This document shows, piece by piece, positions 1-64,000 of a stretch of 64,000 nt of DNA (position 1 is the stretch's first letter; every line of letters starts with the position of its first letter). The notes under the pieces were generated by a model, which was not told where the DNA came from, ran no database searches, and saw only the letters and a program-made list of their open reading frames with translations. The position numbers and the translations under genes are program-made. The DNA lies in the NCBI RefSeq assembly GCF_000767615.3, contig NZ_CP009553.3:186001-250000 (forward strand), in the 5' to 3' direction. The DNA is from Pandoraea pnomenusa. Lineage in GTDB: Bacteria > Pseudomonadota > Gammaproteobacteria > Burkholderiales > Burkholderiaceae.

Positions 1-48
1 GTCGAACGACGCGAAAGAGGGGGCGGACAGATCGTCGGCGCGGCTCAA
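1..48 (-). CDS. priA: Probable 5' end of priA (primosomal helicase), partial
   Basis: A minus-strand reading frame opens with TTG at 48-46 and stays open to the window edge, giving a 16-residue start MSRADDLSAPSFASFD. An AGGA lies about a dozen bases upstream. In Burkholderia-type genomes hemE is followed on the same strand by priA, the replication-restart helicase, and this short fragment sits where priA would begin. The assignment rests on synteny and an open frame only, because no helicase motif is inside the window. Confidence 0.35.
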   Translation of the reverse strand, partial: MSRADDLSAPSFASFD

Positions 49-443
49 ACTTAAAGTGAATCCTGAGAAGTTTCGCTAAACCCCGGATTTGAGTCGGCTT
101 TCCGGTAGGTGTGAAGCGCTTGTGGATAACTATGTTGAGAACTGTGGGGATTATTGCCCTTCAGCCTCGCCACACGGCCCTCGCGCCGCGCGGCGCTCTC
201 ACTTTGGGTCAAATAAAAAAGCTTTTTGATCAATAGCTTATGAACAGAGTAGACAGTACCTTACTTGGCACTCCCACTTGCGGCGGCGCAGCGAGAATTT
301 GTGCATAAGTCTTCGGGACAACGCCGCAAATTGGAAGGGTTCTTCGATGACTTGGCCCTTGACATTGCGTGCTTCAAACGGCGGTTGGGTTTGCAGGGCG
401 AAATGACTCGCAAACCCGCGCCGTCGCTGGCGCGGGTCACCGC
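49..443. other. Noncoding spacer between hemE and probable priA with DnaA-box-like sites
   Basis: I see no convincing gene here. The spacer holds TGTGGATAA at 121-129, the exact complement of the consensus DnaA box TTATCCACA, and TGTGCATAA at 300-308, which fits TTATNCACA. A one-mismatch copy, TTATGAACA, lies at 238-246. An AT-rich stretch near 208-235 contains a run of A, AGCT and a run of T. Such a cluster can be a DnaA-binding or origin-associated region, but it may be chance or a regulatory site. See the findings. Confidence 0.4.
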
Positions 444-1514
444 TTACGCCATCTGGCGCAGCTTGCGGCTATAGCTGTGCACCTCGTCGACGAGCGCTGC
501 GACGTGCTGGGGTTGCGTGAATTGGGAAATGCCATGTCCCAGATTGAAGACGTGACCGGGTGCATTGCCGTAGGCGTCGAGCAGGCGGCGGACCTCCATG
601 CGGATGGCCTCGGGCGAGGCAAAAAGGGCCGTCGGATCAAAATTGCCTTGCAGTGCACAACGTTCGCCCACGCGGCGACGCGCCGCGGCGAGATCGACGG
701 TCCAGTCCAGTCCGATCGCGTCCGGGCCGGTCTCTGCGATGGCCTCGAGCCATTGCCCGCCGCCTTTGGTAAAGACGATGTGTGGAATACGCGCGCCGTT
801 CCACTCGCGGTGAACGCCGGCGAGCGCCTTTTGCATGTAGGCGAGCGAGAAGCGCTGGTAAAGGCCGTCGGCGAGGGCGCCGCCCCACGTGTCGAACACC
901 ATCACCGCCTGGGCGCCGGCTTCGATCTGTGCATTGAGATAGTCGCCGACGGCCTTCGCGTTTGTCTCGAGAATGTGCGTCATCAGGTCAGGACGCTCGT
1001 ACATCATCGTCTTGACGGTGCGGAAGTCCGACGATCCGGCGCCTTCGACCATGTAGCACGCAAGCGTCCACGGGCTGCCGGAGAAGCCGATGAGCGGCAC
1101 GCGGCCCTTCAGGGCGCGGCGGATTTCGCTCACCGCGTCGAAAACGTAGCGCAGGCTGTCGAGATCCGGCGCCTGAAGGCGGCGCACGTCGGCTTCGGTG
1201 CGCAGCGGATGCGCGAAGCGTGGCCCTTCGCCGGCTTCGAACGACAGGCCGAGGCCCATGGCGTCGGGAATCGTGAGAATGTCGGAGAACAGGATCGCGG
1301 CGTCGAGCGGGAAGCGCTCGAGCGGTTGCAGTGTGACCTCGGTGGCGTAGGCGGGATTCTTGGCGAGTGCCAGGAAGCTGCCGGCCTTGGCGCGGGTGGC
1401 GTTGTACTCGGGCAGGTACCGGCCCGCCTGGCGCATCAGCCAGATCGGCGTGTACTCGGTCGGCTGGCGCAGCAGGGCGCGCAGGAAAGTATCGTTTTGC
1501 AGAGCTTGGGACAC
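444..1514 (-). CDS. hemE: Uroporphyrinogen decarboxylase HemE
   Basis: HemE decarboxylates the four acetate side chains of uroporphyrinogen III to give coproporphyrinogen III, a cytoplasmic step of heme synthesis. The N-terminal signature [15 protein letters not shown] and the acidic segment [12 protein letters not shown] are present, as is the conserved [14 protein letters not shown] segment. I chose the GTG at 1514 ([15 protein letters not shown], 356 aa) because it matches the usual beta-proteobacterial N-terminus. The frame also stays open to an ATG at 1553, which would add 13 unlikely residues ([13 protein letters not shown]). The gene points toward the probable priA start, as in related genomes. 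The family assignment is very secure and only the start is debatable. Confidence 0.95.
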
Positions 1515-1847
1515 GTCGCAGCGGTGGGTTGGATGGTTTGGGCAAGCGGCCATTTTACTCGGGTATCCCGCGCGCGGTCGCTTTGCGGGCCGTTATGCCG
1601 CAGATAAGACAGGAAGTCGCCGCGAGCGGGCGTGACGGTCGGGAAAAACGCGCAAGGCGCCACGCGACGGCGGGACCCCCGGGGGTTTTGCCACGCGTAT
1701 GGCGGGAAGACAACGCGCAACCTGTCATGATGGTTGGCGGCTTCCGGGTGTGTGATTAGTATTGGGCGTCGCGCACCACGTCGCGCGCCACGTCGGACAG
1801 TGCGTCGGCACTTCGTCGATCACATCGCATAACAACAGGAGACAAAC

Positions 1848-2651
1848 ATGAATGTCATGAAGACGGCCGCCCGCGCGGTCCTTGTGGTGGCAACGGCACT
1901 TGCCGCATCCGCCACCTTCGCGCAATCCACCCCCGCGCCGGCCGTCCATTCCCGGCTCGACGACATCGTGAAGTCGGGCACGTTGCGCGCCTGCGCCACG
2001 GGCGATTACAAACCCTACTCGTATCGTCGCCCGGACGGCCAGTTCGAAGGCATCGACGTGGATCTGGTGGCGTCGCTTGCGAAGTCGCTGGGCGTGAAGC
2101 CGGAGATTGTGCCGACCACGTGGAAAGGCCTGATGGCGGACTTCACCGCCGGCAAGTGCGATATCGCGGTGGGCGGGATTTCGGTCACACTCGATCGCGC
2201 CGCGCGCGCCTACTACAGCCGGGTGGTCATGATCGACGGCAAGTCGCCGATCGTGCGCTGTGCCGATGTGTCGAAATACCAGACGCTCGCCGACCTGAAC
2301 AAGCCGACCACGCGGGCCATTGCAAACCCCGGGGGCACGAACGAGCGCTTCGCGAGACAGTACCTGCCGAACGCCAACCTCACGATCTATCCGGACAACG
2401 TGACGATCTTCCAGCAGATCGCCGACGGCAAGGCCGATGTGATGGTCACCGACTCGTCCGAGACGCTCCTGCAGCACAAACTCAACCCGACGCTCTGCCC
2501 GGTGAATCCCGACAAGCCGCTGCAGTTCGGCGAGAAGGCGTATCTGCTGCCTCGCGGTGATGACATCTTCAAGCACTACGTCGACCAGTGGCTGAACCTC
2601 GCGCAGAAGACCGGCGAGTATCAGGCCGTCGTCGACAAGTGGCTGAAGTAA
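1848..2651 (+). CDS. Periplasmic cyclohexadienyl dehydratase-like protein (PheC family, SBP_bac_3 fold)
   Basis: This 267-residue protein has a Sec signal peptide (residues 1-25, cleavage after ATFA) followed by a family-3 solute-binding fold. It follows PheC of Pseudomonas closely in segments such as RLDDIVKSGTLRACATGDYK, WKGLMADFTAGKCDIAVGG, NPGGTNERFARQYL and PDNVTIFQQIADGKADVMVTD. PheC is a former amino-acid-binding protein that dehydrates arogenate and prephenate in the periplasm. The Glu in TDSSETLLQ lies where the catalytic Glu of PheC is expected. No ABC permease or ATPase gene is adjacent, which favours an enzyme over an importer subunit. A plain amino-acid-binding protein is the alternative. 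A terminator follows at 2691-2712. Confidence 0.7.
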   Translation: MNVMKTAARAVLVVATALAASATFAQSTPAPAVHSRLDDIVKSGTLRACATGDYKPYSYRRPDGQFEGIDVDLVASLAKSLGVKPEIVPTTWKGLMADFTAGKCDIAVGGISVTLDRAARAYYSRVVMIDGKSPIVRCADVSKYQTLADLNKPTTRAIANPGGTNERFARQYLPNANLTIYPDNVTIFQQIADGKADVMVTDSSETLLQHKLNPTLCPVNPDKPLQFGEKAYLLPRGDDIFKHYVDQWLNLAQKTGEYQAVVDKWLK

Positions 2652-2690
2652 GCGCAACGGCCGTCGCCGTGGCGGCCGAACGTCCGGTGC

Positions 2691-2712
2691 AAGACGGTCT
2701 CGGCCGTCTTTT
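2691..2712 (+). terminator. Rho-independent terminator after the PheC-like gene
   Basis: AAGACGG (2691-2697) pairs with CCGTCTT (2704-2710) around a six-base loop and runs into a short T tract (2709-2712). It lies 40 bases past the stop of the PheC-like gene, before the convergent alpha/beta hydrolase gene. Confidence 0.6.
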
Positions 2713-2754
2713 CGCCGGATGGCTCGCCGGCATGCTCGCCTGAACGCCGCGGTT

Positions 2755-3693
2755 TCAGGCGAGCCAGTCCCGCAGGCGCTTCGCGGCGTCGTGCATCACG
2801 AGCCGTGCCTGGGGCACGAACGGCTGCAACCGCGCGAAGCTGTGCGTGAGACCGGCGGCTGGCACGACCTCGGCCCGGGCGCCAGTGCGCGCCACGAACT
2901 CGGCGTACGACACCGCTTCGTCGTGCAGCGGGTCATACTCGGCCGCAATGACGAGCGTGCTCGGCAGCGGATGACGGGGCGCCTCGGCCATCAGGTTGAC
3001 GCGGACGTCGTTCGCCGCCGGCTCGGCGTCGCCGAGGAACATCCGCCAATACCAGCGCATTTCGTCGCGCGTGAGCCCGACGCCGTCGGCCAGGCGTTCG
3101 TAGCTCGGCGTGTCGAAGCGATGCTGGACTACCGGGTAGATCAGTAATTGCGCGCCGACCGTGCCGGGATGCCGGTCGTTGAACCACGCCGCCGCCTGTG
3201 CCGCGAGATGTCCCCCGGCGCTGTCGCCGGCGACGGCCAGACGGTCCGTGCGCACCCCGAGACGCGCTCGCTGCTCCGCAGCCCATGCGAGCGCCTCGCG
3301 CGCATCGTCGACGGGCGTGGGGAACGGGTGCTCGGGTGCCAGGCGGTAATCCACGCTGAGCACGGCCACCTCGCCGTCCTGCGCAAGAAAGGCGGCAAGC
3401 GTGCCATGCGTATCGACATCACCCACGACCCAGCCACCGCCGTGGAAGTACACGACCAGCGGGACTTCGCCAGTCACCGGTCGATACAGCCTGGCGCGCA
3501 GATCGCGCCCGGGAAGGGGAATGACGAACGTCTCGCTGCGAAGCCCGGCCGGCAGCGGGCGCAGCGCCTCAGTGGCGACGGTGGCGAACCTGGCGCGCAC
3601 CGCTTGCGGGCTCGGCGCGGCGGCGCTGGCGGGCTCGGGATACTTGCGCGCCATTTGGTCGTAATAGGCGAGTAGATCGGCGTCGATGGTCAT
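2755..3693 (-). CDS. Alpha/beta hydrolase, HSL/acetyl-esterase (Aes-like) family
   Basis: This 312-residue cytoplasmic hydrolase belongs to the hormone-sensitive-lipase branch of the alpha/beta fold. The oxyanion-hole motif HGGGWVVGD is near residue 84. The nucleophile elbow GDSAGGHLA near residue 156 supplies the catalytic Ser. The acid is likely the Asp of AAEYDPLHDEA, and the His that of GLTHSF near the C-terminus. Family members hydrolyse short-chain acyl esters and lactones, but the substrate cannot be read from sequence. The gene runs in the same direction as the CoA-binding protein gene upstream, about 100 bases away. The length is normal for the family and all catalytic elements are intact. 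Confidence 0.88.
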   Translation of the reverse strand: MTIDADLLAYYDQMARKYPEPASAAAPSPQAVRARFATVATEALRPLPAGLRSETFVIPLPGRDLRARLYRPVTGEVPLVVYFHGGGWVVGDVDTHGTLAAFLAQDGEVAVLSVDYRLAPEHPFPTPVDDAREALAWAAEQRARLGVRTDRLAVAGDSAGGHLAAQAAAWFNDRHPGTVGAQLLIYPVVQHRFDTPSYERLADGVGLTRDEMRWYWRMFLGDAEPAANDVRVNLMAEAPRHPLPSTLVIAAEYDPLHDEAVSYAEFVARTGARAEVVPAAGLTHSFARLQPFVPQARLVMHDAAKRLRDWLA

Positions 3694-3792
3694 GTCGGCA
3701 GGCGGATGCGTGGCGTTGGCGAAAAGGGATGCCGGGATGATCCGGCGCTGGCGGAACAGGCCGCTGAACGAAACAGAAAGCAGGTCGCCCGG

Positions 3793-4275
3793 TCAGCGCG
3801 CGTTCGTGCGCGTCGCGGCCGGTGAGTCGCCTCCACCGAGCATCGTCCAGCGCTGATGCTCGATCTTGACGCAGCGATCCATCACGACGTCGAGCCCCGC
3901 CGCCAGCGCGACGGCGGCGGCCTCGTCGTTTTCGATGCCCAACTGCATCCACAGACTGTTGGCGCCGATGGCGACCGCTTCGTCGGCGATTGGCGGAATG
4001 TCGCCGCTACGGCGAAAGCAGTCGACCATCTGAATGCGCAGGCCCTCGGCGCGCAAGGCGTCTGCCGCCTCGGTCAGACTGGCGTAGACCGTCTCGCCCA
4101 GAATCTTCTCGCCCGAGTCGGCGGCCTGCGGGTTGATCGGCACGATGCGATAGCCGTGCTGCTGCATGTAGCGCGACGTGGTGTAACTCGGCCGATCGGG
4201 CCGCGGCGACAGGCCCACGACGCCGATGACGCGATCGCGCGCCAGAATCTGCCCCAGTCGTTCAATGGTTTCCAT
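3793..4275 (-). CDS. CoA-binding domain protein (YccU family)
   Basis: The protein has 160 residues from the ATG at 4275 (METIERLGQILARDRVIGVVG). It is a single Rossmann-like CoA-binding domain of the YccU type, with the nucleotide-binding turn VIGVVGLSPRPDRPS near the N-terminus and the segments YRIVPINPQ and SLWMQLGIENDEAA typical of the family. The frame stays open upstream to 4452, but that extension is Arg-rich and does not match the family. Biochemical roles of stand-alone members are poorly defined; binding of CoA or a related nucleotide is the family expectation. It precedes the alpha/beta hydrolase gene on the same strand. Confidence 0.85.
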   Translation of the reverse strand: METIERLGQILARDRVIGVVGLSPRPDRPSYTTSRYMQQHGYRIVPINPQAADSGEKILGETVYASLTEAADALRAEGLRIQMVDCFRRSGDIPPIADEAVAIGANSLWMQLGIENDEAAAVALAAGLDVVMDRCVKIEHQRWTMLGGGDSPAATRTNAR

Positions 4276-4758
4276 GCGAATGCGGCCCCGGGGCCGAAGC
4301 GGTGGTTGGACGAATTCGGTTTTCGGTGTGCGTCGCCGGTGCCCCAAATGGGTGCGCCGGCGTATGGCGGAGGCGGCACCGGGCGTCCGGGCAGCCACTT
4401 TGCTGCCACGCACAAAGATTGAAGTTAGCACATTGACGCCCACGGTGTGCAACCCGGGCGCCGAACGTGTCGACGACGAGGCGGAGCGCCGGGCACCGAA
4501 CCGGAAATGCTTAATTGAGCAAGTTGCTCAGGAATGCGAACCAATTCCCGGTCGAGATGTCAATCGTGAAACCCTTGTGGGACAAGGCAGACAGGTCATG
4601 TGGTCGCGTTGAAATGCGCCCGAGGTGTTACAACCTGAAACACTTTGTTACCCCTCCTGCCAAACGTTTCCCACACAATGCATCTCAACGCTGATGTGCT
4701 TATCCCCCGGTAACGCAGCAGCGCGACTGTATCGGCAAACGCGTCCCCCGGCGCAATT

Positions 4759-4854
4759 GCGAGGTAGTTCGATGCAGTGCTCCGAATCTGGTCTCCTCGC
4801 GCTAACCCCGTAGCGTGTGGTTTTGGCGGGCCCGTGTGTCCCGCCATTTTTTTT
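4759..4854 (+). ncRNA. Candidate small RNA 3' domain ending in an intrinsic terminator
   Basis: On the plus strand GCGAGG (4759-4764) can pair with CCTCGC (4795-4800), enclosing TTCG (4768-4771) paired with CGAA (4783-4786). CGCTA (4800-4804) pairs with TAGCG (4811-4815). A strong terminator follows directly. This stack of hairpins in a gene-free interval is typical of a small regulatory RNA. The 5' end is unknown and may lie upstream of 4700. I could not match it to 6S RNA, RNase P RNA, tmRNA or any named riboswitch. Confidence 0.35.
4824..4854 (+). terminator. Strong intrinsic terminator without an upstream plus-strand gene
   Basis: TGGCGGG (4824-4830) and CCCGCCA (4840-4846) form a perfect 7-bp stem with a nine-base loop, followed by eight T residues (4847-4854). 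No plus-strand protein gene precedes it, which implies a noncoding transcript. Confidence 0.8.
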
Positions 4855-5021
4855 GCCTGCGCGGTCCTACATCTTTCCTCACCCTTCGTCCGACATGTCG
4901 CGCGATTTGATTCGCTCTCCGAGTCATGTCCGGAAATCGATTCACTCCTGCGTAATTCCCTGACGGGTTCCATCGGCAGACGTCCGGCCGACGCCAGAGC
5001 ACCGTCGCATGAGCAAGTCAT

Positions 5022-5810
5022 TCATCGTGTGGCCCTGAGCCACGGCTTTAGCCAGCCCAGGCCGGCGCGCGTTGCGCCCTGCGGCCGGTATTCGCATCCC
5101 ACCCAACCCGCATAGCCGAGCTCGTCGAGCAAACGGAACAGGAATGGGTAATTCACTTCGCCCGTGTCGGGCTCGTGGCGCGCCGGTACGCCGGCGACCT
5201 GCACGTGGGCGATGTTCGCGATGGACTGGCGCAGCTTGACCGCCAGGTCGCCCTCGACGATCTGACAGTGATACACGTCGAACTGCACCTTGAGGTTGCT
5301 GGCGCCAACGGCCTGGCGAATGGCGTGTGCCTGATCCTGCCGCGTGAGGAAGTAACGCGGGAAATCGCGCGGGTTGATCGGTTCGATGAGGATCGTGACA
5401 CCGTGCGCGGCGGCCTGACCGGTCGCGTATGCGAGGTTCTCGAGAAAGACGGCGTGGCACTGCTCGGGTGGTTGGGCCGGGTCGGGACATCCGGCCATCA
5501 CGTGCAACTGGCGGCAGCCCAGTGCGTCGGCATAGTCGAGCGCGCGCTCGAGGCCGTCGCGAAACTGAGCTTCTCGTCCGGGCAGGGCCGCCAGACCGCG
5601 CTCGCCATTCGTCCAATCGCCGGCGGGGGTGTTGAAGAGCACCTGCGTCAATCCGGCGTCGTCGAGCCGCGCTCGTATCTCCTGCGCGGGATGGTCATAG
5701 GGGAACAGGAATTCGACGCCCCGGAAGCCGTCGCTCGCGGCCTCGCGAAAGCGGTCGAGGAACGGCACTTCCGGATAGAGCAGCGTCAGGTTCGCGGCAA
5801 ATCGCGGCAT
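5022..5810 (-). CDS. hyi: Hydroxypyruvate isomerase family protein (Hyi/OtnI-like)
   Basis: This 262-residue TIM-barrel protein is of the xylose-isomerase-like AP-endonuclease-2 superfamily. The N-terminus [20 protein letters not shown], the segment GVEFLFPYD, the metal-ligand region [16 protein letters not shown] and the C-terminal [13 protein letters not shown] match Hyi, which interconverts hydroxypyruvate and tartronate semialdehyde in glyoxylate metabolism. OtnI (2-oxo-tetronate isomerase) is closely related and cannot be excluded from sequence alone. No glyoxylate carboligase or tartronate semialdehyde reductase gene is adjacent, so the pathway is not settled by context. A small lipoprotein gene lies 56 bases upstream on the same strand. 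Confidence 0.85.
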
Positions 5811-5866
5811 GGAAATCTCCGTGGCCCGAAGCCGGGCGCTCAGGTGGACGTATGCCCGTCACGATA

Positions 5867-6373
5867 TCACTCCCCGTCGACCTGAGCCGCCGCCACGCTG
5901 CGCAACTGAAAACGCCCGTCGTCATTGAAGAGCCACGTCTCCACGGCGCGCACGCGTCCGCTGCTGTCGACCAGCGCGCGGCTCGGTGCGGGCAGTGGGC
6001 TCGCACGACGCAGGCTTGCCACGGCAATACGCTCGGCCTCGCGGTCGCCATTGCTGCGATAGAGCAGCACGCTCGTGATGTTGCCGCCGCGATCCACCCA
6101 ATACTCGAGCGACACGACCGAGCGCAGCATCGGCTGGGGATTGCCCGGGGTGATCTGCCGAGCATTGACCTCGCTCACGCGTTGCGCCGCCGCGACCTTG
6201 TACTGGTCCAGCGCCGTGAGCGGGGCAGGGCGGTGGAGCAGATCGAGGACGAGGGGCTTCCTCGGTTCGAAATCCGGATTGGCGCAGCCGGTGACCGTCA
6301 AGGCACAGGCTGCCACGGTAAGCCAGCCCGCCGCCCGCCAGCCTGGCAGGCGCGGGGAAAGTTGCGTATTCAT
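5867..6373 (-). CDS. Lipoprotein with TonB C-terminal-like domain
   Basis: This 168-residue protein has a lipoprotein signal peptide: a basic and hydrophobic N-terminus and a lipobox TVTGC, predicting acylation at about Cys29. The rest (LEYWVDRGGNITSVLLYRSNGDREAERIAVASLRRASPLPAPS) has the layout of a TonB C-terminal domain: a strand, a turn with GG, an Ser-Asn-Gly motif, a helix, and Pro-rich ends. It has no inner-membrane anchor plus proline spacer, so it is not a true TonB. The start is supported by a GGGAG Shine-Dalgarno 9-10 bases upstream. Function is unknown; a periplasmic lipoprotein is the safe statement. Confidence 0.7.
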   Translation of the reverse strand: MNTQLSPRLPGWRAAGWLTVAACALTVTGCANPDFEPRKPLVLDLLHRPAPLTALDQYKVAAAQRVSEVNARQITPGNPQPMLRSVVSLEYWVDRGGNITSVLLYRSNGDREAERIAVASLRRASPLPAPSRALVDSSGRVRAVETWLFNDDGRFQLRSVAAAQVDGE

Positions 6374-6446
6374 CTGCCATCTCCCGCAACGTTCGCGACA
6401 TTTCGTTCGTTATTCACGTCGTGCGCCTGCCTTCCCGTCGGGTGCC

Positions 6447-7682
6447 TCAATTCGCCTTGATGCCGTACGACCAGTTCGGCATCAAGGTATTGGACGGCAG
6501 GTTCTCGTCCTGCAACTTTCGCGCGGTTTCGATGCCGGCCACCGGCAGGCCGGTGGGATCGAGCAAACCGATCTGCACCAGTACGCTCGCCTGATCCCAG
6601 TAGATATGTTCGTGTTCGAGCTTGCCGCCCCGGAAGCGCACGATCGCCACGAGCGGGATCTCGACCCGGCGTCCCGTCGGCGCCACGCCCGGCAGCATCC
6701 AGTCGACCGGCGTCGTGTGGGTGAACGAGAACAGCAACTCGTCGACGAGCTGGGTCGCGCCGATGGTGCGCGAAATCGGAATCAGCCGGGTGTCGGGCGG
6801 ATTGCTGTTGACGAAATGGTGACGGTAAAAATGCGCGAGCTGCTGATGGCCGACACCGCCCGTCATCGTGGGAATGTGATTGACGTACGGTTCGGCGACC
6901 ATCGTTTTCATCAGCGGCTCGATCTCGCGGATGGCGAATTCGTATGCGCAATGCGTCTCCCACAGCGATGCGAAATCGAAGTGCGGACCGATCGCGCGAC
7001 GCAGGGCGCCGATCGTGCGCTGATGCGCCAGCTGTGTCGCGGCGCGGTTGAAGTGATCGCCCGGGCGCGCGAATGCGTGATCGGCGTCGGGGTAGGTGTA
7101 CAGCGTGACGTCGGGGCGGCCACCCAGCCGTGTCGCAAGCGTGTCCCGGACTTCGGCGGGAGCGTATTTGTCGAGCTCGGCGATATGCAGCACCAGCGGT
7201 GGGTGGTCGGTCGCGAGTTCGTCGACATGCTGCTCGAGCCCCACGCCGTAATAGCCCACGGCCACGTCAGCGCTCGTTCGCGTGACTGACAGCGCGGCAA
7301 GCTTGCCGCCAAGGCAGTAGCCGACGACGCCCACGCCGCCCACGCATTCGGGCAGCGCGCGCAAGGCGTCGACGCTCGCCCCTACGTCCTCCATGCCGAG
7401 ATCGACGTCGAAGCTCTGGAACAGCGCGAATGCACGTTGCCAGTCGCCCGGCGTGTAGCCGAGTTCGATCCCGGGCTCGATGCGCCAGAACAGATCGGGG
7501 GCCAGAACGACGTAGCCCTCTTCGGCGTATCGGTCGGCAAGTTCGCGAATGTAAGCGTTCACGCCGAAGATCTCCTGACACAACACCAGCCCGGGACCCT
7601 TGCCCGCGCCTTCGGGAAGCGCCAGGTAGGCCTGGAAGGTCTTGCCGTCGCGCGACTTGATGCTGATGAAGCGTCCTGCCAT
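6447..7682 (-). CDS. Dienelactone hydrolase fused to a SnoaL/NTF2-like domain
   Basis: This 411-residue fusion has two domains. Residues 1-225 are a dienelactone hydrolase (GLVLCQEIFGVNAYIRELAD, nucleophile elbow GYCLGG with Cys as nucleophile, HIAELDKYAP with the Asp, and DADHAFARPG with the His). Residues 250-400 look like a SnoaL/NTF2 ester-cyclase-like domain (MTGGVGHQQLAHFYRHHF, EIPLVAIVRFRGGKLEHEHIYWDQASVLVQIGLL). Dienelactone hydrolases open 4-carboxymethylenebutenolide in chlorocatechol and related pathways, but many family members have other esters as substrates. No aromatic-pathway genes flank it. The fusion may couple hydrolysis to an isomerase or cyclase step, which is inference. 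Confidence 0.88.
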   Translation of the reverse strand: MAGRFISIKSRDGKTFQAYLALPEGAGKGPGLVLCQEIFGVNAYIRELADRYAEEGYVVLAPDLFWRIEPGIELGYTPGDWQRAFALFQSFDVDLGMEDVGASVDALRALPECVGGVGVVGYCLGGKLAALSVTRTSADVAVGYYGVGLEQHVDELATDHPPLVLHIAELDKYAPAEVRDTLATRLGGRPDVTLYTYPDADHAFARPGDHFNRAATQLAHQRTIGALRRAIGPHFDFASLWETHCAYEFAIREIEPLMKTMVAEPYVNHIPTMTGGVGHQQLAHFYRHHFVNSNPPDTRLIPISRTIGATQLVDELLFSFTHTTPVDWMLPGVAPTGRRVEIPLVAIVRFRGGKLEHEHIYWDQASVLVQIGLLDPTGLPVAGIETARKLQDENLPSNTLMPNWSYGIKAN

Positions 7683-8037
7683 GTCACTGTCTCCAGAAAA
7701 TCCGGATCGGGCGACGTACCGCGCTATTTGCCATCTTAGGCGGCGCGAGGCTGGTGCGCAGCGCGGTTAACACGGAGTCGAAGCACGAAGCGCACCAAAA
7801 GGGCGGGGCGTGGTTCCGGCTACGGCGTGTACGTCGAACGAAGCGGGAGGTTAATAACGTCGAGAAGCGGTTGAGAAGCGGTTGAGAAGCCAACATCCGA
7901 ATCGGCGCCGGATGCGTGGCACCGGTGGCCCGTGAGTGGCGGTATCCGACGATACCATGCATACTCGGAGCGCACGTTCCAGGCGTGACGCTGCGCGTCG
8001 CGCCGGACGCTTTCCGGACGCATTGGATGGAGTGACC
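7683..8037. other. Noncoding spacer with short direct repeats
   Basis: This is a divergent promoter region between the DLH fusion (minus) and the ArsC-family gene (plus). GAGAAGCGGTT is repeated directly at 7862-7872 and 7873-7883, with a third partial copy GAGAAGC at 7884-7890. No protein-like frame was found. Confidence 0.4.
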
Positions 8038-8394
8038 ATGATCACCGTGTATCACAACCCGCGCTGCTCGAAGTCGCGTGAAGCGCTGGCGCTCGTCGAA
8101 GGATCCCCGGCCGTGGGCGGCGGCGACCTGCAAATCATCGAATATCTGAAGACCCCGCCCACGGCGGCGGAGCTCAAGCGTCTGCACGCGCTGCTGGGCG
8201 TGCCCGTGCGAGAAATGATCCGCAGTAACGAGACCGAGTATTCGGAACTGGGACTGGACGATCCGGCATTGACCGACGATCAATTGCTCGCGGCCGTGGC
8301 GAAACATCCCAAGCTGTTGCAGCGTCCGATCGTGGTCAATGGCGACAAGGCCGTGATCGCGCGTCCGCCGGCGTTGGCGAACGGCGTGCTGTGA
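8038..8394 (+). CDS. arsC: Arsenate reductase (ArsC) family protein, glutaredoxin-coupled type
   Basis: The protein has 118 residues from the ATG at 8038 (MITVYHNPRCSKSREALAL). The thioredoxin-fold N-terminus carries the catalytic Cys in NPRCSKSR, the phosphate-like binding loop of E. coli-type ArsC. Downstream segments YLKTPPTAAELKRL, MIRSNETEYSELGLDD and the C-terminal PKLLQRPIVVNGDKAVIARPP complete the fold, including the conserved cis-Pro region and Arg residues that bind arsenate. It stands alone with no arsR, arsB or acr3 nearby, so a housekeeping role is as likely as arsenic resistance. The frame is open further upstream, but that part is Arg-rich and unlike the family. Confidence 0.88.
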   Translation: MITVYHNPRCSKSREALALVEGSPAVGGGDLQIIEYLKTPPTAAELKRLHALLGVPVREMIRSNETEYSELGLDDPALTDDQLLAAVAKHPKLLQRPIVVNGDKAVIARPPALANGVL

Positions 8395-8507
8395 CGCGCC
8401 GCCGGGCGCGTCGGGCCTGACTGCGCCGCGCCATGTCGAGGTGAACCTGCTTCGATGTGGCGGGCGCGTCGCGATGCACGGCACGCGCCCTGCCTTGTCG
8501 TCGGCGC

Positions 8508-9266
8508 TCAGCCGTGGGCTGCGCTGTCCTTGCCCGGGCCGGCTTCGGGCGACTCGGCATTGGCGGCCGCGGCCGTCGCCGCCTCGCCGGCCGAACCGAA
8601 TACCGGTGCGTCGGCGTTGGCGGTGAGTCCTGCGCCACGCCAGCCGGGCAGCTCGGTGAGCGTTTTTTGCTGCTCGCGCAGTTCGGCGAGCATGTTGCAG
8701 AACAGGGCGCCTTGTTCGAGCGCGTCGTCGAGTGCAACGTGTGTGTGCGGCAGCGGGTCGAGCCAGACCTGCGGCAGGCGCGGCTTGATGCACTTGCGAT
8801 ACGGCATGCCGGTCATGGCGAACGCGAGCGTCTTGATGTCGAGCGCGGACCACGAGAACGGGCAACGACCGACGAAGCGCATCATGTACCAGAACATGAA
8901 CGTGAAATCGAAACCTGCCGGGTACGCCACGAACACCGGTTTGCCCGGAAGCTTCTCGACCCACTTCACATAGGCCTTGAGGGCCCTGGCCGGGTCTTCC
9001 GGATCGACGCGGCAGGCGGCCCATGCGTCCGGCTCCGTTTTCCACCACTTCATCGTGAGCGGATGCCCCTTGGCGTCGGGCAGGCATTCCAGGTTGGCAC
9101 TGAACGTGCCGATGAGCTCCTTATCGGCCGTGTAGGCCGCAGAAGCGAAACTCAGCATCGAATGCGGACCCGGGATGGGGCCGTCAGCCTCGACGTCGGT
9201 GCTGACGAAAATCTCCTCGTCGACAGGAATGATGCGCGATGGCGTGCGGGAGACGGCCTGACTCAT
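8508..9266 (-). CDS. DnaQ-like 3'-5' exonuclease domain protein
   Basis: This 252-residue protein has an RNase H-like exonuclease fold. The first metal-binding motif is [19 protein letters not shown] near residue 22 (DxE), the second acidic site probably lies in [19 protein letters not shown], and [11 protein letters not shown] supplies the His-x4-Asp of a DEDDh nuclease. The C-terminal 40 residues are low-complexity Ala/Glu/Ser. It is smaller than Pol III epsilon and lacks its clamp motif, so a stand-alone exonuclease is likely. The target is unknown. The start codon overlaps the stop codon of the upstream MBL hydrolase gene (ATGA at 9263-9266), which implies translational coupling. Confidence 0.75.
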
Positions 9267-9919
9267 ACGGCACTCCGTGCGAGCACCGAGTCGGCGACAT
9301 ACGGGTTGGTCTGGCGTTCCTGCCCGAACGTGGACACCGGACCGTGACCCGGGATGAACGTGACGTCGTCGCCGAGCGGCCAGAGCTTATTGCGAATCGA
9401 TGCGATCAGGTCCGCATGGTTGCCGCGGGGGAAGTCCGTGCGGCCGATGGAGCCCGCGAATAGCACGTCGCCCACGCTGGCCAGCCGCTCGTCCTTCGAG
9501 AAGAACACCACATGCCCGGGGGTATGGCCGGGGCAGTGGAACACCTCGAGCGTGACATTGCCGAAGCTCACGGTGTCGCCGTCGCCCAGCCAGCGGTCCG
9601 GCGAGAACGGTTCCGGCTCGGGGAAGCCGAAACGCGCGCTCTGCGCCTGGAGCTGGTCGATCCAGAAGGCGTCGTCCGGGTGCGGACCTTCGATCGGCAC
9701 GTGGTACTTTGCCGCCAGCGCTCCTGCGCCACCGCAGTGGTCCAGATGGCCGTGCGTGAGGAAGATCTTCTCAAGCGTGACTCCCTGACGTTCGATCTCG
9801 CCCGCAATCCGGTCGATGTCGCCGCCGGGGTCGACCACGGCGGCCCGTCGGGTCGCATCGCATACGAGCAAGGTGCAGTTTTGCTGGAAAGGCGTGACAG
9901 GAATCAGGGTGACGTTCAT
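9263..9919 (-). CDS. MBL-fold metallo-hydrolase (glyoxalase II-like, YcbL family)
   Basis: The protein has 218 residues from the ATG at 9919 ([21 protein letters not shown]). The zinc-binding motif [10 protein letters not shown] (HxHxDH) is near residue 58, followed by [28 protein letters not shown] with the bridging Asp, and the final ligand in FIPGHGP. This pattern fits YcbL-type single-domain glyoxalase II homologues, which hydrolyse thioesters such as S-lactoylglutathione. It lacks the C-terminal substrate domain of GloB. The start was chosen on family alignment, since the upstream frame to 10300 is not protein-like. It is coupled to the exonuclease gene by a 4-base overlap. Confidence 0.9.
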
Positions 9920-10151
9920 GAGGTATCGGGGACGCGGTTTTTCACTATTGTAAATCGGGCCGGGCGGCGCCCGCCGGGGCGACGGCGCGGTGGGCCGGGT
10001 TGGCGCTTCGGTGAAATCGCCGGCTGTCTTCCATGCCGCGATCATTGGAGGCGGTCCCCCAAATCGCCGTAACGCTTTGTAACCAAGTATTTGCGCGTAA
10101 GTGAACGCTCGCTGATAGGTTGACGAGGGGGGCGTGTTAAACTCACGGGCT

Positions 10152-10772
10152 ATGCGAACACGCGACATGCTCACACGGTTCGCGGTCTGCTGCGCCCTCG
10201 CCCTGACGTTGACAGCCTGCACAACGCCGCTCGAACCCACCAGCCAGACGGCTGCCGCCACCTCGGCGACAGGCGCGCGCGCCCGTGCGCGCGAAGCCAA
10301 CGCACCGGTCGGCTCGAGCTTCGATCTCCATTGGCCCGGCCGGTCTTACCGCAACGAGGGGCTCACTCCAGGCGACCCCGACGCACCGGAACGCGACGGC
10401 GAAGCGCGCTTGCGCGCCGATGCCGGTACGTTCTTTCAGACCGGCATGGCTTCCTGGTATGGCAAGAAGTTTCACGGCAGGCGCACCGCCACCGGCGAAG
10501 CGTTCGATATGAACGACGCGACCGCAGCACACCCGACCCTGCCGCTCGGGAGTTTTGCGCTGGTGCGAAACACCGCCAACGACAAAACCGTGGTCGTGAA
10601 GATCAACGACCGTGGCCCTTATGCGCGCAATCGAATCATCGACCTCTCGTACGCCGCCGCCAAACAGCTCGGCTTCGTGCGTGCCGGCCACGCCAAGGTG
10701 GAGATTCGCCGCCTGTCACGCAGCGAAGTCGCCGCCCTCGGTCTCGACGACGCCAACAACGACGCTCGCTGA
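10152..10772 (+). CDS. rlpA: RlpA-family septal ring lytic transglycosylase lipoprotein
   Basis: This 206-residue lipoprotein has an N-terminal signal ending in a lipobox LTAC (Cys about 23), a variable linker, and a double-psi beta-barrel domain with GMASWYGKKFHGRRTATGE, HPTLPLGSFALVRN and NDRGPYARNRIIDLSYAAA. The Asp and His residues used for catalysis in RlpA (GEAFDMNDATAAHPTLP, NDRGPY) are present. RlpA cleaves denuded glycan strands at the division septum. No C-terminal SPOR domain is present, so septal targeting by that route is absent. An in-frame GTG at 10134 sits too close to a GAGGGG sequence, so I prefer the ATG at 10152. Confidence 0.85.
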   Translation: MRTRDMLTRFAVCCALALTLTACTTPLEPTSQTAAATSATGARARAREANAPVGSSFDLHWPGRSYRNEGLTPGDPDAPERDGEARLRADAGTFFQTGMASWYGKKFHGRRTATGEAFDMNDATAAHPTLPLGSFALVRNTANDKTVVVKINDRGPYARNRIIDLSYAAAKQLGFVRAGHAKVEIRRLSRSEVAALGLDDANNDAR

Positions 10773-11227
10773 GCTTCGGCGGGCGTCTCAGTGCCCCGAA
10801 CACGCGGGGCACGCCGGCATCCACCGGTTCTATTCCGAATTTCGTCTCGGACGACGCTCGAAAAGCGGGACGCTGATCGACCATTTGTTGTGCAAATCAA
10901 CGCAATCGCCGTCTATTCCTCCCGCATTATTTCGATTTTTACCGAATCTCATTGGCTGAACGCGTCGCACAAACGTGCGCGTGCGGAACAACTCGCGACC
11001 AAATGCGCTAATTTTTTTCCGATTGCGGCATCAATGTGCCGCGAATCCGGCGTGATTCGATGCGCCACGGGCCTTTCCGAAGGTTGCGTCGGCAACCGTT
11101 GTTCGCTTCGGGGGATGTGGGTAGACTGTGCCCCACGCGCAGGTGCACGCTTTGTGTGCATCCGGACGATGCCCGCCGAGACCCGGGCACGGCGCACCTA
11201 TCAAAAAGCATTCCTGGAGGAGTTTCA
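10773..11227. other. Leader/promoter region of the ABC importer operon
   Basis: This 455-base gap lies between rlpA and the ABC importer. It includes AT-rich stretches near 10880-10950 and a T tract near 11010. Small nested inverted repeats occur at 11078-11111 (CCGAAG with CTTCGG, and inside them GGTTGC with GCAACC). The last bases before the next gene are a strong Shine-Dalgarno, GGAGGAG. No protein-like frame was found. Confidence 0.4.
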
Positions 11228-12208
11228 ATGTCGACGATGGGCAAATTCGCCAAGCGCACCCTGTTGTGCACGGTGGCCGCAACGTTGTTGGGGGCGACGG
11301 GCGCGGCATTCGCGCAAACGAAGTCGGTGGCCGTGCTGGCCATCGTGGAGCACCCGGCGCTCGACGCCATTCGTGATGGCGCACGTGACGAACTCAAGGC
11401 AGAAGGTTATGAGGTCGGCAAGAACCTGAAGTGGGAATATCAAAGCGCACAGGGCAACGTCGGTACGGCCGCCCAGATCGCGCGCAAGTTCGTGGGCGAC
11501 AAGCCGGACGCGATCATCGGTATCGCCACGCCGACGGCACAGGCCGTGGCCGCCGCGACGAAGACGGTGCCGCTCGTCTACTCGGGCGTGACCGATCCTG
11601 TCGCCGCGCAACTGGTCAAGAGCTGGGAGCCGTCGGGCACCAACGTGACCGGTGTGTCGGACCGTTTGCCGCTCGACAAGCAGGTGGCCCTGATCCAGCG
11701 CGTCGTGCCGAACGCCAAGCGCGTGGGCATGGTGTACAACCCGGGTGAAGCCAACTCGGTGGTCGTCGTCAACGAGCTCAAGAAACTGCTGCCCGCCAAG
11801 GGCATGACGCTGGTCGAAGCGGCCGCGCCGCGTACGGTCGACATCAGCTCGGCGGCGAGCAGCCTGGCCGGCAAGGTCGACGTGATTTACACGAACACCG
11901 ACAACAATGTGGTGTCGGCGTACGAATCGCTGGTGAAGGTGGCCAATGACCGCAAGATCCCGCTGGTCGCGTCGGACACCGACAGCGTGAAGCGCGGCGC
12001 CATTGCAGCACTGGGCATCAACTACTACGATCTCGGCCGCCAGACGGGCAAGGTCGTCGTTCGTATCCTGAAGGGCGAGAAGCCGGGCGCGATCGCCTCG
12101 CAAACGAGCTCGAATCTGGAACTGTTCGTGAATCCGGGCGCTGCCGAGAAGCAGGGTGTGAAGCTCTCGGCCGACCTGGTGAAGGAAGCGAAGGAAGTCA
12201 TCAAATAA
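11228..12208 (+). CDS. ABC transporter substrate-binding protein (ABC_sub_bind, TrpX-like)
   Basis: The protein has 326 residues from the ATG at 11228, chosen for the GGAGGAG six bases upstream and the signal peptide that follows (cleavage after AAFA). The mature protein is a periplasmic-binding-protein fold of the ABC_sub_bind (PF04392) type: VAVLAIVEHPALDAIRDG, IGIATPTAQAVAAATK, VYSGVTDPVAAQLV, IYTNTDNNVVSAYESL and NYYDLGRQTGKVVVRIL. Family members bind hydrophobic or aromatic amino acids; the tryptophan-linked TrpXYZ systems share this three-gene order. Permease and ATPase genes follow on the same strand. The ligand is not visible in the sequence. Confidence 0.9.
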   Translation: MSTMGKFAKRTLLCTVAATLLGATGAAFAQTKSVAVLAIVEHPALDAIRDGARDELKAEGYEVGKNLKWEYQSAQGNVGTAAQIARKFVGDKPDAIIGIATPTAQAVAAATKTVPLVYSGVTDPVAAQLVKSWEPSGTNVTGVSDRLPLDKQVALIQRVVPNAKRVGMVYNPGEANSVVVVNELKKLLPAKGMTLVEAAAPRTVDISSAASSLAGKVDVIYTNTDNNVVSAYESLVKVANDRKIPLVASDTDSVKRGAIAALGINYYDLGRQTGKVVVRILKGEKPGAIASQTSSNLELFVNPGAAEKQGVKLSADLVKEAKEVIK

Positions 12209-12414
12209 GCAAGCGCGCGTAACACCGGCGACGCGGGCGATGCCCGTGGCGCCGGGATGCGACAGGGCGGCGCCAGGACACGATCTGTCCCCGCCGCTCT
12301 TTTCCTATCGAATGGGCGAGACGGCTTCCCCCGAAACGCGGTCGCACAACGACCGGCTTTGACCTGAACTGCCGAGACCCGGCATGGACCGTCTTGCGCA
12401 GTGGAATTACGAAC

Positions 12415-13323
12415 ATGTCCCTTTTTTCTATGATGGGCGCACTGGAGATCGGCCTGATCTTCAGCCTGGTGGCGCTCGGGGTGCTGATTTCCTTTCGCAT
12501 CCTCAATTTCCCCGATCTGACGGTTGACGGCAGCTTCGCGCTTGGCGGCGCGGCGGCGGCGACGCTCATCGCCGGTGGCATGAACCCGTTTGCGGCCACC
12601 CTGGCGGCCATGGCGGCGGGCGCGGTGGCCGGCTTCATTACCGGGTGGTTGAACGTGCGCCTGAAGATCATGGATCTGCTCGCCAGTATCCTGATGATGA
12701 TCGCGCTGTACTCCATCAATCTGCGGGTGATGGGCGCGCCGAACGTGCCGCTGATCACGTCGCCGACGGTCTTCACGCTGCTGTTGCCCGACAGTGTGAC
12801 GAGTTGGCTGCCCGACTACGTAGGCCGTCCGCTGCTGCTGTTCGTCGTGGTGGCCGTGGTGAAGTTCGGTCTCGACTACTTCTTTTCGTCGCAGCAGGGC
12901 CTCGCCATGCGCTCCACCGGTGCCAATCCGCGCATGGCGCGGGCTCAGGGCGTGAACACCGGGCATGAGATTCTGGCCGGCATGGCGCTCTCGAACGCGC
13001 TGGTGGCGCTCGCCGGCGCGCTGTTTGCGCAGTCGCAGGGCGGCGCGGACATCTCGATGGGCATCGGTACCATCGTGATCGGTCTGGCGGCGGTGATCAT
13101 CGGCGAGACGATCCTGCCGGCGCGCCGGCTCATTCTCACGACGCTTGCCGTGGTGGTGGGTGCGGTGCTGTACCGCTTCTTCATCGCACTGGCATTGAAC
13201 AGCGATTTCATCGGTCTGAAGGCGCAGGACCTGAACTTGGTGACGGCATTGCTCGTTGCGGTGGCGCTGGTGCTGCCGGCAACGCGTCGCAAGCTGTTCG
13301 CGCGCAAGAACGGAGGTGCCTGA
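12415..13323 (+). CDS. ABC transporter permease (TrpY-like)
   Basis: This 302-residue inner-membrane protein is of the branched-chain-type permease family (BPD_transp_2), with eight or so hydrophobic segments. Recognisable parts are EIGLIFSLVALGVLISFRIL near the N-terminus, DLTVDGSFALGGAAAA, the cytoplasmic coupling loop GLAMRSTGANPRMARAQGVN, and ISMGIGTIVIGLAAVIIGE. It pairs with the binding protein upstream and the ATPase two bases downstream. An in-frame TTG at 12394 exists, but the ATG at 12415 gives the expected N-terminus. Confidence 0.92.
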   Translation: MSLFSMMGALEIGLIFSLVALGVLISFRILNFPDLTVDGSFALGGAAAATLIAGGMNPFAATLAAMAAGAVAGFITGWLNVRLKIMDLLASILMMIALYSINLRVMGAPNVPLITSPTVFTLLLPDSVTSWLPDYVGRPLLLFVVVAVVKFGLDYFFSSQQGLAMRSTGANPRMARAQGVNTGHEILAGMALSNALVALAGALFAQSQGGADISMGIGTIVIGLAAVIIGETILPARRLILTTLAVVVGAVLYRFFIALALNSDFIGLKAQDLNLVTALLVAVALVLPATRRKLFARKNGGA

Positions 13324-13325
13324 CA

Positions 13326-14120
13326 ATGTTGAGCGCAAAAGACCTCAAGATCACTTTCAATCCGGGCACGCCGATCGAGAATCGCGCGCTGCGCGGCATG
13401 TCGCTGGAGATCCCGACGGGGCAGTTCGTGACCGTCATCGGCTCCAATGGTGCGGGCAAGTCGACGTTTCTGAACGCGATCAGCGGCGATCTCTCGGTGG
13501 ATTCGGGCACGATCTCGATCGATGGCAACGACGTCACCCGAAAGACGGCATGGCAACGTGCGAGCCAGGTGGCGCGTGTATTCCAGGACCCGATGGCCGG
13601 CACTTGCGAGGCGCTGACCATCGAGGAAAACATGGCGTTGGCGGTCAAGCGCGGCGAGCGTCGGGGTTTCGGCTTTGCGCTGAACCGCGATCTGCGCGAA
13701 CGCTTCCGGGAAAAACTGAGCCTGCTGAACCTCGGGCTGGAGAACCGGCTCTCGGACCGCATCGGCCTGCTCTCCGGCGGACAGCGCCAGGCGGTCAGTT
13801 TGCTGATGGCGTCGTTGCAGCCGTCGCGCATTCTACTGCTCGACGAGCATACGGCGGCCCTCGACCCGAAAACGGCGTCATTCGTGCTGGAGCTCACGGC
13901 GCGCATCGTGCAGGAGAGCAAGCTGACCGCCATGATGGTCACGCACAGCATGCGCCAGGCGCTCGATTACGGCGAGCGCACGGTGATGCTGCACCAGGGC
14001 AAGGTCGTCCTCGATGTCTCCGGGGACGAACGCAAGGGGCTGGATGTGCCTGACCTGCTGCAGATGTTCGAGCGCACGCGCGGTGAGCAACTCGATGACG
14101 ACGCATTGCTTTTGAGCTGA
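13326..14120 (+). CDS. ABC transporter ATP-binding protein (TrpZ-like)
   Basis: This 264-residue nucleotide-binding subunit has Walker A GSNGAGKST (near residue 38), a Q loop near VARVFQDPMAGT, the signature LSGGQRQAVSLLMA, Walker B ILLLDEHTAALD and the H-loop His in MMVTHSM. It energises uptake through the preceding permease. Its start lies two bases after the permease stop, so the two are surely co-translated. The insertion RGERRGFGFALNRDLRERFREKL between the Q loop and signature is usual for this subfamily. A bidirectional terminator follows. Confidence 0.94.
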   Translation: MLSAKDLKITFNPGTPIENRALRGMSLEIPTGQFVTVIGSNGAGKSTFLNAISGDLSVDSGTISIDGNDVTRKTAWQRASQVARVFQDPMAGTCEALTIEENMALAVKRGERRGFGFALNRDLRERFREKLSLLNLGLENRLSDRIGLLSGGQRQAVSLLMASLQPSRILLLDEHTAALDPKTASFVLELTARIVQESKLTAMMVTHSMRQALDYGERTVMLHQGKVVLDVSGDERKGLDVPDLLQMFERTRGEQLDDDALLLS

Positions 14121-14136
14121 TCGCTCGAATGCCCAT

Positions 14137-14164
14137 GAAAAAGCCCGCTTCGGCGGGCTTTTTC
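14137..14164 (+). terminator. Bidirectional intrinsic terminator
   Basis: GAAAAAGCCCGC (14137-14148) and GCGGGCTTTTTC (14153-14164) form a perfect 12-bp stem with a TTCG tetraloop. The T tract on one strand and A tract on the other serve both the ABC operon and the convergent rsmI gene. Confidence 0.9.
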
Positions 14165-14287
14165 TTGCGTCGATGCACGGGAAAACCACGCCGTGGGCAT
14201 CGGACACTTCCGATTTTCGAACGCCGCGGCGTTTCCTCTCGGTACCGTGCAACGCCCGCGGCACGTGGCTGCATGCCGCGCGCGGCG

Positions 14288-15172
14288 TCAGTCGTGCTTC
14301 AGCGCGAGGGCGCGTTCGTAGAGGGCGTTCTTCGGCGCGCCGGTGATCGCCGCGGCAAGTCTGGCGGCGCTCTTCGTCGGCAGCTCGGCAACGAGCAGGG
14401 CGAGCACACGTTCGGCTTCAGCGTCCACGCCGTCGCCGCCCGCGCTTGCGGCCGCGCCCGATACCGCGAGTACGAACTCGCCACGCTGACGGTTCGCGTC
14501 GGCCTTCAGCCACGCCACGCCGTCCGCCAGTGCGCACTCGTGAATGTCTTCGAAGCGCTTGGTGAGCTCGCGGCCGATCAGCAGGCGACGCTCGCCCGGC
14601 AGTCCGTCCGCCAACGCGGCGACCGTCTCCACGATGCGATGTGGCGCTTCGTAGAACACATGGGCCGAAGTCGAGCCCGCGAGCGCCGAGATGGCCTGCG
14701 CGCGCTGCTGTGCCTTTGACGGCAGAAAGCCCACGAACGTGAATGTATCGACCCACGCGCCCGCGGCCGAGAGCAGCGTGATGACCGCGCTCGCGCCCGG
14801 CACCGGCACCACACCCAGACCCGCCGCCCGCACCGCATCGACCAGTCGCGCGCCCGGATCGGAGACGCCGGGCGTGCCGGCATCGGAGATGTAGGCAATG
14901 CGCTCGCCTTCGCGCAAGCGCGCCACCAGACGCGTCGCCGCTTCGTTCTCGTTGTGCTGATGGGCCGCAATCAACGGCTTGTCGATGCCGTAACGCTGGA
15001 GCAACTGCGCGCTGTTGCGCGTATCTTCGCAGGCAATGGCATCGACCATGCCGAGGATGTGAAGCGCGCGCACGGTGATGTCGGCCAGGTTGCCCAGCGG
15101 CGTGGCCACCACGTACAGCGTGCCTGTCGGGTAATGCTGGCCTTCGGCCAGCGCCATCAGGCGTTCATCCAT
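14288..15172 (-). CDS. rsmI: 16S rRNA 2'-O-methyltransferase RsmI
   Basis: The protein has 294 residues from the ATG at 15172. RsmI methylates the 2'-OH of C1402 in 16S rRNA using SAM. It shows the tetrapyrrole-methylase-like fold: GTLYVVATPLGNLADITVRAL, CEDTRNSAQLLQRYGI, HNENEAATRLV, ISDAGTPGVSDPGARLV, VPVPGASAVITLLSAAG and the FEAPHR-like FYEAPHRIVETV. The open frame extends 44 codons further upstream without family match. It diverges from yraN; in E. coli the same neighbours (rsmI, yraN, diaA, dolP) are grouped together, though there lpoA lies between rsmI and yraN and is missing here. Confidence 0.95.
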   Translation of the reverse strand: MDERLMALAEGQHYPTGTLYVVATPLGNLADITVRALHILGMVDAIACEDTRNSAQLLQRYGIDKPLIAAHQHNENEAATRLVARLREGERIAYISDAGTPGVSDPGARLVDAVRAAGLGVVPVPGASAVITLLSAAGAWVDTFTFVGFLPSKAQQRAQAISALAGSTSAHVFYEAPHRIVETVAALADGLPGERRLLIGRELTKRFEDIHECALADGVAWLKADANRQRGEFVLAVSGAAASAGGDGVDAEAERVLALLVAELPTKSAARLAAAITGAPKNALYERALALKHD

Positions 15173-15264
15173 GGCATTGATCTCCGGTCGGCGGCGTAGT
15201 CGAGCGGCGCGCGCGGGCTCGGGGGAGACCGGCGCGGCCGGTAACGGTAAACATCGGAACAACC

Positions 15265-16352
<1,088 letters not shown>

Positions 16353-16470
16353 ACCTATTGTCGCCACGAGGCGTCAAGATCATGACGGGCACCGGGTCGC
16401 GGGGGCGGGCGGTGCCGGCTGGGCGCGGCGGGGGCCGCCCCGTTCGACCATCCAACAAGGAGAATGCCCG

Positions 16471-17238
16471 ATGAGTTTCCAACGCGCGGTCAAGCCGCTT
16501 GCCGCGGCAGCGTTGATTGCCGCAACCCTGGCCGGTTGTGCCCCCATCATTCTCGGCGGTGCGGCCACTGGCGCCCTCGTGGCGACCGACCGTCGTTCGG
16601 TCGGGGCGCAGACCGAGGACCGGGAAATCCAGGTCAAGTCCGAAGCCAATATCGCCAACAACCTGCCCGATGCCGCGCATGTGAACGTGACGGTGTTCAA
16701 CCGCCGTGTGCTCCTGACCGGCGAAGTGCCGAACGACGCCAGCAAGCAGCGCGCCGTCGAGATCGTCAAGCAGATCAGCAACGTGCGCGGCATTGTCGAC
16801 GAACTCGCCCTCGGACCGGCCAGCTCGTTCGGTTCGCGCTCGAATGACGCGTGGATCACCAGCAAGGTCAAGGCCAACCTGATCAACACGAAGGAAATCT
16901 CCGCCAACGTGTTCAAGGTGGTCACCGAGCGCGGCGACGTCTACCTCATGGGCCTGGTGTCCGAAGAGGAGGGCCGCATCGCCGCGAACGTGGCCAGCCG
17001 TATCGATGGCGTGCAGAAGGTCGTCAAGCTGTATGAGTACGTGAAACCGGAAGAAGCGCAGCGTCTGTCGACCGAGGCCGAGAAGAACCCGGCACCGGTG
17101 CAGGAGGGGGACGCGGGCGCCACGGTGACCACCACGCCCATCGGCAACGATACGGTGACGGCCAAACCCCTGTCCTCGCCGGCGCCGATCAGCGACGCGC
17201 CGGTCAAGCCCGGGCCGTCGAACAAGACCGGCAACTGA
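16471..17238 (+). CDS. dolP: BON-domain outer-membrane lipoprotein, DolP (YraP) homologue
   Basis: This 255-residue lipoprotein has lipobox TLAGC (Cys about 23) and APIILGGAATGALVATDRRSVGAQTEDREI immediately after it, as in DolP. Two BON domains follow: residues about 50-120 (NVTVFNRRVLLTGEVPND) and 125-200 (ITSKVKANLINTKEIS, KVVTERGDVYLMGLVSEEE). DolP supports outer-membrane integrity at the division site and BAM function. A Pro/Thr/Ala-rich C-terminal tail of about 50 residues is longer than in E. coli. It is downstream of diaA as in E. coli, and a hairpin at 17261-17286 follows. Confidence 0.9.
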   Translation: MSFQRAVKPLAAAALIAATLAGCAPIILGGAATGALVATDRRSVGAQTEDREIQVKSEANIANNLPDAAHVNVTVFNRRVLLTGEVPNDASKQRAVEIVKQISNVRGIVDELALGPASSFGSRSNDAWITSKVKANLINTKEISANVFKVVTERGDVYLMGLVSEEEGRIAANVASRIDGVQKVVKLYEYVKPEEAQRLSTEAEKNPAPVQEGDAGATVTTTPIGNDTVTAKPLSSPAPISDAPVKPGPSNKTGN

Positions 17239-17260
17239 CGCACGCGGATCCGGAACGCTG

Positions 17261-17286
17261 GCGAGTCGCAACGCATCGCGACTCGC
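17261..17286 (+). terminator. Hairpin after dolP
   Basis: GCGAGTCGC (17261-17269) and GCGACTCGC (17278-17286) form a perfect 9-bp stem with an eight-base loop. The T tract after it is weak (CGCTTTC), so termination efficiency is uncertain. Confidence 0.5.
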
Positions 17287-17406
17287 CGCTTTCAGTCATC
17301 GACTTCGGACCGAACGCTTCAGATCGCCTTCAGCCGCATTCAAGCGCTCTCAACCGGTTCCCGCGGGCCCCACCCAACCCAACCCCAACCGTTTCGGACG
17401 ACACGC

Positions 17407-17955
17407 GTGCCCACACCCGCCGCTTACCGTCGCGTCGGTTCCACCGATGCCGAATCGCCCCACCGCCATCGTTCCCGCGATCCGCGCACGGCGCGTATGA
17501 TCGCGGCGGCGCTCGTCCTGGGGGCTGCCTTAGGGACTGCCTTAGGGGGCACGGCCAAGCTCGCGCACGGCGCACCGACAGCCGGGGTACGCGCGGCGTC
17601 GCCCGTGTATGTGGCGCCGGAAGCGGCAACGTCGGCCGCCGATCGGCCGGACTGGCAGGCGCGCGATTGGGCGATGGCGTGCATGAGTTGTCATAACGCG
17701 TCGGCCCCGATCAGCGCGGGCAAGAGAGTGCTTCCCGCACTGGAAGGCCGGCCGGCGGCCGAGCTCATGGCCACCTTGCAAGCCATGCGCGACGCCCGGC
17801 GCGGCGCCACGCTGATGCCGCAGCTCCTCAAGGGCTACCGCGACGACGAGTTGCAGCGCATCGCCGCTTACTTCGCCGCCCAGCCCGCGCCGTCCGCCGC
17901 CGACAAATCGTCGGCGAAAGCGTCCCCGGCAAACCCCGCACGTACCGTGCGATAG
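17407..17955 (+). CDS. fccA: Cytochrome c subunit of flavocytochrome c sulfide dehydrogenase (FccA-like)
   Basis: This small c-type cytochrome has one heme-binding site CMSCH (near residue 95) and a distal Met probably in GATLMPQLLKGY. The profile (ALEGRPAAELMATLQAMRDARRGATLMPQLLKGYRDDELQRIAAYFA) is that of the cytochrome subunit paired with FCSD flavoproteins. It accepts electrons from sulfide via the flavin subunit encoded 7 bases downstream. The start is uncertain: GTG 17407 gives a basic N-region, while the ATG at 17497 (MIAAALVLGAAL) would give a shorter leader. Either way a Sec signal is present and the protein is periplasmic. Confidence 0.82.
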   Translation: MPTPAAYRRVGSTDAESPHRHRSRDPRTARMIAAALVLGAALGTALGGTAKLAHGAPTAGVRAASPVYVAPEAATSAADRPDWQARDWAMACMSCHNASAPISAGKRVLPALEGRPAAELMATLQAMRDARRGATLMPQLLKGYRDDELQRIAAYFAAQPAPSAADKSSAKASPANPARTVR

Positions 17956-17962
17956 GTCAGAC

Positions 17963-19261
17963 ATGATGCGTCGTCGCGATTTTCTCTTCGGTATGAGTGC
18001 ATTGGCCGCGTGCGTCGGCGCGACGCCCGCGTGGGCCGCGCCGCTCTGGCCGACGCCGGTCAGGGCGCGCGCGCGCGTCGTCGTGATCGGCGGGGGCTTT
18101 GGCGGCGCCACGGCGGCCAAGGCGTTGCGCGTGCTCTCGGGCAATACGATCGACGTCACGCTCGTCGAACCGAATGAGGCGTTCGTCTCCTCGCCGCTTT
18201 CGAATCTCGTCGTGGGCGGCAATTTGCGCGTGAGCGACCTCACGGTGCCGTACGACAGGCTCGTCACGCGCCACGGCGTCGTATGGCGTCGCACGCGAGC
18301 CAACGGCATCGACGCCGCGAAGAAGCAGGTGCAACTCGCGGACGGCGCGCGCCTGTCGTACGACAAGCTGATCGTGGCGCCCGGTGTGTCGTTGCGCCGC
18401 GAGGCCATTGCGGGCCTGTCCGATCCGGCGCTGCGCGATGCGCTGCCGGTCGGCTGGACGGACGCGCGCGAAAGCGCGCTGCTGCACGCCCGTCTGAAGG
18501 CGATGCCCGACGGCGGCGTGTTCGCCATCACCATTCCCGAAGCGCCGTTCCGCTGCCCGCCCGCGCCGTACGAACGCGCCTGCCAGGCGGCCGCGTGGAT
18601 CCGACAACACAAACCGCGCGCGAAAGTGCTCGTGTTCGACGCCAACGATCAGGTACTCGCCGAAGCCGAACAGTTTCACGACGTCTGGCGCACGCAATTT
18701 TCCGGGGTCGTCGAGTACCACCCGCAATTCAATTGCACCGAAGTGGCCGCCGACGGCACGAAGCATCTGGCGCGTTTCGAGCTGGGCGAGGAAGTCCGCG
18801 CCGATGTGCTCAACGTCATCCCGCCGATGCGCGCGGGCGACATCGCGGTGCAAAGCGGACTCGCCACGGCCAACGGACGCTGGTGCGACGTCGATTTCCT
18901 GACCTTCGCGTCGGCGGCGCAGCCCGATATCCACATCCTCGGCGACGCCATCCAGATCGCGCCGCAAATGCCGAAGTCCGGTCACATGGCGAACCAGCAC
19001 GGCAAGGTGTGCGCCGCCGCCATCGTTGCCACGCTCGCCGGGCGAGCGGTCAACCCCGAGCCCCTGTACAGCAACACCTGTTACACGTTCGTTTCGGCCA
19101 CCGAGGCGATGCACGTCGCCAGCGTGCACCGGTACGACACCGCGCAACGCACCATGCTGCCGGTTCCCGGCACGGGCGGCGCGTCACCACGCGCCTCGCG
19201 AGACGAGTTTGCCCTGGGACTCGCGTGGGCGCAGGGCATCTGGGCCGACATGCTGGCCTGA
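17963..19261 (+). CDS. fccB: Flavocytochrome c sulfide dehydrogenase flavoprotein subunit (FccB)
   Basis: This 432-residue FAD enzyme has a twin-arginine signal (MMRRRDFLFGMSALAACVGATPAWA). The FAD-binding motif VVVIGGGFGGATAAKALR is near residue 38. Later come the NAD(P)-like domain, DIHILGDAIQIAPQMPKSGHMANQHGKVCA, and the FCSD C-terminal segment LYSNTCYTFVSATEAMHVASV. Two Cys suited to the redox-active disulfide lie in FRCPPAPYERAC and NTCYTF. The enzyme oxidises sulfide to polysulfide or sulfur and passes electrons to the cytochrome encoded just upstream. Proximity to sox genes fits a role in sulfur oxidation. Confidence 0.9.
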   Translation: MMRRRDFLFGMSALAACVGATPAWAAPLWPTPVRARARVVVIGGGFGGATAAKALRVLSGNTIDVTLVEPNEAFVSSPLSNLVVGGNLRVSDLTVPYDRLVTRHGVVWRRTRANGIDAAKKQVQLADGARLSYDKLIVAPGVSLRREAIAGLSDPALRDALPVGWTDARESALLHARLKAMPDGGVFAITIPEAPFRCPPAPYERACQAAAWIRQHKPRAKVLVFDANDQVLAEAEQFHDVWRTQFSGVVEYHPQFNCTEVAADGTKHLARFELGEEVRADVLNVIPPMRAGDIAVQSGLATANGRWCDVDFLTFASAAQPDIHILGDAIQIAPQMPKSGHMANQHGKVCAAAIVATLAGRAVNPEPLYSNTCYTFVSATEAMHVASVHRYDTAQRTMLPVPGTGGASPRASRDEFALGLAWAQGIWADMLA

Positions 19262-19463
19262 TGCGGATGACGGCGGGACGCGCGCCCGCCGCGACCACGT
19301 TTGGAGGCCGCTCTCTAAGCGGGGGAACGTACGCGCCGCCACAGGGTGCCCCTCAGGTGTTGCTCGGGTGCCGCATTCCTCCAGGTTTCCCTCGTTGACG
19401 GGGCCTGCGGCCTCTCGGTTACACTGGCCCAACGAAAAAAATCAGCGTTTGGGGGGCATAGGG

Positions 19464-21227
19464 ATGGCGTATCGCCAGGGAGGGTCCCGTCTTGCGTCAC
19501 GCGTCGTGCGTGGGGACTCGGTGAAGTCGGTTCGCAACCGCAAAGTCGTTCAGATCGTCGCCGTCACGTTTTGCACCCTCAGCCTGCTCGGCACGCAACA
19601 GGCGTGGGCAGATGCCAGTCCGGTGCGCGGCGACCCGATGCAAAGCATTCCGAAGATCGAGGTGCCCAAGGCGCCGGCGCCCACCATTCGGATTCAGCCA
19701 CCGACTCAGGAAGATGCGCTCAAGGCGCTCCTCGCCCGCAAGATCACCCCGAAGCGTTTCGGCATCGAAGGCGTGAAATCACTGCCTTTCGATCAGGTCG
19801 CGGGACTTTTTGCCCCGATGGCGGGCAAGGAAGTGACCATCGGCGATCTGGTCGAGAAGGCCAACGAAGTCACGAAGCTGTATCAGGACGCGGGGTATCT
19901 CCTGTCCTTTGCCTTCGTGCCCGCCCAGGACTTCAACGACGGTTTCGTGCGCGTGACGGTCGTCGAGGGCTACATCGCCAGCACCAGGATCACCGGCAAG
20001 CCGGGACCGTCGGAGCAGCGGCTGCGCGATATCGCCGCACACATCGAGGCGGAGCGGCCGCTCAAGCGCGCCACCTTCGAGCGCTATCTGAACCTGCTCA
20101 CGCTCGTGCCCGGCATGAAGATCAAGGCCGATGTGCAGCCGCCGACGCAAACCGACGGTGCGACGGAGCTTTCGCTGGACGTTTCGCGCCAGCCGGTCGC
20201 GCTCGGCACGTCGCTCTCGTATAACAATCCGGGCATTCGCGGTGTGTTCACCGTGACGAGCAATGCCCTCACGCCGCTGGGCGAGCAGATCCAGCTAACG
20301 GCCATCGCGCCGAAGGGGCACAACGACGAAGAGTTCTACGCGGCGTCGTACATCCAGCCGCTGGGCTCGAACGGCCTTCAGGCGCGCCTCGACGCATCGC
20401 ACTATCGCGGTCAGCCGGACGATCAGGCGCTCGCCGGCCTCACGCGACATCTCGACACGAAGCGCATCGCCGTGGGCGTGTCGTACCCCATCCTGCTCAA
20501 CAACCAGCGCAGTCTCACGGTGAGCGGCGGCATGTACGGGGTGAATTCGCGCGACCGCTACGAAGTGCCGAACTCGCCCAACTACATCAATTCGCAGACG
20601 AACGTGCGCGCCGGGCAGGTACAGCTCGCCTACAACGAAGTCACCGACAAGCAGACCCGCAGCGCCACGCTCGGCGTGTTCAAGGGCTTCAACGGCATGG
20701 GGGCGAGTCAGGCTTACACGACGCAGCCGGCCGGGGTCGCCCAGATCCTCGGACCGTACGACCTCGGCTTCTGGCGCTTTACGCTCGATGGCAAGCAAGG
20801 GGTGGTGCTGCCGTGGGATTTCGGGGTGATCGTGTCCGCCGGGGCGCAGTACAGCGGCAATACGCTGCCGACGTCCGAACAGGCGACCTTCGGCGGCCAG
20901 CGTTTCGGCCTCGGTTACCCGGCCGGCGAAATTGCCGGAGATAAGGGCTGGGGTGCGTCGATTGAACTCAACCGGATGTTCCGCACCGACTTCCGTTATC
21001 TGAAGACGATTCAGCCGTACCTGATTCTCGACACGGCGCGCGTCTACGTGAACTACGGCCAACTGTTCCACAACCAGCTTGCCTCGGTGGGGCTGGGCGT
21101 TCGCATCTCCGACAGCAAGTACTACTCGCTCGATCTCTCGATCGCCAAGCCGATGGCGGACGCGCCCACCAACTCGCCGAATCGTCCGCTGCGCTTCAAC
21201 GCGAACTGGTCATATCAGTTCGAGTAA
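19464..21227 (+). CDS. Two-partner secretion outer-membrane transporter (TpsB, ShlB/FhaC/HecB family)
   Basis: This 587-residue protein has an extended signal region (hydrophobic FCTLSLLGTQQAWA), a proline-rich linker with IRIQPPTQEDALKALLARK, and POTRA domains around residues 85-235 (FVRVTVVEGYIASTRITG, HIEAERPLKRATFERYLNLLTLVPGMKI). The C-terminal beta-barrel ends in FNANWSYQFE, a typical terminal strand with aromatic end. TpsB proteins export a large partner adhesin or hemolysin (TpsA). No TpsA gene is adjacent on either side, which makes this an orphan in the window. It lies between fccAB and the sox regulator. A terminator follows. Confidence 0.85.
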   Translation: MAYRQGGSRLASRVVRGDSVKSVRNRKVVQIVAVTFCTLSLLGTQQAWADASPVRGDPMQSIPKIEVPKAPAPTIRIQPPTQEDALKALLARKITPKRFGIEGVKSLPFDQVAGLFAPMAGKEVTIGDLVEKANEVTKLYQDAGYLLSFAFVPAQDFNDGFVRVTVVEGYIASTRITGKPGPSEQRLRDIAAHIEAERPLKRATFERYLNLLTLVPGMKIKADVQPPTQTDGATELSLDVSRQPVALGTSLSYNNPGIRGVFTVTSNALTPLGEQIQLTAIAPKGHNDEEFYAASYIQPLGSNGLQARLDASHYRGQPDDQALAGLTRHLDTKRIAVGVSYPILLNNQRSLTVSGGMYGVNSRDRYEVPNSPNYINSQTNVRAGQVQLAYNEVTDKQTRSATLGVFKGFNGMGASQAYTTQPAGVAQILGPYDLGFWRFTLDGKQGVVLPWDFGVIVSAGAQYSGNTLPTSEQATFGGQRFGLGYPAGEIAGDKGWGASIELNRMFRTDFRYLKTIQPYLILDTARVYVNYGQLFHNQLASVGLGVRISDSKYYSLDLSIAKPMADAPTNSPNRPLRFNANWSYQFE

Positions 21228-21243
21228 GGTCGCCGGTCATCTC

Positions 21244-21276
21244 GGGGGGCGCATCGGTCGTCCCCCCACTATTTTT
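21244..21276 (+). terminator. Intrinsic terminator after the TpsB gene
   Basis: GGGGGG (21244-21249) pairs with CCCCCC (21262-21267) and is followed by ACTATTTTT, giving five T residues at 21272-21276. Confidence 0.6.
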
Positions 21277-21396
21277 CTTATCAGGTTTTTCCCTGATGCC
21301 ACAGCGCTTCATGCCCTCACGCCTGCCGGCAGCTGGCTGCACAAAGGCGACGCCGCGCTTCGCGCACTGGCATGACACGCGGCGCGCTATATCCAA

Positions 21397-21408
21397 CCGT
21401 ATACACGG
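21397..21408. promoter_or_regulatory. Possible second operator half of the ArsR-type site
   Basis: CCGT-ATAC-ACGG is a short palindrome that shares the CCGTATA core with the perfect inverted repeat 115 bases downstream. It could be a weaker second site for the same regulator. Confidence 0.3.
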
Positions 21409-21511
21409 ATTGCGTGCGAGCAAACACCGAAATGACATCGGCCGCCGCGATACGTCGGCGTCCGATATGTTGCAGTGCAGCTTGCACACTTCGCCCGTTA
21501 TTTTGATTATC

Positions 21512-21539
21512 CGTATATGCGTATGTAGGCATATACGGC
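21512..21539. promoter_or_regulatory. Perfect inverted repeat, probable ArsR-family operator
   Basis: CCGTATATGC (21512-21521) and GCATATACGG (21530-21539) are exact reverse complements separated by eight bases. The element ends 39 bases before the regulator's start codon. ArsR-family dimers bind such AT-centred palindromes, so autoregulation and control of the sox genes downstream are likely. Confidence 0.6.
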
Positions 21540-21578
21540 ATCTCTTGTGCCTTCACACGAACTCAAAGACTGACCGTC

Positions 21579-21926
21579 ATGGAAGAACTCGATCGCGTAT
21601 TCGAAAAGGTGTCGCATTACTTCAGCCTGCTCTCCGAGCCCACCCGGCTGCGGATCCTGCACGCGCTGTGTGGTGGCGAGCGCTCGGTCAACGAGGTGGT
21701 GACGGAAGTGGGTTCGTCGCAAACGAATGTGTCGCGACACCTGGGCGCGATGTACCAGGCGGGTGTGCTGGCGCGTCGACGCGACGGGAACCAGGTGTAT
21801 TACGCGATCGCGGATACCGGGGTGGTCGAGATCTGTCGCGCCGTGTGCATACAGGTCGCCGGCCGAATCGAGGAGGAGGCGCTGCCGGAGCGTGCCGTCG
21901 ATGGCTTCATGCCGCGCGGGAGCTGA
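21579..21926 (+). CDS. ArsR/SmtB-family transcriptional regulator (SoxR-like, sox locus)
   Basis: This 115-residue winged-helix repressor has helix-turn-helix residues RSVNEVVTEVGSSQTNVSRHLGAMYQAGVL and wing RRRDGNQVYYAIA. Cys residues sit in HALCGGERS and in EICRAVCIQV. Thiol-based sensing by two Cys is known for the sox-linked ArsR protein SoxR and the sulfide sensor BigR/YgaV, so a reactive-sulfur response is plausible here. The gene stands directly before soxC with a strong palindrome upstream. The ligand cannot be read from the sequence, and metal sensing is the alternative. Confidence 0.85.
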   Translation: MEELDRVFEKVSHYFSLLSEPTRLRILHALCGGERSVNEVVTEVGSSQTNVSRHLGAMYQAGVLARRRDGNQVYYAIADTGVVEICRAVCIQVAGRIEEEALPERAVDGFMPRGS

Positions 21927-22086
21927 TGCCCGCCGGCGCGCGTGCCGCAGACCGAAGTGAAACCGTAACGCAGCAACCTGGCAGGACCGTGCGGCAAAAA
22001 GACCGCCAGCGACAACCAAAACACAAGCGGTAAGCCGCCAGCCTCCTTGCGACGCTGGCGGACGCCACGAAACGCGAGGAGACAGG

Positions 22087-23451
22087 GTGAGCGACAACGC
22101 ATCGCGAGCCGGCCGTTTGCGCCGGGCTCCGGAGAATTTCATCGACGGCACATTGGCCGGCGACATTGCGCGCGAGGGACTCAATCCCACGCGTCGCAGC
22201 TTCCTGCAACGCAGCTTCCTGGCCGCCGGCGCCGCGCTCGCCGGTGGCAGTGCCTTCGCGGCGGACGCCCCGAACGCCGTGGGCGCCGGTGACCCGATGA
22301 TCCTCGAGCCGCGCCCGTGGGCGACCTCGCTTGGCCAGCCTGTCGCGGCGCGTCCCTACGGCATGCCGTCGAAGTACGAGGCCAATCTGCAGCGCCGTCA
22401 GTCCCCCGGGCTCACGCAAACCGCACAGGCTTCCGTTGCCTTCACGCCGCTGCAAGGGCTGTTTGGCATCATCACGCCCAGCGGCCTGCACTTCGAGCGC
22501 CATCACCAGGGCTGGCAGGAGATCGACCCGACGCAACACCGCCTGATGGTGCATGGCCTCGTGCGCGAGTCGAAGGTCTACACGATGGACGACATCATGC
22601 GGTTGCCCTCCGTGTCGCGCATGCACTTCATCGAGTGCGGCGCGAACACCGGCATGGAGTGGGGCAACGCGGCCGTGCCCACGGTGCAATACACGCACGG
22701 CATGCTGTCGTGCTGCGAATTCACGGGGGTGCCGCTCTCGGTACTGCTCGACGACGTGGGCGCCGACACCCGGCGCGGCCAGTACGTGCTTGCCGAAGGC
22801 GGCGACGGCTCGGGCATGACCCGCACGATCTCGATGGAGGCGGCGCTCTCCGACGTGCTCGTCGCGTGGGGCATGAACGGCGAAATGCTGCGCCCCGAGA
22901 ATGGCTATCCGCTGCGTCTGGTCGTGCCCGGCGTACAGGGCGTGTCGTGGGTGAAGTGGCTGCGCCGCATCAAGGTCGGCGATGCGCCGTGGAATACCAA
23001 GGATGAAACGAGTCACTACGTCGACCTGATGCCGGACGGCCAGCATCGCCAATACACGTCGATCCAGGAGTGCAAGTCGGTCATCACGTCGCCATCGGGC
23101 GGACAGGCGCTGCTCGATCGCGGCTACTTCAACATCACCGGGCTCGCATGGTCGGGTCGCGGCCGCATCAAGCGCGTGGATGTCTCCACCGACGGCGGCA
23201 AGTCGTGGCGTCAGGCCCGCATCGAATCGCCGGTGCTGCCGAAGTGCCTCACGCGCTTCAACTTCGATTGGCAATGGGACGGTTCGCCCGCGCTGCTGCA
23301 AAGCCGCGCGGTGGACGAAACCGGCTTCGTGCAACCGCGGTATCGGCAACTGCGCGAAGTGCGCGGCACGAAGTCGATTTATCACAACAACGCCATCCAG
23401 ACGTGGCAAGTGGCGGCAAACGGCGAGGTGACCAATGTTCACGTTGACTGA
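22087..23451 (+). CDS. soxC: SoxC, molybdenum subunit of sulfur dehydrogenase SoxCD
   Basis: This 454-residue member of the sulfite-oxidase family starts at a GTG with AGGAGA seven bases upstream. The twin-arginine motif TRRSFLQRSFLAAG near residue 36 shows Tat export with the Mo cofactor inserted. The Mo-ligand Cys is in HFIECGANTGMEW (about residue 183), with HGMLSCCEFTGVPLS and the dimerisation domain (WSGRGRIKRVDVSTDGGKSW) following. SoxCD oxidises the SoxY-bound sulfane sulfur, removing six electrons and avoiding sulfur-globule formation. It overlaps soxD by 17 bases. Confidence 0.95.
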   Translation: MSDNASRAGRLRRAPENFIDGTLAGDIAREGLNPTRRSFLQRSFLAAGAALAGGSAFAADAPNAVGAGDPMILEPRPWATSLGQPVAARPYGMPSKYEANLQRRQSPGLTQTAQASVAFTPLQGLFGIITPSGLHFERHHQGWQEIDPTQHRLMVHGLVRESKVYTMDDIMRLPSVSRMHFIECGANTGMEWGNAAVPTVQYTHGMLSCCEFTGVPLSVLLDDVGADTRRGQYVLAEGGDGSGMTRTISMEAALSDVLVAWGMNGEMLRPENGYPLRLVVPGVQGVSWVKWLRRIKVGDAPWNTKDETSHYVDLMPDGQHRQYTSIQECKSVITSPSGGQALLDRGYFNITGLAWSGRGRIKRVDVSTDGGKSWRQARIESPVLPKCLTRFNFDWQWDGSPALLQSRAVDETGFVQPRYRQLREVRGTKSIYHNNAIQTWQVAANGEVTNVHVD

Positions 23452-24667
23452 ACGGAAGTCGCCGAGTCCGGTGCCTCGCATGAAAAGCCGTGTCCTGGCA
23501 GTCGTGATCGCCGGATTGTGGGCGGGGGCGCTGGCCGTTGCCGCGATGACCGTGCTCGCATGGCTTTCCAGCCCGGCACAGGCCGCACCGGCCGCGACGC
23601 AAAAGCCGGGACAGAGCGCGGCGCCCACGCCGATCAAGGCGCCGGCCGGCATCGGTCGCGATGCCACGGCCGCGGAGCTCAACGCGTGGGATATCGACGT
23701 GCGTCCCGACTTCAAGGGCTTGCCCAAGGGGCACGGGTCGGTGGCCGACGGCCAGAAGTTGTTCGACGCGCGTTGCGCGTCGTGCCACGGCACGTTCGGC
23801 GAGAGCAACGAGGTGTTCAACCCGCTCGTGGGCGGCACCACGGCCGACGACATCAAGACGGGGCACGTGGCGTCGCTGCGCGCGAACAATCAGCCGGTGC
23901 GCACCACGCTCATGAAGGTCGACACGATCTCCACGATCTGGGATTACATCCGTCGCGCCATGCCGTGGAACGCGCCGCGCTCGCTCACGCCGGACGAGGT
24001 GTACGCCGTCACTGCGTACATCCTGAACCTCGGCGAGATCGTGCCGTCGGACTTCGTGCTCTCCGACAAGAACATCGCCGACGTGCAGAAGCTCATGCCC
24101 AATCGCAACGGGATGACGCGCGCGCACGGCATGTGGCGCGTGGGCGACAAACCGGATACTCATAACAAGGCGTGTATGCAGGATTGTCCCGAGGCTGGTA
24201 TCGTGACGTCCGCACTCCCTGCGTACGCCCGCGACGCACATGGGGATCTGGCCGCGCAAAACCGGGTGATCGGTCCGGTGCGCGGTATCGATACGAAGCT
24301 GCCGCCGCTGTCGGGCACCGCCGCGCAAAATGCGGCGGTGCGCAAGACCGCGGCCCTCGCCACGCTCGGCATGGCGAGTCCGGACGCGCCGGCCAAAACC
24401 GCCGCTGCGACGTCACCGGCAGCAACGCTTGCGGACAAGAACGGTTGTCTGGCATGTCACGGTGTGACCGACAAGAAGATCGGGCCCGCCTTCTCGGAGG
24501 TCGCCGCCAAGTATCATGGGCAGTCGGATGCGGCTGAAAAACTGGTGGCGAAGATACGTGCCGGCGGCGCCGGTAACTGGGGCAGCATGCCAATGCCGCC
24601 GCAGACGCAGGTCGCCGAAACCGACGTCCGTACGATGGTCGACTGGATTCTCCATGGTGCACATTGA
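23435..24667 (+). CDS. soxD: SoxD, diheme cytochrome c subunit of sulfur dehydrogenase
   Basis: This 410-residue periplasmic protein has two c-heme sites: CASCHGTFGES (about residue 115) and CLACHGVTDKK (about residue 338). The N-terminal domain resembles soxD cytochromes (GTTADDIKTGHVASLRAN, YIRRAMPWNAPRSLTPDEVYAVTAYILNLG). The C-terminal domain is a class I cytochrome c with distal Met in NWGSMPMPPQ. The start is at 23435 overlapping soxC; a later ATG (23480, MKSRVLAVVIAG) may be the true signal-peptide start. It takes electrons from SoxC and passes them to small cytochromes. Confidence 0.93.
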   Translation: MFTLTERKSPSPVPRMKSRVLAVVIAGLWAGALAVAAMTVLAWLSSPAQAAPAATQKPGQSAAPTPIKAPAGIGRDATAAELNAWDIDVRPDFKGLPKGHGSVADGQKLFDARCASCHGTFGESNEVFNPLVGGTTADDIKTGHVASLRANNQPVRTTLMKVDTISTIWDYIRRAMPWNAPRSLTPDEVYAVTAYILNLGEIVPSDFVLSDKNIADVQKLMPNRNGMTRAHGMWRVGDKPDTHNKACMQDCPEAGIVTSALPAYARDAHGDLAAQNRVIGPVRGIDTKLPPLSGTAAQNAAVRKTAALATLGMASPDAPAKTAAATSPAATLADKNGCLACHGVTDKKIGPAFSEVAAKYHGQSDAAEKLVAKIRAGGAGNWGSMPMPPQTQVAETDVRTMVDWILHGAH

Positions 24668-24749
24668 GCGGGCAGGGTGTCCGACGGCCGCGCCATGTCA
24701 CCCAGGCTGCCGCAGGACCCCGTCCCCTACACAAACCGAAGGAGATACG

Positions 24750-25079
24750 ATGAAGAAGTTGCTGATCGCTGCGGCCATGCTGGCCGGTACCTCGCTGGCG
24801 CACGCCGGTGTCGATGTCGCTGCAGCGACCAAGCTCGCGGCCGCCAACGCCTGTATGGGTTGCCACGCCGTCGACAAGAAACTCGTGGGCCCGTCCTATC
24901 AGGATGTCGCAGCCAAGTACAAGGGCGACAAGGATGCCGTGGCCAAGCTGGTCAAGAAAGTGAAGGGCGGTGGCTCGGGCGTCTGGGGTCCGATTCCGAT
25001 GCCGGCGCACCCGAACTTGTCGGATGCCGACGCCAAGACCCTGGTGGAGTGGGTTCTGGCAGGCGCCCCGGCGAAGTAA
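24750..25079 (+). CDS. Small monoheme cytochrome c (c551/552 type) of the sox locus
   Basis: This 109-residue protein has a clean Sec signal (MKKLLIAAAMLAGTSLAHA), heme site CMGCHAVDKK and distal Met in WGPIPMPAHPNLSDADAK. It closely resembles the C-terminal domain of SoxD (both have KVKGGG/RAGGAG-NWGS-like loops), which suggests descent from a shared cytochrome domain. It probably carries electrons from SoxAX or SoxCD to the terminal oxidase. AAGGAGA precedes the start. Sometimes annotated as SoxE in related operons, but that name is used for different proteins, so I leave it unnamed. Confidence 0.9.
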   Translation: MKKLLIAAAMLAGTSLAHAGVDVAAATKLAAANACMGCHAVDKKLVGPSYQDVAAKYKGDKDAVAKLVKKVKGGGSGVWGPIPMPAHPNLSDADAKTLVEWVLAGAPAK

Positions 25080-25214
25080 GCCCGGGGCAGGGGGCTCGCC
25101 GGCCGGTTGTCGCGTAGTCGTGGCGGCCGGTCTGGCGGGCGAACGGCGGCCGTTGCGATGCGCGCATACCGAGCGTGTCGCGGCGGCGGCCTTCAGAGAA
25201 GGAAACTCATACAG

Positions 25215-25679
25215 ATGAACCAACAGCGACGCGACATGCTGCGGTTTTCCGCGGTAATGGGACTGGCGGTTGCCGCCGGGCTGATCAAGCCCGAAGAGGC
25301 GCGCGCGGCACAGGAGTGGAACAAGGCGGCGTTTGCCACCCGCAGCGTGGCCGATACGGTCAAGGCGCTCGGCGGCACGAGCGCGAGCCCGAGCGATCAG
25401 GTCGCGCTGAGCGTTCCCGACATCGCCGAGAACGGTGCGGTCGTGCCGGTGGTGGTGGCAAGCAAGGCGCCGAACACGCAGATGATCGCGATTCTGATCG
25501 AGAAGAATCCGAACACGCTGGCCGCGTCGTTCGATATTCCCGAGGGCACGGAGCCATCGGTGACCACGCGCGTGAAGATGGGCCAGACCTCGAAGGTTTA
25601 TGCGCTCGTCAAGGCGGACAACAAGTACCTCGTGGCCGAGAAGGAAGTCAAGGTCACGCTGGGCGGTTGCGGCGGTTAA
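25215..25679 (+). CDS. soxY: SoxY, thiosulfate-oxidation carrier protein
   Basis: This 154-residue protein has a twin-arginine-like leader (NQQRRDMLRFSAVMGLAVAAG) and ends in the signature GGCGG, whose Cys on the swinging arm carries sulfur intermediates. The Ig-like body (VALSVPDIAENGAVVPVVV, KADNKYLVAEKEVKVTLGG) is standard. SoxY forms a heterodimer with SoxZ, encoded 33 bases downstream, and cycles between SoxAX, SoxB and SoxCD. The intact C-terminal Cys argues for a functional system. Confidence 0.96.
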   Translation: MNQQRRDMLRFSAVMGLAVAAGLIKPEEARAAQEWNKAAFATRSVADTVKALGGTSASPSDQVALSVPDIAENGAVVPVVVASKAPNTQMIAILIEKNPNTLAASFDIPEGTEPSVTTRVKMGQTSKVYALVKADNKYLVAEKEVKVTLGGCGG

Positions 25680-25711
25680 GCGACGCATCGTAGAACTAGA
25701 GGAGCCACAAC

Positions 25712-26023
25712 ATGGGTAACCCGATGCGCATTCGCGCAACCGAGGCCGGCGGTGTCGTCGAGGTCAAGGTGCTGATGAGCCACATCATGGAAACCGGTCA
25801 GCGCAAGGACGCTTCCGGTAATATCGTACCGGCACACTTCATCCAGAACGTGACCGTCACGAGCAACGGGAAGACGGTGCTGTCGGCCCAATGGGGGCCG
25901 GCGGTGTCGAAGGATCCGTTCATGTCGTTCAAGTTCAAGGGCGCCAAGAAGGGCGACAAGGTTGCGGTCACGTGGACCGACAACAAGGGCGACTCGCGCA
26001 CCGACGAGGCGACCATCGCCTGA
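25712..26023 (+). CDS. soxZ: SoxZ, sulfur carrier partner of SoxY
   Basis: This 103-residue single-domain protein has no signal peptide, as is normal for SoxZ, which is exported bound to SoxY by the Tat system. It begins MGNPMRIRATEAGGVVEVKVLMSH and contains HFIQNVTVTSNGKTVLSAQWGPAVSKDPFMSFKFKG. The gene follows soxY closely with a GAGGAG ribosome-binding site. Confidence 0.96.
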   Translation: MGNPMRIRATEAGGVVEVKVLMSHIMETGQRKDASGNIVPAHFIQNVTVTSNGKTVLSAQWGPAVSKDPFMSFKFKGAKKGDKVAVTWTDNKGDSRTDEATIA

Positions 26024-26198
26024 CGGGGCGAGCGCCGGAATGCCGCGGCGGCGTGCAGGCTCGCATGCCTGCCGCCAGGCATCCCGGCCGGGTGGGACGG
26101 CGTGGCGTTGCTGTCGTGCCGCGCAGTGTGTGCAAGCGGGCGCTTGCGGGGAAGGTTCCCCGTCGCGCGCCGACCAACCCCACAAAGAGGAGACTCAG

Positions 26199-27071
26199 AT
26201 GAACGAGGCGCAACATAGCGCACGGACGCGCAACACACGCCGCGCCGCATGGCGGCCCGACGTGCGCGGCGCAGTGCTTGGCGGCATGCTCGCCATCGCG
26301 GGCCTGAGCGCACCCGCATTCGCCGCGGAAAGCTCCACGGCAGACGCCATCGCGCAATACCGCGAGATGCTCGCCGACGGCAATCCGGCGGAACTCGTCG
26401 AAATGCGTGGCGAAGCGCTCTGGAAGACGCCGCGAGGCCCGAACAACGTATCGCTTGCGCAGTGCGACCTGGGCCTGGGCCCCGGCGTCGTGAAAGATGC
26501 CTACGCGCAATTGCCGCGCTACTTCCCCGATACCAAGCGCGTGCTCGACGCCGAGTCGCGCATCGTCGAATGCATGGTGAATCTGCAGGGCTTCAAGCGT
26601 GCGGACGTCATCAAGCAGCCGTTCTCCAAGGAAGGTCAGGACCCGACCGATCTCGAGTCGCTCACCGCCTACGTTGCCGGTCAGTCGCGCGGCGCGACCA
26701 TTCGCGTACCGCAGTCGCACAAGGAAGAGAAGGAAGCCTATGCGCGCGGACAGAAGATCTTCTTTTACCGGGCCGGTCCGTACGATTTTTCGTGCGCGTC
26801 GTGCCACGGGGCGGACGACAAGCGCATTCGCTTGCAGGATCTGCCGAATCTGACAAAACCTGTCGCGGCGCGTCAGGCGTTTGCGACGTGGCCGGGGTAT
26901 CGCGTGTCGCAAGGGGCATTGCGCACGATGCAGTGGCGGATGAACGACTGTTTCCGTCAGCAGCGCATGCCCGTGCTGAATTACGGCTCGCAGGCGTCGA
27001 TCGATCTGATTACCTTCATCGGTGTGATGGCCAATGGCGGCAAGATGGACGCCCCTGGCCTGAAGCGCTGA
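26199..27071 (+). CDS. soxA: SoxA, cytochrome c catalytic subunit of SoxAX (monoheme form)
   Basis: The protein has 290 residues from the ATG at 26199 (AAAGAGGAG upstream), with a Sec leader ending AFAAES. One heme site, CASCHGADDKR (about residue 200), is present. The N-terminal domain has single Cys residues (SLAQCDLG, RIVECMVN) but no CxxCH, so this is the monoheme type with a probable disulfide in place of heme 1. The active-site Cys ligand that becomes persulfidated is in NDCFRQQRMP (about residue 249). SoxAX attaches thiosulfate to the SoxY cysteine. Confidence 0.94.
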   Translation: MNEAQHSARTRNTRRAAWRPDVRGAVLGGMLAIAGLSAPAFAAESSTADAIAQYREMLADGNPAELVEMRGEALWKTPRGPNNVSLAQCDLGLGPGVVKDAYAQLPRYFPDTKRVLDAESRIVECMVNLQGFKRADVIKQPFSKEGQDPTDLESLTAYVAGQSRGATIRVPQSHKEEKEAYARGQKIFFYRAGPYDFSCASCHGADDKRIRLQDLPNLTKPVAARQAFATWPGYRVSQGALRTMQWRMNDCFRQQRMPVLNYGSQASIDLITFIGVMANGGKMDAPGLKR

Positions 27072-27090
27072 CCGACCACGAGGCATACCC

Positions 27091-27741
27091 ATGAAAACAT
27101 TCGCATTGCGCGCGACGGGCGTCGCGCTGGCAGCGGCCGGGGCACTCGTCGTCGGCGCGGCCTTTGCCGAGGGCGAGAGCGTGAAGCTCGTCACCGGGAC
27201 GACCGATGCGGCGGTCGTGCAGGAACTGCGCAATTCGTTCCACGGCTCCGGCATTGCCCAGCTCGATCGCATCGATCAGAGCGAGTTGCAGAAGCTGTGC
27301 ACGCAGTACGCCACCAAGCCCATGCCGGCGAAGGTTGCCGAGCGTCTGCAAAAGGCGGAACTGGCGAGCGTCAAGGCGCCGGCCGACGGCAAGTATCTCG
27401 GCGACTGGAAGGAAGGCGAGAAGGTGGCGCAGAACGGCCGTGGCATGCAGTTCTCCGACAAGGCCGACACGGTCAACGGCGGCAATTGTTACGCCTGTCA
27501 CCAACTGACCAAGAGCGAAATCTCGTTCGGCAATATCGGTCCGTCGCTGTACAACTACGGCAAGCTGCGCGGCGATTCGCCCGAGGTGGTCAAGTACACG
27601 TGGGCCAAGGTCTACGATTCGCACAGCTACATGGCGTGCTCGAACATGCCGCGATTCGGCTCGGCGGGCATTCTGACGGAACAGCAGTTGAAGGATGTGA
27701 TGGCGCTGCTGCTCGATCCGGCTTCGCCGGTCAATCAATAA
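27091..27741 (+). CDS. soxX: SoxX, cytochrome c subunit of SoxAX
   Basis: This 216-residue protein has a Sec leader (cleavage near GAAFA), heme site CYACHQLTK (about residue 133) and axial Met in CSNMPRFG. It is longer than typical SoxX because of an N-terminal segment (DAAVVQELRNSFHGSGIAQLDRI and ELQKLCTQYATKPMP). SoxX receives electrons as SoxA forms the SoxY-thiosulfonate. It follows soxA by 19 bases. Confidence 0.94.
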   Translation: MKTFALRATGVALAAAGALVVGAAFAEGESVKLVTGTTDAAVVQELRNSFHGSGIAQLDRIDQSELQKLCTQYATKPMPAKVAERLQKAELASVKAPADGKYLGDWKEGEKVAQNGRGMQFSDKADTVNGGNCYACHQLTKSEISFGNIGPSLYNYGKLRGDSPEVVKYTWAKVYDSHSYMACSNMPRFGSAGILTEQQLKDVMALLLDPASPVNQ

Positions 27742-27832
27742 CGCGCTTGCGCATCGCCGCGCGGGCAGACCTGCCGGGGCCGGATCTCGTCATCCGGTCA
27801 CGGCGGTCTGCGCCCGGCCTCCGGAGTGCCGC

Positions 27833-28345
27833 ATGAAACCCCTGATGGATTCGATTCGTCGCATTGGCTCGCGCGCCTCGGCCGTGGCCTTGCTGGCGAT
27901 GTGCCTGAGTGCACCCGCGACCGCGCTCGAGGTGGGCGACACGGTCTCACTGCCGTCGCTCACGCTGCTTGACGGCAAGACGATGCCCGCGAGCGCGTTC
28001 AAGGACCGGACGGTGATCGTCGAGTACTGGGCGTCGTGGTGTCCGTTCTGCGCGCAGCAAAACCCGCACGTGCAAAAGCTCTTCGAGGCCACGCGCGGAA
28101 AGCCGATCCAGATCGTCACGCTGTCGATCGACAAGAAGGCGCAGGAGGCCGTCGATTACGTCAAGGCGCACGGCTACACGTTTCCGGCGGGTATGGACAA
28201 CGACGCGTGGCAGGCCGCGCTTGGCAAGCGTCGCGGCTTGCCGGAACTCTATGTGATCGGGCGCAACGGCAAGGTATTGCGCAAGGAAGTGGGCGAGATG
28301 TTCGGCGAGGACGTGGCGGCGCTGGCCGATTACGCGGGCAAGTGA
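27833..28345 (+). CDS. Periplasmic thioredoxin-like protein (TlpA/SoxW type)
   Basis: This 170-residue protein has a signal peptide (cleavage near PATA) and a thioredoxin fold with redox site WCPFC (ASWCPFCAQQNPHVQKLFE) and the cis-Pro loop GLPELYVIGRNGKVL. The sox gene neighbourhood suggests the SoxW role, keeping SoxY or other Sox thiols in the correct redox state. WCPFC differs from the WCPPC of classical TlpA proteins. A DsbD-type electron donor such as SoxV is not in the window. Confidence 0.85.
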   Translation: MKPLMDSIRRIGSRASAVALLAMCLSAPATALEVGDTVSLPSLTLLDGKTMPASAFKDRTVIVEYWASWCPFCAQQNPHVQKLFEATRGKPIQIVTLSIDKKAQEAVDYVKAHGYTFPAGMDNDAWQAALGKRRGLPELYVIGRNGKVLRKEVGEMFGEDVAALADYAGK

Positions 28346-28435
28346 GCCCGGCGGTGGCCCGCATGGGCAACCGCAAGCCACGACAGACAACGACAAGGCA
28401 GGAGCGCCGCACGATGCGCGCGCCACGGAGACGAA

Positions 28436-30145
28436 ATGAATCGACGCGAGTTCATGCAGGTGTTGGCGGTGGCGGCAGCGGGCGGCATGGCGCTGTCGCA
28501 TCACGAGACGGCAGCGGCCCAGGCGGCCGCGGCGTTCTACGATCTGCCGAAGTTCGGCAATGTGCACCTGCTGCATTTCACCGATTGCCATGCGCAGTTG
28601 CTGCCGATCTACTTTCGCGAACCGAGCGTGAATCTCGGCATTGCCGACCAGGCGAACAAGCCGCCGCATCTCGTGGGCGAGGCATTCCTGAAGGCGTACG
28701 GGTTGCGTCCGGGCACGCCCGAGGCCTATGCGTTCACCTATCTCGATTTCGCCGCCGCGGCGAGCACGTATGGCAAGGTGGGCGGGTTCGCGCATCTGGC
28801 CACGCTCGTCAAGCGCATGAAGGCGTCGCGCCCCGGCGCGCTGCTGCTCGACGGCGGTGACACCTGGCAGGGTTCGGGCACGGCCATGTGGACCAAGGGT
28901 CAGGACATGGTCGACGCCACGCTGGCGCTCGGGGTCGACGTGATGACGGCGCACTGGGAATTCACCTACGGTGCCGAGCGTGTGAAATCCGTTGTCGAGG
29001 AGCAGCTCAAGGGCAAGATCGATTTCGTCGCCCAGAACGTGCAGACGAACGACTTCGGCGATCCGGTCTTCTCGCCTTACACGATCAGGACAATGAACGG
29101 CGTGCCGGTGGCGATCATCGGTCAGGCATTCCCGTACACGCCGATCGCGAACCCGCGTTATTTCGTGCCGGACTGGACGTTCGGCATCCAGGAGGAGCGC
29201 CTTCAGGCGATGGTCGACGAGGTGCGCGGTAAGGGCGCGCAGGTCGTGGTCGTGCTCTCGCACAACGGCATGGACGTCGATCTGAAACTGGCATCGCGCG
29301 TGCGCGGTATTGACGCGATCATGGGCGGCCATACGCACGACGGTGTTCCCAAGCCCGTCGTCGTCCCGAATGCCGGGGGCAAGACGCTCGTGACGAATGC
29401 CGGCTCGAACGGCAAGTTCCTGGGCGTGCTGGATTTCGACGTGAAGGGCGGCAAGCCGGTGGATTTCCGCTACAAGCTGATGCCGGTCTTCGCGAATCTG
29501 CTGCCGGCCGATGCGCAGATGCAGGCGCTCGTCGAGCGCGTACGCGCCCCATTTGCCGCCAGGTTGGCCGAGCCACTGGCGGTGACCGAAGGCCTTTTGT
29601 ATCGACGCGGCAACTTCAACGGCACGTTCGATCAGTTGCTGCTCGATGCGGTGATGGCCGAGAAGGACGCCGAGATCGGCTTCTCGCCGGGCTTCCGGTG
29701 GGGGACGTCGTTGCTGCCGGGGCAGACGATCACCATGGAGCAGTTGCTCGATCAGACGGCGATCACCTACCCGTATACGACGCTCACGCCGATGACCGGC
29801 GAGACGATCAAGACGGTGCTCGAGGATGTGGCCGACAACCTGTTCAACCCCGATCCGTATTACCAGCAGGGGGGCGACATGGTGCGGGTGGGCGGCATGG
29901 ATTACGCGATCGATCCGATGGCGCCGATGGGCAAGCGGATTACCGACATGCGTCTGAACGGCAAGCCGATCGAGGCGGGCAAGACGTACAAGGTGGCAGG
30001 CTGGGCGCCGGTCGCCGAAGGCGCGCAGGGCGAGCCGGTGTGGGATGTGGTGGCCCGCTACCTCCGCGCGCAGAAGACGGTCGTGGCGAAGGCGCCCAAG
30101 GTCCCGCTCATCAAGGGCATGAAGGGCAATCAGGGCGAGGCCTGA
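28436..30145 (+). CDS. soxB: SoxB, dimanganese thiosulfohydrolase
   Basis: This 569-residue member of the 5'-nucleotidase family has a twin-arginine leader (MNRREFMQVLAVAAAGGMA). Metal-site motifs are LLHFTDCHAQLLP (about residue 47), LLLDGGDTWQGSG (about 139), TAHWEFTYG, VVVLSHNGMDVDLKLA and MGGHTHDGVP (about 298). SoxB hydrolyses the terminal sulfate from SoxY-bound intermediates. It ends the plus-strand sox run that starts at soxC. Confidence 0.96.
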   Translation: MNRREFMQVLAVAAAGGMALSHHETAAAQAAAAFYDLPKFGNVHLLHFTDCHAQLLPIYFREPSVNLGIADQANKPPHLVGEAFLKAYGLRPGTPEAYAFTYLDFAAAASTYGKVGGFAHLATLVKRMKASRPGALLLDGGDTWQGSGTAMWTKGQDMVDATLALGVDVMTAHWEFTYGAERVKSVVEEQLKGKIDFVAQNVQTNDFGDPVFSPYTIRTMNGVPVAIIGQAFPYTPIANPRYFVPDWTFGIQEERLQAMVDEVRGKGAQVVVVLSHNGMDVDLKLASRVRGIDAIMGGHTHDGVPKPVVVPNAGGKTLVTNAGSNGKFLGVLDFDVKGGKPVDFRYKLMPVFANLLPADAQMQALVERVRAPFAARLAEPLAVTEGLLYRRGNFNGTFDQLLLDAVMAEKDAEIGFSPGFRWGTSLLPGQTITMEQLLDQTAITYPYTTLTPMTGETIKTVLEDVADNLFNPDPYYQQGGDMVRVGGMDYAIDPMAPMGKRITDMRLNGKPIEAGKTYKVAGWAPVAEGAQGEPVWDVVARYLRAQKTVVAKAPKVPLIKGMKGNQGEA

Positions 30146-30264
30146 GCGATTCGTGGCGCCGCGGGGTTGAGGGGCGGGTGCGAGAGGGCCGCCGGCTCGT
30201 CGGCATCCCCTCGATATAATCCCGAGCAATTTTGTCGGCTGCTCGCCAGACCCGCAAAAACCGA

Positions 30265-30270
30265 TATAAT
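30265..30270 (+). promoter_or_regulatory. Probable -10 element of the tRNA-Ala gene
   Basis: TATAAT lies 14 bases before the mature tRNA 5' end. An identical hexamer is 50 bases upstream (30215-30220). No good -35 match is seen at standard spacing, so the exact promoter is uncertain. Confidence 0.4.
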
Positions 30271-30283
30271 CGCTGCTTGATGT

Positions 30284-30359
<76 letters not shown>

Positions 30360-30808
30360 ACATCCAAGTGACGTCTTTTCTGACGAAACGGCTTCGAAGG
30401 CTGAAATTTCCCGAATGCGGTGACACCCGCTTGCGCGAGTCGGGCTCCTGGCTCGGAGCCATGGCTGACGGTGGCTGGTGTGTCATGAAACCGCTTGATT
30501 CTGTCGTTTCCGAATTGTTACAGACAGTCCGCAATTTCCCCCCGGTCCTTCGAATATAATTCCACTCTCTTTCTGCCTCGCGATGCGCTGCCGTGCATGG
30601 TGAAGCTCCTGTCGCGCCGACGAAACATAGCGTGACCCTGCCGCAGCGCGGCGATGCCGGTCATTCGGGCGTCGCGCGACGGTGACGGCCCACAGCCCAT
30701 AAATGAAAGCGAACAGGGGACGCGGATGGCCCATGGTCATCCGTGAAATAACGGAAAATCCGGCAATTACGATGCCGATATTGCATTTTCAGACGATAGA
30801 GCCACGAA
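30360..30808. other. Promoter region upstream of the polysaccharide locus
   Basis: This 449-base gap lies between the tRNA and the flippase gene. A TATAAT hexamer occurs at 30555-30560 without a clear -35 partner. I see no JUMPstart element, no terminator and no protein-like frame. Confidence 0.4.
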
Positions 30809-32095
30809 TTGTCCCTTCTTAGATCGAGCGCCGGTTTCGCCATTTCCACGGCGGTTCGCATATTGGTCGGGTTGCTGATCGTCAAAAGCATGGCGTGGCA
30901 CCTCGGCCCGCAGGCGTTCGGCATGCTGGGGCAGATGATGACCGTGGTCGCGATCGCCAGCATGTTTGCGGGCGGTGGGACCGCCCTTGGCCTGACCAAA
31001 CAGCTCTCGGAGCCGGCCGACGAGGCCGCGCGCCTGCAGCGCCTCGGATCGGCCATGGTCATTTACGTCGCGATTTCGTCGATCGTGACGCTGGTGCTCG
31101 TGTTGGGCAGCCGACTGTTCGCCAGGAGCCTGCTTGGCGACGCCGACCACATGCTCGTCATTTGTGCATTAGCCCTGGGCTATTGGCTGGTCGGTGCGTA
31201 TAGCATTGTGCAGTCCATCTTCAGCAGTCGGCAGGACGTTCGTTCGCTCGTTTCGCTGAACGTTGTCGGGGCGCTGATCGGCGCAGCCGCGTTTCTGGCG
31301 CTTCTGTACGGTTTCGGTTTCACGGGCGCCGCGCTCGGACTCGTGGCGATGCCGGCAATCAACGGATTGTCCGCCTTGCTCTTTGCCCGGCTCCGGCTGC
31401 CGGCTCAGTGGCGGCAACTGCAATGGAATCCGAATTGGGAAGGCGCGCGGGAACTGCTGGCTTACGGCGGCGTGATGCTCGTTTCGGCCGCCGCCGTGCC
31501 GATGGCGCAACTGGCGATGCGAAACTTGCTCGGCGAGCGACTGGGGTGGGATCAGGTCGGCTATTGGCAGGGCGTGTTGAAGATCTCCGATGTGTACTTT
31601 CAGTTCGTGGGCGTGGTGCTGACGAGCTTCATATTGCCGAAGTTCGCCGCGGCCCGTTCGATCCAGCAGATCGACGGCATTCTTCGCTCGATCTTTTCGA
31701 CGCTCCTGCCGCTGGCGGTCGTCATGTTGATCGCCGTTTACCTGCTGCGCCACATCATCATCGAATTGCTCTTCAGCCAGTCTTTCATGCCGATGGCGGA
31801 TTTGTTCCTGCCGCAGGTTTTGGGCGACTTCGTCAGGATATGTGGTTCAATAATCGCCTATATCTTCCTGGCGCGCGGCTGGAGGCGAATTGCCATCGCC
31901 TCGGAACTGATGCAGGCCGCCATATTGATCGCCGGTACCTGGATGCTTGTCGGTCATGTGGGAATCATGGCACCTATCTATGCGTACTGCATCAGTGCCA
32001 CGCTCACCCTGTCGCTGATGCTGTGGGCCTACAGCCGACTCAGACGAAAAATGACGGTCTCCGGCGAGAACGTGCCGATCGGCTCCGTAGGTTGA
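30809..32095 (+). CDS. Polysaccharide flippase (Wzx-like, MATE/MOP superfamily)
   Basis: This 428-residue integral membrane protein has about 12 hydrophobic segments. It begins LSLLRSSAGFAISTAVRILVG, typical of Wzx flippases, which move undecaprenyl-linked repeat units across the inner membrane. A TTG start (30809) is used in this model since no ATG occurs in the first 30 codons before the family start; the Shine-Dalgarno is weak. Its base composition is visibly less GC-rich than the housekeeping genes, as is common for O-unit processing genes. It is the first gene of the glycan locus. Confidence 0.88.
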   Translation: MSLLRSSAGFAISTAVRILVGLLIVKSMAWHLGPQAFGMLGQMMTVVAIASMFAGGGTALGLTKQLSEPADEAARLQRLGSAMVIYVAISSIVTLVLVLGSRLFARSLLGDADHMLVICALALGYWLVGAYSIVQSIFSSRQDVRSLVSLNVVGALIGAAAFLALLYGFGFTGAALGLVAMPAINGLSALLFARLRLPAQWRQLQWNPNWEGARELLAYGGVMLVSAAAVPMAQLAMRNLLGERLGWDQVGYWQGVLKISDVYFQFVGVVLTSFILPKFAAARSIQQIDGILRSIFSTLLPLAVVMLIAVYLLRHIIIELLFSQSFMPMADLFLPQVLGDFVRICGSIIAYIFLARGWRRIAIASELMQAAILIAGTWMLVGHVGIMAPIYAYCISATLTLSLMLWAYSRLRRKMTVSGENVPIGSVG

Positions 32096-32191
32096 CGTCG
32101 CGCGCCCGGTTCGGGGTGCCGTCGTTCGCATTGAAATGACGACATAAACGGTCGCCGGCGCTCACGTGCCGACGGCAGAATGAGGAAACGG

Positions 32192-33391
32192 ATGAGGGTA
32201 TTGATTCTCTGCACCAAGTTTTCCACCGTTGAATCCGACGGATGGCTAACCAACGATCTGGCCGCCGCCTACGCGGCAGCCGGGCACGAGGTTACCGTGG
32301 TGTGCGTGGACTGGTCCGGGCAATCACGCGCTCAGGTGCTCACGATGTACGGTAGCGTGCGCGTCATCAATACCCCTATCGACCTGTCCGCGGTGCGCTG
32401 CCTGCCGGGAGCGCTGCAGAAGATGTACAAGTGGTTCTGGGCCTCGCGCCGTGCCATTCCGTTCGTCGACCAGCACCTGACGGTGCAGCCTTATGACCTC
32501 TTCGTGGGTTTTTCCCCGGCGTCCACTGCGTTCTGGATGCAACGCCACTTGCTGCGCCGACTCAAGCCGGCACGGAAGTACATGGTGCTGTGGGACTTTT
32601 TCCCCCGCTATCATCACGAACTCGGATTGATTCCGGCCGGCCCGCTGTTCACGATCGCAAAACGTATGGAAACCCTGGCGATTCGCCAGTTCGACACCGT
32701 CGGTGTGATGTCGCCGGCCAATATTCCGTACTTCTGGAAGGAAACGCCGAGTTTTCGCGGGAAGGTCGAAGTGTTGCCGCTGTGGGGGCCACAGACGCTT
32801 GCTCAAGAGGGCAATCGTCAGGAAATTCGACACCGCTTCGGCCTGCCGCAGGACCGCATCGTCGCGATCTTTGGTGGGCAGTTGATTCCCGGGCGCGGCA
32901 TCGAGCTGTTGCTCAAGCTCGCCGAAGCTTCGCGCGAGCGTTGCCCGCAGGTGGTCTTCGCGATCGCGGGCGGAGGCCCGCTGGAGGACTATCTGAAACA
33001 ACGCCTGACCGAACCGGAACTGGCAAATGTCCGCTATCTCGGCAAGATTCCCCGCGATGAATATCTGACGTTCCTGACCGCGTGCGATATCGGCATCGTT
33101 TTCAATTCAGGAACGGTCAGTGTGCCGACGTTCCCGTCGAAGTCCATCGACTACTTCAGGGCAGGGCTCCCTATTCTTGGCGCGGTGGAAGCCGCAACCG
33201 ATTATTCCGAGATTCTCGAAAACGAAATCCACGGTGGCTACTCATCCGTAACCACCCAATTTGAACAGATCCGGGAAAATCTGGCCAAGTTGTGTGCATC
33301 GGAAAATCATCGACGTGAATTGGGCGAGAACGGTCGTCGGTATTTCCTGGCGAAGATGACGGCGCCACAGATCGTCAGTCAGATTCACTGA
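32192..33391 (+). CDS. Glycosyltransferase, GT4-like
   Basis: The protein has 399 residues from the ATG at 32192, preferred to the ATG at 32180 because AGGA lies six bases upstream of it. The two Rossmann-like domains of a GT-B enzyme are visible: ILCTKFSTVESDGWLTNDLAAAYAAAGHEVTVVCVDW at the N-terminus, then FGGQLIPGRGIELLLKLAE and FAIAGGGPLEDYLKQRL in the donor domain. SKSIDYFRAGLPILGAVE is the usual nucleotide-sugar binding region. Donor and acceptor sugars are unknown. It is one of only two intact glycosyltransferases in the locus. Confidence 0.88.
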   Translation: MRVLILCTKFSTVESDGWLTNDLAAAYAAAGHEVTVVCVDWSGQSRAQVLTMYGSVRVINTPIDLSAVRCLPGALQKMYKWFWASRRAIPFVDQHLTVQPYDLFVGFSPASTAFWMQRHLLRRLKPARKYMVLWDFFPRYHHELGLIPAGPLFTIAKRMETLAIRQFDTVGVMSPANIPYFWKETPSFRGKVEVLPLWGPQTLAQEGNRQEIRHRFGLPQDRIVAIFGGQLIPGRGIELLLKLAEASRERCPQVVFAIAGGGPLEDYLKQRLTEPELANVRYLGKIPRDEYLTFLTACDIGIVFNSGTVSVPTFPSKSIDYFRAGLPILGAVEAATDYSEILENEIHGGYSSVTTQFEQIRENLAKLCASENHRRELGENGRRYFLAKMTAPQIVSQIH

Positions 33392-33402
33392 TTGCCGCAA
33401 AC

Positions 33403-34557
33403 ATGAGTTTTTACATCGTTATCGCCGCTGTTCTCAGCCTGCTGGCATTGATGCAGGTGGTATGGCGAAAGCGCATCATGTCACTTGGCGGACTCGCCGT
33501 TCTGCTGCTGTGGGCGCTTGCCGCGTTCCGCTACCGCACGGGCTACGACTGGCTTGTTTACCAATCGTTCTTCGATCAGTACGCACCGAATTTCCTGGGC
33601 GACGGCTCCGGCATGGTGCCCATGGAACCGTTGTATGTACTCCTGAATATTGTCGTCGCAAAAACGACAGGGAGTTTTCAGGTTCTGCTTTTCGTGATCG
33701 CCACCTTCAATATCTGGGTTTTGTATCGATTTGTAAAACTGGCGCGTGCGGACCTGCTTTTCTGTTGTGCTTTCTATTTCTGCCTGATCTATTTGCCGCT
33801 GCAAATGGGTGTGTTCCGCCAGTCGCTGGCCGTGTCGATGTTCATGATCGGCATGATTTATGCGGCGAAAGGACGAAACAGGCTGGCGGCACTTTTCAGC
33901 GTTCTGGGTGTCGGATTTCAATATTCGAGCGTTATCTATTTCGTCGTCTATTGGCGCAAGGCCGTTCGTGCGGTAACCAATCATCCGTACGTGTTCGTGG
34001 GTGTTGTGCTGGCCTTCTACGCGCTCGGCATCGGTGTGGCCTCGCTCGCGTTGGAGGCACTGTCCAAGCTGAGCCTGTCGTTCATCTCGGAAAAGGCGGC
34101 CATCTATGCATCGACGGGCGCGTTCGATCGCTCGCTCGGGGCCGTGGCCTACCTGCTGGTAAACTGTTGCATCTTTCTGTGGGTTAACAGGCAGATCGGG
34201 CAACGCAGCCGGTTTCAGGAGCTTCTTTTCGGTGCGATAATCCTGCAGATCGCATTTCAGGGGCTCCTGTTCGACTTCCCGATTTTCTGGAACCGAACGC
34301 AGTATCTCGCAGTGCTTCCGCAAGCGATTCTGCTATATCAGGCCATTACGATTCAGCCTGCCGTGGTGCGAATGGCTGTCGCGTCGACATCGCTGGCATT
34401 TGTCGTCTCTGCACTTGTTTATCAACTGGTTAATCCTCTGATTGAGCCCTACATTCCGTATTACTCATATCTCGAATATAAATTGACTGGAGATACGGGG
34501 GATGGACTCGGCAGAACGCTTGAGTATTACCGAAGATTTGAGGCCCATTTACAATGA
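33403..34557 (+). CDS. EpsG/Wzy-like polysaccharide polymerase
   Basis: This 384-residue membrane protein has roughly ten hydrophobic segments and the EpsG family opening (ALAAFRYRTGYDWLVYQSFFDQ). Wzy/EpsG proteins polymerise repeat units at the periplasmic face. Positions such as GYDWLVYQ and VFRQSLAVSMFMIG (a conserved RQ motif) support the family. The AT content is the highest of the locus. It overlaps the next gene by 4 bases (ATGA). Confidence 0.85.
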   Translation: MSFYIVIAAVLSLLALMQVVWRKRIMSLGGLAVLLLWALAAFRYRTGYDWLVYQSFFDQYAPNFLGDGSGMVPMEPLYVLLNIVVAKTTGSFQVLLFVIATFNIWVLYRFVKLARADLLFCCAFYFCLIYLPLQMGVFRQSLAVSMFMIGMIYAAKGRNRLAALFSVLGVGFQYSSVIYFVVYWRKAVRAVTNHPYVFVGVVLAFYALGIGVASLALEALSKLSLSFISEKAAIYASTGAFDRSLGAVAYLLVNCCIFLWVNRQIGQRSRFQELLFGAIILQIAFQGLLFDFPIFWNRTQYLAVLPQAILLYQAITIQPAVVRMAVASTSLAFVVSALVYQLVNPLIEPYIPYYSYLEYKLTGDTGDGLGRTLEYYRRFEAHLQ

Positions 34558-35600
34558 GTATCAGTTCATTCAACAATAAGGTGCTGCTGATTACCGGCGG
34601 TACAGGTTCGTTTGGCAATGCAGTTCTGCGTCGCTTTCTTGACACTGATATCGGTGAAATCCGTATCTTCAGTCGAGATGAGAAGAAGCAGGACGACATG
34701 CGCAAGCGCTACAACAGCGACAAGCTCAAGTTCTACATCGGCGACGTGCGTGATCCGGCTTCGGTGGTCAATGCCATTCGCGGTGTGGACTTCGTGTTCC
34801 ACGCTGCTGCGCTCAAGCAGGTGCCGTCGTGCGAGTTCCACCCGATGGAAGCGGTGAAGACGAACGTGATGGGTACCGAGAATGTGCTCGAGGCGGCGAT
34901 TCAGAATGGTGTCTCCCGCGTCGTGTGCCTGAGCACCGACAAGGCGGTCTACCCCATCAATGCCATGGGGATTTCGAAAGCCATGATGGAAAAAGTCATG
35001 GTGGCGAAGTCCCGGTCCGCGGACGACAACAAGACGGTCATTTGCGGTACGCGCTATGGCAACGTCATGGCGTCGCGCGGTTCCGTCATTCCGCTGTTCG
35101 TGCAACAAATGCGCGACGGCAAACCGATCACCGTGACCGACCTGCTGATGACGCGTTTCATGATGACGCTCGACGATGCGGTGGAGTTGGTGCTGTACGC
35201 GTTCCAGCATGGCCGTAATGGCGACATCTTCGTCCAGAAGGCTCCCGCGGCGACGGTCGAGACGCTTGCACATGCATTGCGCGAAATGCTGGGCAAGCCG
35301 GATCATCCCATCAATGTGATCGGAACGCGCCACGGCGAGAAGCTGTATGAAACGCTCCTGAGCCGGGAAGAACTGGCGGCCGCGGAAGATCGCGGAGACT
35401 ACTATCGTGTCCCGCCCGATCTGCGCGATCTGAACTACGGCAAGTACGTCGAGCAGGGTGAGACCAGCATTTCGAGCGCCGAGGACTACAACTCCCACAA
35501 CACCGAACGCCTGGATATCGCCGGCATGAAGGTGCTGTTGCAAAAGCTCGCGTTCATGCGTGCTTTGCAGGCCGGCCAAGACGCGCAGCCCGAGGAGTGA
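34554..35600 (+). CDS. fnlA: UDP-GlcNAc 4,6-dehydratase/5-epimerase FnlA (WbjB-like)
   Basis: This 348-residue extended SDR protein performs the first step of UDP-L-FucNAc synthesis. The NAD-binding GGTGSFGN is near residue 16, followed by IFSRDEKKQDDMRKRY, HAAALKQVPSCEFHPMEAVKTNV and LSTDKAVYPINAMGISKAMMEK. The catalytic Tyr position is Met here, as in FlaA1/CapE-type dehydratases. The C-terminus has GTRHGEKLYETLLSREE. fnlB and fnlC follow, giving the full three-enzyme pathway. Confidence 0.92.
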   Translation: MSISSFNNKVLLITGGTGSFGNAVLRRFLDTDIGEIRIFSRDEKKQDDMRKRYNSDKLKFYIGDVRDPASVVNAIRGVDFVFHAAALKQVPSCEFHPMEAVKTNVMGTENVLEAAIQNGVSRVVCLSTDKAVYPINAMGISKAMMEKVMVAKSRSADDNKTVICGTRYGNVMASRGSVIPLFVQQMRDGKPITVTDLLMTRFMMTLDDAVELVLYAFQHGRNGDIFVQKAPAATVETLAHALREMLGKPDHPINVIGTRHGEKLYETLLSREELAAAEDRGDYYRVPPDLRDLNYGKYVEQGETSISSAEDYNSHNTERLDIAGMKVLLQKLAFMRALQAGQDAQPEE

Positions 35601-35604
35601 TCCG

Positions 35605-36711
35605 ATGAAGATCGTGGTGACCGGTGCGAACGGTTTCGTCGGCAAGAATCTGCTGGTTCATCTTGAGGAACTGGGCGGACACGAACTGGTGCGCGTGGGG
35701 CGCGAGACGACGGGCGAGCAACTCGATGCCGCCTTGCGGGATGCCGACTTCGTGTTCCACCTCGCTGGCGTGAATCGCCCCAAAAATCCGGAAGAATTCG
35801 TCTCGGGCAACGTCGATTTCACTCAGACGCTCGTCGACAAGCTGATCGCGACGGGACGCAAGGTGCCGGTTGCCTACACGTCGTCGACGCAGGCCGTGGC
35901 CGATAATCCGTACGGGCAGAGCAAGGTCGGAGCGGAAGATGCGCTTCAGGCTTACGCACAACGCGTCGGTGCCGCGGTGTACCTCTATCGGCTGCCGAAC
36001 ATTTTCGGCAAATGGAGCCGTCCGAATTACAACTCGGCGGTAGCGACCTTCTGCCACAACGTGGCGCGTGGCCTGCCCATCGAGATCCATGCACCGGACG
36101 CCAAGGTGCGCCTTGTGTATGTCGACGACGTTTGCCAGGCATTCCTGTCGCTGCTGGGCGGCGATGCGCCGGCGCCGGGCTTCGTCGACGTCGAACCGGT
36201 TTACGAGACCACGGTCGGCGAGATGGCCGATCAGATCCGGGCGTTTCGCCAGAGCCGCGACACCCTCGTCAGCGAGCGGGTGGGCACCGGATTCGTGCGC
36301 GCGTTGTATTCGACCTACGTGAGTTTCCTCCCGGATGACGGTTTTGCTTATGACGTACCGATGTACGGCGACGCCAGAGGTGTCTTCGTCGAGATGCTCA
36401 AGACGCCGGACGCCGGGCAGTTTTCCTATTTCACGGCGCACCCCGGGGTGACGCGAGGCGGCCATTACCATCACACGAAGACCGAAAAGTTTTTGGTGAT
36501 CAAGGGCAAGGCGCGCTTCGGCTTTCGTCATATCGTGACGGGAGAGCGACTTGAGATTGAAGTCAGTGGCGAGAAAGCCCAGATCGTGGAGACGATCCCC
36601 GGCTGGGCGCACGACATCACCAATATCGGTGACGATGAAATGGTCGTGATGCTGTGGGCAAATGAAATTTTTGATCGTTCGCGACCCGATACGGTAGCGC
36701 ACAAGGTGTAA
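35605..36711 (+). CDS. fnlB: FnlB (WbjC-like) epimerase/reductase with C-terminal cupin
   Basis: This 368-residue protein starts MKIVVTGANGFVGKNLLVHL at the ATG at 35605 (GAGGAG upstream). It has an SDR domain with catalytic Tyr-Lys in YGQSKVGAEDALQAY, then from about residue 275 a cupin domain (GVTRGGHYHHTKTEKFLVIKG, VETIPGWAHDITNIGDDEMVVMLWANE). This architecture is specific to WbjC/FnlB, which makes UDP-2-acetamido-2,6-dideoxy-L-talose by 3-epimerisation and 4-reduction. Confidence 0.92.
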   Translation: MKIVVTGANGFVGKNLLVHLEELGGHELVRVGRETTGEQLDAALRDADFVFHLAGVNRPKNPEEFVSGNVDFTQTLVDKLIATGRKVPVAYTSSTQAVADNPYGQSKVGAEDALQAYAQRVGAAVYLYRLPNIFGKWSRPNYNSAVATFCHNVARGLPIEIHAPDAKVRLVYVDDVCQAFLSLLGGDAPAPGFVDVEPVYETTVGEMADQIRAFRQSRDTLVSERVGTGFVRALYSTYVSFLPDDGFAYDVPMYGDARGVFVEMLKTPDAGQFSYFTAHPGVTRGGHYHHTKTEKFLVIKGKARFGFRHIVTGERLEIEVSGEKAQIVETIPGWAHDITNIGDDEMVVMLWANEIFDRSRPDTVAHKV

Positions 36712-36714
36712 TTC

Positions 36715-37848
36715 ATGCGCAAATTGAAAGTGATGACCGTTCTCGGCACGCGCCCCGAGATCATTCGACTCTCGCGCGTCATGGCGCGTCTGGATCAGTA
36801 CTGCGATCACGTCATCGTTCACACCGGGCAGAACTACGATTACGAACTGAACGAGATCTTCTTCCGCGACCTCGAGGCGCGCCGTCCGGATCATTTCCTC
36901 AACGCGGCGGGCGCCAACGCGGCCGAGACGATCGGCAAGGTGATCATCGCGGCCGACAAGGTGATGGAAGAGGTGAGCCCCGATGCCGTGCTGGTGCTGG
37001 GCGATACGAATAGCTGTCTCGCCGCCATTCCGGCGAAGCGCCGCAAGATTCCGATTTTCCATATGGAGGCCGGCAATCGTTGCTTCGATCAGCGCGTGCC
37101 CGAGGAGACCAATCGACGCATCGTCGATCACACCTCCGACATCAATCTGACGTACAGCGACATCGCGCGCGAGTATCTGCTGCGCGAAGGGTTGCCGCCC
37201 GATCGGGTGATCAAGACGGGCAGCCCGATGTTCGAAGTGCTGAATCACTACGCACCGAAGATCGGCGGTTCCAATGTGCTGTCCGAACTCGGACTCGAGG
37301 CCGGCAAGTATTTCGTGGTCAGTGCCCATCGCGAGGAGAATGTCGATTCACCGATCAATCTCGCGAAGCTTGGTGAAACGTTGAATGCAGTCGCCAGCGC
37401 GTATGGCGAACCGGTCATCGTATCGACCCACCCTCGCACGAAGAAGCGCATCGAGGCCGCCGGACTGACGTTCGCCCCCAATGTTCGTTTGCTCAAGCCG
37501 CTGGGATTTCTGGATTACATTCGCCTCCAGCGCGACGCGCGGGCGGTGCTTTCGGACAGCGGCACGATCACGGAAGAGTCATCGATTCTGAACTTCCCGG
37601 CGGTCAACATTCGCGAAGCGCACGAGCGCCCGGAAGGCATGGAGGAAGCGTCGGTGATGATGACCGGCGTAGACGCCGATCGCGTATTGCAGGCGCTTGC
37701 CATTCTGGCCGATCAACCGCGAGGTGAGGCACGCCTGTTGCGGCAGGTCGCGGATTACAGCATGCCCAATGTGTCCGACAAGGTGCTGCGCATTATCCTC
37801 AGCTATACCGACTACGTCCGGCGCACCGTCTGGCGCCAGACGGTCTGA
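36715..37848 (+). CDS. fnlC: UDP-L-PneNAc 2-epimerase FnlC (WbjD-like)
   Basis: This 377-residue enzyme is of the UDP-GlcNAc 2-epimerase fold: [79 protein letters not shown] (only short parts quoted elsewhere), [11 protein letters not shown] and [11 protein letters not shown]. Preceded by fnlA and fnlB, it most likely converts UDP-PneNAc (L-talo) to UDP-L-FucNAc rather than acting on UDP-GlcNAc. It starts three bases after fnlB ends. Confidence 0.9.
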
Positions 37849-37906
37849 GCCGCGACTTCGACAAGCATAACCCGAGCGGTACGGCTGGTTACAGGATGGC
37901 AATGAA

Positions 37907-39142
37907 GTGAAAGTACTCATCGTTTCGCAATGGTTCGATCCGGAGCCGACGTTCAAGGGACTCATGTTCGCCAAGGCGCTCGTCGCGGCGGGACACGAGG
38001 TGGACGTGATCACCGGTTTCCCGAACTACCCGGGCGGCAAGGTCTACGACGGGTACAAGGTAAAGTGGCTGCAGCGCGAGGTCATGGACGGCGTTCGTGT
38101 CACACGCGTGCCGCTTTATCCGAGCCACGACGGGTCGGCCGTGCGTCGCATTGCGAACTACGCGAGCTACGCGGCATCGGCAACGCTCTATGGCGTTTTC
38201 GGGGCGCGCCGCGCCGACGTGATCTATGCGTACCATCCGCCGTTGACGGTGGGCATGGCGGCCGCGCTGATCGGCATGTTTCGCCGGACACCGGTCGTTT
38301 GCGACATTCAGGACATGTGGCCGGATACGCTTCGCGCCACGGGCATGCTCAACAGTGAGCGGGCGTTACGTGTTGTCAGCCGGTTCTGCGATTGGGTGTA
38401 CCGGCGCGCTGCGCGGGTGGTCGTGCTCTCGCCTGGTTTCAGGCGGTTGCTGGTGGAGCGGGGCGTCCCCGATGCGAAACTCGACGTTATCTATAATTGG
38501 TGCGACGAGACGGCGTTGACTCAGGCGGCGGCACGGCCCGCCGATGGCGACCCGTTCGGTTTCGCGGGGAAGTTCAACGTCGTATTTGCCGGCACGATGG
38601 GCAAGGCGCAGGCGCTCGATGCCGTGCTCGATGCGGCGAAGCTCGTAGCCGCGAAGCGCCCGGAAGTGCAGTTTGTTTTTGTCGGCGGCGGCATCGAAGT
38701 CGAGCGGCTCAAGGCGTCTGCCGCATCGCAGCAACTGACGAACGTTCGCTTCCTGCCGAGAATGCCCATCACGGAAGTCGGGGCGCTGCTCAAGGCTGCG
38801 GATGTGCTGCTCGTCCATCTGAAGGACGACCCGTTGTTTGCGATCACGATTCCGTCGAAGACGCAGGCGTACATGGCGGTCGGCAAACCCGTACTGATGG
38901 CGGTGCGCGGTGACGCGGCCACGCTCGTCGAAGAGGCCGGCGCCGGTTTTTCGGCGACGCCCGAAGATGCGGCGTCGGTGGCGGACGCGGTCTGCCGCTT
39001 CGCGGCGTTGCCGCGCGAAGCGCTGGACGCGATGGGCGCGCGCGGCGCGGCTTTTTATCAGGAGCACCTCTCGGTGCGCGTTGGCGTCGCCAGATTTGGC
39101 GAAGTTTTCGAGCGCGTGGTCGCCGAACGGAGGCAAGCATGA
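37907..39142 (+). CDS. wbuB: Glycosyltransferase, WbuB-like (putative L-FucNAc transferase)
   Basis: This 411-residue GT4 enzyme begins at a GTG with [25 protein letters not shown]. Segments [57 protein letters not shown] and [20 protein letters not shown] match the WbuB group, associated with L-FucNAc transfer in E. coli O26-type loci. Directly following fnlABC, it is the obvious user of UDP-L-FucNAc. Its stop overlaps the next start (ATGA at 39139-39142). Confidence 0.88.
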
Positions 39143-39743
39143 AACGTACCTTCGATTTCCTTGTGGCTTTGTGCGCCCTGATCGTCCTGAGCCCGGTGTT
39201 GCTGGTGGTCTCGGTCTGGGTGGCCGTTGCGCTGGGGCGCCCGGTGTTGTTCCGTCAGGTTCGTCCCGGCAAGGATGGCAAGCCATTTCGCATGTGCAAG
39301 TTCCGCAGCATGACGGACGGGACAAGGACGGCAATCTGCTGCCGGACAGCGAGCGACTCACGCGCTTCGGCAAGTTCCTGCGCAGCAGCAGTCTCGACGA
39401 GCTCCCCGGTCTGTGGAATGTACTCAAGGGCGACATGAGCCTGGTGGGACCGCGTCCGCTGCTCATGGCGTATCTTCCGCTATACAGCCCCGAGCAGGCG
39501 CGCCGGCACGAAGTGCGTCCGGGCATCACGGGCTGGGCCCAGGTCAACGGACGCAATGCGATCTCGTGGGACGACAAATTCCGGCTGGATGTCTGGTACG
39601 TCGACAATCAGTCGTTTTGGCTGGACATCAGGATATTGTTGCTGACCGTCAAGAAAGTGTTCGCGCGCGATGGCATTTCCGCCGCCGGCGAGGCCACAAT
39701 GCCGGCATTCACCGGCAGTCAGGAGCGGGCCAAGCAGCCCTGA
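39139..39743 (+). pseudogene. Initiating sugar-phosphate transferase (PglC/WcaJ-like), frameshifted
   Basis: The first 62 codons read [20 protein letters not shown]...[10 protein letters not shown], a membrane helix plus the start of a bacterial sugar transferase domain. In this frame the protein then turns to nonsense (GTRTAICCR) and stops at 39438. A second frame continues with [53 protein letters not shown] and [20 protein letters not shown] to 39743. The break lies at 39316-39322 in GACGGGAC; one lost G (or a GCGC loss) explains it. The family transfers a phosphosugar to undecaprenyl phosphate. Either it is a true mutation that would disable repeat-unit initiation, or a sequencing error. 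Confidence 0.85.
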
Positions 39744-39807
39744 GACCCGACTGCCCGAGCGCGGCACGCACTTCACATTAATCGACAGACTCTCCCCGAA
39801 ACGACAG

Positions 39808-40983
39808 ATGCTCAATACTCGACTCTCGCCCTGGCCAAGCTATTCGGAAGAAGAAGTAGAGGCCGTCGCCGCCGTCCTGCGCTCGAACCGGGTCAATTAC
39901 TGGACCGGCACCGAAAGCCGCGAATTCGAAAAGGAGTTCGCCGCCTATATCGGGTCGCGCCATGCGATCGCGCTCGGCAACGGCACGCTCGCGCTGGATC
40001 TCGCGCTCCATGTGCTGGGCATCGGTGCGGGTGACGAAGTGATCGTCACGTCGCGAACGTTCCTGGCGTCCGCAAGCTCGATCATCAACGCCGGCGCGGT
40101 ACCCGTGTTCGTCGACGTGGATCGCGACTCGCAGAACATCACGGCAGACACCATCGCCCCCGCGATCACGCCGCGCACCAAAGGCATTCTCTGCGTCCAC
40201 CTGGCGGGCTGGCCCTGCGACATGGACCCGATCATGGCGTTGGCCAAGACGCACAACCTGTACGTGATCGAAGACTGCGCGCAGGCGCATGGCGCCAAGT
40301 ACAAGGGCCGCCACGTCGGCACGATCGGTCACATGGGCGCCTGGTCGTTCTGTCAGGACAAGATCATGACGACCGGCGGTGAAGGCGGCATGCTGACGAT
40401 GGACAACACCGACTGGTGGAAGGCGGCCTGGGCCTACAAGGACCATGGCAAGTCGTACGACGCCGTCTACGAAAAGCAGCATCCGCCGGGATTTCGCTGG
40501 CTCCATGAGTCGTTCGGCACCAATTGGCGCATCACCGAGATGCAATCGGCCATCGGGCGCATTCAACTTCGCCGGCTCGACGCCTGGAAGGCCCGGCGTC
40601 AGGCGCTCGCGGCGAAGCTCGACAGCGTGCTGCGCCAGCATGACGTGGTTCGCGTGCCGAGCGTGCCCGCGGACATCGAGCACGCCGAGTACAAGCATTA
40701 CGCCTTCGTTCGCCCGGAGCGGCTTCGTGAAGGCTGGACACGCGACGCCATCATCGAAGCGCTGACGGCGAAGGGCGTGCCCGCGTACCAGGGATCGTGC
40801 TCAGAGGTCTATCTGGAGAAGGCGTTCGACAACACCGGCTGGCGCCCCGAAGTCCGCTTGCCGGTCGCACGCGAACTCGGCGAGACAAGCCTGATGTTCC
40901 TTGTGCACCCGACATTGACCGACGAGGAGATGGCGTTCGTTTGCCGCGAGCTGGACGAGGTTCTGACAGCGGCCTCGCGCTAA
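39808..40983 (+). CDS. DegT/DnrJ/EryC1/StrS sugar aminotransferase
   Basis: This 391-residue PLP enzyme transfers an amino group to C4 (or C3) of a nucleotide-linked keto sugar. Seen are ALGNGTLALDLALHVLGIG, VTSRTFLASASSIINAGA, YVIEDCAQAHGAKYKGRHVGTIG and the PLP-lysine region SFCQDKIMTTGGEGGML. The next gene makes the 4-keto-6-deoxy sugar it would need. The ATG at 39808 is used by homology of MLNTRLSPWPSYSEEEVEAV. The exact position aminated cannot be deduced from sequence. Confidence 0.9.
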   Translation: MLNTRLSPWPSYSEEEVEAVAAVLRSNRVNYWTGTESREFEKEFAAYIGSRHAIALGNGTLALDLALHVLGIGAGDEVIVTSRTFLASASSIINAGAVPVFVDVDRDSQNITADTIAPAITPRTKGILCVHLAGWPCDMDPIMALAKTHNLYVIEDCAQAHGAKYKGRHVGTIGHMGAWSFCQDKIMTTGGEGGMLTMDNTDWWKAAWAYKDHGKSYDAVYEKQHPPGFRWLHESFGTNWRITEMQSAIGRIQLRRLDAWKARRQALAAKLDSVLRQHDVVRVPSVPADIEHAEYKHYAFVRPERLREGWTRDAIIEALTAKGVPAYQGSCSEVYLEKAFDNTGWRPEVRLPVARELGETSLMFLVHPTLTDEEMAFVCRELDEVLTAASR

Positions 40984-40988
40984 ACACC

Positions 40989-42905
40989 ATGTTGCGTATG
41001 ATCGTGAACCTGCCGCGTAGTGCGAAGATCACCGTGATGGCTGCGGCCGACGCGGTGCTGTTGCCTTTGTCGTTGTGGACCGCGATCGGTCTGCGGCTCG
41101 ATTTCTGGCATTTTCCGCAAATCCACGCCTGGTGGGTTTACGCGCTGACATCGGTGCTGGCGATACCGATCTTCATGTGTCTCGGGTTGTACCGCGCCGT
41201 CGTCCGGTACATGGGCTCGCGCGCCATGCTCATGATCGTGCTGGCGGTGACATTGTCCGTGTGGGCGTTTGCCGGCGCCCTGACGCTGCTGGTCCTGCCC
41301 CCCGTGCCACGCGGCGCGTTGCTGATCTACTGGGTCATGGCCGTCTTCTACATCGTCGGCAGTCGTCTGCTCGCACGCACGGCGTTGCTGAACTGGCGTC
41401 CGTCCGAGCGCGGTCGCGCGGTCATCATCTACGGGGCGGGCAGTGCCGGGTGCCAACTGGCCGTGGCGCTGCGGGCCGGCAAGGAGTATCAGCCGGTGAT
41501 GTTCGTGGACGACAATCCCGCCCTGCAAAGTCTCGAGATCATGGGGTTGCGGGTGCGCGATCCCAAGGACCTGCCGAAGCTGGTCAATCGCTTCCAGGTC
41601 GAGCAGATTCTGTTGGCGATTCCGTCGGCCAGTCGCAGCCGTCGCATCGAGATCATCAACAAGCTCGAAGCGCTGCGTGTCGAAGTCCGGGCGATTCCGG
41701 GCATGGCGGAGCTGGTGGGCGGCACGGTGCGTGCCACCGACGTGCGCGAGATCGAGATCGACGACCTGCTTGGCCGTGACACGGTACCGCCGGACCAGCG
41801 GTTGCTCGAAGCCAACGTGCGTAACAAGAACGTGATGGTCACGGGCGCGGGGGGCTCGATCGGCTCCGAACTATGCCGCCAGATCGTGCTGCTGCGCCCG
41901 CGCCGGCTGGTCCTGTACGAACTGTCTGAATACGCGCTGTATTCGATCGCGCAGGAGCTCGAGCTGGTCGTGGGGCAACGGGAATTCCGCGACATCGAGA
42001 TCGTGCCGGTGCTCGGTTCCGTGCAGAACCGCGATCGCGTGACCGATATCATGCGCCGCTATGGCGTGCAGACGGTGTACCACGCGGCAGCCTACAAGCA
42101 TGTGCCGCTGGTCGAATTCAATATGACCGAAGGGGTGCTCAACAATACCTTCGGCACGAAGGCCGCGGCGGAAGCGGCCATCGCGGCGGGCGTGGATACG
42201 TTTGTGCTCATCTCCACAGACAAGGCCGTGCGGCCGACCAACGTGATGGGCGCCACGAAGCGTTTCGCCGAGCTGGTGCTCCAGGCGTTCGCCAACGACC
42301 CGAGCGTCAAGACCCGCTTCTGCATGGTGCGTTTCGGCAACGTGCTGGGGTCGTCGGGTTCCGTCGTGCCACTGTTCCGGAAGCAGATCCTCTCCGGCGG
42401 ACCGGTCACCGTCACGCACCCGGAAATCAACCGCTATTTCATGACGATCCCGGAGGCCGCGCAACTGGTGATCCAGGCCGGTGCGATGGGCGCTTCCGGC
42501 GAAGTGTTCGTGCTGGATATGGGAGAGCCGGTGCGTATCGTGGATCTCGCCCGGCGCATGATTCACCTGTCCGGATTCTCCGTCGCGGAAGACGGTCGCA
42601 GCAACGGCGATATCGCGATTGAATTCAGCGGCCTGCGCCCTGGCGAGAAGCTGTACGAGGAGTTGCTGATCGGCGACGACGTGACGGGCACGCCGCACGC
42701 GAAGATCATGATGGCCAACGAGCACTTCATTCCGCGGAGCGAACTCGAAGGGCTGTTGCAAATTCTTGCCGACGCCTGCAAACACAACAAGCACGACGTC
42801 ATCATCAACACGTTGCGCAACTGTGTGTCGGGCTTCCGCCCCGAGTCGGAAATTCGTGACCACCTCTACACGGTCGGCCAGCGCCCGGTGCGCTCCGTTT
42901 CGTAG
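40989..42905 (+). CDS. WbpM/PglF-like UDP-GlcNAc 4,6-dehydratase
   Basis: This 638-residue membrane-anchored enzyme has four N-terminal transmembrane helices (residues about 15-125), a CoA-binding-like Rossmann domain (VIIYGAGSAGCQLAVALRAG) and an SDR dehydratase domain with GAGGSIGSELCRQI (about 284) and LISTDKAVRPTNVMGATKRFAE (about 406). Tyr of the classical triad is replaced by Met, as in WbpM and PglF. It converts UDP-GlcNAc to the 4-keto-6-deoxy intermediate for QuiNAc, FucNAc (D) or bacillosamine-type sugars. It ends the plus-strand arm of the locus. Confidence 0.93.
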   Translation: MLRMIVNLPRSAKITVMAAADAVLLPLSLWTAIGLRLDFWHFPQIHAWWVYALTSVLAIPIFMCLGLYRAVVRYMGSRAMLMIVLAVTLSVWAFAGALTLLVLPPVPRGALLIYWVMAVFYIVGSRLLARTALLNWRPSERGRAVIIYGAGSAGCQLAVALRAGKEYQPVMFVDDNPALQSLEIMGLRVRDPKDLPKLVNRFQVEQILLAIPSASRSRRIEIINKLEALRVEVRAIPGMAELVGGTVRATDVREIEIDDLLGRDTVPPDQRLLEANVRNKNVMVTGAGGSIGSELCRQIVLLRPRRLVLYELSEYALYSIAQELELVVGQREFRDIEIVPVLGSVQNRDRVTDIMRRYGVQTVYHAAAYKHVPLVEFNMTEGVLNNTFGTKAAAEAAIAAGVDTFVLISTDKAVRPTNVMGATKRFAELVLQAFANDPSVKTRFCMVRFGNVLGSSGSVVPLFRKQILSGGPVTVTHPEINRYFMTIPEAAQLVIQAGAMGASGEVFVLDMGEPVRIVDLARRMIHLSGFSVAEDGRSNGDIAIEFSGLRPGEKLYEELLIGDDVTGTPHAKIMMANEHFIPRSELEGLLQILADACKHNKHDVIINTLRNCVSGFRPESEIRDHLYTVGQRPVRSVS

Positions 42906-42964
42906 TTCGCAAGCGGAGTCCCCGGACCGGGATCCGGCCGCGATGTCCGGTCGATGGGTCGGTC

Positions 42965-42991
42965 GACGGGGGCGAACGATTCGCCCCCGTC
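42965..42991. terminator. Hairpin between convergent arms of the polysaccharide locus
   Basis: GACGGGGGCGAA (42965-42976) and TTCGCCCCCGTC (42980-42991) form a perfect 12-bp stem with a CGA loop. There is no T tract on either side, but its place between two convergent operons suggests a bidirectional transcription stop. Confidence 0.55.
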
Positions 42992-43035
42992 GTGAATGGC
43001 ACGACGGTCGGGCCGCCGCTGTCCCGCTGGGGGCG

Positions 43036-44079
43036 CTATCGTACCGACGGCATCGACGAGACCGACGCCAGACTCTCCCTGAAGTGACGCACTTTCGCCT
43101 CGTTGTCGGCGAGGGTGAGATGCGTCTCGAGGGCACGCGTCGGAATGCGCCTGCAGATCTGGTGATCCTCGGCGAACACCTTGCGGTTGATCTGCGCGGT
43201 CGATTCGAAGAAAGTCTGCGCGGTGGCCAGCCGTTCCGGCACGACCGGTGCGGTCAGCAACCGGCTGGCGAAATGCGTGCGTTCGGGGTCGTTCGAGGGG
43301 AAGAAGTTCTGAAGCGAGTACGAATACCCATAAGTCGATGAGAGCATCGCGAACGGGAAAATGTACAGGCTCTGATAGCCCTCATACCGATAGTCGATAC
43401 TGAACAGGCGGCTCATGGCGCGCAACTGCTTGTCGACGCGGCTGTTGCCTACCGGCGCACGCCAGATCGAATTGAGGCCGTGGAATACGTTTTCGCCCTC
43501 TTCGAGGCGCAGCGTTCCCAGCGAATTCGGATGCACCATATCGATGTGATACGGCTCCAGCGCGTTTTCCAGTGCGACGCGCCAGTTGCATTCGAACGGG
43601 TAATGGTTGAAGTCGTACCGTCCGGCGATATTGAACGAGATCTCTTCGAGCACCGTCTCCGTTTCGCCCAACTGATCCGACAGGCTCATGATCGGCTCGA
43701 TGCCGATGAACATGAAGTCCGCGCACCATTCCACGCGGAATTCGTTGAGCTTTGCCTTGGCCAGATCGCACGGCGCGAACCGTTCGGGTTGCGGCACGTG
43801 GACCGTGCCTTGCTCGAAGCGCCAGCCATGATACGGACAATGCGCCGGCTGATTACCGTGCGCGTCGACGAAGAAGCGCGTACCGCGATGCGGGCAGAGG
43901 TTGTCGAACGCCACGATGTTGCCGTGGTCGTTGAAAAGGACGATCTCTCCGTCAGCCCAGTTCAGCAGCAGGAAGTCATTGTCGGCCAGCAGCTCGGTGC
44001 GGTGACCGATCAGATGCCAGTACTGGCGGGACAAACGTTGCTCTAACACGAACGGCTCCGCGATAGGTTTGTGGGTCAC
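43036..44079 (-). CDS. Rieske (2Fe-2S) non-heme iron oxygenase
   Basis: This 347-residue oxygenase alpha-subunit-like protein starts at a GTG whose bases overlap the stop of the acyltransferase gene (GTGA). The Rieske cluster motif is CPHRGTRFF...HCPYHGW near residues 60-85 (CxH-x16-CxxH). The mononuclear iron site is NALEPYHIDMVHP near residue 178. The C-terminal domain is of the ring-hydroxylating type but short. Reductase and ferredoxin partners are not encoded nearby. In a glycan-acyl operon it may hydroxylate the sugar or the acyl chain, which is inference; the substrate cannot be read. Confidence 0.85.
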   Translation of the reverse strand: MTHKPIAEPFVLEQRLSRQYWHLIGHRTELLADNDFLLLNWADGEIVLFNDHGNIVAFDNLCPHRGTRFFVDAHGNQPAHCPYHGWRFEQGTVHVPQPERFAPCDLAKAKLNEFRVEWCADFMFIGIEPIMSLSDQLGETETVLEEISFNIAGRYDFNHYPFECNWRVALENALEPYHIDMVHPNSLGTLRLEEGENVFHGLNSIWRAPVGNSRVDKQLRAMSRLFSIDYRYEGYQSLYIFPFAMLSSTYGYSYSLQNFFPSNDPERTHFASRLLTAPVVPERLATAQTFFESTAQINRKVFAEDHQICRRIPTRALETHLTLADNEAKVRHFRESLASVSSMPSVR

Positions 44080-44711
44080 ATCTTTTTGGACGGCGGCGCA
44101 TACAGCGTCATGCCATCCGCGAGTCGGCGCATGGCCGTCGTGCCGGCGCCGAGCGTGCAATCCGCGCCAATGCTCACGCCAGGCATGACGCGCGCCCCCG
44201 ATCCGACGAACGTGCGAGTGCCGAGCACCGAGAATCCCATCAGGTCGACGTGCGCGCTCAGCGTGCAGAAATCGCCGACGCTCGCGTCGTGACCGATCGA
44301 CGAGCAGGCATTGACGGTCACGAAATCACCGACCTTCGCGTCGGCGGAAATCAGCGACTGCGGGCAGACGACCAACCCTTCGCCGAGCGTTGCCGTTGCG
44401 GCGACCACCGCGCTGGGATGGATGACGGTCGCGAATCGCACCTCGGGATTGCGCTCGCGCAGCAGGCTGGCGAGTCGTTCGCGCGTTTTCGGCGCGCCGA
44501 CGGCAATCACCAGCTCGATGCCCGGCGCCGCCACGAAGTCTGACGGCTTGCCCAGGTAGGCAACCCCGTAGTTGTAACCGTTCAGGCACTCAGGATTGTC
44601 GTCGAGCACGCCCACGACATCGCCCCGGCCCGGCCCGGATTCGATCTGGCGAATCCAGGAAATCAGTTCGCGGCAGAAACCGCCGCCGCCCACGATGACG
44701 TATTGCTTCAT
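44076..44711 (-). CDS. PglD/NeuD-like left-handed beta-helix acyltransferase
   Basis: This 211-residue protein has an N-terminal Rossmann-like nucleotide-sugar domain (MKQYVIVGGGGFCRELISWIRQI, VIAVGAPKTRERLASLL) and a C-terminal hexapeptide repeat beta-helix (VIHPSAVVAATATLGEGLVVCP, VTVNACSSIGHDASVGDFCTLSAHV, GARVMPGVSIGADCTLGAGT). Catalytic His in SIGHDASVG fits the PglD base. PglD acetylates the 4-amino of UDP-bacillosamine precursor with acetyl-CoA. Here, with an ACP and ketoacyl synthases in the same operon, it may use an acyl-ACP donor. Confidence 0.88.
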   Translation of the reverse strand: MKQYVIVGGGGFCRELISWIRQIESGPGRGDVVGVLDDNPECLNGYNYGVAYLGKPSDFVAAPGIELVIAVGAPKTRERLASLLRERNPEVRFATVIHPSAVVAATATLGEGLVVCPQSLISADAKVGDFVTVNACSSIGHDASVGDFCTLSAHVDLMGFSVLGTRTFVGSGARVMPGVSIGADCTLGAGTTAMRRLADGMTLYAPPSKKM

Positions 44712-45475
44712 CAGCGCACCGTAAACCCGCCGTCCACGACCATCGTGGTGCCGGTAATCCACCGTGCGGCAGGCGAAAGCAGGAAGGTCACCGCGTTGGC
44801 GAGATCGTCCGTCGTGCCGAATCCGAGCAGGTGCTTCTCTTCGTAAGCCTGCATGGCGGCCGGCGGGAGGCTCGATGCGAGACGGCCATGCATGGCCGTC
44901 TCGACGGCACCGCTCGCCACGCTGTTGACGCGAATCTTGCGCGGCGCCAGTTCGACGGCCAGCGAGCGAGCCAGTCCATCGATCGCCGCCTTGGACGCCG
45001 AGTAGGCCGTCATCCCTGCCTGACCGCGCAATCCGGCGGCCGACGACATGAGCACCAGCGAACCGCCATCGCGAATGACGTCTTTCATGGCCATGGCGCG
45101 GGCGATGCCGAATGCCGTATTGACGCTCGCGGCGAAGAGCTTGTCCAGGCTCGCCTGCTTCGTCATCTTGATCGGCAGGATCAGCTCCAGGCCCGCGGCG
45201 TGAAAGATGCCATCGACGCCGCCGGCGGCGACGGCGGCTTCCTTCACCTGTTGCGCGGCGGCGTCGGCGTCGGCAAAGGCGACCACGACGGCCTGGTGCT
45301 CGGCGCGTGTACCGAGCGAATTCACGCATTCCTGCGTGCGCGCTTCATCGCGACCCATGGCGACGATACGCGCCCCGCACGCCGCGAGCATCTGCGCCGT
45401 GGCTCGGCCGATGCCCGACGACGCGCCGGTCACCAGGAAGGTCTGGCCGGAGAGGGCCTGGGAATCAAAGATCAT
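44711..45475 (-). CDS. SDR-family oxidoreductase (FabG-like ketoreductase)
   Basis: The protein has 254 residues from the ATG at 45475 (MIFDSQALSGQTFLVTGASSGIGRATAQML). The TGASSGIG cofactor site, catalytic Ser in VLMSSAAGLRG and YSASKAAIDGLARSLAVEL with Tyr-Lys are intact, and it ends with TGTTMVVDGGFTVR. It probably reduces a beta-ketoacyl-ACP made by the adjacent KAS III enzymes, analogous to FabG; a sugar substrate is the alternative. Its stop overlaps the acyltransferase start (TGATG), and its start lies inside the end of the synthase gene by 11 bases. Confidence 0.9.
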   Translation of the reverse strand: MIFDSQALSGQTFLVTGASSGIGRATAQMLAACGARIVAMGRDEARTQECVNSLGTRAEHQAVVVAFADADAAAQQVKEAAVAAGGVDGIFHAAGLELILPIKMTKQASLDKLFAASVNTAFGIARAMAMKDVIRDGGSLVLMSSAAGLRGQAGMTAYSASKAAIDGLARSLAVELAPRKIRVNSVASGAVETAMHGRLASSLPPAAMQAYEEKHLLGFGTTDDLANAVTFLLSPAARWITGTTMVVDGGFTVR

Positions 45476-46523
45476 GGAACACCGTTTCGTTGCATGCGAG
45501 CGGGCCAACGCGCATCAGCGCGGAGCCCCACGAGTACCCGACGCCGAAGCCGGCCATCAGCAGTTGCTTCGGCTCGGCGAGCGCGTCGCGCAGGTGCGTG
45601 CTGAGCAACAGCGGAATCGATGCACAACTGGTATTGCCGTACTCGCCGATGTTGATGTGGAACTTCTCCGCCGGAATTTTCGACTTCCTCGCCAGGTGCT
45701 TCAACATGAACTCGTTGGCCTGGTGATAGAGGAACCCGTCGACGTCGTCGATCGTCTGTCCGGCGTATTGCAGCGTGTCCGCGACGAGGCCCGGAACGGA
45801 TTTGAGCGTGAAATTGAAGATCTCGCCGCCGTCCATGTACAGGCAGGCCGGATCGCGGCCTTCGAGGCGAGGATCGTCCGGCAGCGTCGTGCGGAAGCCG
45901 CCCTGCGGGATGATGAGATTTTTGGCGCCCGCGCCGTCGGTGCCGATGACGAAGGTGCTGGCCTGCGCGCCCTCGTCGTGTTCGACGGCCGTGGCGGTGC
46001 CGGCGTCGCCGAACAGCATCGCAGTGGCGCGATCGTCGGGCGATACCGTACGGGTGATCGTGTCGCCGGCGAGCAGCAGCACGCGGCGTGCGCCGCCCGC
46101 GATCATCGTCGAGGCCAGCCACAGTCCATACGTGTACCCGGAGCATCCGAGATTCACGTCGAACGCGGCACATGCCTTGTCGAGACCGAGCTTGCCGTGC
46201 AACGCACAAGCGGTGGCCGGCAACCGGTAATCGGGCGTTTGCGAGACGAAAATCAGGGCGTCGACGCTGTCGAGCGCCCATCCCAGGCTCGACAGCAGCT
46301 TTTGCGCTGCATGGTGACAAAGGTCCGCGGCGGTGGTCTTGTCGTCCACCCAGTAACGCCGCTGAACTCCAATCATCTTGACGACGTCACGCACTGCATC
46401 GGCGCCGAAGCGCGCTTCGAACCCGTTGTTGTCGACTTCATTGCGCGGCAACACCGACACGACGCCGCGAATGGCGACGTTGCCGATGCGGTGTGCGCGA
46501 CCGAACGTCAAGCGATTGTTCAT
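45465..46523 (-). CDS. 3-oxoacyl-ACP synthase III-like enzyme, copy 1
   Basis: This 352-residue thiolase-fold protein has the FabH triad: Cys in AFDVNLGCSGYTYGLWL, His in FLYHQANEFMLKHLA and Asn in GEYGNTSCASIPL. The first half includes MIGVQRRYWVDDKTTAADL, typical of KAS III. FabH enzymes condense acyl-CoA with malonyl-ACP. It starts with overlap of the ACP stop (ATGA at 46520-46523). About 30-40% similar by eye to the second copy in this operon. Its substrate is not known. Confidence 0.92.
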   Translation of the reverse strand: MNNRLTFGRAHRIGNVAIRGVVSVLPRNEVDNNGFEARFGADAVRDVVKMIGVQRRYWVDDKTTAADLCHHAAQKLLSSLGWALDSVDALIFVSQTPDYRLPATACALHGKLGLDKACAAFDVNLGCSGYTYGLWLASTMIAGGARRVLLLAGDTITRTVSPDDRATAMLFGDAGTATAVEHDEGAQASTFVIGTDGAGAKNLIIPQGGFRTTLPDDPRLEGRDPACLYMDGGEIFNFTLKSVPGLVADTLQYAGQTIDDVDGFLYHQANEFMLKHLARKSKIPAEKFHINIGEYGNTSCASIPLLLSTHLRDALAEPKQLLMAGFGVGYSWGSALMRVGPLACNETVFHDL

Positions 46524-46741
46524 GCCTTGGCCTTTTCAATCAGCGCCTCGATATCCGAGACCTTTTCACATTTGCCCAGGGCCGAGCCGTCGAGCGTCAC
46601 ATTGAAGATCTCGTCGACGATGGCAATGGTCGAGACGATCGCCAGCGAATCCCAGTTGTGGTCTGCCAGCGCCATATCCGGGCCTACGGTCGCGGGATCG
46701 ATTTCCAGCACTTCTGCGAGTTCGGCGTAAAATTTTTCCAC
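46520..46741 (-). CDS. Acyl carrier protein
   Basis: This small acidic protein has 73 residues from a GTG at 46741, which has AAGGGAG about eight bases upstream; a TTG at 46771 is an in-frame alternative. The phosphopantetheine attachment Ser is in HNWDSLAIVSTIA (DSL motif). Helices I-III are recognisable from FYAELAEVLEIDPATVG to VSDIEALIEKA. It likely carries the acyl chain built by the two neighbouring synthases. It is distinct from the housekeeping AcpP, whose DSL sits in GADSLDTVE-like context. Confidence 0.9.
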   Translation of the reverse strand: MEKFYAELAEVLEIDPATVGPDMALADHNWDSLAIVSTIAIVDEIFNVTLDGSALGKCEKVSDIEALIEKAKA

Positions 46742-46760
46742 TTGTTGCACTCCCTTCAAA

Positions 46761-47780
46761 TCAAAAATCAATAATGGTGCCGGCCCATGAGAGCCCCACG
46801 CCGAAACCGACCACCATGACGCGTCGGCGTCCGTCGGCTCGACGGGGCAGCGAGGTCAGGGCGATCGGGATCGTCGATGATACGGTATTGCCGTAGTGGC
46901 TCATGTGCACGACGAACTTCTCTGCCGGAATCTGGCACTTCTTGCGCAGGGTTTCCAGAATGAACGTGTTGGCCTGATGGAATACGACATGGTCAATGTC
47001 GTCCATGGTCAGTCCGGCCTTCTCGAGCAACCGGCGCACCGCATCGGGCACTGCGCGCAGCGTGAATGCCATGACGGCCCCGCCGTCCATGAACAGATGG
47101 TCGTCGGTGCGGGTGTTACCCGACTCGTCGCTGTACTCGGCCGCGCTGGCTTCGCTGCGCTCGGTGCGTGCGCCCCCCGTCTTGACGATCAGGTCTTTGG
47201 CGCCCTTGCCGTTCGTGCCGAAAATGAACGGACCAATCGCGTTGGCCCCACTGGCGTCGTGATCGTCGGCCTCGATGAGCGTGGCGGCCGCGCCGTCACC
47301 GAAAATGGTGCGTACGCTCTTGTCCTTCGGATGGATGAGCTTGGTATACGTATCCGCCGTCAGCAGCAGCACACGGCGCGCGTTGCCGGCCTCGATCAGC
47401 CCCTTGGCGAGCGAGAGGCCATAGACGAAACCCGAGCAGCCCAGGTTGAAGTCGAGCGCGCCGATGTCCTGACGCAGCCCCAGGCGTTCCTGCAGCACGC
47501 ACGCCGTGGTCGGCAGGATGAAATCCGGCGATTGGGTGCACAGCAGCAGAAAATCGATCGACGCGCGATCGATATCGTGAGCGTCGAAAAGCTTTTCGGC
47601 TGCCGCAGCCGCCAGATCCGAGGCCGTCTCTCCCTCGGCTGAAATGCGGCGCTCGGCGATGCCTGTCTTGGCAAGGATCTTCTCCGCCGTCCACTCGGGG
47701 AATACTGCCGCCAAATCCTCGTTACTGATCACTTCTTCGGGGAAGTGGGTGGCAATGGCGGCAACTCTAGCTTTCGTCAT
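46761..47780 (-). CDS. 3-oxoacyl-ACP synthase III-like enzyme, copy 2
   Basis: This 339-residue enzyme has Cys in FNLGCSGFVYGLSLAKGL, His in VVFHQANTFILETLRKK and Asn in HYGNTVSSTIPIAL, a complete KAS III triad. It begins MTKARVAAIATHFPEEVISN and keeps TGIAERRISAEGETASDLA. It is the first gene of the minus-strand operon. A second copy in the same operon suggests two-step elongation or a heterodimer, or that one copy is an acyltransferase of the DarB/CerJ kind. Confidence 0.92.
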   Translation of the reverse strand: MTKARVAAIATHFPEEVISNEDLAAVFPEWTAEKILAKTGIAERRISAEGETASDLAAAAAEKLFDAHDIDRASIDFLLLCTQSPDFILPTTACVLQERLGLRQDIGALDFNLGCSGFVYGLSLAKGLIEAGNARRVLLLTADTYTKLIHPKDKSVRTIFGDGAAATLIEADDHDASGANAIGPFIFGTNGKGAKDLIVKTGGARTERSEASAAEYSDESGNTRTDDHLFMDGGAVMAFTLRAVPDAVRRLLEKAGLTMDDIDHVVFHQANTFILETLRKKCQIPAEKFVVHMSHYGNTVSSTIPIALTSLPRRADGRRRVMVVGFGVGLSWAGTIIDF

Positions 47781-48215
47781 CTTGTAGTCGTCAGTCGGAC
47801 GTCGATATCCGTCTCAATGGCTGAATCCGCGTCAACGAAGCACGCTAATCACGACGGAACCGACGCCAGGGGTTGCGCAGTATGCCGCAAAAAAACGACA
47901 TGGATAACCGCAATGTTGCGTCGCACGCGGCTATCGCCGTCGAAGCTCGCATTTTGCATGATCGACCCGGCGTACGCTCGTTCCGAACCGAAACAAATAT
48001 TGAACCGGGTCAAGGAGATACGTGATTTCGCGCGAGCGTTCCCGGTGCCGGATATGACAGTGCACGGACTTCAAGATTCCGACCGCTGAAAACGGGGTCT
48101 CGCCGAAGTGACATTATAAACGACTGCTTAAAGGTCAGAAGGCGGCCGGCAACGCGCAAACCTTGACACCGCCGCATCGCGAACTAGCCTTCAAGACAAG
48201 TGCGTCACCGAGATC
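47781..48215. other. Divergent promoter region, acyl operon / caa3 oxidase
   Basis: This 435-base gap has no protein-like frame. It must hold promoters for the minus-strand acyl operon and the plus-strand oxidase operon, but I see no convincing -10/-35 pair, operator palindrome or riboswitch. Confidence 0.4.
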
Positions 48216-49712
48216 ATGGCCCTCCCGATCCTCCTGATCGTCGTCGTCGTCGCCGCGCTCGCGTTTCATTTCTGGAGTCCGTGGTGGCTGACGCCGCTGG
48301 CGTCTAACTGGCGCCAGATGGACGATACCCTCACCCTTACGCTGGTGATCACCGGCGTGGCCTTCGTTGTCGTCAATCTTTTCGTCGCCTGGGCCATTTT
48401 CCGCTATCGCCACCGCGACGGGCACCGCGCCGCCTACGAGCCCCACAACCGCCGTCTCGAAATCTGGCTCATCGGCATTACGACCGTGGGCATCGCCGCC
48501 ATGCTTGCGCCCGGACTTTTCGTCTACGCCAGACTCATCAGCCCGCCGGACGACGCGCGCGTGGTCGAAGTCGTCGGCCAGCAATGGCAGTGGCGCTTCC
48601 GACTGCCCGGCCCGGACGGACGTCTAGGCACATCCGACCCCAGCTACGTTACCGCCGACAACCCCCTCGGCCTGAATCCGAAAGACCCCGCGAACCAGGA
48701 CAACCGCATCGTCGACGCGCCCGAGCTGCACCTGCTCGTCGGGCAACCGGTGAAATTGCTGCTGCGCGCCAAGGACGTCCTGCACGATTTCTACGTGCCA
48801 CCGTTTCGCACCCGCATGAACATGGTGCCCGGCATGGTCACCCAGATGTGGCTCACGCCCACCCGCATCGGCCGGTTCGACATCCTCTGCGCCCAGTTGT
48901 GCGGCGTGGGCCACGCGAACATGCGCGGCGTGGTCGTGGTCGACGACAAACCGGCCTACGACGCCTGGGTGGCGAAGCTTCCCACGTTTGCCTCGTTGCA
49001 GGCGCGGCACGCCGGGGCGTCGTCGTCCGACCCACTGGCCGCACGGGGCAAGCTGCTGGCGCAGCAAAAGGGCTGCGCCGCGTGCCACACCGTCGACGGA
49101 TCGCAAGGCGTCGGGCCGACCTGGCATGGGCTGTACGGCAAGACCGAAACGTTCCAGGACGGCACTTCGGCGCACGTCGACGATGCCTTTCTCGCCACCT
49201 TCATCCGCAACCCGACCGCGCGCGTGCCCAAGGGCTTTGCGCCGATCATGCCGAAAATCGACCTGACCGACGACGAACTCAAGGCGCTCGTGGCGTATAT
49301 CCGGACCCTGGGCGCCGCCGCATCGGCCACGCCTGCCCCATCCGCCACGCCTGCCGCTTCAGTCACGCCGACCCAACCCGGCCCGACAGCAGTCCCGGCG
49401 GCCGCGCCGGCATCGGCGCCGTCCGCCGCCGTCGCGGCCGCGACGCTGCAACTCGCTCAGAACACGCTCCAGCCGCCGCGCCCGCCCGCGCAATATGCGC
49501 CGCTGACACCCGCCGCGCCACCCGGCCCGAACGGCACCTCGTCAGATCCAAGGCCGCCCGCGCGCCGTCAGGGGCAGGCGCCGGGGCTCGTGCTGCCGAA
49601 CGACTCGCGCACCAACATGCCGCCGCTGGCGGTGCCTCCGGGCTCATCGGGCAATCCGTCGCCGCCGGGCCCCGCACGACCGGGCGTGCCGATGATTCGA
49701 CCAACGCCCTAG
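48216..49712 (+). CDS. coxB: Cytochrome c oxidase subunit II with fused cytochrome c (caa3 type)
   Basis: This 498-residue protein has two N-terminal membrane helices, then a cupredoxin domain with the CuA site DILCAQLCGVGHANM (about residues 225-237) and the aromatic stretch VVGQQWQWRF. A cytochrome c domain follows with CAACHTVDGSQGVGPTW (about 287). This makes it a caa3-type subunit II. The last 130 residues are an unusual Ala/Pro/Thr-rich tail, longer than in most homologues. It is the first gene of the operon. Confidence 0.94.
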   Translation: MALPILLIVVVVAALAFHFWSPWWLTPLASNWRQMDDTLTLTLVITGVAFVVVNLFVAWAIFRYRHRDGHRAAYEPHNRRLEIWLIGITTVGIAAMLAPGLFVYARLISPPDDARVVEVVGQQWQWRFRLPGPDGRLGTSDPSYVTADNPLGLNPKDPANQDNRIVDAPELHLLVGQPVKLLLRAKDVLHDFYVPPFRTRMNMVPGMVTQMWLTPTRIGRFDILCAQLCGVGHANMRGVVVVDDKPAYDAWVAKLPTFASLQARHAGASSSDPLAARGKLLAQQKGCAACHTVDGSQGVGPTWHGLYGKTETFQDGTSAHVDDAFLATFIRNPTARVPKGFAPIMPKIDLTDDELKALVAYIRTLGAAASATPAPSATPAASVTPTQPGPTAVPAAAPASAPSAAVAAATLQLAQNTLQPPRPPAQYAPLTPAAPPGPNGTSSDPRPPARRQGQAPGLVLPNDSRTNMPPLAVPPGSSGNPSPPGPARPGVPMIRPTP

Positions 49713-49810
49713 ACCGGTGCCACATCGCGGCAGGCATCATTTCGTCAGGCAAGTCAGAGGAACGGAACGCATCCGCAAAACACGCAGTACCCAGATCAGG
49801 GAGACGACTC

Positions 49811-51643
49811 ATGACCGGCGATTCCGACAGCACGGCCCATGCCGGCGGTTATCACGGCGGCCCGCAAAGCTTCTGGACGAAATACGTCTGGAGCCAGGAC
49901 CACAAGGTGATCGCGGTGCAGTACGCGTGTACCGCCATCGCCGTGGGACTGGTCGGACTGGTCCTGTCGAACCTCATGCGCATGCAGCTCGGCTTCCCCG
50001 GCAAGTTCTCGTTCATCGACGCGAATCATTATTATCAGTACGTCACCATGCACGGCATGATCATGGTGATCTACCTGCTCACAGCGCTGTTCCTCGGCGG
50101 CTTCGGCAACTACCTGATTCCGCTGATGGTCGGCGCGCGCGACATGGTTTTCCCGTTCCTGAACATGCTCAGCTACTGGGTCTACCTGCTGGCGGTCGTG
50201 GTGCTCATGGTGAGCTTCTTCGTGCCGGGCGGACCGACCGGCGCCGGCTGGACACTCTATCCGCCACAGGCGATTCTGCCCGGTACCCCCGGCGTCGAGT
50301 GGGGCATCGTGCTCATGCTGATCTCGCTGGCGATCTTCATCGTCGCGGCGACCATGGGCGGCCTGAACTACGTCACCACGGTTTTGCAGGCGCGTACCGA
50401 AGGCATGACGTTGCTGCGCATGCCGCTCACCGTGTGGGGCATCGTGATGGCGACGGTGCTCGCATTGCTGGCGTTTCCGGCGCTGTTCGTCTCGGCGGTG
50501 ATGATGTTGCTGGACAAGACGTTGCATACGAGTTTCTTCATGCCGGCGCTCGTGTCGATGGGGCAGCCGCTCGCGTATCGCGGCGGCAGTCCGTTGCTGT
50601 TCCAGCATCTGTTCTGGTTCTTCGGGCATCCGGAGGTGTACATCGTGGCGCTGCCCGCCTTCGGCATCGTCTCGGACCTGATCAGCGTGCACGCGCGCAA
50701 GAACATCTTCGGCTATCGCATGATGGTCTGGGCGATTCTCGCCATCGGCGCGCTGTCGGTGGTGGTGTGGGCCCACCACATGTTCATCAGTGGCATGAAT
50801 CCGTACTTCGGATTCTTCTTCGCGACCACCACGCTCATCATCGCGATTCCGACGGCCATCAAGGTCTACAACTGGGTGCTCACGCTATGGCGCGGCGACA
50901 TCCATCTCACGGTGCCCATGCTGTTCGCCATCGGCTTCATCAGCACTTTCGTGATCGGTGGCCTCACGGGGCTGTTCCTCGGCAACGTCAGCGTGGACAT
51001 GCCGCTGTCGAACACGTACTTCGTGGTCGCCCACTTCCACATGGTGATGGGGGTCTCGCCGCTGCTGGTGATCTTCGGGGGCATTTACCACTGGTATCCG
51101 CTCATCACGGGGCGTCGGCTGAACGACCGGCTCGGGCAGTGGCATTTCTGGATCACGTTCCTCGGCACTTACGCCATCTTTTTCCCGATGCACTACCTGG
51201 GCGTGCTCGGCATGCCGCGCCGCTACTACGAGTTTCGGAACTACAGCTTCATTCCCGATTCGGCGCACACCATGAACGCGTATATCTCGATCGCGGCGTT
51301 CGTGGTCGCGCTCGGGCAACTGTTGTTCCTGTTCAACCTCGCCTGGAGCGTGAGGCATGGCAAGCCCGCCGGGGCGAATCCATGGCGGGCCGCCTCGCTC
51401 GAATGGCAGACGCCCGACATGCCGCCCGTACACGGCAACTGGGGGCCCGTGCTGCCAACGGTCTATCGCTGGCCTTACGAGTACAGCGTGCCGGGCGACA
51501 TCGACGATTTCGTGCCGCAGAATCTCGCCCCGGACCCGCGCCGCCCCGCCACGCTGGTGCAGGGCGATTCGGCGGCGCTGCACGGTGGCAAGGCGACGCC
51601 ACCACCGCCGCCACCCGAGTCGCCCAAGGGAGCCACGCCATGA
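49811..51643 (+). CDS. ctaD: Cytochrome c oxidase subunit I
   Basis: The protein has 610 residues with 12 or more membrane helices. Low-spin heme His in YVTMHGMIMVIYLL (about residue 80), CuB ligands in FFGHPEVYIVALPAFG (about 271, with cross-linked Tyr) and VVWAHHMFISGMN (about 321) and the heme a3 region VAHFHMVMGVSP are intact. The proton-pathway residue Glu in GHPEVY is present. The Pro/Ser-rich C-terminus (ATPPPPPPESPKGATP) is odd but harmless. It overlaps the next start (ATGA). Confidence 0.95.
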   Translation: MTGDSDSTAHAGGYHGGPQSFWTKYVWSQDHKVIAVQYACTAIAVGLVGLVLSNLMRMQLGFPGKFSFIDANHYYQYVTMHGMIMVIYLLTALFLGGFGNYLIPLMVGARDMVFPFLNMLSYWVYLLAVVVLMVSFFVPGGPTGAGWTLYPPQAILPGTPGVEWGIVLMLISLAIFIVAATMGGLNYVTTVLQARTEGMTLLRMPLTVWGIVMATVLALLAFPALFVSAVMMLLDKTLHTSFFMPALVSMGQPLAYRGGSPLLFQHLFWFFGHPEVYIVALPAFGIVSDLISVHARKNIFGYRMMVWAILAIGALSVVVWAHHMFISGMNPYFGFFFATTTLIIAIPTAIKVYNWVLTLWRGDIHLTVPMLFAIGFISTFVIGGLTGLFLGNVSVDMPLSNTYFVVAHFHMVMGVSPLLVIFGGIYHWYPLITGRRLNDRLGQWHFWITFLGTYAIFFPMHYLGVLGMPRRYYEFRNYSFIPDSAHTMNAYISIAAFVVALGQLLFLFNLAWSVRHGKPAGANPWRAASLEWQTPDMPPVHGNWGPVLPTVYRWPYEYSVPGDIDDFVPQNLAPDPRRPATLVQGDSAALHGGKATPPPPPPESPKGATP

Positions 51644-52275
51644 AACCCGTGCCCTCCTGGCCGTCCCTGCCGCCCGGCGGCGTGCCTATCGTGCAGCCCC
51701 GACGGCGTGCGCCGTCGCAGATCGCCCTGTGGGGGTTGATGGGGGTCATCGGGATGTTGTTCTCGCTGATGCTCGTGGCCTACGTGATGCGCATGAGTCA
51801 GGGCGACTGGCGTCCGCTGCCGCCTGTCAATGCGCTCTGGGTCAACACCGGCGTGCTCGCGGCCGCGTGCATCGTGATGCAGTCGTCGGCCTCGCAGGCG
51901 CGGCACGGCGAGCTGCGGCGATCGCGGCGCGACTGGGCGCTTGCCGGCGTGCTGGCGATCGCGTTCGTTGCCGGACAGCTCTGGGTCTGGCGCGACCTGA
52001 CCGTGCGCCAGCTCGGTGTGGCGGGCAATCCCGCGAACAGTTTCTTCTTCCTGCTCACCGGCTTGCACGCGTTGCACCTGCTGGGAGGGCTGGCGGCCTG
52101 GGCGTGCCTGCTGCCGCACCGGCTCGCGCACGCGATGCGCGCGCGCCGACTGTCGTTGACGGCGCAGTACTGGCACTTCCTGTTCGTGCTCTGGGTGGTG
52201 CTGTTCGCGGCCGTGGTCAACCTCACGCCGGAGATCGCGCAGCGCCTGTGCGGCACCGGGGGCGTGAGCCCGTGA
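51640..52275 (+). CDS. Cytochrome c oxidase subunit III-like protein, first copy
   Basis: This 211-residue membrane protein has five hydrophobic segments and the subunit III hallmark FFLLTGLHALHLLGGLAAW. QYWHFLFVLWVVLFAAVV is the C-terminal helix region. It belongs to the heme-copper oxidase subunit III family but is divergent from the next gene. The start overlaps subunit I by 4 bases. Two subunit III-type genes side by side are seen in some caa3 operons. Confidence 0.88.
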   Translation: MKPVPSWPSLPPGGVPIVQPRRRAPSQIALWGLMGVIGMLFSLMLVAYVMRMSQGDWRPLPPVNALWVNTGVLAAACIVMQSSASQARHGELRRSRRDWALAGVLAIAFVAGQLWVWRDLTVRQLGVAGNPANSFFFLLTGLHALHLLGGLAAWACLLPHRLAHAMRARRLSLTAQYWHFLFVLWVVLFAAVVNLTPEIAQRLCGTGGVSP

Positions 52276-52327
52276 AGCACCGATCCGTCGTCGCCGGCGC
52301 AATTGTCCAGAGGCAAGGAGTCCGATC

Positions 52328-53020
52328 GTGAACACGCCATCGTCCGTCGCATCCTCCGCAGCCGAGCCGCCCGGCGGCTGGCGCGGCGTCGTCACCGACT
52401 GGTCGTCGGATCGCGCGACGTTCCGCGTACCGTGGGGCAAGGCGATGATGTGGATCTTCCTGCTCTCGGACACGTTCGTGTTCAGCAGCTTCCTGATCGG
52501 TTACATGACGGTGCGCATGTCGACCACCGCCCAATGGCCGAACCCGGCCGAGATCTTCGCGCTCGACGTGAACGGCCACCCCGTGCCGCTGCTGCTGATC
52601 GCCATCATGACCTTCACGCTCATCACCAGCAGCGGCACGATGGCGATGGCGGTCAATTACGCGTACCGGCGCGACCGCGACAAGACGGCCGCCTGCATGC
52701 TGGCCACGGCGTACATGGGCGTCGCGTTCGTCGGCATGCAGGCCTTCGAGTGGACGAACCTGATCGTGCATGAAGGCGTCCGCCCTTGGGGCAACGAGAT
52801 GGGCGCGGCGCAGTTCGGCGCATGTTTCTTCATGATCACGGGCTTTCACGGGCTGCACGTGAGCGCCGGCGTCGTCTACCTGCTCACCGTGATGCGCAAG
52901 GTGCTCAACGGCACGCTGGAGCGCCGCGGCAATTATCAACTCGTCGAGATCGCCGGCCTCTACTGGCACTTCGTGGATCTGGTCTGGGTGTTCATCTTCG
53001 CGTTGTTCTATCTCTGGTAG
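52328..53020 (+). CDS. Cytochrome c oxidase subunit III, second copy
   Basis: This 230-residue protein starts at a GTG and has classical subunit III features: MWIFLLSDTFVFSSFLIGYM, GFHGLHVSAGVVYLL, LYWHFVDLVWVFIFALFYLW. It is closer to canonical CoxC than the upstream copy. Both copies may be in the complex, or one may be an assembly factor; sequence does not decide. Confidence 0.9.
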   Translation: MNTPSSVASSAAEPPGGWRGVVTDWSSDRATFRVPWGKAMMWIFLLSDTFVFSSFLIGYMTVRMSTTAQWPNPAEIFALDVNGHPVPLLLIAIMTFTLITSSGTMAMAVNYAYRRDRDKTAACMLATAYMGVAFVGMQAFEWTNLIVHEGVRPWGNEMGAAQFGACFFMITGFHGLHVSAGVVYLLTVMRKVLNGTLERRGNYQLVEIAGLYWHFVDLVWVFIFALFYLW

Positions 53021-53028
53021 GAGGAGCG

Positions 53029-53394
53029 ATGCAAACCTCTGCGACATCGACTTCCACCGCGCCTCACGCGGCGACGTCCTCCGACGATCACGGCGCGCAG
53101 CAACACCCGGTCGGCATCTATCTCAAGGTGTGGGGGCTGCTGTTCGTGCTCTCCACGTTTTCGTATCTGGTGGACTACGCCAATCTGCAAGGCTATCTGC
53201 GCTGGGGGCTGATTCTCGCGCTCATGGTCGCGAAGGCCGGACTGATCGTGGCGGTGTTCATGCACATGCGCTGGGAGCGCCTCGCGCTCATCTACGCGAT
53301 CCTGATTCCGCCGCTGGCGCTGCTGGTGTTGATGAGTCTGATGGCGGCGGAGGCCGACTACACGTTCCTCACGCGGCTCGCCCACTTCCGCTAG
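53029..53394 (+). CDS. Cytochrome c oxidase subunit IV family protein
   Basis: This 121-residue protein has a His/Ser/Thr-rich head and three membrane helices (YLKVWGLLFVLSTFSYLVDY, ILALMVAKAGLIVAVFMHM, LIPPLALLVLMSLM). The middle segment KAGLIVAVFMHMRWERL is typical of the prokaryotic subunit IV (CyoD-like) group. It closes the caa3 operon, three bases before the convergent LysR gene end. Confidence 0.85.
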   Translation: MQTSATSTSTAPHAATSSDDHGAQQHPVGIYLKVWGLLFVLSTFSYLVDYANLQGYLRWGLILALMVAKAGLIVAVFMHMRWERLALIYAILIPPLALLVLMSLMAAEADYTFLTRLAHFR

Positions 53395-53397
53395 GCA

Positions 53398-54330
53398 TCA
53401 CAGCAATTCCACAAGGCGGCGGTCGCTGCGGGCACAGTATTCCGAGCAGGCCGTGCGCGCGGCCGTCGCCGCGCCGTGCACGAACAGCGGCGCGTCGGCG
53501 CGACGCGACATCGACACCACGATGGAGGGCGGCGCCGGCTGCAAGGGCAGCTCCACGACCTCGCCCCGCTTGATCAGGTCGTCGACGAATAGCCGCGGAA
53601 TCGCCGCCACGCCAAATCCGTCCTTCACCAATTGCACGATCACGGCGATCGACGGCGAGCCAGTGATGCGCGTCTCGGAGAGCGCGACGCCGTGCACGCC
53701 CGCCAGTTTCGCCACGATGTCCTCCAGCGCCCGGTGCGGCGCGGTGCCGCGTCCGTAGGTCAGGATCGGGTGCTGCAGCACCTGCTTGGCCAGACCGCTG
53801 CGTACATTCGGGAACATGCCCGTGCGTGCGATCCAGTGCACCGGATAGTTGGCCAGCGCATCGCACACCACGCTGCTGTCGTCACTGCCTTCCACCCGAA
53901 TGATGAGATCGAGTTCGTCGGCGATCAGTCGGCGCTGCAATTGCACCGAGACGTCGACGGTCAGCTCAACTTCCAGCGCGGGATAGTCGGCCGCGAGACG
54001 TCGCATGTAGTTCGGCAGCCAGCTATGGACGACCGTCTCGATCACGCCCAGCCTCAGGCGGCCGCGCAACGTGCTCTCGCCGGACGCCGCCGTTTGCAGG
54101 CGCCGCGCCGCTTCGACCACGGCCCGGGCATAGCCGAGCAGGTACTCCCCGTTCGGCGTGAGGCGGAACTCCCGGCTGTCGCGATCGACAAGCGCCGTCT
54201 TCAATTCCTCTTCCAGCGCCTTCAGACGCTGTGATATCGCCGCGGGCGTGGCATGCAGCGCGGCGGCCGTGGCGCGGAAGTTGCGCAGCTTGGCCAGCGT
54301 GACGAACGTTTCGAGAAATCGCGTGTTCAT
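53398..54330 (-). CDS. LysR-family transcriptional regulator
   Basis: The protein has 310 residues from the ATG at 54330. The winged HTH occupies residues 1-60 (FLETFVTLAKLRNFRATAAALHATPAAISQRLKALEEEL), followed by the effector-binding domain (RLRLGVIETVVHSWLPNYMRRLA, VKDGFGVAAIPRLFV). It is transcribed away from the DUF1445/MFS/oxoprolinase genes, with a 204-base AT-rich divergent interval. Such a layout is typical of LysR regulators acting on the neighbouring operon in response to its substrate. Confidence 0.92.
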   Translation of the reverse strand: MNTRFLETFVTLAKLRNFRATAAALHATPAAISQRLKALEEELKTALVDRDSREFRLTPNGEYLLGYARAVVEAARRLQTAASGESTLRGRLRLGVIETVVHSWLPNYMRRLAADYPALEVELTVDVSVQLQRRLIADELDLIIRVEGSDDSSVVCDALANYPVHWIARTGMFPNVRSGLAKQVLQHPILTYGRGTAPHRALEDIVAKLAGVHGVALSETRITGSPSIAVIVQLVKDGFGVAAIPRLFVDDLIKRGEVVELPLQPAPPSIVVSMSRRADAPLFVHGAATAARTACSEYCARSDRRLVELL

Positions 54331-54534
54331 GAGATTCGGCCGGCCGGGAGGCTGCCCAAAACCGGCAATGAGACGATGAAAATAAATGCAACGAACCTCG
54401 GGAAAACCCGCGAAGTTGTTAAGAAATTCTATACAAAGGCGCGTAGAAAAACTCGTTAGCGACAACATTTTTTTCTTTCTATGCTTCACCCATCCGATGC
54501 CGTCACGGTGTCTTTCCTTCCCGCCGGAACCGCC

Positions 54535-55356
54535 ATGAACCACCCAGCCATGCCGAACGACTTGCTTGCGCAACGCGAAACCCTCACGCCCTTCGAATTC
54601 CGCCAGGCCGTGCGCAGCGCGCAGTTTCGTGGACCGACGGCCGGTTACTGCGGCGACTTCGCGCAAGCCAATCTGGCTATCCTGCCGGTGGCGCATGCCC
54701 ATGATTTCCTGCGTTTTTGCCAGAGCAATCCGAAGGCATGTCCGCTGCTCGGCGTGGGCGAGCCGGGGCAATGGCATGTGCCGGCGCTGGGCCGCGAAGT
54801 GGACATCCGCACCGACGTGCCGGGCTACAACATCTACCGGGACGGCAAGCTTGCCGAACAGGTCGACAATCTGGCCGAGTACTGGCAGAGCGACTTCGTG
54901 GTGTTCGCGATCGGCTGTTCGTTCTCGTTCGAGGACATGCTCGCCAAGGCGGGCATACCGCTGCGTCACGTGGAAGAGGGGCGCAACGTGCCGATGTACC
55001 GCACGACCATCGCGAATCAGCGCGCCGGGAAGTTCGGCGGCGAACTGGTCGTATCGATGCGCCCGATGAAGGGCGCCGATGCCATTCGCGCCGTGCAGAT
55101 CACGAGCCGCTTCCCCGCGGTGCACGGCGCGCCGGTCCATATCGGCGACCCCCGCGAACTGGGCATCGCCGATCTCGACAAGCCCGAGTTCGGCGACGCG
55201 GTGACGATTCGCGAGGGCGAACTGCCCGTGTACTGGGCGTGTGGCGTCACGCCGCAAACGGCGCTCATGGGGGCGAAACTGCCGCTCGCGATCGCGCACC
55301 GTCCGGGCTACATGCTCATGACGGACATCCCGAACGCATCGCTGGCGGTCTTCTGA
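54535..55356 (+). CDS. DUF1445 / D-glutamate cyclase-family putative hydro-lyase
   Basis: The protein has 273 residues from the ATG at 54535; an earlier ATG at 54481 would add 18 residues unlike the family. It matches the putative hydro-lyase family: [92 protein letters not shown] and [13 protein letters not shown]. Mammalian DGLUCY contains a related domain and interconverts D-glutamate and 5-oxo-D-proline. Next to a fused 5-oxoprolinase this gives a coherent hypothesis, but the reaction of the bacterial form is not proven. Confidence 0.88.
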
Positions 55357-55709
55357 CCCGGCCGCCAGCGCAGTGCGCCGCGGCGGACGTCGTTTCATCG
55401 CGGCGCCGCAGCAGGACGTAAGCGTTACCCGACCCCCGGCATCGGCGTCGGGCACTACGCAGCAGGCACTACGCAGCACGCATTACACAGCGAGCTTCAC
55501 GCAGCGAGCACTACGTAGCAAGCATTACGCAGCACGCACTACAAGAGAACCGCGCCATGACGGACAGCGGCGGGCGAGTTGTCGCCCGTCGGTGACCTCG
55601 CACGCCTGTCGTCTCCCGCACGACACAGCGAACCGAGGACATCGGGCGACCCAAGCGCGGCCCAAGGGCACCACACGGCAAGTCAGGACATCACCGGAGT
55701 CTCATCCTC
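55357..55709. other. Spacer with 14-bp tandem repeats
   Basis: This is a noncoding interval between the DUF1445 gene and the MFS gene. Its middle is occupied by the tandem repeat described separately (55451-55543). No terminator with a T tract and no protein-like frame was seen. Confidence 0.5.
55451..55543. repeat. Tandem repeat, 14-bp unit, about 6.6 copies
   Basis: The units start at 55451, 55465, 55479, 55493, 55507, 55521 and 55535 (partial). The consensus is RGCACTACGCAGCA. The first two copies are identical and the others differ at a few bases. The unit has no internal palindrome of note. Confidence 0.85.
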
Positions 55710-57035
55710 ATGGAAAGCAAAACCCCTCTCGCGCCCCCCGTTTCCGGGACCCCCGCGACATCGTCGGAAACGGGCGGCAGCCTGTTCGGCTGGTATGGCG
55801 ACGCCACGCCGCGTGAAAAGCGCGCGTTCTGGAGTTGCAAGGTCGGCTACATGCTCGACGGCATGGATACCCAAATGCTGAGCTTCGTGATTCCGACGCT
55901 CGTGGCGACGTGGGGCATCAGCCTGGCCGACGCGGGCTTCATCGGCACGCTCACGCTGCTCGCGTCCGCGCTTGGTGGTTGGGTCGCCGGCATTCTGTCG
56001 GATCGCATCGGCCGCGTGCGCACGTTGCAGCTTACGGTGCTGTGGTTCGCGGTGTTTACCGGCCTGTGCGGTCTCGCGCAGAGCTACCACCAGTTGCTCG
56101 CCGCCCGCGCATTGATGGGCTTCGGCTTCGGCGGGGAGTGGACGGCGGGCGCCGTGCTGATCGGCGAAGTCATTCGCGCTCGCGACCGGGGCAAGGCCGT
56201 TGGACTGGTGCAATCGGGCTGGGCCATCGGATGGGGCCTGACGGCCATTCTCTATGCCGTGCTGTTCTCGCTCATGCCCGCCGAACTCGCCTGGCGCGCG
56301 CTGTTCCTGATCGGCCTGCTGCCGGCCTTGCTCGTGCTCTTCATCCGTCGCTATGTGCAGGAACCCGAGGTCTACCAGAAGGAGAAGGCCAAGCAGTCGA
56401 CGTCCGATGCCGGCCCCGGTCTGGCCGCGATCTTCAGCCCGGCACTGCTCTCGACGACGATCCGCGCGGCATTGCTCACGACCGGCGCGCAAGGTGGCTA
56501 CTACGCCATCACCACGTGGCTGCCCACGTACCTGAAGACGGAGCGCCATCTCACGGTCATGGGCACCGGCGGCTACCTGGCGATGATCATCTTCGGGTCG
56601 TGGGTCGGCTACCTGGCGAGCTCGTATCTGACCGACCGGCTCGGGCGCAAACCAAACTTCATCCTGTTTGCCGTGGGCTCGATGGTGATCGCGTTCTCGT
56701 ACACCTCGCTGCCGCTCACCGACAGCGCCATGTTCTGGCTCGGCTTCCCGTTGGGTTTCTTCGCCTCGGGCATTTTCAGCGGCATGGGCGCATTCCTCAC
56801 GGAACTGTTCCCGACGCGAGTGCGCGGTTCCGGCCAGGGCTTCTGCTACAACGTCGGCCGTGCCGTCGGCGCGCTGTTTCCGTTCCTCATCGGCATGCTC
56901 TCGAAGCAATACGGCCTCGGCACGACGATCGGCATCTTCGCCGGGGTTGCCTACGGGGTGTTGATTCTCGCGGCGCTCACGCTGCCGGAGACGCGTGGCC
57001 GAGAACTCGAATCGGTCGAGGCGAGCCAGCCGTGA
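55710..57035 (+). CDS. MFS transporter (sugar/aromatic-acid type)
   Basis: This 441-residue transporter has 12 membrane helices. The MFS loop signatures DRIGRVRTLQL (after helix 2) and SSYLTDRLGRKPNFI (after helix 8), and MGFGFGGEWTAGAVLIGEVIRARDRGKAVG in helix 4 region, fit the metabolite:H+ symporter groups. It probably imports the substrate of the neighbouring catabolic enzymes (D-glutamate, 5-oxoproline or an analogue), which is inference from gene order. Confidence 0.9.
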   Translation: MESKTPLAPPVSGTPATSSETGGSLFGWYGDATPREKRAFWSCKVGYMLDGMDTQMLSFVIPTLVATWGISLADAGFIGTLTLLASALGGWVAGILSDRIGRVRTLQLTVLWFAVFTGLCGLAQSYHQLLAARALMGFGFGGEWTAGAVLIGEVIRARDRGKAVGLVQSGWAIGWGLTAILYAVLFSLMPAELAWRALFLIGLLPALLVLFIRRYVQEPEVYQKEKAKQSTSDAGPGLAAIFSPALLSTTIRAALLTTGAQGGYYAITTWLPTYLKTERHLTVMGTGGYLAMIIFGSWVGYLASSYLTDRLGRKPNFILFAVGSMVIAFSYTSLPLTDSAMFWLGFPLGFFASGIFSGMGAFLTELFPTRVRGSGQGFCYNVGRAVGALFPFLIGMLSKQYGLGTTIGIFAGVAYGVLILAALTLPETRGRELESVEASQP

Positions 57036-57082
57036 TGAGGTAATGACGCGATGCCGCGGCGCGGCACGCAAGCATGATTCAC

Positions 57083-57104
57083 CGCGGCAGCTTTCGCTGC
57101 CGCG
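57083..57104 (+). terminator. Hairpin after the MFS gene
   Basis: CGCGGCAGC (57083-57091) and GCTGCCGCG (57096-57104) make a perfect 9-bp stem with a TTTC loop, followed by CCTTTCC. The weak T tract makes partial termination between the MFS and oxoprolinase genes possible. Confidence 0.5.
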
Positions 57105-57284
57105 CCTTTCCCAACCCATGACCTCCCGATCGCGAGATGGATGTGCGGCCGTGTCCGGCAATGTCGGATCCGCCCGCGCCGGGACACGTGCGCCCTGCGC
57201 CCGCCGCCGTACGGCCGGCCTTCGGCATCGCAGCGCACGTATTCGATTGCCCGTTGCCCTTTGTTTTGAATTGCGAGTGACCCC

Positions 57285-60947
<3,663 letters not shown>

Positions 60948-61095
60948 GCGCGCCGGCGCAAGCGCGGTAGACGGTGCGCATCGTGCAACGCGATGCGCGC
61001 GGTCTCGCCAACGCCGGAAATTCCGGGAGCTATGGGAAACGGATGAAGCGTGGCCGGTTCCCGGAAGGATTGACGGGCTTTGCAAAGGTGCCCGT

Positions 61096-61156
61096 GAGGG
61101 ACCTCCGTACGATGCCGCTGTCGTGAATGACGACAGTTACGCACGGAGGTTTCCTC
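61096..61156 (+). promoter_or_regulatory. Long 5'-UTR hairpin masking the Shine-Dalgarno of the first T3SS gene
   Basis: ACCTCCGT (61101-61108) pairs with ACGGAGGT (61143-61150), which contains the ribosome-binding site of the gene starting at 61158. GAGG (61096-61099) pairs with CCTC (61153-61156) and CTGTCGT (61118-61124) with ACGACAG (61130-61136). This nested stem would block ribosome access, like an RNA thermometer or a translational switch. The pairing is read directly; the regulatory role is inferred. Confidence 0.6.
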
Positions 61157-61157
61157 A

Positions 61158-61709
61158 ATGTCCGCATCGTCGCAGCACTCCCATGCCGGATCGCGCATCC
61201 CGCCGCGCTCCGATTCCCCGCCTGCCGTTGCCGCCGGCGCGAAGTCCCTGCCGGCTCCTGCCGCATCGTCGCTGTCTTCCGACCCCGCGTCTTCCGGGGC
61301 TTCCTCGTCTTCATCTTCGTCTTCATCTTCGTCCTCGTTTTCGTCCTCAGTGAGCGCCTCGACGCCTTCGACGCAAGACGCGTTGCGCATTCAGTACGAA
61401 CGTCTGTGCGGCGAGATGCAGATGGCCGGCCGCCGTCTGCAACGTCAGATGCAGGACTATCAGGCCGCGCTCGCCGAGATACGCGAGCTCGAGCAGGACG
61501 GCTCGCCACAGGCGCGCGCGAAGCTCGCGCGACTGGATGCCCTGCTCGACAGCGAGTCATTCCAGCGCGAGGAGCGCGAGATCGGCCGCATGGCCGCCTC
61601 GCTTGCGAATGCCATCGAGCGTTTGCGCGCCCAGATGCCCGCGTCGTTGAGCGCATCCGCGGATCGCTCCCCCGGCCGTCCGGCGGCAAAGTATCGCGCA
61701 TGCGTCTGA
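61158..61709 (+). CDS. Coiled-coil protein at head of T3SS translocator operon
   Basis: This 183-residue protein has an uninterrupted run of 13 Ser near residue 55 within a longer Ser/Ala/Pro-rich region. After about residue 75 it is helical and heptad-like (LRIQYERLCGEMQMAGRRLQ, AALAEIRELEQDG, EEREIGRMAASLANAIERL). In SPI-2 type operons the first gene is sseA, a small coiled-coil chaperone for the filament protein. That position is the only evidence for such a role here. The protein is larger than SseA because of the Ser-rich head. Confidence 0.6.
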   Translation: MSASSQHSHAGSRIPPRSDSPPAVAAGAKSLPAPAASSLSSDPASSGASSSSSSSSSSSSFSSSVSASTPSTQDALRIQYERLCGEMQMAGRRLQRQMQDYQAALAEIRELEQDGSPQARAKLARLDALLDSESFQREEREIGRMAASLANAIERLRAQMPASLSASADRSPGRPAAKYRACV

Positions 61710-61720
61710 GGAGCGAACTC

Positions 61721-62245
61721 ATGATCTATCGCATCGTCAGTAGCACTGCCGCGCCAGGCGGCGACATTTCGGATGCGTTCGCGCCCCCTTCCTCCGCAAG
61801 CGACAACCCGTTGCTGCAAACGATGGCGCGCGCGAGCGACCAGATGGAGCGCCTTCGCACCCAGGTGGACCAGTGGATGGCGTCGACCCGCGCCCGCATG
61901 GCCGATGCGAGCCAGGCGCGCCAGTGGATCGCGACGCTCGACCGGATGCATCGACGGCTTGTTCGCGACGGCGCGCTCGAACCGCTGCCAGATGCCCTGC
62001 GCGATTTCGCTGTACGCCAGGGGTTGCTGTCGTCGTCGCAGGCGTCGAGTGGCTTCGACGCCTCGAGCGTGCGCTCCCTGAAGACCTCGTTGACGTCCAT
62101 GGTGTCCGGTGCGAGCGAGTCGAGCACTGTCGAGCAGATCGAGCTCCGGCAGTTTCTGTCGAGCTACGAAAACGCGTTGACACTGAACAACGCCGTGATC
62201 GCGAAACTGCGCGACATCATGGGCAAGATCGTCGCCAGTCTCTGA
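61721..62245 (+). CDS. Putative T3SS filament/tip protein, EspA/SseB-like (copy 1)
   Basis: The protein has 174 residues from the ATG at 61721 (GAGGAG upstream). The C-terminal part EQIELRQFLSSYENALTLNNAVIAKLRDIM is predicted amphipathic helix and closely parallels the next gene's EQIEINKFLQEYNGVSTLANTI. No signal peptide is present, as expected for a T3SS substrate. The EspA/SseB assignment follows from this C-terminal helix pattern and the operon position, not from a search. Confidence 0.55.
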   Translation: MIYRIVSSTAAPGGDISDAFAPPSSASDNPLLQTMARASDQMERLRTQVDQWMASTRARMADASQARQWIATLDRMHRRLVRDGALEPLPDALRDFAVRQGLLSSSQASSGFDASSVRSLKTSLTSMVSGASESSTVEQIELRQFLSSYENALTLNNAVIAKLRDIMGKIVASL

Positions 62246-62314
62246 CACCGGGTGTCGGGGCGCGAACGCCATGCGCTACCCATTCCGATTTTTTCTCACG
62301 CCAGGGATTTCCTC

Positions 62315-62941
62315 ATGATCAATATCGACCCGACCCGTCAAGCTCATGGTGCTGCGGTATCGTTCGCATCTCCTGCCACCCCGTCGTTCTCCGCCGGCCG
62401 AGCCATCGACATCCATTCCCTGCTGCTGGCGCATGCGGCCACGCTGATGCAGGCCAGCGGCAGCGACGCCAAGGAGAAGATCGACCTCATGCGCTCGCGC
62501 CAGTCGCACGGCCGCCAGGCGCGGGACGTCGCGAACCAGATCGAAACGCTCATCAACCAGCTCGGCACCGATACATCGAAGACCACGAAGGTCGGCGACG
62601 GCATTCGCGAATTCTTCGACACGCACGACCTGTTGATCACGGTGGACGACAGCGGCACGAAGAAGACGTTGCAGGCCTGGGAGTCGCGTGCGAAGAAGTT
62701 TGGCGAAGCCGGCTACGCCGGTCCCGCAGGGGCCTCGGGCGACTACCGTGCCGATCATCTGCGCGCGTTGAAGGCCGCCGCCGAGAGCCGCAGCGAGGAG
62801 GCGACCGACAGCCGCACGATCGAGCAGATCGAGATCAACAAGTTCCTGCAGGAATACAACGGCGTTTCCACGCTCGCCAACACGATCATCAGCTCGCGAG
62901 GCCAGCAGCTCAACCAGATCAACGGATCGATGCGTTCATGA
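62315..62941 (+). CDS. Putative T3SS filament/tip protein, EspA/SseB-like (copy 2)
   Basis: This 208-residue protein is paralogous to the gene before it. Shared elements include GDGIREFFDTHDLL against PDALRDFAVRQGLL and the C-terminal EQIEINKFLQEYNGVSTLANTI. It has an extra middle segment (TVDDSGTKKTLQAWESRAKKFGE). The stop overlaps the next start (ATGA at 62938-62941). Secretion through a type III apparatus is inferred from the following chaperone and translocator genes. Confidence 0.6.
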   Translation: MINIDPTRQAHGAAVSFASPATPSFSAGRAIDIHSLLLAHAATLMQASGSDAKEKIDLMRSRQSHGRQARDVANQIETLINQLGTDTSKTTKVGDGIREFFDTHDLLITVDDSGTKKTLQAWESRAKKFGEAGYAGPAGASGDYRADHLRALKAAAESRSEEATDSRTIEQIEINKFLQEYNGVSTLANTIISSRGQQLNQINGSMRS

Positions 62942-63474
62942 GCGCGAAGTCGGGAACGTTGGCCACACCTTTGCCGACCACGCCCGAGGTGTCGGCGCAT
63001 CTGTCCGCCGAGATCGAGGCGATCTTCGCCCGCTTCTTTTCGCGAGGCGGGGCACTGCGCATGCTCGCCGATATCGACGTGTCCGATCTGATGCGCGTGC
63101 GTGCGCATGCGCGTCATCGCTTCTCGCAAGGCCACATCGCCGCGGCCCAGCGCGTGTATTTCCTGCTCGCCACGCTCGACCAGTGGTCGTTCGACGACTG
63201 GTTCGGCCTCGGCCTCTGCTATCAGCGCCTGGGCCACCACGAGCAGGCGCTGCCGTGCTTCGCCAAGGCCGGCGTGATCCGTGCAGCCGATCCGCGCGCC
63301 CCGTATCTCGCCGGCGTCAGCTACGAGGGCGCGGGCAATGTCGATTTCGCCCTGAAGGCGTATCGCGCGACGCAACGTCTGTGTGGCGATCTTCCGCAGC
63401 ACCGGGCCCTGGCGCGCTCGGCGAGCGCCCGGTGCGATGCCCTGTCCAACGCCTCATCCAAAGGAAACCCATGA
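62938..63474 (+). CDS. SycD/LcrH/SscA-type T3SS translocator chaperone (TPR)
   Basis: This 178-residue protein has tandem TPR-like helices: ARHRFSQGHIAAAQRVYFLL, FDDWFGLGLCYQRLGHHEQALPCF and PRAPYLAGVSYEGAGNVDFALKAY. This is the SycD/LcrH pattern, a class II chaperone that binds translocator proteins before secretion. It precedes the translocator gene with a 4-base overlap, the common arrangement. Confidence 0.88.
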   Translation: MSAKSGTLATPLPTTPEVSAHLSAEIEAIFARFFSRGGALRMLADIDVSDLMRVRAHARHRFSQGHIAAAQRVYFLLATLDQWSFDDWFGLGLCYQRLGHHEQALPCFAKAGVIRAADPRAPYLAGVSYEGAGNVDFALKAYRATQRLCGDLPQHRALARSASARCDALSNASSKGNP

Positions 63475-64000
63475 TCACGATAGGTGCCGCAGTCGCGAAC
63501 TCCCGCACGACATGGCTCGCCGACGCACCGGGTTGCGCTTCCCCTCCCGCGTTGCCTTCCGGCCTGACGGCCCCCTTGGCGCCGGGCTCGATGCCCGATG
63601 CCGGCGGGACCTCGCGCCGCCCGCACGGCCGCGGCGACTGGCTCGGGCCGGAAGATTTCCTGCCCGACGCGCCCGCGGGCGTCGACTGGCACGACGCCGA
63701 TGACGCATTCGCCCGCGTGCTGCAACGTCTGCATCTGATGAGCGGGGCGTTGGCGGCCAACGGCGTGCGACCCGATGGGCAGTTCGGCGTGACCGACCTG
63801 GAGAGCGTGGAGACGTTGGACCCGTCGACGCTCGTGATGGTCGCGTCGATGATCGCCATGCAAGCCCTGGGGGACACCGCTAAGTCAACGCAGACGGCGT
63901 TGGCGCTGCTGGCCGAACGTCAGGAGAAGCTGCGTCAGGAGGACATTCAGAAGTTTCGCGAGCAGATGGACGCCATGACCGCGGACGCCGACAAGGCGCG
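63471..64000 (+). CDS. T3SS translocator (SctE/SseC/YopB-like), 5' part only
   Basis: The frame is open from the ATG at 63471 to the window end (176 codons). The first 100 residues are Gly/Pro/Asp-rich and low in order. Helical segments begin at AFARVLQRLHLMSGAL, LDPSTLVMVASMIAMQALGDTAKST and AERQEKLRQEDIQKFREQM, the last resembling the predicted coiled coil before the membrane helices of SseC/EspD. The hydrophobic pore segments would lie beyond the edge. The preceding SycD-type chaperone supports the call. Confidence 0.75.
   Translation, partial: MITIGAAVANSRTTWLADAPGCASPPALPSGLTAPLAPGSMPDAGGTSRRPHGRGDWLGPEDFLPDAPAGVDWHDADDAFARVLQRLHLMSGALAANGVRPDGQFGVTDLESVETLDPSTLVMVASMIAMQALGDTAKSTQTALALLAERQEKLRQEDIQKFREQMDAMTADADKA

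Follow-up and report, generated by a model that had tools for sequence, protein, structure and literature searches.

The window analysed here, a 64,000-nucleotide stretch of the Pandoraea pnomenusa contig NZ_CP009553.3, carries between positions 43036 and 47780 a group of minus-strand genes for, in order, a ketoacyl-ACP synthase III (KASIII), an ACP, a second KASIII, an SDR reductase, a NeuD/PglD-type acyltransferase, and a Rieske oxygenase. All six families exceed their Pfam cut-offs. As read off the DNA, 19 bases separate the KASIII-1 stop from the ACP start, and the following genes overlap by 4 (ACP/KAS2), 11 (KAS2/SDR), 1 (SDR/PglD), and 4 (PglD/Rieske) bases. Because of this short gap and the overlaps, the six genes are likely to form one transcription unit.

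The first synthase, KASIII-1 (46761..47780), has an intact Cys115-His268-Asn298 triad, scores 273 against the cut-off of 249 for NCBIfam NF006829, and matches PDB 3gwa/3gwe with 408 bits. The dedicated ACP (46520..46741) has the serine for phosphopantetheine; its reading frame is open to 46771, and comparison with relatives indicates that the start is probably the GTG at 46741. KASIII-2 (45465..46523) has an intact Cys127-His267-Asn297 triad, and its closest solved relative is PDB 4EFI. The FabG-like SDR ketoreductase (44711..45475) contains the Ser-Tyr-Lys residues. The transferase (44076..44711), a left-handed beta-helix N-acyltransferase of the NeuD/PglD/VioB type, has His141 in place and reaches 174.4 bits with TIGR03570 (cut-off 160.8). 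The last gene (43036..44079), whose GTG start overlaps the PglD stop, encodes the alpha subunit of a Rieske non-haem iron oxygenase. Only the transferase and KASIII-1 pass an NCBIfam cut-off; KASIII-2, the ACP, the SDR (among its best 25 families), and the oxygenase pass none. The ACP serine, both KASIII triads, the SDR Ser-Tyr-Lys, and the transferase histidine are what an ACP-based N-acyl sugar module should contain, as is an adjoining pair of WbpM-type and DegT genes predicted to serve a 4-amino-4,6-dideoxy sugar.

This pair lies on the plus strand and is faced by the 3' end of the operon. It consists of a WbpM/PglF-type 4,6-dehydratase with a membrane part (about 40989..42905, presumed start in a frame open from 40797; PF02719, 409.7 bits) and a PglE-like sugar aminotransferase of the DegT family (about 39808..40983, presumed start in a frame open from 39670; PF01041, 335.9 bits). 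The original prediction of a tight minus-strand operon with overlapping genes of six families, facing a WbpM-like dehydratase and a DegT aminotransferase, is thus borne out by the Pfam matches, the overlaps in the DNA, and the position of both plus-strand genes. Neither sugar protein reaches an NCBIfam equivalog cut-off, and we therefore only infer the exact sugar, as we do the oxidation chemistry discussed below.

Further plus-strand genes encode an initiating sugar-phosphate transferase (39139..39743; PF02397) with its halves in different reading frames, a WcaI-like GT4 glycosyltransferase (37907..39142; Pfam and NCBIfam) that may play the WbuB role, and FnlA-like (659.8 bits, cut-off 730), WbcJ/FnlB-like, and WecB/FnlC-like proteins (34554..37848; the latter two over cut-off), which are predicted to provide the UDP-L-FucNAc route. 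They are accompanied by an EpsG-family membrane protein that is the probable polymerase (33403..34557; Wzy role), a second GT4 glycosyltransferase (32180..33391), and a flippase (30809..32095; Wzx role). The flippase, polymerase, initiating transferase (although split), and glycosyltransferases, together with variable content at a fixed site, are the marks of a Wzx/Wzy O-antigen locus. The same flank holds other gene sets in all 8 congeners examined, and the six-gene module is present in 2 of 32 genomes of the genus. Because the initiating transferase is split between two frames, the polysaccharide locus may be inactive in the source strain.

The oxygenase was compared with 55 related loci (L005-L054, L093, L094, L095, L097, and L110, of which L095 and L110 probably represent one species, B. 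glumae), giving 56 sequences with the window; the scan for relatives required two short peptide patterns and was not exhaustive. The protein scores above the Pfam cut-offs for PF00355 (48.2 bits) and PF00848 (58.5 bits). The Cys-His/Cys-His ligands of the Rieske cluster occur in all 54 readable sequences and the 2-His-1-carboxylate iron ligands in 56/56, and ligands, Pfam domains, and fold all agree on a Rieske oxygenase alpha subunit. Its top-scoring solved relative is the amine-oxidizing CntA (PDB 6y8j, 6y9d, 6zgp), almost tied with aromatic dioxygenases. The residue bridging the two iron sites, whose role as a glutamate in CntA has been described (PMC7948474, partial text), is Glu in 53 and Asp in 3 of the 56 sequences; the window has Glu, as does CntA. 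The aromatic substrate residue of CntA, Tyr203, is replaced throughout (Ala in 52, Gly in 3, and Thr in 1 of 56), and the NCBIfam model for GbcA gives 61.7 bits against a cut-off of 670. The enzyme therefore resembles the quaternary-ammonium oxygenases CntA and GbcA in its bridging glutamate but differs at the aromatic position and in the GbcA score. In the search for a dedicated reductase, all but one of the 13 PF00175 places in the genome (12 queries, E<=1e-6) were compared with the loci. No reductase was matched at 54 of the 55, and the sole match, at L031, is some 6 kb away from the oxygenase; used as a control, the query set recovered the reductase adjoining a different Rieske gene in this genome (L075).

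All six genes occur together in 45 of the 56 sequences. Among genome loci whose oxygenase is at least 42% identical to that of the window (L005-L049, L053, L054), 45 of 47 have KASIII-2 in the cluster, and the two without it (L015, L048) both stop at a contig edge. In a survey of 349 genomes of the family, in which the best 5-6 candidates per genome were scored, oxygenase (at least 50% identity) and KASIII-2 (E<=1e-90) occurred in an identical set of 9 genomes, with some 1.5 kb between them. Two further family genomes (L126, L127) have oxygenase hits at 28-31% and KAS-SDR-PglD sets with one KAS found; L126 gave no ACP match. Distances between oxygenases correlate with those of the other five proteins (r 0.74-0.90, n=42, none of 999 permutations as high; L008, L047, and L110, being cut or broken copies, were dropped from the 45 six-gene sequences). 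The association of these genes is far from chance, and the oxygenase is a regular member of the module, not peculiar to the source genome. It had been called particularly unexpected in such a set; this holds in so far as the titles and abstract openings searched, which cover few subscription journals, contain no report of an oxygenase-bearing acyl set, but not as the oddity of a single genome.

The association does not extend to every Rieske gene, and such a general rule was rejected: among 19 loci with relatives at 25-31% identity in the named collection (L055-L073), none matched KAS, ACP, or PglD, and a generic SDR matched in 3. Surveys at class and order level (KASIII-2, E<=1e-78) gave matches in 3 of 369 and 1 of 399 genomes, the window's genome being counted in both, and these are too few for statistics. 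One genome (G426, L097) matched KAS2, the ketoreductase, a 26% oxygenase, PglD, and KAS1 with no ACP match; another (G663, L096) matched one KAS, an ACP weakly (33 bits), and an aminotransferase, with neither Rieske nor PglD matched.

The simplest account of the transferase would be ordinary acetylation of the bacillosamine type, PglD using acetyl-CoA and the remaining genes being bystanders. Most of its closest solved relatives are indeed named acetyltransferases, but the tight overlaps, the joint occurrence of the six genes, and the published chemistry for the corresponding gene set (PMC6519341, partial text) make this very improbable.

Whether the genes lie mainly away from sugar genes, the outcome that the original prediction named as contrary to it, was checked across the fetched stretches. 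An aminotransferase of the VioA/PglE/DegT type was matched at 41 of the 55 loci and not at 14. Nine of these 14 lie on contigs that are short or cut, and the other five are full-length stretches (L005, L012, L014, L050, L052); at L005, from Ralstonia, the module is present and no sugar gene was matched up to 10 kb away. VioA was found at 24 loci, often with flagellin genes adjacent, and PglE at 10, which are polysaccharide loci; 21 loci have neither and none has both. At L010, from the environmental strain Paraburkholderia xenovorans LB400, the module adjoins vioA, fliC, and fliD, and L029, L032, and L036 are examples of the polysaccharide version in environmental Pseudomonas. The sugar genes vary while the acyl genes and the oxygenase are constant, so the oxygenase tracks the acyl genes and not one particular sugar, and the acyl group is therefore most likely what it hydroxylates. 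Rieske enzymes as a group have highly diverse substrates, and the frequent aminotransferase matches would also suit an enzyme acting on the sugar ring or the finished glycan, the core meanwhile making 3,5-dihydroxyhexanoyl or 3-hydroxybutanoyl as in oxygenase-free systems. We consider this rather unlikely, as the oxygenase stays with the KAS and SDR genes across the different sugar contexts, and oxygenase and acyl genes persist at L012, L023, L026, and L043, where no PglD was matched (nor, at L043, an SDR).

Our preferred reading, to which we assign a probability of roughly 0.5, is that the operon builds a short hydroxyacyl group on its own ACP, that the Rieske enzyme adds one oxygen, and that the PglD-type enzyme transfers the group to the 4-amino position of a UDP-sugar. 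KASIII-1 would condense acetyl-CoA with malonyl-ACP and the SDR would reduce the product; KASIII-2 would then extend the ACP-bound 3-hydroxybutanoyl by a second malonyl unit, followed by a second reduction by the SDR. The Rieske enzyme would hydroxylate the chain either on the ACP or after transfer, served by a reductase encoded elsewhere. The acceptor, judged by the enzyme families, would be UDP-Qui2NAc4N, which WbpM and DegT are predicted to make, and the acylated residue would join L-FucNAc in an O-antigen by way of Wzx/Wzy. Before the oxygenase acts, the chain is probably C6, namely 3,5-dihydroxyhexanoyl.

This length depends on the two synthases acting in series. Were they a heterodimer, or one a mere partner, the group would be C4, an oxidized 3-hydroxybutanoyl; the single KAS match at L126 and L127 fits this and also means that C6 is not general. 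In P. syringae a single KAS accompanies a C4 product (PMC3927599, partial text), and in F. psychrophilum two accompany a C6 product (PMC6519341, partial text). The Cys-His-Asn triad is preserved in all readable copies of both KASIII, the one exception being a two-piece KAS2 on a B. glumae plasmid record. Non-serial synthases are accordingly doubtful, but deserve serious consideration.

The oxidation itself might be of another kind. Some Rieske enzymes carry out cyclization, and ring closure, desaturation, or ketone formation might yield, for example, a cyclic N-acyl group. The O-antigen of P. pulmonicola has a five-membered ring on the amine of Qui3N (PMC8052242, partial text); the sugar expected here is Qui2NAc4N, and the sequence lends this chemistry no support, so we regard it as improbable.

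Taking hydroxylation of the acyl group as the preferred reading, it is an evenly balanced proposal that these oxygenases form a hitherto unrecognized clade dedicated to bacterial surface glycans. With its own ACP pathway, each would hydroxylate a short acyl group before this caps a 4-amino-4,6-dideoxy sugar of flagellin or O-antigen, one cassette serving two sugar-nucleotide routes. In Azospirillum, lookalike sets carry other oxygenases, either a two-piece Rieske enzyme or one of the PhyH family, which suggests that oxygen addition to these acyl groups was recruited repeatedly. The steady presence of the oxygenase in the cassette predicts that many Burkholderiales and Pseudomonas bear surface sugars, in flagella and O-antigens, for which we found no description. 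If the proposal is true, short acyl groups bound to a carrier or a sugar would be a new class of substrate for Rieske oxygenases. Acylation of amino sugars affects the antigenicity of the surface, as discussed for the R-group genes of F. psychrophilum (PMC6519341, partial text).

In comparison with known systems, the five-gene core (KASIII, ACP, KASIII, SDR, and PglD-type transferase) is of a kind already described, and the oxygenase is the new part. The wfpC-G genes of F. psychrophilum comprise two KAS (wfpC, wfpE), an ACP (wfpD), a ketoreductase (wfpF), and a PglD homologue (wfpG), here matched by gene description, and the order that their lettering implies would agree with that of our operon (PMC6519341, partial text). 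They are predicted to make the 3,5-dihydroxyhexanoyl group on Qui2NAc4N; the acyl structure comes from NMR, and its link to the wfp genes is that report's own prediction. The surrounding O-polysaccharide locus likewise has PglE, PglF, and FucNAc genes and a Wzx/Wzy-type O-antigen, but names no oxygenase, the word 'Rieske' being absent from the main text. The viosamine island of P. syringae pv. tabaci (vioS/acp/vioR/vioB), which gives 3-hydroxybutanoyl-viosamine, and the PAK glycosylation island also use a KASIII, an ACP, a ketoreductase, and a VioB-type transferase to acylate a 4-amino-4,6-dideoxy sugar, and in a vioR mutant the modified viosamine is missing (PMC3927599). The viosamine island differs in its single KASIII, in its target, flagellin instead of O-antigen, and in having no oxygenase among its seven tabled genes. 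These two systems, with two KAS and one, uphold the claim of a dedicated ACP-based short-acyl module beside a 4-amino-6-deoxy-sugar pathway. No acyl-sugar product of an oxygenase-bearing strain was found in the literature searched. Computed residue masses are 275.137 for viosamine bearing dihydroxyhexanoyl and 291.132 for viosamine bearing trihydroxyhexanoyl; the corresponding Qui2NAc4N residues come to 332.158 and 348.153. A B. pseudomallei flagellin glycan of 291.1 Da, considered as trihydroxyhexanoyl-viosamine (291.13 computed), was set aside because the review describing it, in the part consulted, names acetyl and formic acid and, as a possibility, acetamidino groups.

The KASIII-2 of the module in Paraburkholderia xenovorans LB400 matches PDB 4EFI from end to end (785 bits, E 6e-236). 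This entry and 3GWA/3GWE, which we take to be structural-genomics entries, are named 3-oxoacyl-ACP synthase, with no glycan role in the molecule names, and the solved protein 4EFI thereby gains a testable role. For the oxygenase, the analogy in function is CMAH, the CMP-Neu5Ac hydroxylase; this too is a Rieske enzyme, and its target for hydroxylation is the N-acyl group carried by an activated amino sugar. The two are likened by description, CMAH acting on the preformed N-acetyl group of a nonulosonate.

The oxygenase is a steady member of the module, which forms a minus-strand run of six genes, read from the DNA from 47780 to 43036, with neighbours overlapping or almost abutting. The Pfam order is KASIII, ACP, KASIII, SDR, PglD-kind hexapeptide transferase and Rieske oxygenase, all six above cut-off, and NCBIfam assigns the transferase to the NeuD/PglB/VioB family. 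Relatives of the oxygenase turned up at 69 loci when 84,980 species genomes were scanned by sequence pattern. KASIII-2 was present in 45 of the 47 scan loci whose oxygenase has at least 42% identity, the other two being at contig ends; module genes are also close by for the oxygenases at 30–35% identity (n=3, two Prochlorococcus and one SAR86), and none of the 19 scan loci with oxygenases at 25–31% had KAS, ACP or PglD matches. In a survey of 349 genomes of the family, with the best 5–6 candidates per genome scored, KASIII-2 (E<=1e-90) and the oxygenase (at least 50% identity) coincide in nine, each time about 1.5 kb apart. Two further genomes of this sample with distant oxygenase matches (G092 and G348) also carry KAS-SDR-PglD sets, with one KAS match apiece. 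Five comparisons of distances between the oxygenase and other module proteins gave correlations of 0.74–0.90 (n=42), to which the common ancestry of the species contributes.

The scored residues, whose catalytic and ligand roles we presume from family knowledge, were compared across 56 sequences. KASIII-1 has Cys in 50/51 (the exception is cut) and His and Asn in 51/51; KASIII-2 has Cys, His and Asn each in 53/54, the exceptions being one cut copy and the broken Burkholderia glumae plasmid copy. The ACP Ser (49/49), the SDR Ser and Tyr (53/53 each) and the PglD-type transferase His (51/51) are invariant, and the SDR Lys is found in 50/53, with Arg in three. In the oxygenase, the Rieske ligands are present in all 54 readable copies, and His180, His185 and Asp307 in 56/56. 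Loci without a match number five for KASIII-1, seven for ACP, two for KASIII-2, three for SDR and five for PglD, several of them at contig ends.

The module occurs in two sugar contexts. Among 55 loci the aminotransferase is of VioA type in 24 and PglE type in 10, with another match in seven and none in 14; the two types never occur together (0/55). Each of the 10 PglE loci also has WbpM or an initiating transferase, and VioA is found in 14 of the 15 loci matching flagellin, fliD or flhA. The public gene table of the B. glumae plasmid pBGF3 lists, in order, flagellin, FliD, FliT, a TPR protein, VioA, ketoacyl synthase, ACP, SDR, acetyltransferase and a Rieske protein. Because the oxygenase and acyl genes are constant while the sugar genes vary, the oxygenase most probably acts on the acyl group, which it would hydroxylate; the timing and position of that step, like the acyl length of the product, we likewise infer.

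Several loci have features of their own. A Ralstonia pickettii locus (L005, 6182–10990) has all six genes, with the top oxygenase identity among the 69 scan loci (65%) and no sugar-gene match within 10 kb. In an uncultured Paraburkholderia symbiont (L047, 10007–11010) the oxygenase is split over two frames, and in G244 it also falls in two places. On pBGF3 of B. glumae BGR1 (L110) KASIII-2 matches in two pieces (~17468–18560) and is absent from the gene table; L095 (genome G342), an equally good match for flagellin, FliD and VioA, has it in one piece. In 11 of the 55 loci (L007, L030, L033, L034, L035, L037, L044, L046, L047, L049 and L053), mostly VioA versions of the module, there are matches to a methyltransferase as well as to a PhyH-family oxygenase, so the sugars there may bear further decoration.

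In the window, the module lies tail-to-tail with a dehydratase gene of the WbpM type and a DegT aminotransferase gene, and since both proteins score below the NCBIfam equivalog cut-offs, the exact sugar can be proposed only provisionally. Ahead of these two genes, on the plus strand, profile matches identify a flippase, a GT4, an EpsG-type membrane protein, three UDP-L-FucNAc genes (the first below its cut-off) and a WcaI-like GT4, in a polysaccharide locus flanked by a 5'-nucleotidase gene on one side and cytochrome oxidase genes on the other; the product would presumably enter the O-antigen. The initiating sugar-phosphate transferase gene (PF02397, 39139–39743, plus strand) has its halves in two reading frames, which may be a true lesion or a sequencing error. 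As the gene is a single open frame in a close relative (G019), the window locus may be silent, or a base call wrong.

The module behaves as a cassette within a variable polysaccharide locus. The oxygenase was found in 2 of 32 genus genomes, and KASIII-2 in those same two; the second, G019, has the entire locus in identical order at 83–98% protein identity. In G012 and G027 a related WbpM (76–78%) stands beside the oxidase gene, ~0.2–0.25 kb apart, and the module is absent, which makes this the site lacking the cassette. Different gene sets occupy the oxidase flank in the eight congeners examined.

Deviant clusters were also seen. In L012, L023 and L026 the KAS, SDR and Rieske genes cluster together and PglD has no match; next come a protein of ~360–373 aa, whose L023 copy matches no Pfam family, and a gene assigned to the PIG-L family from its L012 copy, which may point to another transfer enzyme. 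On a plasmid of Azospirillum sp. TSA2s (L113, 4554–6169) a Rieske oxygenase is encoded as two genes, for the Rieske and the catalytic domain, 22–29% like the window's enzyme, with KASIII, SDR and GNAT genes nearby. On an Azospirillum thermophilum plasmid (L111, 8041–11888) GNAT and KASIII genes accompany an SDR that shares 90% identity with the L113 one; an oxygenase of the PhyH family is near, and a Rieske gene is absent from the gene table, itself incomplete. A kit related to the module is found in plasmid polysaccharide loci of Parabacteroides distasonis (L115, L116). It comprises KASIII, a pair of carrier proteins, an AMP-binding ligase, an SDR and an acetyltransferase, whose L115 copy is 33% like the window's PglD; the listed genes include no oxygenase.

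An oxygenase within such an acyl gene set was not found in the literature searched. In Flavobacterium psychrophilum, wfpC and wfpE encode KAS, wfpD an ACP, wfpF a reductase and wfpG a PglD (an order deduced from the lettering), in a locus shared with pglE, pglF and FucNAc genes; NMR shows a 3,5-dihydroxyhexanoyl group on Qui2NAc4N, and these five genes are predicted to make it (PMC6519341). In Pseudomonas syringae, vioS, acp, vioR and vioB are associated with 3-hydroxybutanoyl-viosamine on flagellin, which a vioR mutant lacks (PMC3927599). With these two gene sets in print, the first five genes of the window's module are of a known kind.
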